Under the pieces are notes generated by a model. It saw nothing but the letters and a program-made list of their open reading frames with translations. It did not search any database and had not been told where the DNA came from. From Acidimicrobiaceae bacterium (GTDB lineage: Bacteria; Actinomycetota; Acidimicrobiia; Acidimicrobiales; RAAP-2): a stretch of 57,408 nucleotides of DNA. Position numbers and translations under genes: made by a program. The DNA is taken from assembly GCA_003138815.1 (NCBI GenBank), contig PLHD01000071.1, positions 1 through 57,408 on the forward strand, read 5' to 3'. Below, one piece after another: positions 1 through 57,408 of this stretch. Position 1 is the first letter of the stretch. Every line of letters begins with the position of its first letter.

Positions 1-12
1 CCTTTGCCTTAC

Positions 13-48
13 TGGCGGGTCGCCCGGGTCTCGATCCCGGCACATTGG
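13..48 (-). repeat. tRNA-Lys 3'-half-like repeat, copy 1
   Basis: Read on the minus strand this segment gives a T-arm with stem CCGGG/CCCGG and 7-nt loop ATCGAGA, then a GCGACCC acceptor strand, a discriminator base and CCA. It abuts the stop codon of the secreted repeat protein. Upstream of the variable loop the similarity to other copies stops, so this is the shortest copy. It is one of six same-oriented copies in the window. The T-loop lacks T54, so it is not a working tRNA. Confidence 0.6.
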
Positions 49-50
49 CA

Positions 51-1466
51 TTACCATTTGGGCCAATGGGCGGGCAGGGGGCCCGGTGGCCCGAAGGACT
101 GAGGGAGGCCCGGTCGCGCTCCGAGGGCCTGGAGCAGCGAGCTGAAGTTGAGCCCGTAGGCGGTCGAGTTCTTCCCGTTGTACTCCAAGTGGGCAGCGGC
201 GTGTTCCGGGGACGCCGGAGGATCCGCCCAGCCAGTTTCGAGGCAGGTCTTCGCGTCGTGCGCCACGCCGACGACCGTCGCCGCCGTGACGCGTTCACCG
301 ATGACCACTTTCGGCGTGACGTTCTCCGCGACGTAGACGTAAAGACCCTTCGCGGGACCGCCCGTCAATCGATACGAGATGAACACGCCGCTCGGCCATC
401 CTGGGTCGTAGAGATTCGCCACTACCGCGTCGCCAATGGCGTAGACCGGTCCTGACGCGCAGTAGTCGACTCCTTGGTCGATCTCTTGGGGGACCAGCGA
501 CGTCAACGCTCGCAGGGGGTTGAGGTAACCGTCGAGCGGCGCCACGTCAATGGCCACGTAGTAGCCGCCGGTTGTGGGATCGACCGCGAGCGCGCTCGCG
601 AAGCCGCCCTCCGGCAGCGCCTTCGAAGTGGCGAGGGAGCCATGGCTCGCGGACCCGTAACTGTCGATCACGCCGTTCGCCCTCAACACGTAGTAGCCCG
701 TTGCACCGATCGCGGCCGCGAGGGCGGTGACGGGCACGCCGTTGTACTTGCCGTCAGTGCTGGCTGAAGGCGATCCGTCGTCGGGTGCGTCGAAGCTGGC
801 GACGTCGCCCGTCGAGGTCGCGATCCAGTAACCTCCGGTGGTGGGATCGACCGCCATGGCGACCGCGACGACGGGAGCCGTTGCTCCGTAGTGGAGATGA
901 CCGGCGAGAGATCCGTGTCCTGTGACCCCGAAAGCGTCGACGGCTCCGTTCGCACGAAGCACGTAGTAGCCGGCGCCGTCGGGCGCGGCCGCGATGGCGA
1001 CGGCGGCCGGGTGCTGCCCCCACCCTCCCGGTGGGATGCGCGGCTGGCCGAGGAAAGGAGCGTTGAATCCCTGGACCGTGCCGTTGGAACTCACGACCCA
1101 GTAACCCCCGGTCGCCGGGTCGATCGCGATGCCCGTCGCGGTAGTGCCGAGGGGGAGAGTCTCTGCGGCGGGTGAACCGTAGCTGGGTGCGCCGTAGGCG
1201 TCGACTTCACCGTTCGAACGAAGGACGTAGTAGCCAGCGTCGTCTGCGACAACGGCGACGACGGCCGGATCTGAAGCCGAGGGGGATCCCAGGTAGGTGG
1301 CGTCGTAGGCAGCCAACGTCGACCGAGGTTGGGTCGTAGCCTCTGCCGACGTGATTGGTGAAAGGACGCCGATAGACAGAGCGATAAGCAGGCCGTTGGT
1401 GGCGCCAGCAAGCGCACGTCTCAGGGGTACCGTACGAGTTGCGCGACGTGAGAATCCGTGGTCCAC
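51..1466 (-). CDS. Secreted/envelope protein with GYYV-GGYWVV beta-repeats
   Basis: 471 residues. I place the start at a GTG (1466) preceded by AAAGGAG at a proper distance; the reading frame extends further upstream without a better site. An Arg-rich N-terminus and one hydrophobic segment (about residues 20-42) ending in an Ala-rich stretch look like an export signal. Residues about 55-320 hold six to seven repeats of roughly 40-45 residues. Two types alternate: GYYVLRSNGEVDAYG, followed by GS, and GGYWVVSSNGTVQGF. Each has a short hydrophobic strand, which suggests a beta-propeller. The last 140 residues are a separate domain that I do not recognise. Repeats of this kind are, to my knowledge, common in secreted proteins of Acidimicrobiia; the ligand is unknown. 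No operon partner. Confidence 0.8.
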   Translation of the reverse strand: MDHGFSRRATRTVPLRRALAGATNGLLIALSIGVLSPITSAEATTQPRSTLAAYDATYLGSPSASDPAVVAVVADDAGYYVLRSNGEVDAYGAPSYGSPAAETLPLGTTATGIAIDPATGGYWVVSSNGTVQGFNAPFLGQPRIPPGGWGQHPAAVAIAAAPDGAGYYVLRANGAVDAFGVTGHGSLAGHLHYGATAPVVAVAMAVDPTTGGYWIATSTGDVASFDAPDDGSPSASTDGKYNGVPVTALAAAIGATGYYVLRANGVIDSYGSASHGSLATSKALPEGGFASALAVDPTTGGYYVAIDVAPLDGYLNPLRALTSLVPQEIDQGVDYCASGPVYAIGDAVVANLYDPGWPSGVFISYRLTGGPAKGLYVYVAENVTPKVVIGERVTAATVVGVAHDAKTCLETGWADPPASPEHAAAHLEYNGKNSTAYGLNFSSLLQALGARPGLPQSFGPPGPLPAHWPKW

Positions 1467-1611
1467 CTTCAGCTCCTTTGGGGGATGAGTATCTTGCAAG
1501 TCTTGTTCGAAATTGGACCTGCCATCGACGATCGACAGGGTTTCTGATGCATCGTCAGTTGAAGCCCTGGCGAATCGCGCCGGAAAAGTCGACCAGCACT
1601 TCCTCTGAGGG

Positions 1612-1740
1612 GGTTACTCCATGTCAGGATCAACCCGCTATTCACCCGAGCTGCCTGAGCGAGCTGTGAGAATTGTGATCGACAACCGTCGGGACCGCCC
1701 GGACGAACGGGCTGGCCTCGCTGCCATCTCGAAGCCGTTC
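1612..1740 (+). pseudogene. IS3-family orfA N-terminal remnant
   Basis: An ATG at 1621 opens MSGSTRYSPELPERAVRIV, the typical first helix of an IS3-family OrfA (small transposase subunit, helix-turn-helix). The helix-turn-helix is not completed: similarity fades after about 35 residues and the frame runs on into unrelated sequence. A second fragment of the same start region, including about 40 bp of leader, lies at 51580-51690. No orfB or terminal repeats are recognisable here, so this is a dead end-fragment. Confidence 0.6.
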
Positions 1741-1800
1741 AACACGTCGTCGGAAACACTCAGGATCGGGGTTGGCGTCGCGTTGGCGACGAGACGGCGA

Positions 1801-3162
1801 TCAGAACTCCGAAGCCCAATCTCTTGAGTTGAGAATCTCCGAGATACGACTGAGGAAGCGGGCGGCGTACGCCCCATCAATCGCCCGATGGTCGAACGTG
1901 AGCGCCAGCAGCCCAATCGAGTGAATTGCTATTGACTCCTCGCCGGCAGCGGCGGTAACAATCACTGGCTTGCGAGCGACGCCATCGGTGGCAAGGATGG
2001 CCACTTGCGGCTGATTGATGACAGCTCCCGTGAGCAGTGTTCCAAACGGCCCGGGATTCGTAATTGTGAAGGTTCCATTTGACATGTCATCTACGGTCAG
2101 TTTCTTGGCGCGAGCGAGCAGGGCCAGTTCGCGAATCTTCCGTGCGATTGCGGTAAGGCCGTAGTTGTCGCCATTGCGGACAACCGGCACGACCAGACCA
2201 TCACTATCTAGGTCGACGGCGACACCGAGGTTGATATCGTGGTGAACGATCAGCTCATTGTCGCCGACCGATGCGTTGAGGTGGGGGAACTCCCGCAGCG
2301 CTTCGAACACCGCCAACGCGTTGAATGGCAAGTAGGTGAGGCTGAATCCCTCACGTTCCTTGAAGCTCGCACCGTACGCGCGACGTACCACTTCAACGCG
2401 TTCGTAGTCAATCTCCTTTACCATCAAGGTGTGCGCCGACGTGGCCTTCGAGCGCACCGTGTGCTCGGCGGTGAGGCGGCGAATCCTTGTGAATGGAATA
2501 ACCTCATCACCCTGGCGAGAGACCCTGGTCTGCTCACGACTGGCGATAGCCACCTCAATATCGTGGCGAGTAATTCGTCCATCAGGCCCACTGCCGATGA
2601 GCGATGCGGGGTCAATGTTGTTCTCACGCATGAGGCGGCGTACTACCGGTGAAGGTGGTATCTGTGCCACTTCGCCCGAGGACGCAGGTGCCCCAGAGGC
2701 GGCCGTGGCGAGAACGTCATCGCGCGTGACCCGGCCATTCGGACCCGAACCGTTGATCTGCGAGGCATCCAGACCGTGTTCCGCGAGAAGGCGCCGCACC
2801 ACCGGTGAGAGCTGAGTCTTCTCGCCATTCTTCTGGCTTGTTCTGACGGGCGTAACGACGGGCGCACTCGCACCGTCAGCCGCCTTAAGCGTCTCCGCAA
2901 TCGGGGCAGTCGAAGCCACCGATTCGCTCTCACCCCCGATGATCGCGAGAAGCGTGCCCACGTCAACGGTGACCCCTTCGCCAACGAGAATTGCGCTGAT
3001 GATTCCGTTGGCCTGCGCGGGGATCTCAGTGTCAACCTTGTCCGTTGAGACTTCGAAAAGCGGCTCACCACGTGTGACGGAATCACCAACCTTCTTGAAC
3101 CACTTCGTGACGGTTCCGTCGGCGACGGTCTCGCCTAATTGGGGCATGGTGACCTCGAACAT
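1801..3162 (-). CDS. 2-oxoacid dehydrogenase E2 (dihydrolipoyl acyltransferase) with two subunit-binding domains
   Basis: 453 residues; the ATG at 3162 follows GAAGGGA. It transfers the acyl group from lipoyl-lysine to CoA in a 2-oxoacid dehydrogenase complex. Domains: lipoyl domain 1-80, with K42 in STDKVDTE as the lipoylation site; a first peripheral-subunit-binding domain at about 118-153 (SPVVRRLLAEHGLDASQING); a second at about 170-206 (SPVVRRLMRENNIDPASLIG); then the catalytic acyltransferase domain ending with H425-R-A-I-D429-G, the expected HxxxDG active site. Most E2 proteins carry one subunit-binding domain; two in tandem is unusual. No E1 or E3 gene lies beside it, so the partner is encoded elsewhere and the substrate (pyruvate, 2-oxoglutarate or branched-chain) cannot be told. 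Confidence 0.92.
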   Translation of the reverse strand: MFEVTMPQLGETVADGTVTKWFKKVGDSVTRGEPLFEVSTDKVDTEIPAQANGIISAILVGEGVTVDVGTLLAIIGGESESVASTAPIAETLKAADGASAPVVTPVRTSQKNGEKTQLSPVVRRLLAEHGLDASQINGSGPNGRVTRDDVLATAASGAPASSGEVAQIPPSPVVRRLMRENNIDPASLIGSGPDGRITRHDIEVAIASREQTRVSRQGDEVIPFTRIRRLTAEHTVRSKATSAHTLMVKEIDYERVEVVRRAYGASFKEREGFSLTYLPFNALAVFEALREFPHLNASVGDNELIVHHDINLGVAVDLDSDGLVVPVVRNGDNYGLTAIARKIRELALLARAKKLTVDDMSNGTFTITNPGPFGTLLTGAVINQPQVAILATDGVARKPVIVTAAAGEESIAIHSIGLLALTFDHRAIDGAYAARFLSRISEILNSRDWASEF

Positions 3163-3358
3163 GCTGTCCCTTCTCGCACATCTCAACGTTGGTTAATCTT
3201 TAGCAAGTCGAAATGGCATCGCACCTTGAGCGACGCCATAGTACCGGGGGTCCTTAAGAGTCCATTGCCTTCGATACCGTTACAACAATCCGATCCACCG
3301 ACGGAAGAGCCAGGTCCTCGAGTGAGCCTGCCGGCACGACCCCGACGATCGGGCGTCC

Positions 3359-4180
3359 TCAGTCCGAACTGCCGAGCAATTCGATGTTCATCCAGATTGC
3401 TTCAACCGGAATATCGCCAACGTTGGCCAAACGGTGGGGACGGCTGGAGTCAAACGAGATGGAATCACCGGCAGCGAGACGGTAGGTTTCAAAGCCCACC
3501 GTTATCTCAAGAGTTCCACTGAGTATGAATCCATACTCAGTGCCGACGTGTCGGATCAGTCGACCCTCCATTGTCGAACTACCGCCGACGTCGTAGCGAA
3601 CGAACATAAAATCGGTTTTCTCGCTTCGTGCGGCCGTCAGCGACTCCCATGTGACCCCGGAATCGAGTACGAGAATCTTGCGATTGCGTGGGTGCACGAC
3701 CGGGGAAGACGATCCTGCCCCGTCCATGTCGTGCGCGGCGGATGGCACTGCCAGAACGCTGCCAAAGCTCGACATCGTTCGCCACGAGTTGTTCGCAGCA
3801 TCTGTCGCTCCACCAAGATGTTCATTGGCGCCGGAGTGACCGGGCACGGCCTCGTTTTCGAAGAGTTCGTCCGTGGTGATGTCCAGTGCTGCGCAGATTG
3901 CGAAGAGCGTCGCTACGGAGGGCTGCGACTTGCCGGTTTCGAGTTGTGAAATGAACGACGCGGAGACGTCCAAGTCTCTGGCAAACTGGCGCAAAGTTAT
4001 GCCACGAGCCAGTCGTTGGGTACGGAGACGCGCGCCGATGAGCGCCGGTGCCACTCCGCCACCGTTCGAGCTCGGCGGACTCGCCGTTGCCTGCACCGTT
4101 TCGTCGCTCGCCGGCGTGCTGGAACTGTTGGAGGTCGTGGTCCGTCGCCGGTTGGGCGCTGAACCCCTGGAAACCGGCAT
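3359..4180 (-). CDS. XRE-family transcriptional regulator with C-terminal cupin sensor domain
   Basis: 273 residues; the ATG at 4180 has AGGAG just upstream, while the frame extends further without a site. A disordered Ser/Thr/Arg-rich head (1-48) leads into an XRE helix-turn-helix (about 50-105; RLRTQRLARGITLRQFARDL, then SASFISQLETGKSQPS). A linker follows, then a cupin domain (about 180-270; GTEYGFILSGTLEITVG and AAGDSISFDSSRPHRLAN). This architecture is that of repressors that sense a small molecule through the cupin, usually of neighbouring catabolic genes. It lies 100 nt downstream of the bicupin gene on the same strand, so it is the likely controller of the 4.2-12.9 kb locus. That link is inferred from position only. 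Confidence 0.88.
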   Translation of the reverse strand: MPVSRGSAPNRRRTTTSNSSSTPASDETVQATASPPSSNGGGVAPALIGARLRTQRLARGITLRQFARDLDVSASFISQLETGKSQPSVATLFAICAALDITTDELFENEAVPGHSGANEHLGGATDAANNSWRTMSSFGSVLAVPSAAHDMDGAGSSSPVVHPRNRKILVLDSGVTWESLTAARSEKTDFMFVRYDVGGSSTMEGRLIRHVGTEYGFILSGTLEITVGFETYRLAAGDSISFDSSRPHRLANVGDIPVEAIWMNIELLGSSD

Positions 4181-4272
4181 CGTCACTCCTCTCAAACTCC
4201 TGTTAAGTACAACAGCTTGTCCAACTTGAGCCAGGCGAACTGCACCAAACTCCACGAAAGCAAAATTCTAGT

Positions 4273-4288
4273 GAATAGAGAACTATTC
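4273..4288. promoter_or_regulatory. Short inverted repeat upstream of the XRE-cupin gene
   Basis: GAATAG, four bases, CTATTC, overlapping the stop codon of the bicupin gene and about 95 nt before the XRE start. It could be an autoregulatory operator or a weak transcription pause; the sequence alone does not decide. Confidence 0.25.
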
Positions 4289-5188
4289 CTGGTGTTCCAG
4301 TTTTGCGGCCAGGTGCTCCCACTCGCGGCTGAATCGGTAGGAATGGCGGGCCGGAGGTTGCGGAGCCTGCACTTCGATCCATCGAACGAGTCCCGACCCC
4401 CGGTTCTCGAATCCGTGATCGGCGCCCACGCCCGCCCAGAGGACGTCACCGGGGTGGAGCACCACGGCCTCGCCATCTACTAGCGCGTGGACGTCGCCCT
4501 CGATGAAGACGTAGGCCTCTTCGAATGGATGGTCGTGCGGATGGGCGATCGCGGTGGGTTGATAGTCGACGACGAACATCGTGTGGAGTTGGGCCCCGAC
4601 CTGCTGGTCGATCAGCATCTTCACGCTGATGCCGCTGTAGGCGAGGAGGGCCGTGGCCATGCTGGGCGACACGGTGGGCGCGTTGACGTCCGACCCGCCG
4701 GCCAGCCGGCGCAGGTCCATCGACTCCGAATCGAATCGGACGGCGTTCTGATTGCGGGGGTCGCGCATATCGGGCGGTTCGGGACGCGATTCGACCAACG
4801 TTTCACCGCTGAAGAAGGTGTCTTGGCGTCGTCCGTCATCGAGCTCAGCCGGCGATGCCATCTGCAGCCACTTGACCGGTCCATCAATCGACCTCAGCGA
4901 ATAGGTGGTGCCGAGGGGGACGGCCATGCCGTGGTCGGCATCGAGCAACGTCGTCTGACCGAGGGTCGTGACGGCGAGACTCCCGGAGAAGACGTAGATG
5001 CTGAACTCAAACGAATGAAGTGCCGGTTCCACGTAGCCGCCGGCGTCCAGGTGTCCCACGGACAGCGTCATGTGAGGCGAACCGGTCGCGCGGGTTATCA
5101 GGGTCTGCTGGCGGTAACCGGACGAATGTCCCTCGTAGGTCGAGGGTGTCACCGCCTTGCTGTCGTCAATCTTCGTTGCGTAGTGCAT
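4283..5188 (-). CDS. Bicupin protein, (S)-ureidoglycine aminohydrolase-like
   Basis: 301 residues; ATG at 5188 with GGAGAG upstream. Two cupin barrels: residues about 35-115 (HSFEFSIYVFSGSLAVTT) and about 195-285 (HPHDHPFEEAYVFIEGDVHA, then HPGDVLWAGVGADHGFENRG). The C-terminal barrel keeps the His-rich metal motif HPHDHPFEE and the later His. The N-terminal barrel has lost most metal ligands. This is the pattern of AllE/YlbA, which releases ammonia from ureidoglycine in purine degradation. No other allantoin gene is present, so the family match does not prove the substrate. It follows the SDR gene by 39 nt and forms a minus-strand operon with it, divergent from the amidohydrolase. Confidence 0.75.
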   Translation of the reverse strand: MHYATKIDDSKAVTPSTYEGHSSGYRQQTLITRATGSPHMTLSVGHLDAGGYVEPALHSFEFSIYVFSGSLAVTTLGQTTLLDADHGMAVPLGTTYSLRSIDGPVKWLQMASPAELDDGRRQDTFFSGETLVESRPEPPDMRDPRNQNAVRFDSESMDLRRLAGGSDVNAPTVSPSMATALLAYSGISVKMLIDQQVGAQLHTMFVVDYQPTAIAHPHDHPFEEAYVFIEGDVHALVDGEAVVLHPGDVLWAGVGADHGFENRGSGLVRWIEVQAPQPPARHSYRFSREWEHLAAKLEHQE

Positions 5189-5227
5189 GTTCTCTCCAGT
5201 CCAGGATTCGGATTACTCGTGTCGCTC

Positions 5228-5941
5228 CTACTTCAGGAGCCAGCCGCCGTCCATGGCGAGGTTCACTCCGTTGACCCCCGTGTTGTTGAGGAGGAACTCG
5301 ACGGAGTCCACGATCTCCTGCATCGTGACGAGCCGGCCGAGCGGCGTGCGCGAGATGATGTGGCTGTTGTCCTTGTTCTCCCAGAACGGGCTGTCGCCGA
5401 TGATCCCGGGGTGGACGGCGTTGATACGTACGGGCGCGAGTTCAGAGGTCAGGCTGTTGACGAGACCGACGATCCCTCCGTTCACGGTCGATACGGTCGT
5501 CGATCCGGGGTACGGACGCTGCAGCGCCAAGCCGCCGAACAGGACAATGGAGGCGTCAGGGGTGAAGCGGTCGCGCAGGGCGTGGATGGCCTCCGCGTAG
5601 CCGACGAGCTTGAGTGTGACCAGGCGGATGGCCCGGGCGACGTTGTAGTCGGCGATCGTGTTGGAGTCACGCTCGATCGCCGGGATCACTAGGTCGTTGA
5701 CTGGCCCGATGTCGGCGAGCGAGTCGGCGATCGACTCGGGCTCGGAAAGGTCGACGGCGATCCCCATGGCGCCGAGTCCGATCTCTGCCGCCGCCTTGTG
5801 CGCCGTCTCCGTCGTTCGGCCCGACAGGTAGACGGTCGTCCCCTTGGCCGCCAGCGATTTGACGATCTCCTTGCCGATACCCGATGTGCCGCCCAGTACG
5901 ACGGCGGTGCGAGGGGCACCCCCTGTTGATTGTGTTGACAC
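5228..5941 (-). CDS. Short-chain dehydrogenase/reductase (SDR)
   Basis: 237 residues. I chose the GTG at 5941, which has GGGAGG 6 nt upstream, over longer in-frame options. The Rossmann fold opens with VVLGGTSGIGKEIVKSLAAK (cofactor loop GGTSGIG). Arg at the second strand (SGRTTET) favours NADP. In place of the classic YxxxK, the region after the Ser strand reads SIVLFGG ... STVSTVNGGIVGLVNSL, so the Tyr and Lys are not obvious and the enzyme may be a divergent SDR. The C-terminus is SDR-like (GVNGVNLAMDGGWLLK). It is the first gene of the minus-strand operon and divergent from the amidohydrolase. A broken copy of its 5' end lies at 13060-13230. Confidence 0.8.
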   Translation of the reverse strand: MSTQSTGGAPRTAVVLGGTSGIGKEIVKSLAAKGTTVYLSGRTTETAHKAAAEIGLGAMGIAVDLSEPESIADSLADIGPVNDLVIPAIERDSNTIADYNVARAIRLVTLKLVGYAEAIHALRDRFTPDASIVLFGGLALQRPYPGSTTVSTVNGGIVGLVNSLTSELAPVRINAVHPGIIGDSPFWENKDNSHIISRTPLGRLVTMQEIVDSVEFLLNNTGVNGVNLAMDGGWLLK

Positions 5942-6175
5942 TGTTCCTCCCTCATTGTTCAGTAGCAATAAACATAACCGAAGTTTCAATCGAGTGGAAA
6001 GTCTATTCGGCATTCGCCACGGGCGCCTCAGTCGAGGTGAGCATCGACAGTGCGACCCTGATTCCGCTGAAATACCTCTTATTCCAACAATCTTAGACCT
6101 AACGGCGGTGGCATGGCGCTCCAAGAGAGGGAGCGGACCTCAACAGTCGGGAACTGTGGGTATGTGAAGTAGTTC

Positions 6176-6203
6176 TTGACAATACTGAACAGGGTGCTAC
6201 ACT
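6176..6203 (+). promoter_or_regulatory. Sigma-70-type promoter of the amidohydrolase gene
   Basis: TTGACA at 6176-6181, 16-nt spacer, TACACT at 6198-6203, preceded by an extended -10 TGC. The start codon of the amidohydrolase is 37 nt downstream, with a strong purine tract AAGGGGGGGAA as ribosome site. This is one of the clearest promoters in the window. Confidence 0.7.
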
Positions 6204-6239
6204 CCCTGACAATCTGAACCATTTCACCAAGGGGGGGAA

Positions 6240-7679
6240 ATGAACAAGCCCATCAGCACGTCCGGCGAGTCACTCGAGCACGGTCGTTCTATCGTCTTCC
6301 GCAACGGAATTGTCCTCACCATGGACAACGCGCACCGCGTCGTGAAGGACTGTGATGTCCTCGTGGTGGGCGGAGTGATCCGCGAGGTTGGTCCCGGCGT
6401 TAAGGCACCCGACGATGCACTCGAGATCGACGCCCGCGGGGGCATCATTATGCCGGGCATGATCGACACGCACCGCCACATGTGGCAGACGGCGATGCGG
6501 GCGTACGGCACGGACTGGACCCTGTCGCAGTACTTCGTGTGGTACTACCTTGAGCACGGCTACAACTTCCGCCCCCAGGACATCTTCGCGGGCAACCTGC
6601 TCTCGGCGATTGAGGCGGTTGACGCGGGGGTGACCACGTCGGTCGACTGGTCGCACGGCCTGCAGACGACGGAGCACGCGGACGCAGCGGTCGATGCCCT
6701 AGAGGCGGTCCCCGCGCGTTTCGTCCTGGCCTACGGGAACATCCAGCGTGCACCGTGGGAGTGGTCCGCCGAGAAGGAGTTCCGGGACTTCTACAGTCGG
6801 CGAATTGATGGCAAGGGTGACATGCTGGGCTTCCAGATGGCCTTTGACGTTGTCGGAGGTCCGGAGTTCCCCGAGCGCGCCGCTTTCGAAGTCGCCCGTG
6901 AGCTCGGTGTCTCGGTCACGACGCACGCGGGCGTTATCGGGGCGACCGGCGACGACAGCGTCCGCCTGATGCACGAGAACGGATTTATGGGACCGGACAC
7001 CGTTCTCGTTCACTGCGCAACGCTTTCGGACGACTCCTACCACCGGATCGCCGCTTGTGGCTGTTCGGCGTCAGTGTCCACCGAGAGCGAGCAGAGCGCG
7101 GGCCAGGGCTACCCTGCGTCGTGGAAGCTGCGCCAGTTCGATATCCCGATCTCGCTCTCGAACGACACCTCGGTGTGGTGGAGCGCGGATCTGTTCACCG
7201 CCATGCGTACGACGCTCGGCGCGGACCGCTCACGTCAACACTTCGAGGCACACCTGAAGGGCGAGACGGTCACCCATCTCGACCTTCGATCCGAAGAGGT
7301 CATCGACTGGGCGACCCGTGGCGGGAGCAAGGCTCTGGGACTCGACAGCAAGGTCGGCAGCATCGAGGTCGGAAAGCGGGCCGACATCGTGCTGATCAAG
7401 AACGACGACTCTCCGGTGATGTTCCCGATTCTGAATCCCTACGGGCACGTGACCATGCAGGCGCAGCGCGCCGACGTCCACACGGTGGTGATTGACGGAA
7501 ACATAGTCAAGCACGAGCATCGATTGATCAACATCGACCTGGCGAGGGCGAAGAGCGCGGTAGAAGAGACTGTGAGCTTCCTCGCCGACACCCTCGGCGA
7601 GGAAGCGTGGAACGCGGGTATGTATCCCGAGATTTCCGCCAGGGAAGCGGCGGAGAACCCCTACAAGTACGTGGAGTAG
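6240..7679 (+). CDS. Metal-dependent amidohydrolase of the ATZ/TRZ (cytosine deaminase-like) type
   Basis: 479 residues, cytoplasmic. The N-terminal beta-sandwich strand (NGIVLTMDNAHRVVKDCDVL) leads to the TIM barrel. Metal ligands can be placed: H78 and H80 in MPGMIDTHRHMW, H229 in SVTTHAG, H258 in VLVHCATLSDD and D309 in SNDT. Family members deaminate or dechlorinate cyclic nitrogen compounds (guanine, triazines, adenosine derivatives). The Glu that follows the third His in many deaminases is not present (THAGVIG), so the reaction may differ. It has its own promoter and is followed, after a strong hairpin, by an ABC importer and an M24 hydrolase. It therefore likely acts on the imported compound or on a product of it (inference). 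Confidence 0.88.
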   Translation: MNKPISTSGESLEHGRSIVFRNGIVLTMDNAHRVVKDCDVLVVGGVIREVGPGVKAPDDALEIDARGGIIMPGMIDTHRHMWQTAMRAYGTDWTLSQYFVWYYLEHGYNFRPQDIFAGNLLSAIEAVDAGVTTSVDWSHGLQTTEHADAAVDALEAVPARFVLAYGNIQRAPWEWSAEKEFRDFYSRRIDGKGDMLGFQMAFDVVGGPEFPERAAFEVARELGVSVTTHAGVIGATGDDSVRLMHENGFMGPDTVLVHCATLSDDSYHRIAACGCSASVSTESEQSAGQGYPASWKLRQFDIPISLSNDTSVWWSADLFTAMRTTLGADRSRQHFEAHLKGETVTHLDLRSEEVIDWATRGGSKALGLDSKVGSIEVGKRADIVLIKNDDSPVMFPILNPYGHVTMQAQRADVHTVVIDGNIVKHEHRLINIDLARAKSAVEETVSFLADTLGEEAWNAGMYPEISAREAAENPYKYVE

Positions 7680-7696
7680 CGCCACCGTCCAAACGG

Positions 7697-7744
7697 GCCA
7701 GTGAGGGAGGCCGGCCGCGGAAGCGGCCGGCCTCCCTCACTGGC
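7697..7744 (+). terminator. Perfect 22-bp hairpin with GGAA loop between amidohydrolase and binding-protein gene
   Basis: Left arm 7697-7718, loop GGAA (GNRA class) 7719-7722, right arm 7723-7744; all 22 pairs match and most are G-C. No T-tract follows. It starts 18 nt after the amidohydrolase stop and ends 33 nt before a second promoter, so it probably ends or attenuates transcription and protects the upstream mRNA. Confidence 0.7.
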
Positions 7745-7776
7745 ATCCTGCGCGTTTACGCAATGTTCGGTGTGAC

Positions 7777-7805
7777 TTGACACGTTCAGTGAACACCGCT
7801 AGTGT
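7777..7805 (+). promoter_or_regulatory. Promoter of the ABC importer genes
   Basis: TTGACA at 7777-7782, 17-nt spacer, TAGTGT at 7800-7805, about 98 nt before the binding-protein start. It follows directly after the 22-bp hairpin, so the importer has its own transcription start and a leader of about 90 nt. Confidence 0.55.
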
Positions 7806-7902
7806 CATCGCTGTTGGCTGTGGAACGGCCCCCGAGGGGGACGACGGTCGACACCGGTCGTACGCAAGGGGTGCGTCCGACTTCACAAGGGGGGAACCAA
7901 TA

Positions 7903-8910
7903 ATGATGAGAACGAAGATGCGTTGGCTTGTCGGCATAGCCGCGGGGGCCACGCTGCTGTCGTCGGCGCTCACGGGCTTGGGCGTCGCACAGGCGGCGAC
8001 CAAGCACAAGCATTACAAGGTGGCGTATATGTCGTACGGGGTGGCGAATAGCTATGACGCCCCGATGCTGGCGGCGGCCAAGGCGGTCGCGGGTGCCAAT
8101 GGCATCAGCGTCACCGTGTTCGACTCCCAAAGCTCATACACCACGCAGGTGTCACAGCTGCAGGACGTCATCAACTCTGGCCAGTACCAGGGCGTCATCA
8201 CTCAGCCGATCTACGGTGCGGCCCTGATCTCGACGGTCAAGAAGGCCCTCAAGAAGGGGATCAAGGTCGTCAACATCGACCAGATCCTTGGCGCGAAGTA
8301 CACGAGCGACCAGATCCAGGTCCCGGGGCTCTCTGGCAACGTGGTCTTCTTCCCGTCAAAGATCGGTACACAGCTGGGCCAGTTGACTAACCAGGCGTGC
8401 GCGGGAGCCAACCCTTGCAAGATTGGCTTGGTACACAACTACACGGGCTACGAGCCGGACTCGGCCATCACGACGGCTTTCGATACGCAGATCGCCAAGA
8501 ACGCCAGCGACTCGATCGTCGCCCAGGCCGACGGCCTGTACCAGGCTGGCGTGGCGTTAACTCAGGTGCAGGACATGCTGGTCGCCAACCCAAGTCTGAA
8601 TGTAATCGTCGGCTCCGACCAGGACTGCGAGGGGGCCCAGTCGGCTCTGGCCGCGGTCAAGAACACGACGGTGAAGCTCGTCTGCTACGGGGCGAGCGCT
8701 GCCGGTGTCACAGCCCTCAAGAGCGGTGCGTGGTTCGCTGACGTGGCCCAAATGCCGGCAACGGAGGGCCAGATTGGGATGAGCATGCTCATCAAGGCCA
8801 TGAAGACTGGCAAGAAGAGCGGTTCGGAGAACCCGGTTGCGGCCCTGCCGAACAACGGCATCCTCACCAAGGCCAACGTCAATAAGTTCACCGCCGAGTG
8901 GCCGGGCTGA
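7903..8910 (+). CDS. ABC importer substrate-binding protein, ribose-type (Peripla_BP_4)
   Basis: 335 residues; ATG at 7903 with AAGGGGGGAACC upstream, not the in-frame codon 126 nt earlier. Signal peptide about 1-31 (MRWLVGIAAGATLLSSALTG, cleavage near AQAA); no lipobox Cys. The mature protein shows two lobes. The first opens with YKVAYMSYGVANSYDAPMLA and has QLQDVINSGQYQGVITQPIY; the second has NPCKIGLVHNYTGYEPDS and NVIVGSDQDCEG. The latter resembles the sugar-binding RbsB family, in which SDQ sits at the ligand hinge. Relatives bind ribose, autoinducer-2, polyols or nucleosides. The ligand here is not known. It feeds the ATPase and permease encoded next. Confidence 0.9.
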   Translation: MMRTKMRWLVGIAAGATLLSSALTGLGVAQAATKHKHYKVAYMSYGVANSYDAPMLAAAKAVAGANGISVTVFDSQSSYTTQVSQLQDVINSGQYQGVITQPIYGAALISTVKKALKKGIKVVNIDQILGAKYTSDQIQVPGLSGNVVFFPSKIGTQLGQLTNQACAGANPCKIGLVHNYTGYEPDSAITTAFDTQIAKNASDSIVAQADGLYQAGVALTQVQDMLVANPSLNVIVGSDQDCEGAQSALAAVKNTTVKLVCYGASAAGVTALKSGAWFADVAQMPATEGQIGMSMLIKAMKTGKKSGSENPVAALPNNGILTKANVNKFTAEWPG

Positions 8911-8968
8911 TCGGCGTGACACGAGGCACTCAAGAGTTCGTGCTCTGAGAAATTGGTTCTGACCAAAC

Positions 8969-10513
8969 ATGTCGGCAGGAACATTTGAGGAGCACCCCCA
9001 CCGAACCGCGGACACTCCCGGCGACGACCTGGTCGTCGCCGGAGTGTCGAAGCGCTTCGGTGGGGTCCCTGCCCTGAGCGACGTCTCGCTGGCCATCGAG
9101 CCGGGCAAGGTCCACGCACTGATCGGCGAGAATGGCGCCGGCAAGTCGACGTTAGGCAAGATCATCTCCGGAGTGATTGAGCCCGACGAGGGGACGCTGA
9201 CCTTAGGGGGACGGTCCCTCGTGCTGCGCTCGCCGCGAGAGGCGCTCGCTCACGGCATCGTCACTATCGCCCAGGAGCTCGCTATCGTCCCGGGCCTCAC
9301 GGTGGCGGAGAACGTCTACCTCGGCTCGGAGGTTGCCACCGCCGGCTTCGTCCGTCGTCGCGAGGTGCACCGCCGGTTCCGTGAGCTGGCCCACCGCGTT
9401 CACTTTGAGCTCTCTCCCGACGTCCTCGCTGGGAATATCTCTACCGCCGATCGGCAGAAGGTGGAGATCATGCGGGCGTTGTCGCGTAACGCGTCGATCG
9501 TGGTGATGGACGAACCATCGGCGGCTCTCTCGAGTCACGAGTCTGCGGCCCTCCACGAGGTGATCCGTTCCTTGGCCCGCCAGGGCAGCGCCGTGGTGCT
9601 CATCTCGCATTTCCTTTCCGAGGTGCTGTCCCTGTCCGACATCATCACGACCCTGCGCGACGGTCGCCTCATCAGTACCGTGGACGCCAAGACCGCGACC
9701 GAGGAGTCGCTGATTGAGGGGATGCTGGGACGGTCGTGGACCGCGGCATTCCCGGAAAAGGTTCCCGTCGATGCGGACGCGCCCGTCGTCCTCGAGGTCG
9801 ACCACGTGAGTGCGCGAGGAGTGCTGGACTGCTCCCTCGTCCTACGTCGGGGGGAGATCCTCGGAATCGCTGGATTAGTCGGCGCTGGCCGGTCGGAACT
9901 CGCTCGGGCCATCTTTCGCGACGCCAAGATTTCCGGGGGGACCGTCCGACTGAACGGTACCGGACTTGCCAAACGTAGCCCGCACCGCTCGATCCAACGC
10001 GGTCTCGTCCTGATCCCCGAGTCGCGCAAGGAGATGGGCCTGCTCATGGGCCGCTCTGTCAGAGAGAACATCTCGCTCTCGCGACTCGACCTCGTGAGCC
10101 GTCTGGGGTGGATCGCGGGTATCCGTGAGCGGCGTGCGGTGTCCCAGTTGATGAAGAAGACCACCGTCAAGGCGGCCAACATGGGAATGTCCGCGACGAT
10201 GCTGTCAGGCGGCAATCAACAGAAGCTACTCTTTGCCCGGTCCGTGATGTGCTCGCCCTCCGTGCTGATCGCCGACGAGCCGACGCGCGGCGTTGACGTT
10301 GGCGCGAAGCGGGCGATCTACGACCTCCTGGTGGAGATGGCCCAAGACGGAATGGGAATCATCGTTATCTCCTCCGAGCTCGAGGAGGTCCTCGGGCTCG
10401 CCCATCGCACCCTGGTGATGCGGCACGGACGCATCACCGCCGAACTGACCGGTGATGACATGAACGAACAGGCCGTGCTCGCGGCCGCCTTTTCCGAGAC
10501 AAACGCCACCTGA
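8969..10513 (+). CDS. ABC importer ATPase with two nucleotide-binding domains (RbsA/MglA type)
   Basis: 514 residues. The first ATPase domain has Walker A GENGAGKST (53-61) and Walker B IVVMDEPSAAL; its signature is degenerate (ISTADRQKVEI instead of LSxGxQQ). The second has a degenerate Walker A (GLVGAGRSE) and a good signature LSGGNQQK with LIADEPTRGVDVG. One weak and one good half per domain is normal for this family. The ribosome site is poor (no clear GGAGG before 8969), in contrast to the flanking genes, so its level may be limiting. It lies 58 nt after the binding protein and 9 nt before the permease. Confidence 0.93.
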   Translation: MSAGTFEEHPHRTADTPGDDLVVAGVSKRFGGVPALSDVSLAIEPGKVHALIGENGAGKSTLGKIISGVIEPDEGTLTLGGRSLVLRSPREALAHGIVTIAQELAIVPGLTVAENVYLGSEVATAGFVRRREVHRRFRELAHRVHFELSPDVLAGNISTADRQKVEIMRALSRNASIVVMDEPSAALSSHESAALHEVIRSLARQGSAVVLISHFLSEVLSLSDIITTLRDGRLISTVDAKTATEESLIEGMLGRSWTAAFPEKVPVDADAPVVLEVDHVSARGVLDCSLVLRRGEILGIAGLVGAGRSELARAIFRDAKISGGTVRLNGTGLAKRSPHRSIQRGLVLIPESRKEMGLLMGRSVRENISLSRLDLVSRLGWIAGIRERRAVSQLMKKTTVKAANMGMSATMLSGGNQQKLLFARSVMCSPSVLIADEPTRGVDVGAKRAIYDLLVEMAQDGMGIIVISSELEEVLGLAHRTLVMRHGRITAELTGDDMNEQAVLAAAFSETNAT

Positions 10514-10522
10514 GGAGACCAG

Positions 10523-11539
10523 ATGACGAACCAGATCGATGACCACCTAGACGAACTTGAAGAGGGCGACACCGCGCTCGGCGGATTGCGTTCCGCCAGC
10601 TCGAGGTTGCTGCACTCCTGGCGGACGGCTGGGATCCTCATTCCCTTTCTCGTGCTATTCGCGGTCCTCTCGATTACGAGCCAGCCGTTCCTCCACACAA
10701 CGAACCTCATCAACATCCTCGACCAGCAGGCCGCGACTCTCTGCATCGCCGCCGCGGGAACACTGGTGCTCGTCGCCGGCGGAATCGACCTCTCCGTCGG
10801 GGCGACCTACGGGCTCGCCACCGTGGTGGCGGGCGAGATCGCCGCTCACCACTCGCCGGTGCTCGCCATCGTCGCGGCCATCGCCGTGGGTCTGTTCGTC
10901 GGTTTGCTTAACGGGCTCATCGTCACGGTGTTCAAGATCAATGCGCTGATCACCACTCTGGCGATGTCGTTCGTTATCGGTGGTTTGGCACTCAAGGTGA
11001 GCGGCGGGAACCTTATCGTCCTCTCGGCCAACTCGGGGTTCTACAAGTTCGCTAATTCCCAGTTCCTTACGGTTCCCAGCGCAGTGTGGATGACGCTCGC
11101 CTTCGTAGTCGTCTTGGGCCTGCTGCTGTCGCGCACTACGTTCGGCCGCTACATGGTGGCCTCGGGGGGCAACGCCGAGGCCGGGCGCCTCGCCGGAGTG
11201 CGGGTGAACAGGATCCGCGTCGTCACCTTCACCCTGAGCGGCGGCGCTGCGGCCCTTGGCGGGGTCATCGACATCTCCCGCCTGCTCAGCGCCCAAGCGG
11301 CGAGCGGTGGCAGCGCTCTCGCGTTCACGGTTCTGGCGGGTATCGTGGTGGGTGGGACCTCGATCGCCGGCGGCGAAGGTTCGGTCTGGCGCACGGGAAT
11401 CGGCGTTCTCTTCATTGCGCTGATCGGTAACGGGTTCAACCTGCTCGGGATCGACCCGCTCTACCAGCAGATCGTCCTCGGGGTGATCCTGCTGATTGCG
11501 GTGGGCCTCGACTCGTGGGCCCGCCAGCGCCGGTCCTAG
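10523..11539 (+). CDS. ABC importer permease, RbsC family (BPD_transp_2)
   Basis: 338 residues; ATG at 10523 with GAGGAG upstream, 9 nt after the ATPase gene. A polar N-terminal extension of about 40 residues is followed by eight to ten hydrophobic segments. Typical family features are LVLVAGGIDLSVGATYGLAT (first conserved loop, GIDLSVG) and GGTSIAGGEGSVWRTGIGV near the C-terminus. It forms the membrane channel as a dimer for the binding protein and ATPase before it. Family substrates are pentoses, polyols and nucleosides; none is indicated here. Confidence 0.92.
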   Translation: MTNQIDDHLDELEEGDTALGGLRSASSRLLHSWRTAGILIPFLVLFAVLSITSQPFLHTTNLINILDQQAATLCIAAAGTLVLVAGGIDLSVGATYGLATVVAGEIAAHHSPVLAIVAAIAVGLFVGLLNGLIVTVFKINALITTLAMSFVIGGLALKVSGGNLIVLSANSGFYKFANSQFLTVPSAVWMTLAFVVVLGLLLSRTTFGRYMVASGGNAEAGRLAGVRVNRIRVVTFTLSGGAAALGGVIDISRLLSAQAASGGSALAFTVLAGIVVGGTSIAGGEGSVWRTGIGVLFIALIGNGFNLLGIDPLYQQIVLGVILLIAVGLDSWARQRRS

Positions 11540-11575
11540 GGCCTCGCACAGTCAAGTTCAAAACCAGGAGAAACC

Positions 11576-12928
11576 ATGGGAATTCACACTTACGGAAGCA
11601 ACTCGGTAGATTGGGAGAGCCGCGTCGACATGCCCCGTCTGCGCGAGGAGCGCCTCGCCAAGTTGCAGGCGGAGTTGGAGCGCTCGGACCTGGGGGCGCT
11701 CCTAACCTTCGATTTCCACAACATCCGCTACATGACCGGTACCCACATTGGCACCTGGGCAATGGACAAGCTCATTCGCTTCGCCCTGCTGCCGCGCGGC
11801 GGCAAGCCCATTGTCTGGGATTTCGGTTCGGCGGCTCGCCATCATCAGCTCTACAATCCTTGGCTGAGCGGCGTGCAGGTGATGCCCGATGGATCACAAG
11901 TTCCCTACGAGGGCGCACGGGCCGGCCTGTCAACGTTGCGTGGGGCTATCCCCCCGGGTGCGGACAGAGCCGGGGATGTCGTCGCGAAGATCAAGGAGGT
12001 GCTCCTTCAATTCGGACTACAGAATGAGGCCGTCGGTGTCGACATCGTGGAGATGCCGATCCTCGCCGCCTTCGCGAAGGAGGGAATCAGGTTGGTCGAC
12101 GGTCAGCAGGTCTTCCTCGAGGCCCGCCGAATCAAGACCAGTGATGAGATCTCTCTCTTGACCCAAGCCGCCTCGATGGTCGACGCCGCGTACGAGGAGC
12201 TGTACACGTTCTTGCGACCTGGCGTGAAGGAGAACGAGTGCGTTGCTGTGGTCAACAAGACGCTGTACGACCTGGGTTCCGAACACGTCGAAGGCGTGAA
12301 CGCGATCTCCGGAGAACGGTGCTCACCGCACCCTCACGTCTACAGCGACCGTCTCATCCGTCCCGGTGATCCGGCGTTCTTCGACATTCTTCACAGTTTC
12401 AACGGATATCGGACCTGCTACTACCGGACCTTTGCCGTGGGCAGCGCCTCGGTCGCTCAACGCGACGCGTATACCAAGTGCCGCGAGTTGATTGACATCG
12501 CCATCTCCCTGGTGAGACCCGGTGCGACCACGGCCGACATCGTCTCCATCTGGCCCAAGGCCGAGGACTTCGGCTTTCCGAACGAAGAGGCGGCCTTTGG
12601 ACTGCAGTATGGCCACGGGATCGGCCTGTCGATCTGGGAGCGACCGATCTTCAGCCGAATGGTCTCCTTCGACCACCCCGAGGTGCTCGAAGAGGGGATG
12701 GTGTTCGCCCTCGAGACGTACTGGCCCGCCAAGGACGGATGGTCGGCTGCCCGAATCGAGGAGGAGGTCGTGGTGACCGCAACGGGCTGCGAGGTGATAA
12801 CGAAGTTCCCGGCCGAGGAGCTTCTCGTCGCGGGTAAGAGATACTACGCAGCCGGGGGAGCGCTCTCTGAGCTTCGAGAGTCGCAGTCGAACCTGAACAC
12901 GTCATGGGGACGAGGCGAGTCCAAGTAG
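11576..12928 (+). CDS. M24-family pita-bread hydrolase, DddP/creatinase-like
   Basis: 450 residues; ATG at 11576 with CAGGAGAAA upstream. N-terminal creatinase-like domain (to about 185; ALLTFDFHNIRYMTG) and C-terminal pita-bread domain. The five metal ligands expected for M24 align as D270, C281, H347, E380 and E396/397. The second one, normally Asp exactly 11 residues after the first, is Cys in NGYRTCYYRTF. The N-terminal pattern (FDxxNIRY ... PIVWDF ... NPW) resembles the DMSP lyase DddP more than Xaa-Pro peptidases, which is a remembered resemblance. It is the last gene of the importer operon (36 nt after the permease), so it probably cleaves the imported compound. A peptidase, creatinase-like amidinohydrolase or lyase role are all open. 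Confidence 0.8.
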   Translation: MGIHTYGSNSVDWESRVDMPRLREERLAKLQAELERSDLGALLTFDFHNIRYMTGTHIGTWAMDKLIRFALLPRGGKPIVWDFGSAARHHQLYNPWLSGVQVMPDGSQVPYEGARAGLSTLRGAIPPGADRAGDVVAKIKEVLLQFGLQNEAVGVDIVEMPILAAFAKEGIRLVDGQQVFLEARRIKTSDEISLLTQAASMVDAAYEELYTFLRPGVKENECVAVVNKTLYDLGSEHVEGVNAISGERCSPHPHVYSDRLIRPGDPAFFDILHSFNGYRTCYYRTFAVGSASVAQRDAYTKCRELIDIAISLVRPGATTADIVSIWPKAEDFGFPNEEAAFGLQYGHGIGLSIWERPIFSRMVSFDHPEVLEEGMVFALETYWPAKDGWSAARIEEEVVVTATGCEVITKFPAEELLVAGKRYYAAGGALSELRESQSNLNTSWGRGESK

Positions 12929-13059
12929 CTTCACTCGACGGGGGTGTCAAGGGCGGCTCGTGGACGTAGGTGCCACCTGAGTGGTGCAACGGTCATGCCT
13001 CCACCGTTGACGCCTGGCGGCTGGCGTTGCCCTCAACGAGACTCCGAAGGTGGGTCCAT

Positions 13060-13230
13060 CTTCAATCGGTGATGTTCGGAGCCGTCTCGATTGTTCGGCC
13101 CGAGAGAACGACACCGGTTCCACGAGCGGCCAGGGTCCTGACGATCTCCTTGCCAATTCCCGACGTGCCACCGAGTACCACTGCGCAGCGGCCTCTCGCT
13201 TCGGGCTGATCTTGAATCGGCAACTTGACA
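13060..13230 (-). pseudogene. Remnant of an SDR gene 5' end
   Basis: On the minus strand, about 55 codons from 13230 read into VVLGGTSGIGKEIVRTLAAR and then SGRTIETAP before a TGA. This is nearly the same as the N-terminus of the intact SDR at 5228-5941 (VVLGGTSGIGKEIVKSLAAK, SGRTTETA). Everything beyond the first Rossmann motif is gone. It sits just past the end of the importer operon, so the locus may once have held a second SDR, or this is the scar of a duplication. Confidence 0.7.
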
Positions 13231-13621
13231 TCACTCTACGAGCGTTTAACTGTACTGTACACATCGCATCTCCAGTCCCCGATACGTCGACGACTCCACA
13301 CCTGGAAATCTCTCGGGTGCGGGGAGGGGATACTTCTCGATTCGTTGCGAACTTGCCTGGAAAGAGACGTGCGGACCTTTGGATTGGCGCAATGTGGCCG
13401 GATTGGCCCTTTGGAGGGGAGCGCAGGATTCTGGATCGTCGCGGCCATCGGCACTGGTATTGGAGGCCGGCTGAATCCGTAGGTCTGAGGTGTCACCTGT
13501 GCACAGATAGGTGTGATGCTCTAATATGTTAAGCGCATGTGAACATTAATTCGAATCAGATGAAGTCAACTGTCAGGGCACTCGTAAGACGTTGTCCAAC
13601 CAACCAAACGAAGAGGACTAC
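13231..13621. other. Intergenic, no gene seen
   Basis: No convincing reading frame. Part of it (about 13386-13475) weakly resembles the distal part of the long repeat at 16780-16860 (shared GCAGGATT.TGGATCG pattern). The promoter of the NmrA-like gene should lie in its last 100 nt, but I see no clear -35/-10 pair. Confidence 0.4.
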
Positions 13622-14578
13622 ATGAACCAGACTGCTGCCAAGATCATTGCCGTAACCGGCGCGACCGGGGCCCAAGGGGGCGGGCTTATCCGGACAATCC
13701 TCGCCCATCCTGAAGGTGGATTTAGCGCCAGAGCGATTACCCGTGATCCCAGCTCCGAGAAGGCCAAGGCACTCGCTGCGCTCGGCGTGGAGGTGGTCCA
13801 GGGGGACCTCGATGACGAGGCGAGTCTGGTCGATGCCTTCGCTGGCGCTTATGGCGCCTACTGCGTCACAAACTTCTGGGAGCACTTCTCTCCAGCGAAA
13901 GAGAACACTCAGGCCGCCAACCTTGCCAGAGCGGCGAAGACCGCGGGTGTGTCCCATGTGATCTGGTCGACGCTCGAAGATGTTCGCAAGTGGGTTCCGC
14001 TTAGTGATGACCGCATGCCCACACTCATGGACCACTACAAGGTCCCGCACTTTGACGGCAAGGGTGAGTCCAACCACTTCTTCACTGACGCTGGCGTGCC
14101 CACGACGTTCCTCAATACTTCCTTCTATTGGGATAACTTGATCTACTTTGGGATGGGTCCCAAGCCGGGTGAAGATGGAACATTGGCCATCACTTTCCCG
14201 CTCGGTGACGCGAAGCTTGCCGGGATTGCCGCCGGCGATATCGGCGGTTGTGCCTATGGCATCTTCGTCGCCGGCAGCGAGATGATCGGCAAGACGGTTG
14301 GGATTGCCGGTGGGCACCTGAGCGGCCAGGAGATGGCGGCGAGTTTGAGTAAAGCACTGGGCAAGGAGGTCCGTTACAATGCCGTCAGCCCGGCCGTCTA
14401 CCGGACGTTCGGGTTCCCCGGAGCCGAGGACCTTGGCAACATGTTCCAGTTCAACGCCGAGTTCTCCGACGAGTACTGCGCGGCGCGTGACCTTGGTGCC
14501 TCGCGGAAGCTCAACCCCGATCTGCACACTTTCGACAAATGGCTCGAGGAGAACGTTGCCAAGATTCCGCTGGACTAG
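13622..14578 (+). CDS. NmrA-like NAD(P)-binding protein
   Basis: 318 residues; I chose the ATG at 13622, which has AGAGGA upstream. The extended N-terminus VTGATGAQGGGLIRTILA has the glycine motif GATGAQGG of NmrA/HSCARG proteins, with R at ITRDP for NADP contact. VEVVQGDLDDEASL and ANLARAAKTAGVSHVIWSTL are the usual family segments. Members act either as redox sensors binding NADP or as quinone/isoflavone-type reductases. The catalytic Lys of reductases is not obvious. It is a single gene with a hairpin terminator 28 nt downstream. Confidence 0.88.
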   Translation: MNQTAAKIIAVTGATGAQGGGLIRTILAHPEGGFSARAITRDPSSEKAKALAALGVEVVQGDLDDEASLVDAFAGAYGAYCVTNFWEHFSPAKENTQAANLARAAKTAGVSHVIWSTLEDVRKWVPLSDDRMPTLMDHYKVPHFDGKGESNHFFTDAGVPTTFLNTSFYWDNLIYFGMGPKPGEDGTLAITFPLGDAKLAGIAAGDIGGCAYGIFVAGSEMIGKTVGIAGGHLSGQEMAASLSKALGKEVRYNAVSPAVYRTFGFPGAEDLGNMFQFNAEFSDEYCAARDLGASRKLNPDLHTFDKWLEENVAKIPLD

Positions 14579-14606
14579 GTGCGGTTCCCAAACAGGTTGT
14601 TGGCAG

Positions 14607-14667
14607 TGAGGGGCCTCCCGGCCTCGGATTGGCGTTGCGACACGTCAACCGATCGGGAGGCCCCTCA
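14607..14667 (+). terminator. Hairpin after the NmrA-like gene
   Basis: Arms 14607-14620 (TGAGGGGCCTCCCG) and 14654-14667 (its exact reverse complement), 14 bp, with a 33-nt loop; no T-run. Ends the transcript of the gene at 13622-14578. Confidence 0.55.
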
Positions 14668-14878
14668 GTATCCTTCGCTTGAGCGAAACTGATCCGGCTG
14701 GAAGGTCTTGATCGTCCAGCCGGAGACGGTCAATTCCTGGATGCCTGAATGCGTGGCCGTTATTGCGGACGCGTCGCGTCGTGCCTTTTTTGAGTGGTCC
14801 GCCGCCAATGCGACGAGGGTCGCGCTGGTTTTGAAGACCGGCGATTACGACCTCGATACTCCAATGTCCTTTTGTGAC

Positions 14879-14920
14879 TGGAGGGCCGCCTGGGTCTCAA
14901 TCCGGGCACTGGGATCAAAG
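14879..14920 (-). repeat. tRNA-Lys 3'-half-like repeat, copy 2
   Basis: Degenerate copy: GCGGCCC acceptor strand and CCA end are kept (as TGGAGGGCCGC on the plus strand), and TGGGATCAAAGG corresponds to the anticodon-stem side. The T-stem has mismatches (loop ATTGAGA). About 40 nt downstream a weak T-arm-like GATTCGAATTCC may be further tRNA debris. Confidence 0.45.
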
Positions 14921-14987
14921 GAGTTAAGGCGAGTGCCGTCCGGAATTCGTGAAAGTTGGGGGATTCGAATTCCTGACCGCTTGACTG

Positions 14988-15180
14988 CCGTGCGGTCCTT
15001 TTCAGTTCGCTGTCGTTCACTGGTGATCGCAGTTGATTGGAGTACTGGGTTTTCGTTCGCCGGCGTTCAAGGCTGACCGTACGCAACCGCCGAGGTTCCT
15101 AAAGGCGTTGTCAAAGAAGATCCGCTTGCACACTGAGCAAAGGGTCAGGTTTCTGAGGCATTAGCTCCGGTGCCGGGCAC
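14988..15180 (+). repeat. Direct repeat A, left of the 15.4 kb gene
   Basis: Matches 16077-16240 (repeat B) over its whole length, apart from an extra stretch of about 35 nt. The best core is CACTGAG(C/T)AAAGGGTCAGG and the following GAGGCAT. The two copies flank a single 642-bp gene. Nature unknown; no transposase frame is recognisable in either copy. Confidence 0.6.
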
Positions 15181-15407
15181 TGGAGGACTACTCGACCACG
15201 TTTATCGAGGTAGTGGTCGGTCCAACAGACGTCGCAAGGTGTGAACGCGATGATCTGGCGTGAGGGTTGGCTCGAGTTCATTGGGTGGCCACCAGATGAT
15301 GCCTCGAGGAAGGAAGATCGGTTCGTAGAGCCAGAGACGACGTTCGACATCAGCCCCCATGTAGTGGTGAGTTACTTTTCATTATCATGCTTTCAACGGA
15401 GATAGAG

Positions 15408-16049
15408 ATGGGAAACGAAATGAAGATTGCGATCTACGGAGCGACCGGCATGATCGGCTCCGCGGTGGTGGCAGAGGCGGTGCTGCGCGGTCACGAGGTG
15501 ACTGGACTCAGTCGACGTGGCGGCCAACCAAACGCCGGTGAGTCGACTGCTTCATTGCGCTCAGTTCGTGGCGACGCGAGTGACCCCTCCTCAGTGAGGA
15601 CCGTTGCCGCCGAGAACGACGTCGTCGTTGTGGCCGCGGGTCCCTCACGCGAACCCGGCGGCGACCCTCGGGCGTTCCTCGACCTCGTCCGCGTGGTGAT
15701 GGGCGAGGTGGCGTCGACTCGACTCGTCGTAGTCGGCGGGGCAGGCAGCCTTCTCGCAGCACCGGGCACCCGTCTGATAGACCTACCCGAGTTTCCCGAG
15801 GCCTACAAGGTTGAGGCGCTCGCGCAGTCTGAGGCCCTGGATCTTCTTCGCGCCGCCGGACCTGAACTTGATTGGACGTACCTTTCGCCTGCTCCCGAGA
15901 TTGCTCCCGGTGCGAAGACTGGTATCTACAAACTTGGCGGCGACAGTCCCGCGGGCGACCGAATTACCGTTCCTGATTTTTCCGTCGCGCTAGTAGATGA
16001 AATTGAACACCCCGCGCACCACCGAGAAAGGTTCACCGTCGCCAATTAA
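15408..16049 (+). CDS. NAD(P)-binding protein, atypical short-chain/epimerase-like (NmrA/YwnB type)
   Basis: 213 residues; the ATG at 15408 has CGGAGA 8 nt upstream, better than the codons before and after it. MKIAIYGATGMIGSAVVAEA carries the nucleotide-binding GATGMIG motif, followed by VRGDASDPSSVRTVAAENDVVVVAAGPS and LVVVGGAGSLLAAPG. The C-terminal part (DRITVPDFSVALVDEIEHP) is typical of the YwnB/Rv-type NAD(P)H-binding family, whose members have no well established reaction. The gene is isolated and flanked by a pair of direct repeats of 165-190 bp, so it may have arrived as a small mobile cassette (inference). Confidence 0.85.
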   Translation: MGNEMKIAIYGATGMIGSAVVAEAVLRGHEVTGLSRRGGQPNAGESTASLRSVRGDASDPSSVRTVAAENDVVVVAAGPSREPGGDPRAFLDLVRVVMGEVASTRLVVVGGAGSLLAAPGTRLIDLPEFPEAYKVEALAQSEALDLLRAAGPELDWTYLSPAPEIAPGAKTGIYKLGGDSPAGDRITVPDFSVALVDEIEHPAHHRERFTVAN

Positions 16050-16076
16050 CGAAATGGCGAAGGATGGCTCGTGCGT

Positions 16077-16240
16077 GCCATGCGGTCTCTTGCAGTGCGC
16101 CGACGTTCACTGGTGACCGTAGTCAGTCTGAGTATTGGGTTTCCGCTCGCCGGCGTTGTCAAAGGCGTTGCTGAAGAAGATGCGCGGGCACACTGAGTAA
16201 AGGGTCAGGTTTCCGAGGCATCAACTCCAGTGTCGGGCAC
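16077..16240 (+). repeat. Direct repeat B, right of the 15.4 kb gene
   Basis: Partner of repeat A (14988-15180), same orientation, roughly three quarters identical by eye. It begins about 30 nt after the gene stop. Confidence 0.6.
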
Positions 16241-16675
16241 TATCTATGAGGGGTGAAGAAAAGATCTCGTGAACAGCCGCACCCTCCTGCGCAGGGTTCG
16301 TAGTTCATCGACGACTCATCAGGGCACTCCGCGTACAGATGGTGATGGATGTCTTAAGCGTCCGCATTCTTCGCGAGGGAGTTATGCACGGTGCGGGCAC
16401 CTGCCGGAAGGGTAGGGTTCTTTCCAAGCCAGAAGGGAGAAGAGGACTGGTCAGGTGCCATGCTTCTTCTGACCAGTTGTTTGCCTTTCATGGTCGTAGG
16501 CACTCCAGGGCGTTAAGGACACGACACCCTTGGCAAACGTGCGTCCGCCTCGTTAGGGCGCAATCCTCGGGAAATTGGTCCCCAGCTTTTCCGGCGCGAG
16601 TAGGCGCGTCTCTTCGTCGTCCGAAATAGTTCGTGACAAGGTGCCAATTTGGCCGCACAAGGGCCGTGCAATTGC

Positions 16676-16860
16676 TGGTGGGCCGCCCGGGCCTCGATCC
16701 CGGCACCTCGGGATCGGAAGAGGGATGCCGATGGTCGGCTTGGTCCGGTGAGGTCGGAGGCATGCGGATCTGAAAGAGACCTTGTCCTGTGGCGTGGGAT
16801 TGATCGGTGGGATGGAATGCAGGATTTTGGATCGGCGGCAATTGGCGGGCTCACGTTAGA
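16676..16860 (-). repeat. tRNA-Lys 3'-half-like repeat, copy 3 (long form)
   Basis: 16676-16720 is the tRNA-half core: CCA, GCGGCCC, T-stem CCGGG/CCCGG. Beyond the anticodon point, 16720-16860 is also similar to 48183-48260 (GGGATG.GGATGGTCGG and later GTGGGAT.GA..G.GGGATGGAATG). Copies 3 and 5 are therefore repeats of well over 100 bp. The sequence between repeat B and this copy (16241-16675) holds no recognisable gene. Confidence 0.6.
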
Positions 16861-16936
16861 GGCCAAATGCCCCAGCCTCGCTTCGACGTGCTTTCATGCA
16901 GTTCCTGACCAATCGGGCTCCATTCTCAGAGAATGC

Positions 16937-17875
16937 TCAGATTGACTTGACCATCGGTAGAACTTCTGCTGCGATGAGGCCAACGTGTTCGAGGTCATTC
17001 ATGTCCAAAATCTGCAGATATATCCGCGAAAGACCTAATTCGCTAAGAGTAAGGATTCTGTCCACAATCTGTGCCGGCGATCCGGCCAGCCCGTTACTTG
17101 ATAGTTCGTCAACCTCGCGCTGAATGTTGGACGCGCGCCGTTCGACTTCACTCTTGTTCTGACCGCAACAGACGACAAGTGCAACTGACCGGATGATCGA
17201 CCCGGGATCACGGTGAATCAGTTTACAGGCATCATCGACCAGATTGAATTGGGACTTACATACGTCGTACGAGGCGAACGGAACATTGAATTCGTCGGCG
17301 AACCTGGCCGCAAGGCGCGGCGTGCGTTTGCGGCCATGGCCGCCGACGATGATCGGTGGGTGCGGCGATTGAACCGGCTTTGGAAGCGCTGGGCAGTTCG
17401 ACAGCGAATAGTGCTTCCCAGAGAAGTCGAACGCCGCGCCTACGCTGGTGTCCCACAAGCCGGTAATGATCTCCAGTTGCTCTTCCAACTTCTCAAAGCG
17501 CTCGCCAATTGGGGGAAAGGGAATGCCGTACGCAGCGTGCTCTTCCTCGTACCAGCCCGCTCCCAGTCCGAGCTCCACGCGCCCGCCGCTCATCGCGTCC
17601 ACTTGAGCGACCGTGATCGCGAGCGGTCCTGGGTTTCGGAAGGTTGCGGCGCTCAGCAAGGTGCCGAGGCGAACTCGATGCGTATCCCGTGCGAGCCCGG
17701 CGAGAGTGATCCAAGCGTCGGTAGGACCGGGCAATCCGGTCGCTTCGCCCATCTTGAGGTAGTGATCCGAGCGAAAGAAGGCGCCGAATCCACCTTCTTC
17801 CGCCGCGAGCGCCAAGGCGAGTATCTCGTCGTACGATGCCCCCTGCTGCGGTTCGCTGAATATTCGAAGTTCCAT
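16937..17875 (-). CDS. LLM-class flavin/F420-dependent oxidoreductase
   Basis: 312 residues, ATG at 17875. A luciferase-like TIM barrel: MELRIFSEPQ (first strand), GFGAFFRSDHYL (substrate/cofactor His region), VRLGTLLSAATFRNPGPLA and GGRVELGLGAGWYEEEHAAYG, the last being the diagnostic LLM motif. KPVQSPHPPIIVGGHGRKR follows. Actinobacterial members usually use coenzyme F420 rather than FMN; which is used here, and the substrate, cannot be read from the sequence. Single gene, divergent from the alpha/beta hydrolase at 17990. Confidence 0.92.
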   Translation of the reverse strand: MELRIFSEPQQGASYDEILALALAAEEGGFGAFFRSDHYLKMGEATGLPGPTDAWITLAGLARDTHRVRLGTLLSAATFRNPGPLAITVAQVDAMSGGRVELGLGAGWYEEEHAAYGIPFPPIGERFEKLEEQLEIITGLWDTSVGAAFDFSGKHYSLSNCPALPKPVQSPHPPIIVGGHGRKRTPRLAARFADEFNVPFASYDVCKSQFNLVDDACKLIHRDPGSIIRSVALVVCCGQNKSEVERRASNIQREVDELSSNGLAGSPAQIVDRILTLSELGLSRIYLQILDMNDLEHVGLIAAEVLPMVKSI

Positions 17876-17989
17876 GAGTACTTCCTTCCACCAGTGGTCG
17901 ATTGAGATTGTGAAATGCCTACTACTTGCGCAACATACTCAACCTCCGACCCCCGGATTGTTGTGCTTTGGCTCTGTTAGGTTGCGACC

Positions 17990-18805
17990 GTGAGTGAGCC
18001 CATTTCGGTGCCCCGCGGTACCACCAGTCTCGCCGGAGAGCGCTGGCCCGGACCTGGACCAGTCGCAGTTCTGCTTCACGCTGGTGTCGCGGATCGGCGC
18101 AGCTGGTATTCGGTGGCTGGACAGCTTTCGGGGCATGCCACGGTCGTCGCGTACGACCGGCGGGGATTTGGGGAGACGCCGCCCGGCATCGGCCCGTTCT
18201 CTCACTTGGATGACCTTCTTGCGTTGCTTGACTATCTTGAGCTGAGCGAGGTGTGGCTCGTTGGCAGCTCCGTGGGGGGAAAGCTAGCCCTTGACGCCGC
18301 ACTCGTTGCACCAGAGCGCGTGAGTGGGCTGGTTCTCCTCGCCCCGGGGGTGAGCGGCGCTCCTGCGCCAGACGAGGAAGGTCTGGAGCCCCAGTTACTT
18401 TGGCTGGATCAGCAGATTGAACAGCAAGTCGATCTGGGGAATCTCGATGAGGTCAATCGCCTGGAAACTTGGTTGTGGCTGGATGGTCCCAGCGGACCCG
18501 AGGGGAGGGTCAGCGGAGCAGCCCGCAATCTCGCTCTCGACATGAATCTGGTGGTCCTTTCCTACGACGGCAGCGAGGGTTCAGACGAGAACGTCAACGC
18601 GTGGGAACGTCTCGAGGATTTGAGCGTGCCGACGACTGTCGCATGGGGGTCGCTGGATGTTGGTTTCCTGATTGCCAAGAGCCAGGCGCTGGCCGCTCGG
18701 ATACCTGGCGCGAAGTACCGCTGCCTGGAAGGATTGGCCCACCTGCCTTATTTGGAAGATCCGTCCGCGGTCGCTGCCATCGTGATTGATGCGCTGGCTA
18801 CTTGA
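17990..18805 (+). CDS. Alpha/beta hydrolase
   Basis: 271 residues starting at GTG 17990 (weak upstream AGG). The fold is clear: VAVLLHAGVADRRSW (HG-like oxyanion strand), VVAYDRRGFGETP, nucleophile elbow VGSSVGGKLALD with the central Ser, acid candidate in WGSLDVGFL, and the catalytic His in GLAHLPYLEDP. It resembles the cofactor-free esterase/haloperoxidase branch. The substrate is not predictable. It starts 114 nt from the divergent LLM oxidoreductase and may share a regulatory region with it. Confidence 0.88.
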   Translation: MSEPISVPRGTTSLAGERWPGPGPVAVLLHAGVADRRSWYSVAGQLSGHATVVAYDRRGFGETPPGIGPFSHLDDLLALLDYLELSEVWLVGSSVGGKLALDAALVAPERVSGLVLLAPGVSGAPAPDEEGLEPQLLWLDQQIEQQVDLGNLDEVNRLETWLWLDGPSGPEGRVSGAARNLALDMNLVVLSYDGSEGSDENVNAWERLEDLSVPTTVAWGSLDVGFLIAKSQALAARIPGAKYRCLEGLAHLPYLEDPSAVAAIVIDALAT

Positions 18806-18813
18806 ATCCGTCC

Positions 18814-19029
18814 CTACAAGATCATCTCGAGAATCGAGTGCCAACCACCGTCAGGAAGATCACCTAAACGATGATCGGCAATCGCCAGGATGGCGTCGCA
18901 AGCGCCTCTGGAGGCGTAACTGACCGAAGCAGAAGCTAAGAGTTCGACGTCGTTCTTCCCGTCCCGCACCGCGGGTACCGGACTGACGTCTCGATCACGC
19001 GTTACCAGAATGAATCCGTCATGCAACAC
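18814..19029 (-). CDS. Small hypothetical protein
   Basis: 71 residues if started at the TTG (19029), or 72 from a GTG one codon earlier; no good ribosome site. Codon use looks coding (GC-rich third positions) and the product (DGFILVTRDRDVSPVPAV ... LPDGGWHSILEMIL) is not like a shadow frame. I do not recognise it. It could be the 3' end of a decayed gene. It converges with the hydrolase, 8 nt away. The rest of 18806-19219 shows no other gene. Confidence 0.3.
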   Translation of the reverse strand: MLHDGFILVTRDRDVSPVPAVRDGKNDVELLASASVSYASRGACDAILAIADHRLGDLPDGGWHSILEMIL

Positions 19030-19219
19030 CTTGCTGGTATCGGAAGCGTGAGGCCCTATGTTTGCTGGTGGGCACCGGCGATTAGTTTCATAAACTCGGC
19101 TGGTGGTTGAGACCTGATTCAGAAGGTTCGATAACAGGTGCGTGGTTTCTATTACTAGAGAGAACTCGGTACGATGAGTTGTTCAGACGGCCGATGTTTT
19201 GGTTCAGAAAGGATCAGCG

Positions 19220-20725
19220 GTGTCGCGTCGAATGCACGTTCTTGCCTCGGTGGTCCTGGTGCTCTTTACCGTCGTCGCCGCCCAAGCGGCGTGGATCCAG
19301 TACTTCCACGCCTCCGCGCTGGACGCATCGGACATCAATCCGCGCAACAACGTCAGCAATACTAAGTACCAACGGGGTGAGATCCTTGCCTCCGACGGCA
19401 CCGTCCTGGCCGAGTCGGTGCCGACGTCGAGTACCGCGAATCCTTGGCGGCGCGTCTACCCGCAGGGCCAACTCTTCTCCGGCGTCGTCGGATTCTCGTC
19501 CAGCGTGTACACCCAGTGGGGACTGGAGGCGCAGTACAACTCCTCCCTCACGGCGCACGCCCAGCCGGCCCAGAGCTTGGAGCAGGTCCTCGCGCCCACC
19601 GAGGCCGCCGACTCGGTGACCCTGACGCTCGAGCCCAAGTTGCAGAGGATCGCTCAGTTAGCCCTCGCCGGGCGCGACGGCTCGGTGGTGGCCCTGGACC
19701 CGAAGACCGGGGACGTCCTGGCCATGTACTCGAACCCGACCTACAGCCCCACGCCGTTCGCGTCGACCAGCACGAGCGTGCAGGAGGCCGCGTGGAAGCT
19801 GGGGAACACGAAGGACAAGGAGGGATTTGCGCCGCTGGGCCTGCTGGCGACCCATCAGACGTTCTTCCCGGGCTCGACCTTCAAGGTCATCACGACGGCG
19901 GGGATAGTCAGGTACCAGCCGTCGCTGATGAACAAGTACTACACCCCGATGGTCTACACGGCACTGCCCGATACGAACAAGCTGCTCTACAACGACGGCG
20001 ACAGCTCCTGCGGAGGGACCGTGCTCCAGATGCTGCCCGCCTCGTGCGACCCGGGCTACGCGCTGCTGGGCCTGGCCCTGGGTGCCAAGGACCTGAGCGC
20101 CGAGGCCAACGCCTTCGGCTACAACGAGGTCCCGCCGCTGGACCTGCCCGGCGTGGTGCCGTCGTTCTTCCCGGCGGAGTCCAACCTCGCGGCCAACCCG
20201 CCCTTCCTCGCCTACTCGGCCATTGGCCAGGAGGACGTCAGCGCCACGGCGCTCGAGAACGCCCTGGTGGCGGCTGGCGTGGCCAATGGGGGCGCCATCA
20301 TGACCCCGCACCTGATGTCCTACATCAGCGCTCCCGACGGCGCCGTCGTGACCCGCTTCAAGGACTCGGTCTGGAAAGATCCGCTGACCAAGGCCCAAGC
20401 GGCCCAGATCGTGCCACTCATGCACGACGTAGTGCTCAACGGCACCGCCTACACAGTGGGCTTCCTGCCCGCCGACGACGTGGCCGCCAAGACCGGCACC
20501 GCGCAGGTCGGCAACAACCTCCTGAACGACACCGACGACTGGATGATCGCCTTCGCCCCGGCCAGCGACCCCACGGTGGCCGTGGCGGTGAGTGTGCCCT
20601 ACCAGTCCTACAGCGCCACGGGCGCCGTGATCGCCGGGCCGATCGTGAAGTGCATCATCGAGGGGGCCCTGGCCATCCAGGCCAAGCTCCCCGCGAGCGG
20701 CACGTCAAGCACGTGCCCGGGTTAA
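19220..20725 (+). CDS. pbpA: PbpA-like peptidoglycan transpeptidase (class B penicillin-binding protein)
   Basis: 501 residues; GTG at 19220 after GAAAGGATC. N-terminal membrane anchor (about 6-28), then the short PbpA dimerisation part with NPRNNVSNTKYQRGEIL and WRRVYPQG. The transpeptidase domain follows, with S219-T-F-K222 (acylated Ser), S275-C-D277 and K424-T-G426. The second motif in mycobacterial PbpA is SCN; here it is SCD, so the usual Asn is replaced by Asp. It cross-links the cell wall outside the membrane. In many actinobacteria pbpA sits with rodA and pstP; here it stands alone, perhaps a paralogue. A possible promoter is TTGAGA, 17 nt, GATAAC, about 80-110 nt upstream. Confidence 0.9.
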   Translation: MSRRMHVLASVVLVLFTVVAAQAAWIQYFHASALDASDINPRNNVSNTKYQRGEILASDGTVLAESVPTSSTANPWRRVYPQGQLFSGVVGFSSSVYTQWGLEAQYNSSLTAHAQPAQSLEQVLAPTEAADSVTLTLEPKLQRIAQLALAGRDGSVVALDPKTGDVLAMYSNPTYSPTPFASTSTSVQEAAWKLGNTKDKEGFAPLGLLATHQTFFPGSTFKVITTAGIVRYQPSLMNKYYTPMVYTALPDTNKLLYNDGDSSCGGTVLQMLPASCDPGYALLGLALGAKDLSAEANAFGYNEVPPLDLPGVVPSFFPAESNLAANPPFLAYSAIGQEDVSATALENALVAAGVANGGAIMTPHLMSYISAPDGAVVTRFKDSVWKDPLTKAQAAQIVPLMHDVVLNGTAYTVGFLPADDVAAKTGTAQVGNNLLNDTDDWMIAFAPASDPTVAVAVSVPYQSYSATGAVIAGPIVKCIIEGALAIQAKLPASGTSSTCPG

Positions 20726-20815
20726 TGCCTGACTGCAAGATGAACTCTAAACGCCAAGGTCATTTGGGCCGCTGTCGATTCGGGTGACTGCAAGGGTCTG
20801 AAGCACTAGGCGGCC

Positions 20816-21030
20816 CTTGAAACCACATCAAGTGTCTCAAGGAATTCGAGAGCGAGAAGAGCAAGCTGAAGAAGTTCATCGCCGGCCGATTTCGGACCCC
20901 GCTTGCGGCGTGATCTTTTTCTGCGATCAAAGGGCCGTGGTACCAACGTGCGAATTGGGGAGTTGTTGAGAAACCGTAGGGAGGCGCGTGTGGTGGCGAT
21001 GCGAGGGTTGCGGCACAAGTGGAAGGCGGA
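20816..21030 (+). pseudogene. IS3-type orfA C-terminal remnant
   Basis: From about 20819 the frame reads HIKCLKEFESEKSKLKKFIA, the coiled-coil end of an IS3/IS911-type OrfA (compare IKxLExENxxLKKxxAD). Further on LLRNRREARVVAMRGL may be the start of orfB. Stop codons interrupt it. It occupies most of the gap between pbpA and the next secreted protein. Confidence 0.5.
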
Positions 21031-21033
21031 CGT

Positions 21034-22587
21034 GTGCGGCAAATCCGAGCCTTTCGACTTGGTAGCTTGACCGCGATCACGACTTTGGCTGCAGCAGTCT
21101 GCTTCGTCGCGCTGCCTGCGCTAGGCGCCACGGGATCGTCACCGTCGAGTGTCTGGAATGTTGCGTCAGCGCCAACTCCAAATGGTGGCTGGTACGCCGT
21201 CGACTTTGTCGATGGTCGATGGATCGCGCTAGGTCACACTGCAGATGTCGCAGTCTCGCTTGACGGCTCAGCGTGGACGGAGTATCCCGTGCCCCCTGGG
21301 TCGTGGCAGTCCGTCACTTATGGAAACGGCCGATTTGTAGCCCTCTCATCCGTGAACGCCAGCCCCCAAGAGATGGTCTCGACGAACGGAGTCAACTGGA
21401 CGGCAGTCTCCGGGCCGGCTGGTCAGTGGACCGGTCTGACTTTCGGTGGAGGGCGCTTCGTTGCGGTCAGTTCGCTCGGACAGATCATCACCTCAACGGA
21501 CGGGGAGCATTGGACGCAGACGTGGCTGCATAGCAAATACCACTTCACCTCAGTCGCCTATGGAAACGGACGCTTCGTCGCGGTCGACGGTGCATTGGGC
21601 ACCACAGTGGTCTCGGTCACTGGCCTCGGCTGGAGCTTCTACCCGGCACCGATGACCGGCCTGCGATGGGGCGCCGTCGCCTACGGCAACGGGAACTTCG
21701 TGGCGTTCGACGGTTCAGGATCGGGCTATATCGCGACGTCCGTCTTGGGATACGTCTGGACCCTGCATCGCTACTCACCGGCCCAGGAGATCAACGGCGC
21801 GACGTTCGGTTGCGGCAGCTTTGTTGCCGCTGGCCAGTCCACGGGGTCGACCAACGACTTCATCTCGTCGCCGACCGGTGCGACATGGACTGCGACAGCG
21901 GTTCCGACCGACGCGGTGTCGGAATGGACTTCTGTCGCCTACGGCGCGCATCGATTTGTCGCCGTCGACAGTACCGGAAACATCGCGTGGCTACAGTCAG
22001 CGGCCAACTGCTCGTCGACAATCCCAATGGCACCGCAGCAGGTGTCAGGGAACGTCCACAACGGCGAGGTGTGGACCTACATGCATCCACCCTCAAGCGC
22101 GGGCGGCGCCCCTGTTAATGGCTACCGCGTCACCCTTACCGACGGCGTGAGCACCAAGCAATGCTCCGCCCCCGTCTACTTCGAACCGAACTGCATCATC
22201 AGAGGCCTAAAGGATCACAAGGTCTACTGGGTCACCGCGCAATCGCACAACCGCTTTGGCTACTCAGTGCCGACCGACGCGCAATCCGTGATACCGGTCG
22301 CGTCATGGAGATTCAACGCGGTTACTGCGACGCCCGTCATTTCTGAATCTGCGCCGGTCGTCGTGCAGGTCACCGGAGTCCTGGCCAACGGCGAGGGCAT
22401 CTATCCCGCCAGTTTGATTGCGGTCCACTTCGACGCGAGGCTCACTTACTGCCGGCCGAGTCCTTTCGGTGAGTGCTTGATCACGGTATCGAATCCGAGC
22501 GTCGGACCAGCCTCGATCTTCGCGACCTACACCGGCTACGGGCGGTCGTATCGTTCACCGGCTTCCCACGTCACGGTCGTGCCGTGA
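21034..22587 (+). CDS. Secreted BNR-like repeat protein with fibronectin-like C-terminus
   Basis: 517 residues; the GTG at 21034 has GAAGGCGG upstream. Signal peptide about 1-32 (LGSLTAITTLAAAVCFVALP, AlaxAla-like site). Residues about 40-330 contain six to seven repeats of about 43 residues, each with (Y/F)GxGRFVAVxS followed by xSxDGxxWT. This matches sialidase-type BNR/photosystem-stability-factor propellers. Around 345-425 a fibronectin-type-III-like segment follows (APVNGYRVTLTDG), then a last beta domain. Probably extracellular or envelope-bound, perhaps adhesive; there is no catalytic Asp-box set to claim sialidase activity. Its leader runs out of an IS3 remnant. Confidence 0.82.
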   Translation: MRQIRAFRLGSLTAITTLAAAVCFVALPALGATGSSPSSVWNVASAPTPNGGWYAVDFVDGRWIALGHTADVAVSLDGSAWTEYPVPPGSWQSVTYGNGRFVALSSVNASPQEMVSTNGVNWTAVSGPAGQWTGLTFGGGRFVAVSSLGQIITSTDGEHWTQTWLHSKYHFTSVAYGNGRFVAVDGALGTTVVSVTGLGWSFYPAPMTGLRWGAVAYGNGNFVAFDGSGSGYIATSVLGYVWTLHRYSPAQEINGATFGCGSFVAAGQSTGSTNDFISSPTGATWTATAVPTDAVSEWTSVAYGAHRFVAVDSTGNIAWLQSAANCSSTIPMAPQQVSGNVHNGEVWTYMHPPSSAGGAPVNGYRVTLTDGVSTKQCSAPVYFEPNCIIRGLKDHKVYWVTAQSHNRFGYSVPTDAQSVIPVASWRFNAVTATPVISESAPVVVQVTGVLANGEGIYPASLIAVHFDARLTYCRPSPFGECLITVSNPSVGPASIFATYTGYGRSYRSPASHVTVVP

Positions 22588-23121
22588 CTTTCTCCTCGAC
22601 CGACGTTGCCGCGAAACAGGCAATCACGGACATGGTCCGCGGCGGCATCTCTAAGTCGATAGCCCTTGCGAACTTTGGAGGGAGGAATTTTCAGACGCAC
22701 CTCGACGGCGTCGGGCAAGGTGGCGTTGTCTCGGGCCTCCGACGCATGGCAGATCAATCGTGCAATCGATCTCTGAAGCGGCGAGGGACAAACCTTTCGT
22801 CCACAGTGTGAACCACGAGCTCGATGGTTCTCTTCTTCGCAATACATGACACGAGGGAGAAGGTTGGCACCGCCACAACTCCAGGTGCGTGATCACCGTT
22901 CTTTGTGCCGAGCCCTCTGTCGTCGGCGGCGCGAGAAGTTACCGGTCTGCACGATTCTCCAATCTCAATCGCGACTCGACTCTGGTTCCAATATTGAGTC
23001 CACGTCGCCGGCATTGAGAGAGTGTCGATGTGCCCTGCTTGAGACGGGGGGGGAGCGCGTCGAACGCCCCTCGAAGAAAGGAGCCAGTTTGGCGCGACTC
23101 TCTCGCAGGCTTGCCTTCCGG
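22588..23121. other. Intergenic, no gene seen
   Basis: 534 nt between the convergent secreted protein and lipoprotein genes. Several open frames exist on both strands, but none has a ribosome site or a recognisable product. I see no hairpin strong enough to call as terminator. Confidence 0.4.
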
Positions 23122-24015
23122 TCAACCGAGCGGCGAACTTGCTCCTCGCACTTGGCTGAGCAGCTGGGTGAGCATCGCGTCAGTGATTACGGTCGCGCCG
23201 CTGGGCGCGACCACAGGTTGGGTGTCATGAGTGAGTGAGGCGTGCAGACTGACAGTGGCGTCACCATTCGTGCCGTTTGGCGCTGTGATCGCGAGCGAGC
23301 CGCCGGTCGCCGTTGCACCGGACATCGTGAAACCAATGTCGTAGGTGCCCTTCACGGTGCTCGGCGTGAAGGTCTTGCCGGTATAGCTGTCGAGAGCTGG
23401 CAGTACCGCCTTCACCACCGAGTCCAACGTCCCGGTTTGTGAGTACCCGCCGCTGGCGAGGGTCTTGTAGGGCGTCTTCTCGATCAGCGCGCTCAGCGCG
23501 TCGAGCATTGCCCGCACGGCGGCTTGCTCCTTCGAGGTCTGGGCCGCGTTGATTGTGGTCGTGGGCACGTACGACTTCAGCAGATCCTCGGAGAACTCGA
23601 ACCACCGGCCACCGAACAGCAACTGGAGCGAGGCCAGTTGCTGGGCCGAGACGCCTACCTCGGGGATGTTCGCGAGTGCTGTCACGTCGATTCGCACGTA
23701 CAGGTCGGTGCCAACCTGCCGCAGATCCACCATCGTCTGGGCATCGTCGTTGATCGTGAACTCGGAGTTCACGTGACCCGTCGACTGAGAGAGGGCGCCG
23801 CCACTCGTACTTGCGTAGCGCATATCCACCGAGAGCGCACTGAGGATACCCTGGGCCCGGGCTGATCCGGTGCCCGAGGCGCCGGCCGTGAGGTGCACCT
23901 GAAGATTCGGCGAAGAACCGATCGACGAGACCGCCTGGTTGATCGACGCGGTCGCGCCGCATGCCGCCAGCACCAGTGACGAGACCACCGCACCGACTAT
24001 CCAGAGTTTCCGCAT
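23122..24015 (-). CDS. Lipoprotein, LppX/LprG-like candidate
   Basis: 297 residues; ATG at 24015 with GGTGGAGG upstream (the open frame runs on without a site). Signal peptide with lipobox: MRKLWIVGAVVSSLVLAACG, lipidated Cys at 19. The mature part begins INQAVSSIGSSPNLQVHLTA and has alternating strand patterns (QTMVDLRQVGTDLYVRIDVT, FGGRWFEFSEDLLKSYVP). Such a half-barrel with helices resembles the LppX/LprG lipid-binding fold of actinobacteria or DUF-type relatives. This is a fold guess, not a motif match. Anchored at the outer face of the membrane. Single gene. Confidence 0.75.
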   Translation of the reverse strand: MRKLWIVGAVVSSLVLAACGATASINQAVSSIGSSPNLQVHLTAGASGTGSARAQGILSALSVDMRYASTSGGALSQSTGHVNSEFTINDDAQTMVDLRQVGTDLYVRIDVTALANIPEVGVSAQQLASLQLLFGGRWFEFSEDLLKSYVPTTTINAAQTSKEQAAVRAMLDALSALIEKTPYKTLASGGYSQTGTLDSVVKAVLPALDSYTGKTFTPSTVKGTYDIGFTMSGATATGGSLAITAPNGTNGDATVSLHASLTHDTQPVVAPSGATVITDAMLTQLLSQVRGASSPLG

Positions 24016-24099
24016 GGTGACCTCCACCGTTGTGTCGTCATTGGTCACAGTACCGCCATAGACGAGCCGGATGCCACTAATTTGAGTCCGATTCTCTAT

Positions 24100-24332
24100 G
24101 GCGCTACCAGCGTCGACGAAAGAGGAATCGCCTTGACGCCGGCGTCTGGTGGAGGATGTGCTTGGGACGGGGCGAGCGTTCGGCGAGCGCCTCGATCCCG
24201 CCTTCTCCGTAGCGTCATCCATCGATAGGGAGACTGTTGGCTGACGCAAAACTTCCGTGCGGCACCCGAGACCGAGAACCGGTCTCGGATGACAACAACA
24301 ACCCCCTTGTCGGCAGTGATTCTGTGCATCAC
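24100..24332 (-). pseudogene. IS481-family transposase N-terminal remnant
   Basis: Minus-strand frames joined by frameshifts give MMHRITADKG..., then GAARKFCVSQQSPYRWM (helix-turn-helix), then GGIEALAERSPRP and HQTPASRR. These segments stand in the order found at the start of IS481 transposases (VSRxTVYRW, GxxALxDRSxRPHxSP). The catalytic DDE part is missing. Confidence 0.6.
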
Positions 24333-24383
24333 GTAGCTTCAGCCAGGACTGCTCACAAAAACTTCGACCTTTGCAATCTTCAT

Positions 24384-24938
24384 CTACTGCGCTTCTTCCC
24401 GCCGCGATTCTGACTCGCCGTCGAGCCACCCCACGTCAGCCAAGATTCTGTCGACGATCTCAAGAGGACTCAAATCGACGCTAACTTTTGCCCCGAGTTC
24501 CTCGTCATCAAGCGGTTCCAAGATTGCAAACTGCGATGCGAGGAGCGACGGTTGCATGAACTCGTGATTTCTCGCGTCAACTCTCGTTTGAATAACTGTC
24601 GGTGGAGCATCCAAGCATACGAAAAATGCATCTGGACTGTACTCCCGCAGAATGTCACGATAGCTGCGCTTCAGCGCAGAGCACGCTACGACCGTTCTCC
24701 GATGGCTTGATTCCATGTCTTTCATGTGTTGTCCGACGAGGCGCAACCATGGTAATCGTTCCTGGTCATTGAGTGGCTGGCCAATGGACATCTTCGCGAC
24801 GTTGCTTGCCGGGTGTAACTGATCTGCGTCACAGAACTCAGAACCCGTCCTTTGCGCCAGCGCAAATCCAATCGTGCTCTTGCCTGAACCAGACACACCC
24901 ATAATCACAATTGATTGAATATCCGCAATCTGCTTCAA
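24384..24938 (-). CDS. gntK: Gluconokinase
   Basis: 184 residues, a normal GntK length. It phosphorylates D-gluconate to 6-phosphogluconate with ATP in the cytoplasm. Walker A IVIMGVSGSGKSTIG (about 11-25), CDADQLHPASNVAKMSIGQPLNDQERLPWL (substrate-binding DxHxxxNxxKMxxGxPLxDxDRxPWL motif) and VVACSALKRSYRDILRE are all present, and the C-terminal LEPLDDEELGAKVSVDLSP is typical. The gene stands alone between IS remnants, without gluconate permease or dehydrogenase, so regulation by a GntR partner is not visible. Confidence 0.94.
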   Translation of the reverse strand: MKQIADIQSIVIMGVSGSGKSTIGFALAQRTGSEFCDADQLHPASNVAKMSIGQPLNDQERLPWLRLVGQHMKDMESSHRRTVVACSALKRSYRDILREYSPDAFFVCLDAPPTVIQTRVDARNHEFMQPSLLASQFAILEPLDDEELGAKVSVDLSPLEIVDRILADVGWLDGESESRREEAQ

Positions 24939-25028
24939 CCTTGATCCTCTCGAAGTTCGCTCCTTGCCCTAGCGATCCAGGGGCCCGCGGGTGTGCCCCG
25001 AATTAGTTGACTCGGGCTTCTTCACTAC

Positions 25029-25540
25029 TTAGGCCGGTCTGGCCATGCTGTTGATTGTCTCATATTCGATCGGCGTGAGCTTGCCTAGGACCAGTTGACG
25101 CCGCCGGCGGTGGTAGGTCCGCTCGATCCACGTGACGGTCGCGAGACGCAGTTGTTGTCGTGACTTCCGCCGCTTCCAGTTGAAGACGTTCTTCCGCAGC
25201 AACGAGAAGAGCGACTCCACGCTGCGTTATCGGCTCAGTCGCCGACGCGTCCCATCGAGCCCTGCAGTCCATGACTCCTCAGCGTGCACGAACTTCTTCG
25301 AGCGAAACTGCGTGCCGCGGTCCCTACGCACCACCGTCCCCACGGGACGTCGCAGGGCGACGGCATTTTCGAGCGCCTTGACCGCCAGAGATGCCTTCAT
25401 CTGACGATCGATAGAGCAGCCGACGATGCGATTGGAGAAGACGTCCTTCACGCAGCAGAGGTAGAGCTCCCCTGCTGCGGTCGGTGTTCAGTGAAGTCGG
25501 TCAGCCAGAGCTCGTTGACGCTCGTCGCGGTGAAGTCACC
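25029..25540 (-). pseudogene. IS3-family orfB (DDE transposase) remnant
   Basis: Pieces in the right order but different frames: DFTATSVNELWLTDFTEH (start of the rve core, first Asp), VKDVFSNRIVGCSIDRQMKA and ALRRPVGTVVRRDRGTQFRS (second catalytic region, here RDRGTQF for HSDRGSQY), and SLLRKNVFNWKRRKSRQQ ... RRRRQLVLGKLTPIEYE (C-terminus with LGxxxPxxYE). At least two frameshifts and a loss around the Glu region make it non-functional. Confidence 0.75.
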
Positions 25541-25945
25541 TTGACGGGGTCGGCGACCTTGCGCGTCGAGACCCGGTGGACGTAGGCCTCCATGACCACG
25601 GCATAGAGGGCCTGGTCGATATGATGGAGCCGCTCGAGCGCGCTTGGGAAGAACGCGTTCTGGCGCCGCTTGGGAATCCTCAACTCCTGGTCGCCGGCCT
25701 TGGCAGTGAGCGTCCGGTCGCGAGCCGCTGCAACGGACGATGCGCGTCACGCATCGCTCGAGGGGTTCGGCGCCGATAACCTCGACGGGCTCGGCCTCGA
25801 TCTGCGTCGAGTACATGAACGAGACCGCCTCGCGAACGAGATCACCGCCCAGAATGCCACGAAGTGCATCGAGCACCTCGGATAGGTCAAAATCGTGGGT
25901 GGCCCATCGGAGTTTTGCATTCGTGCCTTGGTATGGACACGCCAA
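25540..25945 (-). pseudogene. IS256-family transposase remnant joined to the IS3 remnant
   Basis: The 5' part reads DLVREAVSFMYSTQIEAEPV then VIGAEPLERCVTR (IS256 N-terminus, EVIGAxxYER). After a frameshift it continues IPKRRQNAFFPSALERLHHI and ALYAVVMEAYVHRVSTRKVA (IS256 signature YVxGVSTRKV). It then breaks off at about 25540 and runs straight into IS3 orfB sequence. The catalytic DDE half is absent. The join of two families suggests insertion of one into the other followed by deletion. Confidence 0.75.
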
Positions 25946-26126
25946 TACTCCTCTGGTGGTCCTTCATTCTCAATCACCTCTGAACGCCGCCACTTCAGGG
26001 GATGACACTGCTGGTGGCGCGGTCCCTGGTCTGAGGGAAGCTGTCCGGATGGAACGTTAGGCTGAGAGCTTCAGACCAGGGAGCCATCACTCGACAGCTC
26101 TGTACGACGCGAAGTGGGAGGTCGGG

Positions 26127-28679
26127 GTGCCAGTTGGCAAGTCGGATCGCAGACTGAAGCGAACCTTGGTCACTTACAATGAACTGCTGGACGTCGCCCT
26201 GAACCTGCGATGGACCTGGAAGATTAACGCGAGGCACCTCTTCGCGAGCCTGGATCCCGACGCCAGTCCTGGGGCGCTCGAGTGGCCGCATCAGTTGCTG
26301 CTCGGACTCGGCAGGTCCAAGGTCACGGAAGTCCTGAACGCCAATCCAGAGATCGCCGAACTCGCACGAACGGTTGTCGAGGAGTTCCGGTTATACGACA
26401 AGAAGACGAACAAGACCTGGTACTCGACGCGCCATCGTGGGCAGAAGGGTCTCGTGGTGGCGTATTTCGCGGCCGAGTATTCGCTCACTGATTCGTTGCC
26501 AATCTTCGCTGGCGGCCTAGGCACCGTGGCTGGCGAACATATGAAAGCCTCGAGCGCCCTCGGTGTCCCCGTCGTCGGGATAGGCCTCTTGTACCGGGGA
26601 ACATCGCATCAGTGGCTGGACCGCGAAGGCCATCAGCACGAGGCGTGGGATATGACATCACCGAACCAGATGCCTATCGAACGAGTCAAAGATCCGCAAG
26701 GACGAGTGATCGAAGTCACGGTATCGCTGCCCGGTCGGGACATTCAAGTAGCGGTCTACCGTGCTCGCGTTGGGAGGAATCCACTCCTTTTGCTCGACAG
26801 CTCCGTAAGTTCGAACTCGCAGTCCGACCAAACGTTGACTGCCCGACTGTACGACAGTGACGTCGATATCCGCTTCGCGCAGGAGCTGATTCTGGGTGTT
26901 GGGGGCGTGCGAGCGCTCGCCGCGGTGGGCATAGAGGCCGAAGTCCTGCACCTCAATGAAGGCCATTCATCGTTCGCGGTGCTCGAGCGCATTCGCCGAG
27001 TAATGGCGGAGGAGGGATTGAGCTTCAACGAGGCGTGTTGCGCAGTGCGGCCGGGTATTCTCTTCACCACTCACACGCCAGTGGCCGCGGGGCACGACTA
27101 CTTCTCGCCGTCGGTGGCCCGGCGCTTTCTCGCCCCTTACGCCGCCCAAGTTGGAGTCGAAACGGAAACGCTGGTATCGCTCGGACGGATGTATCCGGAC
27201 AGTTCCGACGACGCATTCTGTCCAACCGTGTTCGCGATGCGCATGGCGGGACACCGCAACGGCGTCAGCCGATTGCACGGAAGAGTAACCCGAGAGCAGT
27301 GGGCGGCGCTCTGGCCCCGGCTACCGCTTGAGGAAGTTCCCATCGGCTACGTCACGAACGGAGTGCATCTAGAGTCGTGGACTACCAGCCAATATAGTGA
27401 GCTTTTCGCCTCCGCCGTGGACCCGAAATGGCACGTCACCCCGGGCGATCCAGTCATGTGGTCCAAACTCCTCAATGTCAGTGACTCGGAACTCTGGCGG
27501 GTGAAGAACGCCGCCCGCGCCGAACTGGTGGAGTTCACCCGCCGCCGCGCCCGTAACGAACTGGCACGCCGGAACGCACCGATCGAGCGAGTGGTCTCGG
27601 CGACGCTACTTGACCCGGATCGGCTCACCATCGGCTTCGTCGGCCGGTTCGTTGCCTACAAGCGTCCAACCTTGCTGCTGAGCGATCCCGAGCGCCTAGC
27701 CCGGCTGCTAAAGAATCCTGAACGCCCGGTTCAGATCGTCTTTGCCGGCAAGGCTCACCCCGATGACCAGCCTGGAAAACTTCTACTGCAGAACATGATC
27801 GAATTCGCCACGCGTTACGAGGTCACCGATCGGGTCGTCTTCATCGTCGACTTCGACCTCACGATGGACCGCTCGCTCGCCCAGGGGGCGGACGTCTGGT
27901 TGAATACTCCGCGACGACCCCTGGAAGCTTGCGGCGTCGGCGGAATGAAGGCAGGAATGAACGGAGCACTGAATTTCAGCACGGTGGACGGCTGGTGGGA
28001 CGAGGCCTGTCTCGACGCCGATCGGGCGGCGGTACCAATCGGCTTCACCATCGGAACCGCCGGTCCGTACGCCGACGATGAAATCCAGGACATGCTCGAC
28101 GCCGAGTCGCTCTACGACGTCCTGGAGAATGAGATAATCCCCCGTTTCTACGAACGTGACAGTGGGGGCGTACCGCGCGCATGGATTGCGTCGGTGAAGC
28201 AGTCGATGTCAACCCTGGCTCCGACGTGGGATGCCCTGCGAATGACGCGCGAATATACCGAGTCGTACTACCTTCCCGGGTTGTCTATGGTGCAGCGACT
28301 TCGCTCGGGTGAGGCCAAGTCGGCCCGAGCCCGAGCCCGCGATCTCGATCGATTGCGGTCCAACTGGCCGGGTCTCACGGTCGCCATCACCCAGCGAGAT
28401 CCAACACCGAATTTGAGAGAACAGGTCGAGCTGGTAGTGCATCTCAGCAACCTGGACCCGGCTGACCTGCGCGTCCAGCTCTGGATCGCCTGGCGTGGTG
28501 AGATCCCGCGAGCCGTCGACGCCATGCTCGTTGACCGTGAAGGCAACCAAGCACGCTACGTTGGCATCGCCGAGCGGCGCGCAGGTGTCGAACCGGATGA
28601 GGTAGTTGCGAGAGTCCTGCCGTCGTTAATGCACAGCGACGGCGAGGCGATTGCCTCGCTGATCACGTGGTCCCAATGA
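26127..28679 (+). CDS. glgP: Alpha-glucan (glycogen/maltodextrin) phosphorylase, GT35
   Basis: 850 residues starting at GTG 26127 with GGGAGG upstream. It releases glucose 1-phosphate from alpha-1,4-glucans using phosphate and pyridoxal phosphate. Features of the bacterial distant GlgP branch: an N-terminal domain (NLRWTWKINARHLFASL), VAYFAAEYSLTDSLPIFAGG with GLGTVAGEHMKASSALGVP, LHLNEGHSSFAVLERI, FTTHTPVAAGHDYF, FVGRFVAYKRPTLL, FAGKAHPDD, and the PLP-lysine region GVGGMKAGMNGALNFSTVDG. A C-terminal segment of about 100 residues after the phosphorylase core forms an additional beta-domain. First gene of a four-gene operon; its stop overlaps the next start as ATGA. A second, shorter phosphorylase ends the operon. 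Confidence 0.95.
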   Translation: MPVGKSDRRLKRTLVTYNELLDVALNLRWTWKINARHLFASLDPDASPGALEWPHQLLLGLGRSKVTEVLNANPEIAELARTVVEEFRLYDKKTNKTWYSTRHRGQKGLVVAYFAAEYSLTDSLPIFAGGLGTVAGEHMKASSALGVPVVGIGLLYRGTSHQWLDREGHQHEAWDMTSPNQMPIERVKDPQGRVIEVTVSLPGRDIQVAVYRARVGRNPLLLLDSSVSSNSQSDQTLTARLYDSDVDIRFAQELILGVGGVRALAAVGIEAEVLHLNEGHSSFAVLERIRRVMAEEGLSFNEACCAVRPGILFTTHTPVAAGHDYFSPSVARRFLAPYAAQVGVETETLVSLGRMYPDSSDDAFCPTVFAMRMAGHRNGVSRLHGRVTREQWAALWPRLPLEEVPIGYVTNGVHLESWTTSQYSELFASAVDPKWHVTPGDPVMWSKLLNVSDSELWRVKNAARAELVEFTRRRARNELARRNAPIERVVSATLLDPDRLTIGFVGRFVAYKRPTLLLSDPERLARLLKNPERPVQIVFAGKAHPDDQPGKLLLQNMIEFATRYEVTDRVVFIVDFDLTMDRSLAQGADVWLNTPRRPLEACGVGGMKAGMNGALNFSTVDGWWDEACLDADRAAVPIGFTIGTAGPYADDEIQDMLDAESLYDVLENEIIPRFYERDSGGVPRAWIASVKQSMSTLAPTWDALRMTREYTESYYLPGLSMVQRLRSGEAKSARARARDLDRLRSNWPGLTVAITQRDPTPNLREQVELVVHLSNLDPADLRVQLWIAWRGEIPRAVDAMLVDREGNQARYVGIAERRAGVEPDEVVARVLPSLMHSDGEAIASLITWSQ

Positions 28680-31600
28680 CCGCCGACGCACTCCCTGGCG
28701 TCTCGTCGGCACTGCGCAAGCTGGCCGAACTACGCGGCGTCGGCGTCGGCTACGTCGATGGGCGAGGGGCAACCCGGTCGGCCGACGTCGATATCCTCAT
28801 GGCCGTACTGAACTCCTTTGGTGATATGGATAGGATCTCATCGCCCGACGACGCTCGGACCGTGCTTCGAGGTCGCCGCCAACAGATCCTCGAGCGGATC
28901 CTCGAGCCCGTCTACGTAGTGGACGAGGGCGTGGAAACGCTGCTGCCAATACGTCCAGGAAGAAAATCCCTCATCGTGGAGTGTCGAGTGGAGTTCGAGT
29001 TCGGAGGGGAAATTACCTGGAGCGTTCCCTCCGATTTGCTGGCACCGTTGCCAAAGGCCACCGGTGCCCACGAGCCGTCGTGGGGACTGGCTCTGCCGGC
29101 GATGCGCGTGGGTTATCACCACCTGAACGTGATCGTCGGGCGACGAGCGACTCGCTCGACGATCATCGCTCGTCCGTTGCGAGGCGCGTCCCGTCGTTTC
29201 GCCCGAGACTGGCGCGCCTATTCGGTACAGGCTCCAATCTTCTCACTGCATTCACAGCGCAGTTGGGGTAGTGGTGACGTCGGCGACCTCGACGAGTTCG
29301 CGCGCCTCGTGGCCAATCAGCACGCCAGCGTCGTTTCGACCCTGCCGCTGCTGGCGACGTTCGGTCCCAATGATTTTGAGTCGAGCCCCTATCGGCCCGT
29401 GAGCCGGCGGTTTTGGAATGATCGATGGATTGCTCTCGATCAGGTCGAGCACTTGGCCAGCTCGACGGCAGCGCAGCATCTGATGAATGACACATACTCC
29501 CCCTCGCGCCGTGAGGCGTGGACCCTCAACGGTGTCGTAGACGGCGCCGCAGCCTTTGCGGCCAAACGTAATGTGTTACAGGCATGGGCTGTAACACATA
29601 GCGAGTACATGACGGAACGCGAAAGCGGACTGCGTTCCTACGTCATGGACCATCCTGATTTGAACGACTACGCCCGATTCCGAGCCGCCGGCGAGCGGTT
29701 CGGTCTTGACTTTCATCGTTGGCCCTCGACGGCGCGAAGCGGACTTCTGCGGTGGAATGATGTCGATCCAATCGTGGTTCGCTACCACATGTTCGCCCAA
29801 TGGATCATCGATGAGCAGATGACCGAATTGGCGTCGCGTCTCTCTCAGCGCGGACAGACGCTCGAACTCGACATTCCAATCGGTGTCCACCCTCACGGTT
29901 ACGATGTGTGGAGGAACCCGGAAGATTACGTCAGCACGGTATCGATTGGTGCACCGCCTGACGATCTCACGTCTCAAGGTCAGAACTGGGGGTCGCCCCC
30001 GCTGCACCCTGACCGATGCCGAGAGGACGCGCACAGTAAGTTTCGCGAGGCGCTGCGATTCCACATGCGCATTGCGGGCGTCGTACGCATTGACCACGTA
30101 ATGGGACTGCAACGACTGTTCTGGGTGCCCGAGGGGGCATCTCCCGAACAGGGGCTCTACGTGGCTATGCCGTTTGAGGAGCTTCTCGCCGTCGTCGCCA
30201 TCGAGGCTCAACGAACCAAAGTCGACGTCATTGGAGAGGACCTGGGCACCGTGGAAGACAAACTGCGAGATGCCCTGGAGCGTGATGGAATGCGGCGCAC
30301 GTACGTCGTGCAGTACGCGATTGGCGCCAAGAGGCTTGCCGAGGTGCCCAACGGATCGGTGGCCTCCTTTGGGACCCACGATACGGCGACCTTCGCGGGG
30401 TGGTGGAGCGGCCTGGACATCGATGAAATGCTCAGCCTCGGTCGGCTTGATCGGCCCGCGGCGAAGGCCGCCCGTCACCGTCGCAGCACCGAACGCCAGA
30501 ACCTCGTGCGCGAACTGGGCTGCGGCGTCGACGATGATCCCAGCGTCGTGCTCGCCGCCGTGCACGCGTTTCTCGCCGACAGCGACGCGGGACTGGTCAT
30601 GGTGCAGCTCGATGACGTGCTGGAGGAAACCTCGGCGGTCAACCTTCCCGGGACCTCAACGCAGCGTCCGAACTGGAGTCGCCGATCCCGATTGAGCTTG
30701 GAGCAGCTCGCCGCCTCCTCGGATCTCGCGAGCGCCCTCAAGCCCCTGAGCCAGCGACGAGGCTACGCGAGGCCGGTGGAGCAAAGCGGTGCGTCCCAGA
30801 CCCGGTTCGACGTAACGCGCTTCACGCCAGAGGACTTGCACCTGCTCAGCGAAGGACGGCACTTTCGCCTCTACAACCACCTGGGCTGCCATCCGATGGT
30901 CGCCGGAGGCGTGGCCGGGTGCTACTTCGCCGTCTGGTCGCCCAACGCCGACCGAGTCTCGGTTATCGGCGAGTTCAATGGCTGGGACGGGACACGACAT
31001 CCTCTTACTCCACGCGAGAGCTCCGGGGTGTGGGAAGGCTTCATTCCCGGCGTCGAGGAATTGACCACCTACAAGTACCGGCTGCATTCGCGACTGGGTG
31101 GTGAAGAGTTCGACAAGACCGATCCGATGGGTCGTTATTTCGAAGTCCCTTCAGCGACGGCGACGCGGGTATGGAGTTCGAGGTACACCTGGACTGACGA
31201 TCAGTGGACGGCCGATCGTGCAACGTACCGCGCACGCGAGCGGCCGGTGTCGGTCTATGAGGTGCACCTCGGTTCATGGCGGCGCGTACCAGAAGAGGGA
31301 GATCGCCAGCTGACGTACCGCGAGTTGGCGCCGTTACTTGCGGCGTACGCCGTCGAGATGGGCTTCACCCACGTGGAGCTGCTACCGGTCATGGAACACC
31401 CGTTCTACGGGTCGTGGGGCTATCAGACGACCGGCTACTTCGCACCGACTTCACGGATGGGCACGCCGGACGATTTCAAGTTCCTGGTCGATCAACTCCA
31501 CCAGGCGGGAATCGGAGTGCTGCTTGACTGGGTGCCCTCGCACTTCCCGGCCGACCAGTTCGCCCTCGCGCGCTTCGACGGTTCGTACCTCTATGAACAC

Positions 31601-32692
31601 GCAGACGCTCGTCAGCGCGTGCACCCCGACTGGCAGAGCTGGACCTTCAACTACGGACGCAACGAGGTGCGGAGCTTTCTCATTTCCAGCGCATGCTTCT
31701 GGCTCGACGAATACCACATTGACGGGCTACGGCTCGACGCGGTCGCGTCAATGCTGTACCTCGACTACTCGCGCCAGCCTGGCGAGTGGGTGCCCAATCG
31801 CTTCGGCGGACACGAAGATCTCGACGCGGTCGAGTTCCTTCGTCAGTGCACCACCGAAACCACTGACTCCTTCCCCGGCGTGATGGTGGTCGCCGAGGAG
31901 TCGACGTCGTGGCCAGCGGTCACGGGACCCGTGACCGACTCCGGCTTGGGGTTCACGTTCAAATGGGATCTCGGTTGGATGCACGACACTCTGGACTACC
32001 TGGCGCACGATCCGATTCATCGTCGCTACCACCAGAACGAATTGACCTTCCGAGGGGTCTACGCCGCCCACGAAAGCTTCATACTTCCGCTCTCACACGA
32101 TGAGGTTGTCCACGGCAAGGGCTCGCTCCTGGCCAAGATGGCCGGTGACCAATGGCAGCAGCGCGCCAATCTCAGATTGCTCTTCGGTTACCAGTACACC
32201 ATCCCCGGAAAGAAGCTGCTCTTCATGGGAGATGAGTTTGCTCAAGCGAGCGAATGGGATCACGACAAGTCGCTCGATTGGCATCTGCTGGAAAGTGTCG
32301 AGCACCAGGGCGTGGCTCGTTGGGTGCGCCGCCTCAACGCCCTTTATCGCGACCACGCGGCGCTGCACCGTGATGACGCGAGCGCGGGGGACTTCGCTTG
32401 GTTGAGTTGCGACGACGCCCCCCAAAGCGTCCTGATATGGCGACGCGGTACCGGCGACGGCGAGTTGGTCGTGATCGCCAACTTCACCCCGGTGCCGCGA
32501 GACAACTACGAGTTCCAGGTGTCACCGAGCGAACGATGGGCGGTCGCGGCCAACAGTGACGAGCTCGTCTACGGTGGCAGCGGCTACTTGACGAGTGGCG
32601 AGTTCACGGCATCGGCCGACGACCACTTCGGAAACGTGTTGCGCGTCTCGTTGCCTCCTTTGTCCCTCGTCGTGCTGAGGCGCGTCGCGTAG
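28676..32692 (+). CDS. Fusion: 4-alpha-glucanotransferase (MalQ, GH77) + 1,4-alpha-glucan branching enzyme (GlgB, GH13)
   Basis: 1338 residues in one uninterrupted frame; ATG 28676 overlaps the glgP stop. Residues 1 to about 700 are amylomaltase: an N-terminal actinobacterial-type domain, the GH77 entry FSLHSQRSWGSGDVGDL, nucleophile D473 in RIDHVMGLQRLF, acid in VIGEDLGTVED and FGTHDTATFAGWW. From about 717 (TPEDLHLLSEGRHFRLYNHL) a full branching enzyme follows: CBM48 (AVWSPNADRVSVIGEFNGWD), VYEVHLGSWRR, nucleophile D1021 in DGLRLDAV, acid in VVAEESTSW, D1142 in LSHDEVVHGKGSL and a C-terminal beta domain. Both catalytic sets look intact. Alone, MalQ is about 500-700 residues and GlgB about 630-730, so this is a true two-enzyme fusion. 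It should rearrange linear glucans and branch them in one polypeptide. Confidence 0.95.
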   Translation: MTADALPGVSSALRKLAELRGVGVGYVDGRGATRSADVDILMAVLNSFGDMDRISSPDDARTVLRGRRQQILERILEPVYVVDEGVETLLPIRPGRKSLIVECRVEFEFGGEITWSVPSDLLAPLPKATGAHEPSWGLALPAMRVGYHHLNVIVGRRATRSTIIARPLRGASRRFARDWRAYSVQAPIFSLHSQRSWGSGDVGDLDEFARLVANQHASVVSTLPLLATFGPNDFESSPYRPVSRRFWNDRWIALDQVEHLASSTAAQHLMNDTYSPSRREAWTLNGVVDGAAAFAAKRNVLQAWAVTHSEYMTERESGLRSYVMDHPDLNDYARFRAAGERFGLDFHRWPSTARSGLLRWNDVDPIVVRYHMFAQWIIDEQMTELASRLSQRGQTLELDIPIGVHPHGYDVWRNPEDYVSTVSIGAPPDDLTSQGQNWGSPPLHPDRCREDAHSKFREALRFHMRIAGVVRIDHVMGLQRLFWVPEGASPEQGLYVAMPFEELLAVVAIEAQRTKVDVIGEDLGTVEDKLRDALERDGMRRTYVVQYAIGAKRLAEVPNGSVASFGTHDTATFAGWWSGLDIDEMLSLGRLDRPAAKAARHRRSTERQNLVRELGCGVDDDPSVVLAAVHAFLADSDAGLVMVQLDDVLEETSAVNLPGTSTQRPNWSRRSRLSLEQLAASSDLASALKPLSQRRGYARPVEQSGASQTRFDVTRFTPEDLHLLSEGRHFRLYNHLGCHPMVAGGVAGCYFAVWSPNADRVSVIGEFNGWDGTRHPLTPRESSGVWEGFIPGVEELTTYKYRLHSRLGGEEFDKTDPMGRYFEVPSATATRVWSSRYTWTDDQWTADRATYRARERPVSVYEVHLGSWRRVPEEGDRQLTYRELAPLLAAYAVEMGFTHVELLPVMEHPFYGSWGYQTTGYFAPTSRMGTPDDFKFLVDQLHQAGIGVLLDWVPSHFPADQFALARFDGSYLYEHADARQRVHPDWQSWTFNYGRNEVRSFLISSACFWLDEYHIDGLRLDAVASMLYLDYSRQPGEWVPNRFGGHEDLDAVEFLRQCTTETTDSFPGVMVVAEESTSWPAVTGPVTDSGLGFTFKWDLGWMHDTLDYLAHDPIHRRYHQNELTFRGVYAAHESFILPLSHDEVVHGKGSLLAKMAGDQWQQRANLRLLFGYQYTIPGKKLLFMGDEFAQASEWDHDKSLDWHLLESVEHQGVARWVRRLNALYRDHAALHRDDASAGDFAWLSCDDAPQSVLIWRRGTGDGELVVIANFTPVPRDNYEFQVSPSERWAVAANSDELVYGGSGYLTSGEFTASADDHFGNVLRVSLPPLSLVVLRRVA

Positions 32693-34735
32693 ATGCCACC
32701 GGTCGCGGGGTTCTTCCTCCACTTCTACCAACCCCCCCGCGAGGACCCCTGGCTCGGAATCGTCACCAACGAATGGAGCGCCTGGCCATACCACGACTGG
32801 AATGAACGGATCGCCGCCGAGTGCTACCGGGCCCTGATTGCCGTGGCGCTACCCCGCGGCGACCACCAGGGCAACGAGCTTGTCGAGCCGCTGGCCAGCA
32901 GTAGCTTCGACGTCGGTCCCACGCTGCACAACTGGCTGGAGCGGTGCTCCCCGGACGTCGATCGAGCCCTTCGCTACCAGGTGGGTCGCGTCGCGCCCGG
33001 ACCAGGCGCGGTGGCCCTCGCCGCTCCGATGGTGCACGCGATCCTGCCATTGGCGAGTGCCGACGATCGTAGGCGACTCGTGGCGTGGGGGATCGCGGAC
33101 TACTCGCAGCGTTTCGCCAGCCCCCCCTCAGGCATGTGGTTGCCCGAGACCGCGGTCGACATCGAGACGTTGGGGACCCTCGTTGATCAGGGAATCGGTT
33201 TCACGATCCTCATGCCCACCCAGGCCGTTCGAGTTCGCGAACACGGAGGCGCTTGGCGCGGCGTTGACGCCAACACCCTCGATACGACGCGGCCGTACCT
33301 CGTTCGACTCGACCACGGACGGACCATCACCGTCGTGTTCGGGAACGCAAGCCTCTCCCAGCGCGTGGCCTTCGGCGACTTGATCGACAACGGGACTGAA
33401 CTCGCCGACGCGATGCTCGAAGAGCTGAAGGACCGTGATGGTGTGGTCCTGCTCGTGGCCGACGGCGAAACCTATGGTCACCACCACCGCTTCGGGGATC
33501 TTGGTCTCGCGTGGGCGCTGCGCCGCCTTCAGCGCCACTACGGCATCAGCACGACGCTCGGAGAATGGTTGTCGACTCAGGAACCTACGCACGAGGTCGA
33601 ACTCGCCTCGGTGTCGGCGTGGAGTTGCGCGCACGGGGTGGAGAGGTGGCGCAGCGACTGCGGGTGCGTGACAGGTGAGCTGCCGGGCTGGAAGCAGGAC
33701 TGGCGCGGCCCGCTGCGCCAGGCGCTCGACTGGCTGCGCGAGACCCTGGGTGATTCAGTCGACGCCGAACTCGCGCGTCATGTTCGCTCGGTCGACGAGG
33801 CGCTGGTGGACTACGGCCAGGTGTTAGCCGGCACGGTGCGGCCTGACGAGTTCGTCATCGAACACGCCCAGAGGGCACTGGACGGCGACGAGATGAGTCT
33901 CGTGCTGGAACTGTGCGAGGTCCATCGGAACTTGCTCTACAGCTTCACCAGTTGCGCGTGGTTCTTCGCCGATCCCGCCCAGATCGAGACCTCGATAGTC
34001 CTTCGCTACGCCGCTGTCGCGATGGAGATCGCTCACCGGGCGCTGGGCCTCGACCTGGAGCCCGAGTTCGTCGATCGTCTGGCCGGGGTCCGATCTAATC
34101 GACCGGGTATCGGCGGGGCAGAACTCTGGCGACTGGCCTGCGAGCCGTACCGCTTCGACGAGGCCCTCGTCGCCGCGGGATTCGCCGCCGAGAGGTTCGC
34201 TTGTGGACAAGCAGCCAGGACGGCACGAGGATTCTGGCGGGCCGAGGTGGCGTTGGTCGGTGACGACGCAGGCAGCGAGCGGATCGCCCTGACGAACACG
34301 CTGACCCTGCGTCGAAGCGAGTTCGACACTCGCGTCGCGCGAACCGGGGCCCTGGGCGTAGAGGTGCACGTTGGTCATGCCGCTGGCGCCGAGCGCTTCG
34401 ACCTCGGCCAACTCGGCAGTGACGTCGTGGCGAGGATGGCCGCCTCGTGGCTGGTGGGAACCGGGAGTGACAACTACGAGGGTGCCCTCGACCTGCTCGT
34501 GGCCTACCTGCTCGAGCGGGCGGCCAACAGTGACGACGTGGCGGTGCTGGTCGCTCTGGCCAGCGCGCCGAGGTACGTCACCCCCGTTGGGGAGGCCTCC
34601 ATTCGTCGTGCGCTGCTGGCGATCATCGAATGCGTGGATGCCCAAAGCGACCTCGACAGCCTGGCGCCTCTGGCGCGTGCCGTCGGCCTTGGTGACATCG
34701 TGGACCATCAGTCATCCCCAGCCGTGAGCGGTTAG
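32693..34735 (+). CDS. GH57 glycoside hydrolase with DUF3536-type C-terminus
   Basis: 680 residues; its ATG follows the previous stop codon directly (TAGATG). The GH57 barrel starts GFFLHFYQPPREDPW (HxHQP-like motif, here HFYQP). The nucleophile candidate is E152 in GMWLPETAVDIETL and the acid/base candidate D257 in LLVADGETYGHHHRFG. ITVVFGNASLSQRVAF lies between. The C-terminal half (DYGQVLAG ... ALVAAGFAAERFACGQ) matches the DUF3536 class found with glycogen enzymes. GH57 members are alpha-amylases, 4-alpha-glucanotransferases or branching enzymes; which one this is cannot be settled. Its place in the operon points to intracellular alpha-glucan trimming. No signal peptide. Confidence 0.88.
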   Translation: MPPVAGFFLHFYQPPREDPWLGIVTNEWSAWPYHDWNERIAAECYRALIAVALPRGDHQGNELVEPLASSSFDVGPTLHNWLERCSPDVDRALRYQVGRVAPGPGAVALAAPMVHAILPLASADDRRRLVAWGIADYSQRFASPPSGMWLPETAVDIETLGTLVDQGIGFTILMPTQAVRVREHGGAWRGVDANTLDTTRPYLVRLDHGRTITVVFGNASLSQRVAFGDLIDNGTELADAMLEELKDRDGVVLLVADGETYGHHHRFGDLGLAWALRRLQRHYGISTTLGEWLSTQEPTHEVELASVSAWSCAHGVERWRSDCGCVTGELPGWKQDWRGPLRQALDWLRETLGDSVDAELARHVRSVDEALVDYGQVLAGTVRPDEFVIEHAQRALDGDEMSLVLELCEVHRNLLYSFTSCAWFFADPAQIETSIVLRYAAVAMEIAHRALGLDLEPEFVDRLAGVRSNRPGIGGAELWRLACEPYRFDEALVAAGFAAERFACGQAARTARGFWRAEVALVGDDAGSERIALTNTLTLRRSEFDTRVARTGALGVEVHVGHAAGAERFDLGQLGSDVVARMAASWLVGTGSDNYEGALDLLVAYLLERAANSDDVAVLVALASAPRYVTPVGEASIRRALLAIIECVDAQSDLDSLAPLARAVGLGDIVDHQSSPAVSG

Positions 34736-34745
34736 ATTCGATGGA

Positions 34746-36899
34746 ATGAATAACCGATTTGATGGATCTCGCGATATGCGTCGCGCGATTGATCGCCTGG
34801 CCCGACGACTTCCCGAGCCACTCGAGGATCTCGCGTGGATCTCCTACAACTACCTCTGGTCGTGGACCCCCGGCGGAAGCGAGCTCTTTCGCAGCATCGA
34901 TGCATACCGGTTCATGGTGGCGGGGGAGAATCCGGTGCGGTTTCTCCTCAATCTGCCCGAACGCGACCTGCTCCGCGCCGCCACTGACCGAGATCTGCTG
35001 GATCAACTCCAACGAGTGGCCCAGGTCATCGATGCCGACCTGCAACGCCCCACCCAGCGGGTTCTGTCGAACGGTCCGGTCGCGTTCTTCTGCGCGGAAT
35101 TCGGCGTCCACCAGTCGCTGCCGGTCTACTCCGGCGGACTCGGGGTCCTGGCCGGCGACCTTCTCAAGGAAATGTCGGATCAGGCGCTCGACGTCGTGGC
35201 AGTCGGACTGCTCTACCGACGCGGTTATCTTCACCAGCGCATGAGTCTCGAGGGCTGGCAGCACGAGTACTGGCTCGAGGCAAACACCGATCTGCTTCCC
35301 GCGGTGCGCGTGCGGGGGGCCGACGGACTGCCGCTGAGAGTCACGGTGCCGGTATGGGACGGCGAGCTGGCCGCGCACGTGTGGCGCGTGGACGTGGGGC
35401 GCACTCCGCTCTACCTGCTCGACGCCGAGCTCGCGGAGAACAACCCGTTGGAGCGCTGGGTCACGGCGCGCCTCTACGAAGGTTCGCCCGAGATTCGACT
35501 GGCCCAGTACGCGCTGCTCGGCATCGGCGGCGTTCGAGCGCTCGACGCCATGGGCATCAGTCCCGCACTCTTCCACCTGAACGAAGGCCATCCGGCGCTC
35601 GCACCGCTGGAGATCGCCTCGCGGACATCGAGCGAACTCGCTGGGGACCGCCTGGGGCTCGAGAAGCTCTTGGACATTGGCCGTGACCGATTCGTCTTTA
35701 CGACCCACACTCCGGTGCCCGCGGGCAACGAGACCTACGACCCGGACGTCTTCTTCTCCGTGCTCGGTCGTTCGGTTGACCAAATGGGACTATCGCGTGA
35801 CGAGTTGAGTTCCGCCAGTCGGGTCGACGCCGCCGCCACGACCGAGCCGCTGGGTCTCTCCCCGCTGGCGATCAGGTCTGCGCGCTCGACCAACGCGGTG
35901 AGCAAACGCCACGGCGAAGTAGCCCGCACCATGTGGAGTCCACTCTTTCCCACCGTGAAGCTGGACGATGTGCCCATCACCCACGTCACCAACGCGGTGC
36001 ACCTGCCGACGTGGATGGCTCCCGATATGCGCGACCTACTCACCAAGTTCTTCGGTGCCGATTGGGAGCTTCACGCCAACGACCCGGGGCTGTGGAGTCA
36101 CGTGGACGAGATCCCGGACGTTGAGCTCTGGAGGGCGCGGTGCGACCTGCGACTCCAATTGGTGGAAATGCTTCGTAGTCGCATCGTGGTCGATCGTTTG
36201 GCGCGAGGCGAGGACGTCGCCCTGGCCGAGTCGGCGTTCAGCGCCTTCGACCCCACGCACCTGACCATCGGCTTCGCTCGCCGATTGGCTACCTACAAAC
36301 GACTCGACCTCTTGTTCCACGATGTTGAGCGCCTTCACGGCATCATCGATCATGACCAGGGAGTGCAGATCATCTTGGCCGGCAAGGCTCATCCCCTCGA
36401 TTACGAGGCGAAGAGCGTGGCGAAGAACGTTTTCGTAGTGAAGCGGGGGCTGGAAACGACCAACCGCGTGGTCTTCCTGGAAGACTACGACCTGCGGGTC
36501 GCACCGCAACTCGTGGCGGGGTGCGACGTTTGGCTGAATCTTCCTCGACCGCCCTTCGAGGCCAGCGGCACCAGTGGAATGAAATCAGCACTCAACGGTG
36601 GACTCAACCTGAGCGTATTGGACGGCTGGTGGTGCGAGGGGTACAACGGGCGCAACGGCTGGGCGATCGATGGATCGACGGTGGACGACCCAGAAGCGCA
36701 GGACGAACGGGACGCGACGGCGCTGTACGAACTATTGGAAAGTGAGGTGAAGCCCCTCTTTTATTCGCGCGACGCCAACGGAGTGCCCGCGCTTTGGCTG
36801 GCGCGAGTGCGCGAATCACTGCGAAGCCTTGGTCCGCAGTTCAGTTCGGCGAGGATGGTCAACGACTACGTCAACCAGGTCTACCGGCCGAGTCACTAG
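34746..36899 (+). CDS. glgP: Second alpha-glucan phosphorylase, GT35
   Basis: 717 residues, shorter than the first copy because it ends soon after the phosphorylase core. N-terminal DLAWISYNYLWSWTPGGSEL, FFCAEFGVHQSLPVYSGGLG, LFHLNEGHPALAPLEI, FTTHTPVPAGNETYDPDVFF, GFARRLATYKRLDLL, ILAGKAHPLD and the PLP region SGTSGMKSALNGGLNLSVLDG are all intact. Ten nucleotides after the GH57 gene, last of the operon. The two phosphorylases differ widely in sequence (for example GVGGMKAGMNG against SGTSGMKSALNG). They are thus old paralogues, likely with different chain-length or branch preferences rather than a recent duplication. Confidence 0.94.
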   Translation: MNNRFDGSRDMRRAIDRLARRLPEPLEDLAWISYNYLWSWTPGGSELFRSIDAYRFMVAGENPVRFLLNLPERDLLRAATDRDLLDQLQRVAQVIDADLQRPTQRVLSNGPVAFFCAEFGVHQSLPVYSGGLGVLAGDLLKEMSDQALDVVAVGLLYRRGYLHQRMSLEGWQHEYWLEANTDLLPAVRVRGADGLPLRVTVPVWDGELAAHVWRVDVGRTPLYLLDAELAENNPLERWVTARLYEGSPEIRLAQYALLGIGGVRALDAMGISPALFHLNEGHPALAPLEIASRTSSELAGDRLGLEKLLDIGRDRFVFTTHTPVPAGNETYDPDVFFSVLGRSVDQMGLSRDELSSASRVDAAATTEPLGLSPLAIRSARSTNAVSKRHGEVARTMWSPLFPTVKLDDVPITHVTNAVHLPTWMAPDMRDLLTKFFGADWELHANDPGLWSHVDEIPDVELWRARCDLRLQLVEMLRSRIVVDRLARGEDVALAESAFSAFDPTHLTIGFARRLATYKRLDLLFHDVERLHGIIDHDQGVQIILAGKAHPLDYEAKSVAKNVFVVKRGLETTNRVVFLEDYDLRVAPQLVAGCDVWLNLPRPPFEASGTSGMKSALNGGLNLSVLDGWWCEGYNGRNGWAIDGSTVDDPEAQDERDATALYELLESEVKPLFYSRDANGVPALWLARVRESLRSLGPQFSSARMVNDYVNQVYRPSH

Positions 36900-37140
36900 C
36901 GCGACGAGCAACAAAGCGAGTCGGGCTGCGTCGACAGCACGATTCACGGGGTCCATCTGAGTTTGACGAAATCAGCGTCGGGTCGCGCCCACGTACCGGC
37001 GTCCGTTGATCGCGTCGTCCGTTCGGCCGGTGCAGCGCGGGAGAACGAGGTCGTTGGACCGACGTCTCTCGTTTCAATTTGTCGTGAATGGCGACCGTCT
37101 GAAGTCGGTCCGACAATTAGCGAGGCTCACGAATCCTTGA

Positions 37141-37980
37141 CTACTGGAACGCGAACTCGGGGCGTTGACCCGCCTTGATCTCCTCGCGAACGAGAAACTG
37201 CGCCAACGGAAGATCCTCCGCATGGGTGACCCCGATGCAGCGTGAATTCGTCGTAATGACGTCAAAACGAATCGACCCGCTGTGCAGAACTTCTCCGATG
37301 AAGACCGGCAGCAGCACTTCGGGGCTCACGGTGAAGTCGTGTCGATCCATCGCTTGGTGCATCAACGGCCAAATCGACGGCTGGAAGCCCCACAGATTCA
37401 TCGAAACCAACGTCTGGGGGTCCAGGAAGTACGGTGCTAGTCCGTCGTCGGCGGCGAGCCCGTCGGACGAGTAGTGCACATTTCGTCGCTCCACTATCTC
37501 GACGAGAAGCCCATCGGCGACTCGGCACGATCCGCGCGAGACCGGAAGGTCGCCCACGAGCGAGTTCTCGAGTTCGAAGGCTATGAGGCAACTACTGGTG
37601 CTCGTGGTCAGATGATGGTTGAGCTTTCTCAAGGCGTCAAGTCCATAGATGTCGTCAGCATTAGAAACGCCAAAGGGGGTAGCGGGGTCCACCATTGGCT
37701 CGGCGGCCAGCACCGCGTCCACTGTACCGTGAAGTGTTTCTTGGACGGCGAACGAAACGCGGTGGTCCCTCGGCCAGTGCTTGGCGACGTGCGCCCTTAT
37801 GGAGGGTCCGGTATCACGGTTGATCACGACCACAATCTCGTCGAAGCCTACGGCGATTGCGTCCGAAGCCAAGAGATCTATGACGCCCTCGCCATGCTTG
37901 CCGATTGGAGCAAGCTGCTTCAGGCCGCCATAGCGACGGGCACGACCTGCCGCCAGGATTACGAGGGTCGGTCCCTTCAT
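37141..37980 (-). CDS. Sugar-phosphate nucleotidyltransferase (NDP-sugar pyrophosphorylase-like)
   Basis: 279 residues; I start at ATG 37980 because the family motif follows at once (LVILAAGRARRYGGLKQLAP, the GxG..R..K nucleotide loop), though the ribosome site is weak. Further motifs are IVVVINRD, VQETLHGTVDAVLAAE (GTxxAV), and GVSNADDIYG (metal-binding Asp pair). VSMNLWGFQPSIW is the sugar-side segment. It should join an NTP and a sugar 1-phosphate. It is convergent to the glucan operon (240 nt gap), which yields glucose 1-phosphate, so a link is tempting, but the substrate is unproven. It is not GlgC by sequence. Confidence 0.88.
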   Translation of the reverse strand: MKGPTLVILAAGRARRYGGLKQLAPIGKHGEGVIDLLASDAIAVGFDEIVVVINRDTGPSIRAHVAKHWPRDHRVSFAVQETLHGTVDAVLAAEPMVDPATPFGVSNADDIYGLDALRKLNHHLTTSTSSCLIAFELENSLVGDLPVSRGSCRVADGLLVEIVERRNVHYSSDGLAADDGLAPYFLDPQTLVSMNLWGFQPSIWPLMHQAMDRHDFTVSPEVLLPVFIGEVLHSGSIRFDVITTNSRCIGVTHAEDLPLAQFLVREEIKAGQRPEFAFQ

Positions 37981-38474
37981 CTTGTTGACCGTACCACGAG
38001 CGCCAACATCATCGTTGTGGCGACGTCGTTGCCCAGGACCACGGCGCGCGTTAGCACTGGCGTCGCACGAGGCCCGTGCCGCGATCGTTGGAGAATTCAC
38101 CATGGCAGGTGCAATACCGAGCGCGCACGAGCGCGGGGAGATTCGGGGCCAGGTAACTGGCTAGACAGGGGTTCACTTCAAGGCGTAGGACTCATTCATC
38201 TTCGAAGCGCTATCGGCGGTAACCTATGGCCTGCGACCAGGGGAGTAGTAGTAGCTAATCTCTCAGACGATGTCGTGTCAGGCTATTCCGGTGCTGTTGA
38301 CACGCTCGCCAATCAGCGACAAGTCGTCGATCGAGTGGGAGTTATAGTTCTTTCGCCGACACGTTCAGGCAGCCTGAGAATGTGTCCGGAGTTTGTGGGA
38401 GAGGCCAGTATGCAAGCGGTTTGCCAATCGAAACGACGACCGCTTTCACTCGCTGGTTGTCGGCGCATTGGGGC
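37981..38474. other. Intergenic between divergent nucleotidyltransferase and acyl-CoA synthetase
   Basis: About 490 nt holding the 5' leaders of both genes. A TTGACA at about 38297 has no good -10 partner. No gene recognised. Confidence 0.4.
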
Positions 38475-39962
38475 ATGGCGTCAAGGCCGATGAAACACGA
38501 TCGCCATTCACTTTTCGCGGCGATACGGGCCGGCGAGGATCGGCTTGCAGTCTCTATGCCCGATGGTAGCTTGACCTACCGTCAGCTTCGCGACGAAGCC
38601 TCGCTTCTGACAGGTGAACTGCGGAGCGAGCAGCCGCTGGCGCTTTGGGCCACTCCAGAGTTGGCGACCGTAATCGGGCTCTACGCGGCGTTGGCGAATG
38701 GCACTCCGATTGTTCCACTTAATCCTAAGTCCGGTGAACGTGAATTGGCGCATGTCCTCAATGACGCGTGCCTGTCCACGATCATCGCTAGCCCTCATGC
38801 TACGTTGCCCCACATCCTGAGTCCGATGCGGCGCATCTCGGTCGACCTTGTTGGTGCTGTTGGCGGGCCATCGACGTGGCCCTCTGAACCACCCTCGGAA
38901 ATGCCAGCGCTGATCATGTACACCTCAGGTACGACCGGTCCACCTAAAGGCGTAGTGCTAAGTTCGGCAGCGATCCAAGCCAATCTTGATGCGCTCGCGC
39001 GAGTCTGGGCTTGGACCGAGGAAGATCACCTCGTCCACGCGCTGCCGCTTTTTCATGTGCATGGATTGGTTCTGGGCCTACTCGGGCCGGCTTTCGTCGG
39101 CGGCAGTGTTCGTCATCTTGGCTCCTTCTCGGTTGACGGCGTCGGCGAGGCACTTGCCGCGGGAGGTTCGATGCTGTTCGGCGTGCCCACCATGTACCAC
39201 CGGATAGCCAACGCGCTCGACGACGATCGCGCGTTGGCCTCGTCCATTTCTGGCGCGCGCCTCCTCGTCTCCGGATCGGGACCACTCATGACAAGCGATT
39301 ACCAGCGGATTGAGCGGGCCAGTGGACAGCGAGTCGTCGAGCGCTATGGAATGACCGAGACTCTTATCATCACGTCCGCCGACCCAGAGGCTCCTCCCCG
39401 CCCTGGATACGTCGGACAGGCATTGCCCTCGGTGGAGATTCGCGTCGTTGATGAGGCGCGTGAGGACGTGCCCGCCGACGACGAGACAGTGGGGACAGTT
39501 CTCGTGCGGAGCCCCAGCCTGTTTGACGGGTACCTCCATATGCCTCAGGCGACCGAGGCAACTATGAGTGGTGCGTGGTTCTCGACCGGGGATTTGGGGG
39601 TCATTTCGCGTGAAGGCAGCTTACGGCTCGTCGGCCGCGGCTCGACTGACCTTGTCAAGAGCGGCGGTTACCGAATCGGAACGGGGGAGATCGAACAAGT
39701 GCTGCTCGAGCATCCCGGCGTTGAAGAAGTCGCGGTGGCAGGTCTCCCTGACGACGATCTGGGGGAGCGCATCGTTGCTTGGATCGTGCCTGTCGGGGGC
39801 GCTGAGCTCGACACCCAAGAGCTCATCGACTACGTGGCGAACAGGTTGGCGTCTCATAAACGACCGCGCGAGATTCGATTCCTCACTCAGCTCCCGCGCA
39901 ACGCCATGGGCAAGATTCAAAAACATCTGTTGTTGACTGTCGCCGTTAAAGGACGAATGTGA
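38475..39962 (+). CDS. Acyl-CoA synthetase, ANL superfamily (malonyl-CoA synthetase/FadD36-like)
   Basis: 495 residues from the ATG at 38475 (a second ATG five codons later is also possible). It activates a carboxylic acid with ATP to the acyl-AMP and then the CoA thioester. Motifs: P-loop LIMYTSGTTGPPKGVVLS, LPLFHVHGLVLGLLGP, VERYGMTETLI, WFSTGDLG, LVGRGSTDLVKSGGYRIGTGEIE (hinge) and the catalytic Lys in PRNAMGKIQK. The compact length and the RYGMTE motif resemble malonyl-CoA synthetase (MatB) and mycobacterial FadD36. An aldehyde dehydrogenase lies 380 nt away on the opposite strand. Confidence 0.9.
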   Translation: MASRPMKHDRHSLFAAIRAGEDRLAVSMPDGSLTYRQLRDEASLLTGELRSEQPLALWATPELATVIGLYAALANGTPIVPLNPKSGERELAHVLNDACLSTIIASPHATLPHILSPMRRISVDLVGAVGGPSTWPSEPPSEMPALIMYTSGTTGPPKGVVLSSAAIQANLDALARVWAWTEEDHLVHALPLFHVHGLVLGLLGPAFVGGSVRHLGSFSVDGVGEALAAGGSMLFGVPTMYHRIANALDDDRALASSISGARLLVSGSGPLMTSDYQRIERASGQRVVERYGMTETLIITSADPEAPPRPGYVGQALPSVEIRVVDEAREDVPADDETVGTVLVRSPSLFDGYLHMPQATEATMSGAWFSTGDLGVISREGSLRLVGRGSTDLVKSGGYRIGTGEIEQVLLEHPGVEEVAVAGLPDDDLGERIVAWIVPVGGAELDTQELIDYVANRLASHKRPREIRFLTQLPRNAMGKIQKHLLLTVAVKGRM

Positions 39963-40346
39963 AGTCATGATCGCGGGCCAGGATGCAAGGTCGCTCGAGC
40001 ATTTGTGCAATTGGATTTGGGTCATCAGCGTTGGCAGCGATTCGAGACACGAACAGGAAGTCGCGTTCTCGCCATGGTAGATACTCGATCATCTGCGTCC
40101 CGCTCGCGGGAAGTGGGGGATTCGTAGGTTCGCGGATGCTGTGCATGCGCTCGTAGCCAGAAGGCTCCTCGCCGAATTCACTTCTGTCGCACGCACGGCC
40201 ACCCGACCGCGTGCAACGTCTCTTCCGGCGCCGGCTCTGTCTGGGACTGCTGTCGATCCGGGCTGTTGAGGGGATTGGAGCTCACTCGAAAAGTAGTCCG
40301 CCAGTAGCCCGGCGGCCGGTCAATGCCAACTCCAATGGGGTGGGAA
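39963..40346. other. Intergenic between convergent genes
   Basis: 384 nt. A minus-strand frame (39946-40146) overlaps the synthetase 3' end and has no ribosome site or known product. Otherwise nothing recognisable. Confidence 0.35.
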
Positions 40347-41879
40347 CTACCCTCGTGGCGGCCACCCAGTGATCACACCGTGGCCCGAAGGGAAGCGGAC
40401 ATTCTTGGCGCGCACGAACTCATGCAGGGTTTCGGGTCCGTATTCGCGACCGTAGCCGCTACCCTTGACGCCGCCGAAGGGCGAGCCGATAAAGGTTCGT
40501 CGGGTGTAGTTGTTGACGAACACCATGCCCACCTCGAGACGTTGCGCAAGCTGGCTCGCGCGCACTTCGTCACGAGTGCAGATAGCAGCCGTCAGTCCAT
40601 ACTCGGTGCCGTTGGCAATCTCGACGGCCTCATCATCAGTTTCGAAACGCATCAAGCAGGCGATGGGGCCGAAGATCTCCTCCTGCGCTACGGTCATCTC
40701 CGGTGAGACATCTCCTAGAACGCACGGTGCGACGAAGAAACCCTGGGCGAACTGAGGACCGTCAGGGACGGTGCCTTGATAGAGCAGTTGAGCCCCTTCC
40801 TCCAGACCTACTTTCAACAGGTTCTGCACGCGCTCGCGCTGGCGCGCATCGACCATAGGCCCGATGTCGGTTGAGGCTGCGAGCGGGTCGCCGATCACCA
40901 GCGCCGCCGTCTCGTCGACGAAGCGCCGGGCGAACTCCTCGTAGAGAGATGAGTGCACGAGAATGCGCGAGGTGGACGTACACGCCTCGCCCTGGTTGTA
41001 GAACATTCCCTCGATCGAAATTGCGACAGCTTCATCAAGGTCTGCATCGTCAAGGACCATCAGAGCGTTCTTGCCGCCCAGCTCCAAGGTGGTGTACGTC
41101 AGGTTCTTCGCGGCACCTACCATGACCTTGCGTCCCGTGGACGTCGAGCCAGTGAAGGAGATGCGCTCCACCCGAGGATGGGCAACCAACGCCGCACCGG
41201 CCGCAATGCCACTCACGGCATTGATCACCCCCGGGGGCAGAACCTCGTTGGCAATCTCGACGAGCCGCAAGACGGTGAGTGGCGCCTGTTCTCCTGGCTT
41301 GATCACCACCGTGTTACCCACGGCGAGCGCCGGCGCGCACTTCTTCGAGAAATGGATCGGCGGCCAGTTGAAGGGGAGGATTGCCGCCACGACGCCGTAG
41401 GGTTCGTAAACGATGCGGGCCTCGATCGGACCCTGATCGAGAATCTCGCCGTGGACCGTCTCGGCTATACCTGCGTAGTAGTCGAAGCTCGAGTGGCTGG
41501 AGACGACGTCTACCTTGAGAGCATCTCGCTTGGGCTTTCCCACTTCGCGTGCGCAGAGTTCGGCCAACTCGTCTGCGTGCTCGCGAATTCGAGCCGCGAC
41601 CTGGCGCATAAGAGCGCCACGTTCCTTTGGAGAGAGGAGACGCCAGACTTCTTCGTAGGCACGACGGGAGTCCGTGACCGCACGATGGACCATCTCGTCA
41701 GTCGCCACCACTATCCGAGCCATTGGTCGCCCCGTAGCCGCTTCGAGGACCTCGAAGGTGTCAGCGCCGTCACCGTCGACGAACTCACCGCCGATAAATG
41801 GTCCCCACACGGACCGATCCCGCAGTAGGGAGTCGGTGGTACTCGAGTCAATACGCGACTTGTTCTGAGTGACTGTCAT
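40347..41879 (-). CDS. NAD(P)-dependent aldehyde dehydrogenase
   Basis: 510 residues. It oxidises an aldehyde to the acid. NAD-binding part with ILPFNWPPIHFSKKCAPALA and VVIKPGEQAP, FTGSTSTGRKVM, the general-base Glu in LELGGKNALMVLDDADLD and the catalytic Cys in FYNQGEACTSTSRILV. EEIFGPIACLMRF and the terminal SPFGGVKGSGYGREYG are intact. It follows the benzaldehyde/succinate-semialdehyde type; the substrate is not defined. Single gene, convergent with the acyl-CoA synthetase. Confidence 0.94.
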   Translation of the reverse strand: MTVTQNKSRIDSSTTDSLLRDRSVWGPFIGGEFVDGDGADTFEVLEAATGRPMARIVVATDEMVHRAVTDSRRAYEEVWRLLSPKERGALMRQVAARIREHADELAELCAREVGKPKRDALKVDVVSSHSSFDYYAGIAETVHGEILDQGPIEARIVYEPYGVVAAILPFNWPPIHFSKKCAPALAVGNTVVIKPGEQAPLTVLRLVEIANEVLPPGVINAVSGIAAGAALVAHPRVERISFTGSTSTGRKVMVGAAKNLTYTTLELGGKNALMVLDDADLDEAVAISIEGMFYNQGEACTSTSRILVHSSLYEEFARRFVDETAALVIGDPLAASTDIGPMVDARQRERVQNLLKVGLEEGAQLLYQGTVPDGPQFAQGFFVAPCVLGDVSPEMTVAQEEIFGPIACLMRFETDDEAVEIANGTEYGLTAAICTRDEVRASQLAQRLEVGMVFVNNYTRRTFIGSPFGGVKGSGYGREYGPETLHEFVRAKNVRFPSGHGVITGWPPRG

Positions 41880-42188
41880 CCAATCCCTTTCCTGTAGAAC
41901 TCTTTCGGCGGGCTCTCACCCGCGAGTTGCGGCACCCTACGTCCAGATGGAGCACCATCGGGTTGCGGTCATGTTCAAGGAGCCGCAATGGTCCTCTCGC
42001 ACGAGTACGCCTGTATGCCGTTGTTGTCAGGCGGACTGCGAGACAAGGCAGCAACAACATACCCAGTTTATGCACGATAGCCAAGAGTATAGGCAGCTCG
42101 CCAAGTCAGTCAGAGTCGCCAAAGACGCTGGGGACCTGCTTCCGGTACTGATTGTCGTGTGCTGCTTTCGCCGCAGTTGAGGCCGGAA
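41880..42188. other. Intergenic, leader of the aldehyde dehydrogenase
   Basis: 309 nt upstream of the aldehyde dehydrogenase and downstream of the solute-binding-protein gene (both minus strand). No recognisable gene and no clear terminator hairpin. Confidence 0.35.
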
Positions 42189-43118
42189 CTACTCCATCGC
42201 GAGATCGACGACCACGCTTGCGAGCGAGTTCGCGATCGTGTCGAGTTCGGGTGTTGGCATGTACTGACGCCGCAATTCGAGCAGCGTGGAGATGGATGCC
42301 CGATCCACGATCCCATCAGGGATGAGTCCACTGGCGGGAGCCAACAGGCACGCATAGTGGGCTTGAGCTTGCGTCTCTGTGAGGTTCAGCAACGACATTG
42401 TGGCCTCGATGACTTCCGCCTCTCTTTCTCCTGCGAGGATCTCCCGCGATGTCTCGAGCAGCACATCGGTGAACCGTCTTCTGACGTCGTCGACCACGGG
42501 ATCGTCGGCGGCAATAGCCGCGATGACAGTCCCGAGGTAGGGGCCAATATCGGCAACGGAGCTGACAATGGTACAGCCTGCGCCCTCGGCGCGTAGTTCG
42601 CTTCCCGCGTTGAGAACGGTGGCTGCGCAACTGCCTTCGATCAGCGCAGATGCGCGGTGCGGCGTCGAGCCCAGCGCTTCGACGATGTAGTCGCCCGGAT
42701 GCAGGCCGGCCCTGTCGAGAAGCGCGTAGGCGACGAAGGCGAAGCCTGATTGTGGCACGTCAACGCCGATGGCCATTCCGCGAACATCCCTGGTCGTAGC
42801 GATCGTTGGAGCGAGGCAGAGCGAAAGTCCGAGACCCCGGTCGATAGCGCCGACGATTTCGATCGGGAGATTTCGCCCGAGCGGATTCTGGGATAGAAAA
42901 CGATAGGCCAGGACATTGTCCGGGCTGGTGAAGATGAGATCGAACTCGCCGGCATCGAGCGAACGGAACTGCGCGGGCGATGAAGATACCGGTGATTCGC
43001 GAACATCGACACCGGCGCGGCGGAACCCCCCTGTGTCGCGAGCCAAGTGAATCAGCACGGACTTGGTGAAAGTGCCGACGTGGAGTTGAACGCCGTGCAT
43101 CGCGACATCATGCCACAC
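42189..43118 (-). CDS. NMT1/TauA-like solute-binding protein without signal peptide
   Basis: 309 residues from GTG 43118 (AGAGGA 9 nt upstream; an ATG at 43100 is the alternative). It looks like the NMT1/SsuA/TauA periplasmic-binding fold: LHVGTFTKSVLIHLARDTGG, FRSLDAGEFDLIFTSPDNVL (typical ...GEFDxxxxSPxNxL), IEIVGAIDRGLGLSLCLAPT and DVRGMAIGVDVPQSGFAFVA. There is no N-terminal hydrophobic stretch or lipobox, and no permease or ATPase beside it. It may thus be a cytosolic ligand-binding or thiamine-precursor-synthase-like protein, or a decayed transporter part. Confidence 0.7.
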   Translation of the reverse strand: MWHDVAMHGVQLHVGTFTKSVLIHLARDTGGFRRAGVDVRESPVSSSPAQFRSLDAGEFDLIFTSPDNVLAYRFLSQNPLGRNLPIEIVGAIDRGLGLSLCLAPTIATTRDVRGMAIGVDVPQSGFAFVAYALLDRAGLHPGDYIVEALGSTPHRASALIEGSCAATVLNAGSELRAEGAGCTIVSSVADIGPYLGTVIAAIAADDPVVDDVRRRFTDVLLETSREILAGEREAEVIEATMSLLNLTETQAQAHYACLLAPASGLIPDGIVDRASISTLLELRRQYMPTPELDTIANSLASVVVDLAME

Positions 43119-43440
43119 CGAGCAATCCTCTGAGGAGGTTGACTAGCCCAAAGGTTCATGAAGGGGCTGGCCAAGACTGAATCATGCCGGGTTCTGTGTT
43201 GCCGAATTCCTTGGAAAACGACAGGATTCTTGACCAGTTGATGAAATGTCGCGATCGTTGCGATTCACCCGGATCTCGGAGGAATCTGATGTTCACTTCC
43301 ATTGAAAGTTGCGGCCCGAAGTTCGGGGTGAAGTGTTTCACTGCGTTGTGGAAGGGATGAATTGTGCGTCGAGCATGGGACAATCCGTGGGATTCGTGCG
43401 AGGTGGATAGACGGAGACGCTCTAGAGCCCTTCGTATCAC
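43119..43440. other. Intergenic, no gene seen
   Basis: Upstream region of the solute-binding-protein gene up to tRNA-half repeat copy 4; no recognisable gene or promoter. Confidence 0.35.
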
Positions 43441-43483
43441 TGGTGGGCCGCCTGGGTCTCGATCCCAGCGCCTGAGGATTGGA
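43441..43483 (-). repeat. tRNA-Lys 3'-half-like repeat, copy 4
   Basis: CCA end and GCGGCCC acceptor strand as in the other copies. The T-stem is CTGGG/CCCAG: both sides changed compared with CCGGG/CCCGG, so pairing is kept by a compensatory change. About 100 nt further on, 43550-43615 shares GTTGCAG.AATATGAGGCC with the region right of copy 6 (53935-53960), so copies 4 and 6 also share longer flanks. Confidence 0.55.
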
Positions 43484-44007
43484 GGAGACTTGCTGATCGT
43501 TGTGGCGTGTCGATCTGGTCGAGAGCTCCCTACGTCTCAAATGAAGCGGTGTTGTCGCTTGTCAGCTTGGCTTCGCAGTGTTGCAGGAATATGAGGCCGA
43601 AGATGAGGCCTGCTTCGGGCCCATGACATCGCCCCCGGGTTGTCAGTCCACTACGCCTTGGAGATAGTGGCTTGACTTCGGCGCCAGTCGGGTTGCAGGC
43701 TGCGCTTCATTCATGGCTTCCGGAATGGAGTTACTCCCAAGCGGATAGACAAGACTCGAAGATCTCGAGGAACCTGAGAGAGAGGCATCCCTCTTCGGCG
43801 GTTCCAGAAGAATTCGAAACGAAATTGCTTTCCGCAAGACCTGCGGCGATTGAATGTGTCAACGGAGTTGGCGTCCATCTCGTGCGATGTTGCGACAGTC
43901 CTGCGACACCTGGGCGTGGAAAATAGTGCAGAACAGGAGCGGACAGTGGCAGTGAGTGCAGTACTCCTCCGGACCGCATTGTCCAGTTCGCGCAAGGAGA
44001 GCTGGTC
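43484..44007. other. Intergenic, no gene seen
   Basis: About 520 nt between repeat copy 4 and the tRNA-Gly half. Short open frames on both strands overlap each other and none has a convincing start. Confidence 0.35.
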
Positions 44008-44048
44008 CGGAGCGGGCGACGCGAATCGAACTCGCGTTCTCAGCTTGG
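44008..44048 (-). pseudogene. tRNA-Gly 3' half
   Basis: Minus strand: CCAAGCTG (3' side of the anticodon arm), AGAA variable loop, a T-arm with a canonical GTTCGATT loop, then CGCCCGC acceptor strand, T discriminator and CCG for CCA. This is the last 41 nt of a tRNA-Gly, broken exactly at the anticodon loop. The 5' half is absent on both sides. Such halves are typical attachment-site relics of tRNA-targeting integrases. Confidence 0.65.
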
Positions 44049-44092
44049 ATCAGCGACGTCGTCGACGAGGAGCGGGCCGAGGTACTGGAGTA

Positions 44093-44129
44093 GTCCGGCG
44101 ACCGAATTGAAGTGATTCGGTCGCCGGAC
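44093..44129 (-). terminator. Perfect 15-bp hairpin downstream of katG
   Basis: Arms 44093-44107 and 44115-44129 are exact reverse complements (GTCCGGCGACCGAAT), with loop TGAAGTG. It lies 47 nt after the katG stop, without a T-run. Likely terminator of the furA-katG transcript. Confidence 0.65.
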
Positions 44130-44175
44130 CAGCGAAGTCGAGGTCAGGTGGCGTAGCAAGGCCTGTCCGTCGAGG

Positions 44176-46931
<2,756 letters not shown>

Positions 46932-46937
46932 GCCGAC

Positions 46938-46968
46938 AGATTACATCAAGATCTGGAATAAGTCCAGA
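46938..46968 (-). promoter_or_regulatory. furA promoter with FurA-box-like operator
   Basis: Inverted repeat TCTGGA, 5 nt, TCCAGA at 46952-46968. On the minus strand the sequence reads CTGGACTTATTCCAGA, similar to the mycobacterial furA operator (GACTxATTCCAGA as I recall it). A -10 TAATCT lies about 7-12 nt before the GTG, and CTGGAC, 18 nt upstream, can serve as the -35. Operator and -35 overlap, which fits autorepression. Confidence 0.65.
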
Positions 46969-47274
46969 ATATTAATGAGACCGACACTTCTCGCTGGGCT
47001 TACTGCAGTACCCGCCAGTGGGGCCTCTAGAACAATCACGCCTCCCAACCTTCGCAATCCGGGGCCACCTCTCAGTCCGCTGTGGGACATCACAACAAGT
47101 GGATCCAGAATGACTTCGACAGCGGCCGCTCCGGCGGGAAGATCGTCCTGCTCGTTGGCTTCATCGCGCGGGGCGAGTGTTCATTTCTCGAGCATGACGC
47201 AAGGGGCGCTGGACACGACGTCCACGAAACCCTTCGTACCCCGTTGGTGGATGTGAACTACGAACGGCGCTGCC
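46969..47274. other. Intergenic, no gene seen
   Basis: Region upstream of furA. Open frames on the plus strand lack ribosome sites and recognisable products. It passes into IS110 debris. Confidence 0.35.
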
Positions 47275-47590
47275 CTATCGGGAGTTCGTCGGCCGATCGT
47301 TAACGTCCCTGGAACCGCGAGAGCTCAGTGACAGCGAGAGCTTCCGAAGACGGGCACCACACCACAGAGACGAGCGAAGGTCGCTACCGCTGGTCAGACG
47401 CTCGATGGTCTGACCGCTGTGACAAGTAGCGGGACCGCACTGCGGGTTCCTTTGGCATCTTTGCTCGGGGCGTCCGGGCATGGATCTGGACGAGTTTCTT
47501 TCGTCGCTGATCAAGTCCAGGGACCTTCTCCTCGAGCTCTCTGATCCTTCGAGCGACGGACCGCAGCGCCAACTGGGCGGCTCGCAGAGG
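47275..47590 (-). pseudogene. IS110-family transposase C-terminal remnant
   Basis: Minus strand: LRAAQLALRSVARRIRELEE (helical linker of IS110 transposases, LRxLARRxxxLxxEI) and, in a shifted frame, TIERLTSGSDLRSSLWCGAR (compare NPERLRSEAAFAALCG) followed by a RGSRDVND-like stretch (compare RGGDRxANAAL). The catalytic DEDD half is missing. It directly continues the broken mobA frame. Confidence 0.5.
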
Positions 47591-47921
47591 TTCGTCTGAG
47601 CGCCAGAAGTCGGGGCGTCAAGCGACGCACTGAGTGGATCACCAAGGCGCTGCCAGCGTGGCCATTCTCGCGCAGCGCGCGACAGCCAGCCGCGATTGCG
47701 ACGAGTGGTCCGCCGCCGGGAGGTTGTTCGCGCGTCGAGGGGAGTCCTGATACCCCAGGACCGACTTCTACAGCGGTCTCGACTACGCGTTGGAGTAGTG
47801 AGGACGCACGAATGGCGAGCGTTGAGCCTTCCATGATTAGTTGAGATTTGTCCTGCCCCATTCGCCGACTCGCTCCTCCAGTGAGCAAGATCGCCGCAAC
47901 GCTATGAGAGGGTTCGGACAT
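47591..47921 (-). pseudogene. mobA: Truncated mobA (molybdenum cofactor guanylyltransferase)
   Basis: From ATG 47921 about 110 codons encode the N-terminal nucleotidyltransferase part: VAAILLTGGASRRMGQDKSQ (GTP loop LxGGxSxRMGxDK), then TREQPPGGGPLVAIAAGCRA (GPLxGI-like). A degraded ALVIHSVRRLTPRLL follows, where the Asp of the DLP motif is lost. It then fuses into IS110 sequence. The C-terminal half is gone. A molybdoenzyme gene (54784-55497) remains in the window, so a working MobA must be elsewhere. Confidence 0.65.
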
Positions 47922-48137
47922 AGGTTCATAGTACAAAGCAGAGAAATGTTCGAACCGCTCGATGAGATCTTTGGGTGGGTCGTGCGTCCCACTATTCAAT
48001 GGCGAGCCTCTCTGTCAGCAGAAGAGCAGATATCGCGCCTTTGAGAAATAGCTTGCACTTGGCGGCAAGTTTGGATTAGGGCCCGAGATTTCGCTCAACA
48101 GAGATCCAATGCCCCTTCTTTCTCGGTGGGCCTTTCT

Positions 48138-48265
48138 TGGTGGGCCGCCCGGGTCTCGATCCCGGCACCTTGGGATCAAAGGAGGGATGCGGATGGTCGG
48201 ATTCGTCCGGTGGGGTCGGATTGGTCTGTGGGATGAAATGTGGGATTTCTGAGCCAGCGGCGCAA
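48138..48265 (-). repeat. tRNA-Lys 3'-half-like repeat, copy 5 (best copy, long form)
   Basis: 48138-48183, read on the minus strand: TTTGATCCCA (anticodon TTT and 3' anticodon stem), variable loop AGGTG, T-arm CCGGG ATCGAGA CCCGG, acceptor GCGGCCC, discriminator A, CCA. A complete tRNA-Lys(UUU) would need a TGGGA 5' stem, which is absent. To its right (to about 48265) it shares more than 70 bp with copy 3. Confidence 0.65.
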
Positions 48266-48655
48266 TTCAGCATCGCGTTGGTTCACCAGTGATGCGCTAC
48301 AGCGACACTTCCGAAAGGCCAGCCAGGTCGCGTGCGTCAGTCTCGTTAAGGGGCTCTTCGGAAATGAGCGAGGTGCGGCGCGTCGGCCAACAGCGCGCTC
48401 GCGATAGTTGCCCGCCCCACCCCGGCACGTCGGGGTCATGCCCCACTTGGATACGGCGGCGTCAAAGTGGGACACCTCACGTAGTCGAACGTTGCCGATC
48501 AATGCCGTTCTCTCGGTCACGATCTGGCAGCCGACCGTCGGATGTTCAGCACCTCCGGGAGGCAATCATTTGGGCCGGTGCTCGCGACTGTTCCCCTAGC
48601 CTGGAACGGCCCGATCCGGACACCTTCGCTCGAAGTCGTGAATGTCGCTGGGGAC

Positions 48656-49168
48656 TCAGCTGTCGGGCGTGACCGCATCCAATCGGCGCCGAACCTCCGA
48701 CGTGTTCACGCCGAGAGCGCCCAGCAGCACCGCCGCAGGATCTGGTGGTTGGAGAGTGAGAATCTGGGCCAGCACCTGCGGGGCCGTGACCTGGAGCCTC
48801 CGACGGTTGGGCTTAGACGCTTCCTCAAGCACTTTCTTTGCCGCGGGCGCCATGCGGAGGCGATCTTTTTGCGCGACGTCTCTAAACCTCGGCTTCTTCG
48901 GCACGGCGCGCATCGGCAGTGCGGGAGCATCGGTGCCGGACTCCAGGCCCAGGGCGGCCAGGGCTTCGTGATCGAGCGACGCAAGGGCCTGGCGAGCTTG
49001 CTGCAGGCTCACGCCCAAGACGGCTTCGATCGAGGGATTTTCCAACAAGGCGAGTAAGAGGTGATCGGTGCCAGTTCGGCGATCACCTCGGCGACGAGCC
49101 TCCTCACTGGCCCGCAGACAGATGGCCCAGGCGTGAAGCGTCTCTGGCGCAACGGATTCGGTGGTCAT
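48656..49168 (-). CDS. Clp N-domain (double Clp repeat) protein
   Basis: 170 residues; ATG 49168 with AAGGAG upstream, overlapping the HTH gene stop (ATGA). Two Clp repeats: WAICLRASEEARRRGDRRTGTDHLLLALLE (about 14-50) and MAPAAKKVLEEASKPNRRRL ... VTAPQVLAQIL (about 100-145), separated by a linker. It has no ATPase domain, so it is not ClpC but a free-standing substrate/adaptor-type domain. Such proteins are frequent in actinobacteria beside small DNA-binding proteins. The role may be to offer or hide a protein (possibly its HTH partner) for proteolysis; that is inference. Confidence 0.85.
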   Translation of the reverse strand: MTTESVAPETLHAWAICLRASEEARRRGDRRTGTDHLLLALLENPSIEAVLGVSLQQARQALASLDHEALAALGLESGTDAPALPMRAVPKKPRFRDVAQKDRLRMAPAAKKVLEEASKPNRRRLQVTAPQVLAQILTLQPPDPAAVLLGALGVNTSEVRRRLDAVTPDS

Positions 49169-49377
49169 GATGACTCCTTGTTGTATTTGGTGTGCACGGA
49201 TTGGCGAGTGACGCCCAAGGCATCTCCGATCTGCTGCCACGACCAGCCCTTTTCCCGGGCCGCCGCGACGTGCTTCGCTTCGACCCTCTCAGCTAGGCGA
49301 TGTAGCGCCAACGAGGCGCGTAGCCCAATTGCCGGGTCAGCCGACGAGAGATTCACGCTGAGTTTTTCGATGTCCAT
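49165..49377 (-). CDS. Small HTH DNA-binding protein, partner of the Clp-N protein
   Basis: 70 residues from ATG 49377. The C-terminal half is a helix-turn-helix: GWSWQQIGDALGVTRQSVHT. The N-terminal half is a single helix pair (AIGLRASLALHRLAERVEAK) probably for dimerisation. The ATG lies 7 nt after the -10 element with no ribosome site, so translation is likely leaderless. Two inverted repeats cover this promoter and are the obvious binding sites of the protein itself (autoregulation). Confidence 0.85.
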   Translation of the reverse strand: MDIEKLSVNLSSADPAIGLRASLALHRLAERVEAKHVAAAREKGWSWQQIGDALGVTRQSVHTKYNKESS

Positions 49378-49380
49378 GCC

Positions 49381-49425
49381 TGTCAGGATAGACTGACATG
49401 CTTGATTTGTCAACCTAAACTGACA
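49381..49425 (-). promoter_or_regulatory. Leaderless promoter with twin TGTCA-N8-TGACA operators
   Basis: Minus strand: -35 TTGACA (49413-49408), 17 nt, -10 TATCCT (49390-49385), then 7 nt to the ATG at 49377. Two 18-bp inverted repeats with the same half-sites, TGTCA and TGACA 8 nt apart, lie at 49381-49398 (over the -10) and 49408-49425 (over the -35). Centres are 27 bp apart. Their form strongly suggests two dimer sites of a repressor. Confidence 0.75.
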
Positions 49426-49604
49426 CAGCAGATCGCCACACCGGAGTGCCCCAGATGGCCGGTTCGTAGGGGCACCCCTAGCCCGCTCAGACGCCAGGTG
49501 CTTGCTTTCGCGAGCGCCTGACGCCGCCCATTTCCGAAGAGCCCGTTAAGGTGCGATTCTCAGAGAGTTTGGCCCCCAGGTCCTCCGACGCGAATCGGGC
49601 AGGC

Positions 49605-50231
49605 TCAGGCGCGAACACTGAGTATGGGGAGACCTTCACCCGAGAGATCTTGATGAGATCCCTTACGCCCTGTCATGGCGAGGACCAGTGACTGCAATGG
49701 CCCCGACACTAGAGGTCCCGACCCGTGCACCCAGTCGACATCGGTCGCGCGCAGCTGCAATCCCGAGATTCTCCGCTTCGATCCGATGAGGAGGTTCGAA
49801 CTCTTCCAACTGTTAGCGACCGCCACGAGGGCAGCATCTGGTGATCGATGTACGAGCCCAAGAGGCCGACGGATATCGTCACCGTGCACCACGATCTCAC
49901 CCAACATCGCCATGGTCGGCGCGGGTGGGTGGTTGGTCGTCGTCGTTCTTGCCCTAAGACGCCGAATGAGTTCCTCGGGGCTGACCCTTGCAAGGCGCAC
50001 GGCGCCACGTTCGGTGAAGACGTCGAACTTGAATCCCGCTGAGATTAACTCCCGATAGAAATTGAGGGGAGTCTGCTCGGCGGCAGCCACGACGTGCCCG
50101 ACGGTCTCGTGGACCGACCAGCCTTCGCACCAGGACGGTGCACTCCATTGCTCGGCAGCAAGCGAGTCCAGGGTCTCGGCCAACTGGGCTCGCTCCGAAT
50201 GGATGTACTTCCAGATCTCTTGAGACTTCAC
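49605..50231 (-). CDS. DinB/maleylpyruvate-isomerase-fold protein (mycothiol-dependent type)
   Basis: 208 residues. Four-helix bundle with the metal-binding pattern of this family: WSAPSWCEGWSVHETVGHVV (W-C-xGW-xVxExxxH) and GEIVVHGDDIRRPLGL (HxxDxxRPLG). In actinobacteria these proteins use mycothiol for isomerisation or conjugation, but most, including this one, have no known substrate. It lies 31 nt downstream of the SRPBCC gene on the same strand, so it is probably the third gene of the ArsR operon. Confidence 0.85.
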   Translation of the reverse strand: MKSQEIWKYIHSERAQLAETLDSLAAEQWSAPSWCEGWSVHETVGHVVAAAEQTPLNFYRELISAGFKFDVFTERGAVRLARVSPEELIRRLRARTTTTNHPPAPTMAMLGEIVVHGDDIRRPLGLVHRSPDAALVAVANSWKSSNLLIGSKRRISGLQLRATDVDWVHGSGPLVSGPLQSLVLAMTGRKGSHQDLSGEGLPILSVRA

Positions 50232-50262
50232 GCCAGACCCCTTTCTGCTAAATCATCGATGG

Positions 50263-50703
50263 TCACGGGCCGAGATTCGCGCTGTCAGGTCCGGGGTCAA
50301 CACCATCGACAACCTTTTCGAGTCGACCCAGGTAATAGTTCCATCCATTGACGTGGTCGCCAATCGCATCGTCGGGAAGTCCACGGTGAGTCAGACGCAG
50401 CAGCGTTTGCTCGCCGTCCGGGGTCAACGTGATCTCAACCTCCGTGGAGCCCGCAGGTATCGGATGACCGGGAACGTCCCACCCGAACGTGAAGACGACC
50501 TTCTGGTTGGGGACAACCTCCACGAATTCTCCAGCGCTCGGATTGACGCCGCCGCAAAGAACCCGGAACTCACCGCCGGGAACTGCATTCAAGGACGCCT
50601 CGGTCCCCATCCACTGCACGAGCCTGTCAGGATCAACGAGGTAAGGAAAGATTGTTGCGGGTGACGCCTTGATGGTCAATTCCCTGACGACTTCGGTGCT
50701 CAT
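50263..50703 (-). CDS. SRPBCC/AHSA1-domain protein
   Basis: 146 residues; ATG 50703 overlaps the ArsR stop (ATGA). START-like hydrophobic-cavity fold: VVRELTIKASPATIFPYLVD (first strand-helix), RLVQWMGTEASLNAVPGGEF, VVFTFGWDVPG and the last helix VNGWNYYLGRLEKVVDG. Such AHSA1-type proteins beside ArsR regulators are common and are thought to bind small hydrophobic ligands; the ligand is unknown. Translationally coupled to the regulator. Confidence 0.9.
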   Translation of the reverse strand: MSTEVVRELTIKASPATIFPYLVDPDRLVQWMGTEASLNAVPGGEFRVLCGGVNPSAGEFVEVVPNQKVVFTFGWDVPGHPIPAGSTEVEITLTPDGEQTLLRLTHRGLPDDAIGDHVNGWNYYLGRLEKVVDGVDPGPDSANLGP

Positions 50704-51017
50704 TCGTGCCCTTTCAATTGCTCACGCGACTCCGCGAGATCGCGAAGCTTCTCGAGGCTATTGCTCCAGAACGAGTCGATGAACGCCCTGAGTTTGGCGA
50801 TCTCGCCCTGGTTGACCGAGTAGAGGCGTCGGGTTCCGTCTCTGCGCTCGTTCACCAGCCCCTTTCGGCGAAGGACGCCAAGGTGCTGCGAGATCGCCGA
50901 GCGGGTGACGTCGGGAAAGTGGTTCGCAATCTCGGTCGCGGGCATTTCTTTCGACCACACGAGGCGGATGATTTCGCACCGCCTTGGCTCGCCAAGCGTC
51001 TTCAGCATCGTGTCCAT
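50700..51017 (-). CDS. ArsR-family transcriptional repressor
   Basis: 105 residues, ATG 51017. Winged helix: LKTLGEPRRCEIIRLVWSKE, then ATEIANHFPDVTRSAISQHL, then VLRRKGLVNERRDGTRRLYSVN. No Cys metal site (CVC or similar), so it is not a metal sensor but belongs to the branch paired with SRPBCC proteins. First gene of a minus-strand operon (arsR, SRPBCC, DinB-like). It faces a second SRPBCC gene across a 36-bp dyad, which is its likely operator. Confidence 0.9.
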   Translation of the reverse strand: MDTMLKTLGEPRRCEIIRLVWSKEMPATEIANHFPDVTRSAISQHLGVLRRKGLVNERRDGTRRLYSVNQGEIAKLRAFIDSFWSNSLEKLRDLAESREQLKGHE

Positions 51018-51024
51018 TGGTGAT

Positions 51025-51060
51025 ATGTTAGCAGTTTCTTGCGCAAGAGATCACTAACAT
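51025..51060. promoter_or_regulatory. 36-bp nested dyad, probable ArsR operator
   Basis: Outer arms ATGTTAG (51025-51031) and CTAACAT (51054-51060), inner palindrome TCTTGCGCAAGA (51037-51048), with 5-nt spacers on both sides; all pairs match. It starts 8 nt from the arsR start and lies 77 nt before the divergent SRPBCC gene, so it can control both. Confidence 0.7.
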
Positions 51061-51136
51061 TATAAGAGAGACACCGAGAACGGGCAGAACCGCCTTTCCG
51101 GGTCCTAGTCGGCTGCTTGAACAGGGGAGTTGAGAC

Positions 51137-51526
51137 ATGTCATATGACTTCGAAGTTTCCGACATTATTCCCGCCTCGTGTGAGGAGATCTTCCGGGCGT
51201 GGATGTCGAGCGACGCCCATACGTTAATGACGGGCGCAGAGGCGGAGATTGATCCAAGGGTCGGCGGAGAGTTCACGGCTTGGGACGGATACATTTCTGG
51301 CACGACCGTCAAACTCGAACCTTTCTCGCGAATCGTTCAGTCGTGGCGCACTTCAGAGTTCGAAGAGAGCGACCAAGACTCGCAGATCGAGGTTACGTTG
51401 ACCCCTACAGATGGGGGAACGCTTCTTACGATTCGTCACATCTCAGTTCCCGACGGCCACCGCGGCTACGAGAACGGAGGATGGCTTGAGAACTACTTCG
51501 AGCCAATGCGCCGGTACTTCGCTTGA
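51137..51526 (+). CDS. Second SRPBCC/AHSA1-domain protein
   Basis: 129 residues; ATG 51137 with GGGGAG upstream. YDFEVSDIIPASCEEIFRAW, HTLMTGAEAEIDPRVGGEF, IVQSWRTSEFEE and GWLENYFEPMRRYFA are the usual AHSA1 segments. Divergent from the arsR operon and likely under the same operator, so the regulator controls two related ligand-binding proteins. Confidence 0.88.
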   Translation: MSYDFEVSDIIPASCEEIFRAWMSSDAHTLMTGAEAEIDPRVGGEFTAWDGYISGTTVKLEPFSRIVQSWRTSEFEESDQDSQIEVTLTPTDGGTLLTIRHISVPDGHRGYENGGWLENYFEPMRRYFA

Positions 51527-51579
51527 ACTCGCCGTGTGAATTGTTCCGGCAAAACTGGAGAGCAACTCATTTGAGAGCA

Positions 51580-51690
51580 CTACTCCATACGAAGATCAGC
51601 CGATTACGTATTCGAGCTGCGTGAACGAGCCGTGAGGACAGTAATCGGCAACCGCCAGGACTACCCGTCTGATCGTCTGCCATGCCTCCG
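51580..51690 (+). pseudogene. IS3-family orfA N-terminal remnant, second copy
   Basis: Frame from about 51597: RRSADYVFELRERAVRTVIG, NRQDYPSD, matching SGSTRYSPELPERAVRIVID of the fragment at 1621. The leader before it (TTCCGG.AAA ... ACTACTCCAT) also matches the leader there. No start codon is left (ATG changed to ACG-like). Confidence 0.55.
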
Positions 51691-51797
51691 TGCAATAAGT
51701 GCTGGGCATTTAGCGGCACGTGACTGTGCGAGAGGCGCTCGCCACTGATGATTGAACCATCAGTGGCGCTCTTGTCTGCAGCTCAATCGGTCCGACG

Positions 51798-52241
51798 CTA
51801 TTTGCGACTGGCGATGAAGACAGGTATCTCGCGAGCGGTCTTCACCTGGTATTCGGCGTAAGGGGGGTAGGCCTTCACGGCGCGGTCCCACCACAGCGCC
51901 CGCTCGTCCCCGCTCACCTGTTGCACCACCACGTCGAACGGTTCGGGCCCGTCTTGCAGCATGACTTCGTCGGGATGGGCGAGGAGGTTGTAGTACCAGA
52001 CTGGGTTGTCGGGAGCCCCGCCCTTGGAGGCGACGAGGGCGTATTCGCCGTCGTGCTCCACCCTCATGACGGGGGTCTTGCGTACTCTGCCGCTGTGATT
52101 GCCGCGGGTGGTGAAGATTACGATCGGTAGGCCCGTGTCGAGCAGGGTGTTGGCTCGCGTGCCTCCGGATTCCTCGTACTCGGCCACCTGGTCACGGACC
52201 CACTGCGCGGGACTGGGTTCGTACTCGCCTTCAATGGGCAT
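51798..52241 (-). CDS. Deazaflavin (F420)-dependent nitroreductase family protein
   Basis: 147 residues. Split-barrel fold of the Ddn/FDOR-A group: TTRGNHSGRVRKTPVMRVEH (G.K/R.G..R..P phosphate-binding motif), YALVASKGGAPDNPVWYYNL (SxGGxxxxPxWxxNL) and AVKAYPPYAEYQVKTAREIP. These features are diagnostic for F420-binding quinone or nitro reductases of actinobacteria. Single gene, with an IS3 fragment downstream. Confidence 0.93.
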   Translation of the reverse strand: MPIEGEYEPSPAQWVRDQVAEYEESGGTRANTLLDTGLPIVIFTTRGNHSGRVRKTPVMRVEHDGEYALVASKGGAPDNPVWYYNLLAHPDEVMLQDGPEPFDVVVQQVSGDERALWWDRAVKAYPPYAEYQVKTAREIPVFIASRK

Positions 52242-52738
52242 GGCAGCGCTCGAAACTAAAGGTGTGGTTAGTCATCCGTACCCTTTCCGTTGGCGTGGGG
52301 AGATCGATCCATCCAGCATCGCGTAATTGTAAGACCTCGTTCTCAAGAATGCAATCGATAGTCGAATCGTACGAGCCAGTGAAAGCGCCGCCGGCGGCCA
52401 CGGACCCCTGGGGGGACCGGAGCCTTCTCTTGGTGCGACGGGATTTCTTGTCATTGAATTGAGCCTCCAGCGTGCGGGTTCACGTCGGAGGGCCGACGGA
52501 CGTCAACAATCTAATGGAGGGCTCGACCGTGGTAACGCTACGCCGGTCATCACTAACGAGGCGTGACGGCGGCCTTATGACGAGCGCGCGCGATCATCCG
52601 AACGGTCATGAAGGCTGCCACGATCACTCCAGTCCCTATTCCTTTGAGACAACTCTTTGAATGTAGGCGCCGCTGCAGCCTCTTGTCGAAGTCAACGATC
52701 CGAGCGCCACCGTGTCAGATCGCGCAAGGACGGACCGA
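52242..52738. other. Intergenic, no gene seen
   Basis: About 500 nt of short overlapping frames with no recognisable product or strong hairpin. Confidence 0.35.
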
Positions 52739-53215
52739 TTACTTGTCCAGCTCGGCTAAGACCTCACCTATGATCTTGGTCATCTTATGGGCCGGGAGTG
52801 GTTCGCCCCCTTCGGCTTCCGCCACTTCTTCGGAGAAGGCCTCGACCGAGTGAGTCCCCCCAATCAGCACGTGTCGCAGCGCCTCGCCGCTCGCTTCGGA
52901 GTCGTTGACGTCTTTGAGCGCACCGGCAACGTCATGGTCGGGCGACTCGGCGAGGGTGTGCACGACGTTCATCGCTTCTTCTCGCCCACTCGCGGTCGAG
53001 ACGGCGGGCGCGCGATCGGGATTTTGTTGAAGATCCCATTCGGCAAGAGCCTCGCTATAGCCTCCTTCACCGGGATGCAACAACCGAGTCGTCTGTTCAG
53101 CGACCACGTCAACGCTGTCACCGTTCGGAGCGTCGACTGTGTCTTCACTGTCGTGATGTCGCCCCTCTGGAATAGGTACCACCAGGCTCCCGTCGGGATT
53201 TCGGATGATCTCCAT
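52739..53215 (-). CDS. Acidic hypothetical protein
   Basis: 158 residues; ATG 53215 with AAAAGGAG upstream, so translation is well supported. It begins MEIIRNPDGSLVVPIPEGRH and is rich in Asp/Glu (for example DVVAEQTTRLLHPGEGGYSE and VEAFSEEVAEAEGG). Two helical repeats (EEAMNVVHTLAESPDHDVAG and EALRHVLIGGTHSVEAFSEE) suggest a small all-helical domain. No signal peptide or known motif; I do not recognise the family. Confidence 0.7.
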   Translation of the reverse strand: MEIIRNPDGSLVVPIPEGRHHDSEDTVDAPNGDSVDVVAEQTTRLLHPGEGGYSEALAEWDLQQNPDRAPAVSTASGREEAMNVVHTLAESPDHDVAGALKDVNDSEASGEALRHVLIGGTHSVEAFSEEVAEAEGGEPLPAHKMTKIIGEVLAELDK

Positions 53216-53792
53216 GTCGTCACTCCTTTTGGACACCACTTCGTGCCTTTCACACCCAACCTAAAGGGTTCGTCTCGAACCATAATCGTTACCGATATCG
53301 ACTATCGATTGTCCGTCAACAGTGCACTGGGAACCGTGAAAGGATTCACAAGAGATTCCCATTGAGTAGGACACGACCTTCAAGCCAGGGGTGTCAACTT
53401 GCCAGCAACTTCGTCGTACATCAGGTCAGAACGGCCCGCAACCGCTGCCTGAATGGGGTTTGGCCGGCATCTACGTGTTGCTCGCGGGAGCATTTCTTGG
53501 ACTCTTGGTATGGGCGGTCAGAAGGTGGCGTGCCTAGCCACACTCAATCATCCTGAATCGCGCGGGGAAACGGGAGACCGCTTCATTTCCAATATGGTGC
53601 TGTCGCTCGTCACTCGGGAATTGAAGGGTTGTGAAAATGCGAGGTCTGAAATGAGGCCTATCGCGCTGCGCATCGTCTATCGCGACGATCAATGGATCTC
53701 GTTGCGCAATCGAGTTCAAGTCAAGATTCTTCGATTTCGTTCAGAAGTACGGCGACTGTTGGGATCCACGAGCGTGAACGTTCAGATTCATA
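53216..53792. other. Intergenic, no gene seen
   Basis: Upstream region of the acidic protein, ending at tRNA-half repeat copy 6. No supported gene. Confidence 0.35.
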
Positions 53793-53837
53793 TAGTGGGC
53801 CGCCCGGGTCTCGATCCCGGCACCTTGGGATCAAAAG
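53793..53837 (-). repeat. tRNA-Lys 3'-half-like repeat, copy 6
   Basis: Intact core: GATCCCA, AGGTG, CCGGG ATCGAGA CCCGG, GCGGCCC, A, and CTA in place of CCA. Flanks on the right up to about 53960 resemble those of copy 4. Confidence 0.6.
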
Positions 53838-54154
53838 GAACTTTCCAATGGTTGTTCTGTGTCAGTCTCGTTGCGCATGTCCATTGTTTTCAAGGAATAG
53901 TGTTGTCTTGAGTCGGTCTGGTCTCGTGGCGTTGCAGAAATATGAGGCCTGTTCGGACCGGCACCCTGATTGTGGGCCGGGCACCGTGAAGCGGCTGGCA
54001 GTGCAGATCCCAGGTCAATCGTTCTCCAATTTGCTCAGCGTGACCCAGATCTCCTCCTTTGGCTGATGGCCCGGTACCGCCGAATTATCTGAACGATTTC
54101 GGCAGCCGGGAGATCCACGACCCTGGTGTCAACTCTGGCGCCGAGGACGGACGA
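53838..54154. other. Intergenic, flank of repeat copy 6
   Basis: About 320 nt up to the stop of the cytochrome b gene. It contains repeat flank shared with copy 4 and no supported gene. Confidence 0.35.
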
Positions 54155-54787
54155 CTAGTTCGAGACCTGCTCCTCGTCAAGCCATTCCCTGGCATGGTGC
54201 TCGGCCCACTCCTCGCTGACGGTGCCCTTGAATATCGAGACGAGCACCTCACGATGGGTCAGCGCCATGAAGACGTGTCCCGCCACCGCGGCGAAGATGG
54301 CAAAGGCGAAGAAATCGTGGGTCACCGTGGCGCCGGTTCGCCACGAGACCGGGAAGAAGCGAAACCACTGCAGGATGCACCCGGTTGCCCACATGACCAC
54401 AATCACTGCACCGACAAACAGCGCGTTGGCCTTCTGGCCAGGGTTGTACTTGTCGGCATCCAGCGGGGACCTCCCAAGGGTCTTCATCCAGCGAATCTCC
54501 GAGCGAGTCCAGTAGCTGAATCGACGAACGTCTTCGCGCATCCGGCGTCCCCATGGACCAGCCATGGATACCAAGACCGGGGCGGGCAGCATCAGGCCTG
54601 ACCACAGGTGGATCTCCTGAATCACGTGACGCGGGAATACGATGCCGAAGAAGGATCCGAAGTAGAGCGGGATCGCCGTGAACATCAAGACGCCAAAGAG
54701 GAGCGCGTTCATCCAGTGGGCTGTTCGCTGCACCTTATCGAAGCGGACGAGTTGGTTGACGGCCTCCGTCCGGGTTGAGGTGGTCAC
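54155..54787 (-). CDS. Membrane cytochrome b (formate dehydrogenase gamma/Ni-Fe hydrogenase type)
   Basis: 210 residues from GTG 54787, which overlaps the molybdoenzyme stop (GTGA). Four hydrophobic segments: NALLFGVLMFTAIPLYFG, HLWSGLMLPAPVLVSM, ANALFVGAVIVVMWATGCIL and HDFFAFAIFAAVAGHVFMAL. Haem-ligand candidates are H24 (RTAHWMN), H60 (IHLWSG) and the two His of THDFF and GHVFMALTH. It should pass electrons between the membrane pool and the molybdopterin subunit encoded just before it. Confidence 0.88.
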   Translation of the reverse strand: MTTSTRTEAVNQLVRFDKVQRTAHWMNALLFGVLMFTAIPLYFGSFFGIVFPRHVIQEIHLWSGLMLPAPVLVSMAGPWGRRMREDVRRFSYWTRSEIRWMKTLGRSPLDADKYNPGQKANALFVGAVIVVMWATGCILQWFRFFPVSWRTGATVTHDFFAFAIFAAVAGHVFMALTHREVLVSIFKGTVSEEWAEHHAREWLDEEQVSN

Positions 54788-55497
54788 GCGAGGCTCGGAT
54801 CGGGGTCAGTCGGCCCCGTCGTTCCGTCGAGCCATCCGTTGCCCGGGTAACCGTTCTGTTCCCAGTACCCGGGCTCGACCCGGTCGACCACGCGGATCGC
54901 GGAAAGCCACTTGAGCGACTTGTATCCGTACATCTGGGGGACGACCAGTCTGACCGGGCCTCCGTGGTGTTGGGTCACCGGAGCGCCGGACATCTCGTAG
55001 GCCACGATGACGTCAGATAGGTGCGCCTGGTCGAGGGTCAGGCTCTCGGTGTCGGCCCCGTCGTAGGAGTCGAAGCTCACCGCCACGGCGCCGGCCCGCA
55101 CGCCGGCCTCCTTCAGGAGATGAGTCAACTGCACGCCCTTCCAATGCACGTCGGGAACCCGCCACCCAGTGACGCACTGGAAGCCCTTCACCATCTCGTA
55201 CGCGGGCATCGACTGGAGGTCGGCCAGCGTGAACGTCGAGGGCTTCGCGACGAGACCGCTCACCTTGAGTCGATACTTGCGAGGGCTGATGTAGGGGTAG
55301 GAACCGGTAATCGAGTAGATGCGGAAGTGATCGCCTCCGGGCAGCAACGACGCGATGCCCGAACCCAATTTGCTCCCCACGAAATTCTGGGCCTCGGCAC
55401 CGAAGGCAATGCCAACCGCCCCCAGGGCCGCCAATCCAATGAATACCCGTCGGCCGACCGGCACCTTGGTGAACTTCGAATCTGGCGACTGTTCCAC
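54784..55497 (-). CDS. Molybdopterin-dependent oxidoreductase, sulfite-oxidase/MsrP (YedY) family
   Basis: 237 residues; the GTG at 55497 follows AAGGAG. N-terminal GRRVFIGLAALGAVG has an Arg pair and a hydrophobic stretch, so Tat export or anchoring is likely. The Mo-binding core is complete: KPSTFTLADLQSMPAYEM, the Cys ligand in FQCVTGWRVPDVHWKGVQ, VSFDSYDGADTESL, VAYEMSGAPVTQHHGGPVRL and YGYKSLKWLSAIRVVDR. Length and fold match MsrP-like single-domain enzymes; cytochrome b (not the MsrQ type) follows by a GTGA overlap. The substrate (a sulfoxide, nitrate, sulfite or other) is unknown. Confidence 0.92.
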   Translation of the reverse strand: MEQSPDSKFTKVPVGRRVFIGLAALGAVGIAFGAEAQNFVGSKLGSGIASLLPGGDHFRIYSITGSYPYISPRKYRLKVSGLVAKPSTFTLADLQSMPAYEMVKGFQCVTGWRVPDVHWKGVQLTHLLKEAGVRAGAVAVSFDSYDGADTESLTLDQAHLSDVIVAYEMSGAPVTQHHGGPVRLVVPQMYGYKSLKWLSAIRVVDRVEPGYWEQNGYPGNGWLDGTTGPTDPDPSLA

Positions 55498-55764
55498 GCG
55501 TGCTCCTTGCTCCACTGTTTTAGTATCGCGGTGCCCAAATCTGTTACAGCGTGCACCTTGGAGTGGCGCGGTGATTGTTTGGTTGGGCGCCACGAGGCCA
55601 GTACGGCCCACCGCTACTGGCGGCCTTCAATTCACATTCGTTGCGAGGCCCTGCTCTGAGTCATGATCCGCGGGCCGAGATCTTCGTCGCTTCGGCTTCG
55701 GTTGTCTTCAACTCGCGGAGGATTGCATCCGGTTGTTCCAGGCGCGTTGTTCGCGGCTCGTGAA

Positions 55765-56031
55765 CTACTGCTCGTCGTCTTTCGACTCGGCCTGATAGAG
55801 GTCGAAGATGTTGCCCAGTTCCTCGAGCGCTTCGGGCGAGAGGTCCTCAGGTCCCACGGTCCCAGTCAAAGTGATGGTGACGCGCATCTGGTCGAGATAG
55901 GCACTGCAAGCGTCACAGGCCGCGAGATGGCGCTCCAGCCGGAGGCGATTCCTAGTCGTCAGTGCCCCATCGAGGTAGTCACTGATCAGCGCGACCGCTT
56001 GACGGCAGTTGATGCTCTTAATCAGCGCCAT
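55765..56031 (-). CDS. Zinc-finger anti-sigma factor (ZAS type)
   Basis: 88 residues, start overlapping the sigma-factor stop by one base (TAATG). It begins with NCRQAVALISDYLDGALTTR and has the zinc motif H-x3-C-x2-C in RHLAACDACSAYL, followed by a short acidic tail; there is no transmembrane segment, so it is a soluble redox-type anti-sigma. It should hold the ECF factor inactive until its zinc site is oxidised or released. Confidence 0.9.
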   Translation of the reverse strand: MALIKSINCRQAVALISDYLDGALTTRNRLRLERHLAACDACSAYLDQMRVTITLTGTVGPEDLSPEALEELGNIFDLYQAESKDDEQ

Positions 56032-56618
56032 TATTGCTCCGTTCCCTTGAAGTCTTCCAGCGAAGTACGAATCTTCGCTCGAGCGCGGTGGAGCAAAACT
56101 CGGATGTTGGCTTCGGAGAGATCGAGAATGTTGGCAACTTCACTGGTAGTTAGTCCCTCGACGTCGCGAAGTGTTACGACGGACTTCTGGGGATCGGGAA
56201 GAGCGCTGATTGCATCGCGAACTCGCCGCAGAACATCGACGTTGTCCAATTGACTCCCGAGAAGGTCAGTGAACGGCTCAGGGGGCTCATTCCACATTCC
56301 ACCACTGCTGAAGCGTGTGGCGGCCACAGTGTCAACCGGGTCCACGCTGATGACCCGGTGTTCACGGGTTCCCGTTCGCCGCGCTCGATTCGCCGCGATC
56401 TGGAACAGCCAGGTCTTGAAGGACGATCGCCCTTCGAACTTTTCGGCGCCACGAAGAACCGCCATCCACGTGTCCTGGGCGACGTCCTCGGCGGTCGAAG
56501 CTGAGTTGACGTAGTGTCTGGCAATTCCGAGGATCGACGGCTGGTAACGGACGACCAACTCGCAGAAGGCCTGGCGGTCACCAGCCAGGAACTGCTCGAG
56601 CAGCACTTCGTCGTTCAT
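56031..56618 (-). CDS. ECF RNA polymerase sigma factor
   Basis: 195 residues; I chose the ATG at 56618 (GAGG upstream) because the sigma-2 region starts there. Region 2: DRQAFCELVVRYQPSILGIA, AEDVAQDTWMAVLRG, FKTWLFQIAANRARR. Region 4: LPDPQKSVVTLRDVEGLTTSEVANIL, SEANIRVLLHRARAKIR. The linker between them is long (about 55 residues). Paired with the ZAS anti-sigma. The molybdoenzyme genes lie 270 nt downstream and the small secreted protein is divergent upstream; either could be a target. Confidence 0.93.
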   Translation of the reverse strand: MNDEVLLEQFLAGDRQAFCELVVRYQPSILGIARHYVNSASTAEDVAQDTWMAVLRGAEKFEGRSSFKTWLFQIAANRARRTGTREHRVISVDPVDTVAATRFSSGGMWNEPPEPFTDLLGSQLDNVDVLRRVRDAISALPDPQKSVVTLRDVEGLTTSEVANILDLSEANIRVLLHRARAKIRTSLEDFKGTEQ

Positions 56619-56928
56619 CGGCCTCAGCGTAGTTGAAGGGTTGGCGCGCCCGTTGCACAAATTGGCGCTTGGCGCCACGAACTCATCAACGGAGGGTCCC
56701 TTTCGGCGTTCTTCGGCTCCTCGCCCGATGTCGACACCCAACGAATTGGGTCCATCCCATCGGTTGGCAGTCTCGGCAGGGGGATGAGTCGGACTGCACC
56801 GCTACCGGTCACCTGGATCGGAACGGACGAGTGTCCCTTACAGTTCACTCTTCGTGGGTTTTCGAACGTAGGCCAGGTCGCCACGCGACTTGGTGTAACG
56901 GACTTGGACGTTAGGGGACTCAACTATC

Positions 56929-56947
56929 GAACGGAAACCTTCCGTTC
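56929..56947 (+). promoter_or_regulatory. 8-bp hairpin in the leader of the small secreted protein
   Basis: GAACGGAA, 3 nt, TTCCGTTC, about 40 nt before the start codon and before the ribosome site CTGGAGGGAAA. It could be an operator, a leader hairpin, or part of the ECF-controlled region. Confidence 0.35.
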
Positions 56948-56989
56948 AGTGCTTTGTTCACCAAAGAGACCCTCTGGAGGGAAATTTAA

Positions 56990-57325
56990 ATGAAGAAGAC
57001 ACTCCGTAGTACCGTTGCATCGCTCGCCGTTCTGGCTGGATCATTTGGAGTCGTGGCAACGACTTTCGCAGTCCAGGCGAATACTGCGTCGGCGAGTACC
57101 CCGATGACCCATTCCTGGCACGGCACAGTGGAAAGAGTGAATGCCAAGATGGGGACGGAAGAGTCATTCACCCTGAAGGTCGGGATGAAGACCTACAAGG
57201 TTGACTACACCACGATGACGAAGTTCACGATGGGCTCGTCGAAGGGCGTGAAGGCCGGAGCGATGATTTCCGTGACCGGCACACTTTCGGGGTCAACCAT
57301 TAAGGCCTCCAAGCTCAGTCTCTAA
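56990..57325 (+). CDS. Small secreted protein, DUF5666-like OB-fold candidate
   Basis: 111 residues; ATG 56990 with GGAGGG upstream. Signal peptide about 1-36 (MKKTLRSTVASLAVLAGSFG, Ala-rich end ANTASAS). The mature part of about 75 residues is beta-rich: HSWHGTVERVNAKMGTEESF, KTYKVDYTTMTKF, VKAGAMISVTGTLSGSTIKA. This arrangement (GxVxxV...FTL..G...YxVd..T.F...G...V.VxGxxxGxxItAxxI) is that of DUF5666 proteins of unknown function. Divergent from the ECF sigma gene, with its own hairpin terminator. Confidence 0.82.
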   Translation: MKKTLRSTVASLAVLAGSFGVVATTFAVQANTASASTPMTHSWHGTVERVNAKMGTEESFTLKVGMKTYKVDYTTMTKFTMGSSKGVKAGAMISVTGTLSGSTIKASKLSL

Positions 57326-57334
57326 TCGCTTGCG

Positions 57335-57370
57335 CCCGGTCCCGCTCGATAACGGTCGTGCGGGACCGGG
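57335..57370 (+). terminator. Hairpin after the small secreted protein
   Basis: Arms 57335-57345 (CCCGGTCCCGC) and 57360-57370 are exact reverse complements, with a 14-nt loop; no T-run. The remaining 38 nt to the window end hold nothing recognisable. Confidence 0.55.
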
Positions 57371-57408
57371 GCTTGGATTGCCACTGAATCGTGTCGGGAA
57401 TGAATCGG

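Follow-up and report, generated by a model that had tools for sequence, protein, structure and literature searches.

A MalQ-GlgB fusion protein conserved in an actinobacterial lineage known from MAGs

Main finding

The window analysed here (the whole stretch of 57,408 nucleotides of contig PLHD01000071.1, from an Acidimicrobiaceae bacterium, assembly GCA_003138815.1) encodes a 4-alpha-glucanotransferase (MalQ) and a glycogen branching enzyme (GlgB) in one open frame. Both catalytic sets are complete, the fusion and the gene cluster around it are conserved, and relatives with separate malQ and glgB genes carry them adjacent to each other. On these sequence grounds the gene most probably specifies one bifunctional alpha-glucan remodelling enzyme, derived from adjacent malQ and glgB, that acts within a tight cluster on a glycogen-like store.

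The fusion gene and its catalytic domains

The sequence-only reading had described a single frame of 1338 codons carrying a full GH77 set and a full CBM48-GH13 branching-enzyme set, and translation bears this out. Positions 28676-32692 (+) give 1338 residues with no internal stop; RIDHVMGL lies at residue 471, GEDLG at 520 and GTHD at 566, followed by DGLRLD at 1016, AEES at 1073 and SHDE at 1140. Reading the frame upstream of the ATG also reveals an alternative GTG start at 28667. The gene and its parts are as follows.

28676..32692, + strand: malQ-glgB fusion gene, an open frame of 1338 codons plus stop, assigned by protein families and by conservation in relatives
28901..29176, + strand: MalQ_N-like N-terminal beta domain, residues 76-167, a weak match (PF21226, 24.6 bits, cut-off 24.1)
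29234..30691, + strand: GH77 4-alpha-glucanotransferase (MalQ), residues 187-672 (Pfam PF02446, 321 bits, cut-off 25)
30746..30823, + strand: linker, approximately residues 691-716, of variable length and sequence, in which no internal start preceded by a ribosome site is conserved
30833..32680, + strand: GlgB branching-enzyme half, residues 720-1335 (NCBIfam PRK05402; 1m7x and other GlgB structures)
30881..31129, + strand: CBM48 of the GlgB half, residues 736-818 (Pfam PF02922, 76.4 bits)

Residues 140-689 score 260.8 bits against the NCBIfam malQ equivalog TIGR00217 (cut-off 205.65), and residues 720-1335 score 894.7 bits against the GlgB equivalog PRK05402 (cut-off 741). Pfam adds an Alpha-amylase_C domain at residues 1242-1336 (60.7 bits) and matches its Alpha-amylase family in two stretches of the protein. 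Among solved structures, GlgB 1m7x comes closest (670 bits); the MalQ half is nearest to 5b68 (220 bits) and to 4s3p, the MalQ of E. coli (208 bits). Alignment to 5b68 and 4s3p identifies D473, E521 and D569 as the GH77 catalytic residues, and alignment to 1m7x finds H956, D1021, E1075 and D1142 in place in the GlgB half, with D1021/E1075/D1142 as the catalytic triad. Third-position GC is alike across the junction, at 0.71 and 0.77 in the two halves and 0.81 in the linker. Judged from sequence, the fusion is supported by halves that exceed curated cut-offs, by catalytic residues that are kept and by a frame that is conserved across genomes.

Fused relatives

When a public genome collection was scanned with the fusion protein, 58 loci were returned, nine of which (L003-L009, L012, L013) cover both halves near full length. 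Of these nine records, eight bear the title Acidimicrobiaceae, Acidimicrobiales or Actinomycetes and one, L012, is titled Acidobacteria; palsa, bog and fen are named in the record titles of five. All but one of the nine probably recur in our survey of the GTDB family, as frame lengths and positions are the same.

In that survey some match at E 0.001 was present in 84 of 150 genomes of the window's GTDB family, and the junction lay within one frame in 23 of the 150. Twenty of these belong to the window's genus and three to two other genera (G018 and G032 to a second, G060 to a third). The genus total is made up of 16 near full-length fusions, the window included, and four that are cut by contig ends yet cross the junction (G093, G103, G135, G138). 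The frames of 22 of the 23 were read individually and G135 was judged from its match alone, while G141, whose frame is cut before the junction, stands outside the count. The two-gene type, with malQ and glgB adjacent and malQ first, was found in 28 genomes (27 and G003), and the remainder showed neither arrangement at the search depth, or fragments only. The sequence-only reading had named as contrary evidence relatives that all keep two separate genes; with 23 fused genomes in the family this is not the case. Its remark that the two genes are nearly always separate fits most of the genomes surveyed, but the window protein has fused relatives and is not unique.

Sequence conservation extends to the active sites. 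We compared 25 distinct fused frames: that of the window, 22 more from the family group and two from other families. All 25 keep the GH77 triad, and the GlgB triad is complete in the 23 that extend far enough, the other two stopping at contig ends. In both halves dN is below dS against every relative with a computable dS, most dS values being near saturation; against L127 the dN/dS pairs for the two halves are 0.14/0.97 and 0.09/0.92.

The junction and the linker

Measured between equivalent positions, the linker spans 25 residues in the window and approximately 16 to 28 in the other family fusions. These linkers differ in length and sequence and have little in common, and a frameshift is never found in them. 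Likewise, the stop or frameshift near residues 690-720 that the sequence-only reading had suggested looking for is absent from the window. The relatives' separate malQ and glgB almost touch, so a small sequencing or assembly error could merge two such neighbours into an apparent fusion. We rejected this reading because relatives cross the junction in one frame, the 23 fused family genomes each being another species and their linkers varying as described; the chance that a missed stop or frameshift accounts for the fusion is vanishingly small.

A different proposal is that the fusion is made, yet translation from a start within the linker also yields free GlgB, leaving the two enzymes partly apart. 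In the window, codon 701 is indeed an in-frame GTG closely preceded by GAGG, but an in-frame linker start with a ribosome-site-like motif occurs in only four of the 25 fused frames, the window included, and its place differs among them. Separate production of GlgB by this route is accordingly very unlikely.

A structure predicted for residues 139-1338 from 16 sequences had a mean pLDDT of 64 and a pTM of 0.47, with low confidence over linker residues 698-711 (model residues 560-573, under 50). Foldseek ranked GlgB structures at the top, but with an rmsd of ~14 A and a TM-score by target of at most 0.57, so the GlgB half is poorly arranged in the model; E. coli MalQ came next, with an rmsd of 5.5 A and a TM-score of 0.69. 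The predicted model is compatible with two enzyme domains loosely tethered to each other, and its packing of the halves is not reliable. The sequence-only reading had proposed that linear glucan could pass from disproportionation to branching through the fusion, controlling glycogen fine structure; the variability of the linker and its low predicted confidence suggest that it may serve as a tether rather than as a built channel.

The gene cluster around the fusion

The fusion gene lies among three other genes for putative alpha-glucan-active proteins, all on the same strand.

26127..28679, + strand: alpha-glucan phosphorylase GlgP1, upstream of the fusion (TIGR02094, 713.4 bits)
32693..34735, + strand: GH57 protein with DUF3536 (Pfam), its ATG directly after the fusion's stop
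34746..36899, + strand: second alpha-glucan phosphorylase, GlgP2 (TIGR02094, 708.7 bits), starting ten bases after the GH57 gene

The stop of GlgP1 overlaps the ATG of the fusion by 4 bases. The order GlgP1, fusion, GH57, GlgP2 recurs at the fused genes of the family to the extent that their flanks cover it, with the exception of the G018 locus, which is without the GH57 gene; several contigs end too early for the cluster to be judged. At two fused loci a phosphorylase gene is split over two or three frames and is either decayed or mis-assembled, namely the downstream one in L006 (~9427-11701) and the upstream one in L117, the locus of G032 (~5214-8320). Inspection of the flanks did not find the family's cluster around the fusions of G537 and G680, which belong to other families, and the cluster is therefore no fixed companion of the fusion.

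The two phosphorylases differ in a motif around a lysine which we take to be the cofactor-binding residue. GlgP1 and its aligned orthologues carry EACGVGGMK (EACGIGGMK in G018 and EACGVGAMK in L006), and GlgP2 has EASGTSGMK. A suspected loss of the cofactor lysine from GlgP1 was rejected, as the lysine is kept and it is the loop before it that differs. Judging by these motifs, GlgP1 and GlgP2 are probably not interchangeable. The GH57-DUF3536 protein has almost no similarity to solved structures beyond one match to a GH57 alpha-amylase (E 0.0012).

Elsewhere in the window, positions 44176-46407 (-) encode a catalase-peroxidase (1167 bits to TIGR00198), and two frames upstream of the cluster, at 21019-22587 (+) and 23122-24429 (-), have 522 and 435 codons and no Pfam or NCBIfam match. 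These two frames may be spurious products of GC-rich DNA.

Separate genes and the origin of the fusion

The family's two-gene type offers a plausible starting point for the fusion. All 27 separate pairs adjoin on the same strand with malQ ahead of glgB; frames were read for 18 of them, and the other nine have unequal frame lengths and so are not one frame. In G003 (L094) malQ and glgB share a frame that is interrupted by a single TGA, at once followed by a GTG start, and this junction is a natural near-fusion state. The separate type thus has the same genes, order and closeness as the fusion, but it yields two polypeptides, and in the three loci where the GH13 gene behind glgB was scanned this gene scored over the TreZ cut-off (3/3). 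We infer that the fusion originated by the joining of neighbouring malQ and glgB lying in that order.

In trees of the two halves, the fused proteins of the family fall into one clade with SH-aLRT support of 100 and 99 percent, and this main fused clade is, by its sequences, evidently one lineage. The 19 separate pairs of the family make up a group distinct from it, and in neither tree is it nested inside the family's separate genes, the deep branches being weakly supported. The trees were of the 'quick' kind with SH-aLRT support only and near-identical loci dropped; the MalQ tree holds 61 of 61 rows and the GlgB tree 68 of 136 (loci that also have MalQ, and others picked by hand). One half-tree labels the contig-cut loci L011, L119, L121, L123, L125 and L126 as not fused, which inflates its count of changes.

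This topology also bears on the alternative that these genera acquired the fused gene by horizontal transfer, and that it was not formed from the adjacent pair native to the family. The separation of the fused clade from the 19 pairs favours transfer, as do the presence of the separate type within the window's own genus, in G115 and G140, and the differing neighbours, with treZ behind glgB in the separate loci scanned. On the other side, the deep branches are weak, and a tree constrained to unite the family's GlgB, fused and separate, is worse by 9.9 log units and is not rejected (p-AU 0.297). We give transfer slightly less than an even chance. The search for fused relatives and their phylogeny, proposed by the sequence-only reading, has yielded such relatives and a main clade of one lineage, for which descent from the family's own pair is a candidate origin.

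Fusions also occur outside the family. A survey of the class, which misses any fusion whose MalQ half scores worse than 1e-60, gave matches at that threshold in 111 of 296 genomes; five of these are fused, three in the window's genus and the others (G537, G680) in two other families. The G680 fusion leaves its contig inside the GlgB half. That of G537 has a linker of ~80 residues, a stretch of N in the MalQ half and a TreZ gene alongside, and a long frame on its other side is putatively TreS-maltokinase-like. Contamination as the source of the G537 fusion is not indicated, as its contig has a GC of 0.55-0.56 and five other stretches of that genome have 0.53-0.58. Grouping this fusion with the main clade was not rejected for MalQ (p-AU 0.364) or GlgB (p-AU 0.355), the MalQ constraint test being run without row L134 (49% filled).

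In surveys of the phylum (396 genomes) and of the class of G785 (369 genomes), fusions were judged among the matches listed, so that more are possible; no full-length fusion was among those listed for the class of G785. Long frames at other GlgB genes (L153-L163) were considered as possible fusions and rejected, as none contains a MalQ match. One of them, L159, from another genome of the phylum, resembles the window in having GlgB behind a domain of another enzyme in one frame (taken from stop to stop), but its partner is a maltokinase cap (Mak_N_cap, 41.2 bits) and not GH77.

Glucan-making genes in the family

The genes usually associated with glucan synthesis are scarce in the family. GlgC (TIGR02091, E 1e-40 or better) was present in one of the 150 genomes, G053, which is of the separate type, and had no match at that threshold in the window's genome. 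The corynebacterial-type GT4 glycogen synthase (GlgA/GlgM, TIGR02149) exceeded its 302.4-bit cut-off in two of 150 genomes, G070 and G053, neither of them fused. Both draws seem to consist of the same 150 family genomes as the fusion survey, as the handles shown agree, most genomes without a match being unlisted.

The best TIGR02149 score in the window's genome, 111.3 bits, comes from a GT4 frame of 407 residues whose best model is MshA (380.9 bits vs a cut-off of 462.5); it gives 30 bits to PF08323 and 70.5 to GlgA TIGR02095 (cut-off 328). For the GT5 synthase GlgA (PF08323), the draw covered 70 genomes of the genus, among them 15 of the 20 that are fused; in 36 of the 70, short partial matches of between 19 and 37 bits (best 36.8) exceed the Pfam cut-off. 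These lie mostly in a 408-residue frame, the window's genome being without a listed match, and they may represent the same MshA-like gene as the window's GT4 frame. Two other GH13 frames in the window's genome have as best NCBIfam models BglA beta-galactosidase, phosphotrehalase TreC and TreS, all under cut-off, with the TreS-like GH13 at 355 bits.

The scarcity of GlgC and GT4 synthase raises, without showing, the possibility of a glycogen route free of nucleotide sugars. Linear glucan could come from phosphorylase, from imported oligosaccharides that are disproportionated, or from some enzyme that our searches did not recognise. According to a review, maltodextrins can form when MalQ acts on maltose or maltooligosaccharides, and the maltose enzymes take part in glycogen synthesis in E. 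coli (PMC10395257). A stronger version would treat the cluster as a sugar-nucleotide-free glycogen unit, in which reverse phosphorylase action turns glucose-1-phosphate into linear glucan that the fusion resizes and branches in one tethered step, replacing the putatively missing GlgC, GlgA and GlgE. We regard this version as unlikely; the weak GT5 matches and the TreS-like GH13 lower its odds slightly.

Proposed function

As a bifunctional remodelling enzyme, the fusion protein would act in successive steps. The N-terminal GH77 half is predicted to disproportionate maltooligosaccharides into longer linear alpha-1,4 chains, and a short, presumably flexible tether would link it to the C-terminal GH13 branching enzyme, which would cut alpha-1,4 chains and re-attach the pieces as alpha-1,6 branches. 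Its gene would be translated from a tight cluster, probably together with two phosphorylases and, in most loci, a GH57 enzyme. Given both activities in the cell, the protein may have a role in making and turning over a glycogen-like store, whichever direction of flux prevails.

The same gene content could instead serve breakdown or salvage, with the phosphorylases, MalQ and GH57 degrading imported or stored glucan and GlgB only reshaping it, or the GH57 neighbour could do the main branching. According to a review (PMC11046441), breakdown is a frequent role of GlgP, MalQ and the GH57 amylases, and branching enzymes too are found in GH57; the near absence of GlgC and the corynebacterial-type synthase from the family points the same way. 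However, the branching half keeps its catalytic residues, with dN below dS. In addition, the window's genome gave no match to a separate GlgB, and this suggests that the fusion protein takes part in making branched glucan there. A role restricted to breakdown, or main branching by GH57, is on balance rather unlikely, and remodelling of a glycogen-like store by one bifunctional enzyme is the reading we prefer.

Relation to known fusions

The architecture is already known, and the window represents a new, conserved actinobacterial lineage of this known fusion. A 2024 review in Chem Rev (PMC11046441) describes a fusion of glgB and malQ in Neisseria whose N-terminal part is the glucanotransferase and whose C-terminal part is the branching enzyme; the species is printed 'suica' in the text and 'sicca' in a figure legend. 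The Neisseria sicca protein as described there has the same two enzymes in the same order in one polypeptide as the window protein, but it comes from a different phylum and is compared by description only. The Neisseria glycogen genes named in the legend are glgP, glgX and amylosucrase, whereas the window's neighbours are two phosphorylases and GH57 (PMC11046441). A literature search, which left most subscription journals outside, found no report of a MalQ-GlgB fusion beyond this review.

Other long NCBIfam models share the MalQ part only. The GH77 half matches the MalQ part of PRK14507 (malto-oligosyltrehalose synthase, 1693 positions) with 419.4 bits against a cut-off of 2148, and that of PRK14510 (GlgX/4-alpha-glucanotransferase) with 299.7 bits against 2511; by name the partner in these models is TreY or GlgX, whereas in the window it is GlgB. 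To what was known, this analysis adds an actinobacterial lineage with its own cluster, two more cases in the class and a near absence of the usual glucan-making genes.

Significance

The MalQ-GlgB fusion is a stable, conserved gene in an actinobacterial lineage known here from MAGs and is not a one-off. As a natural single-chain pair, it could help to answer whether glycogen structure changes when a chain-lengthening enzyme is tethered to a branching enzyme. If the lack of GlgC and glycogen synthase is real, this group of organisms would also be suited to testing glycogen storage by phosphorylase, MalQ and GlgB in bacteria.
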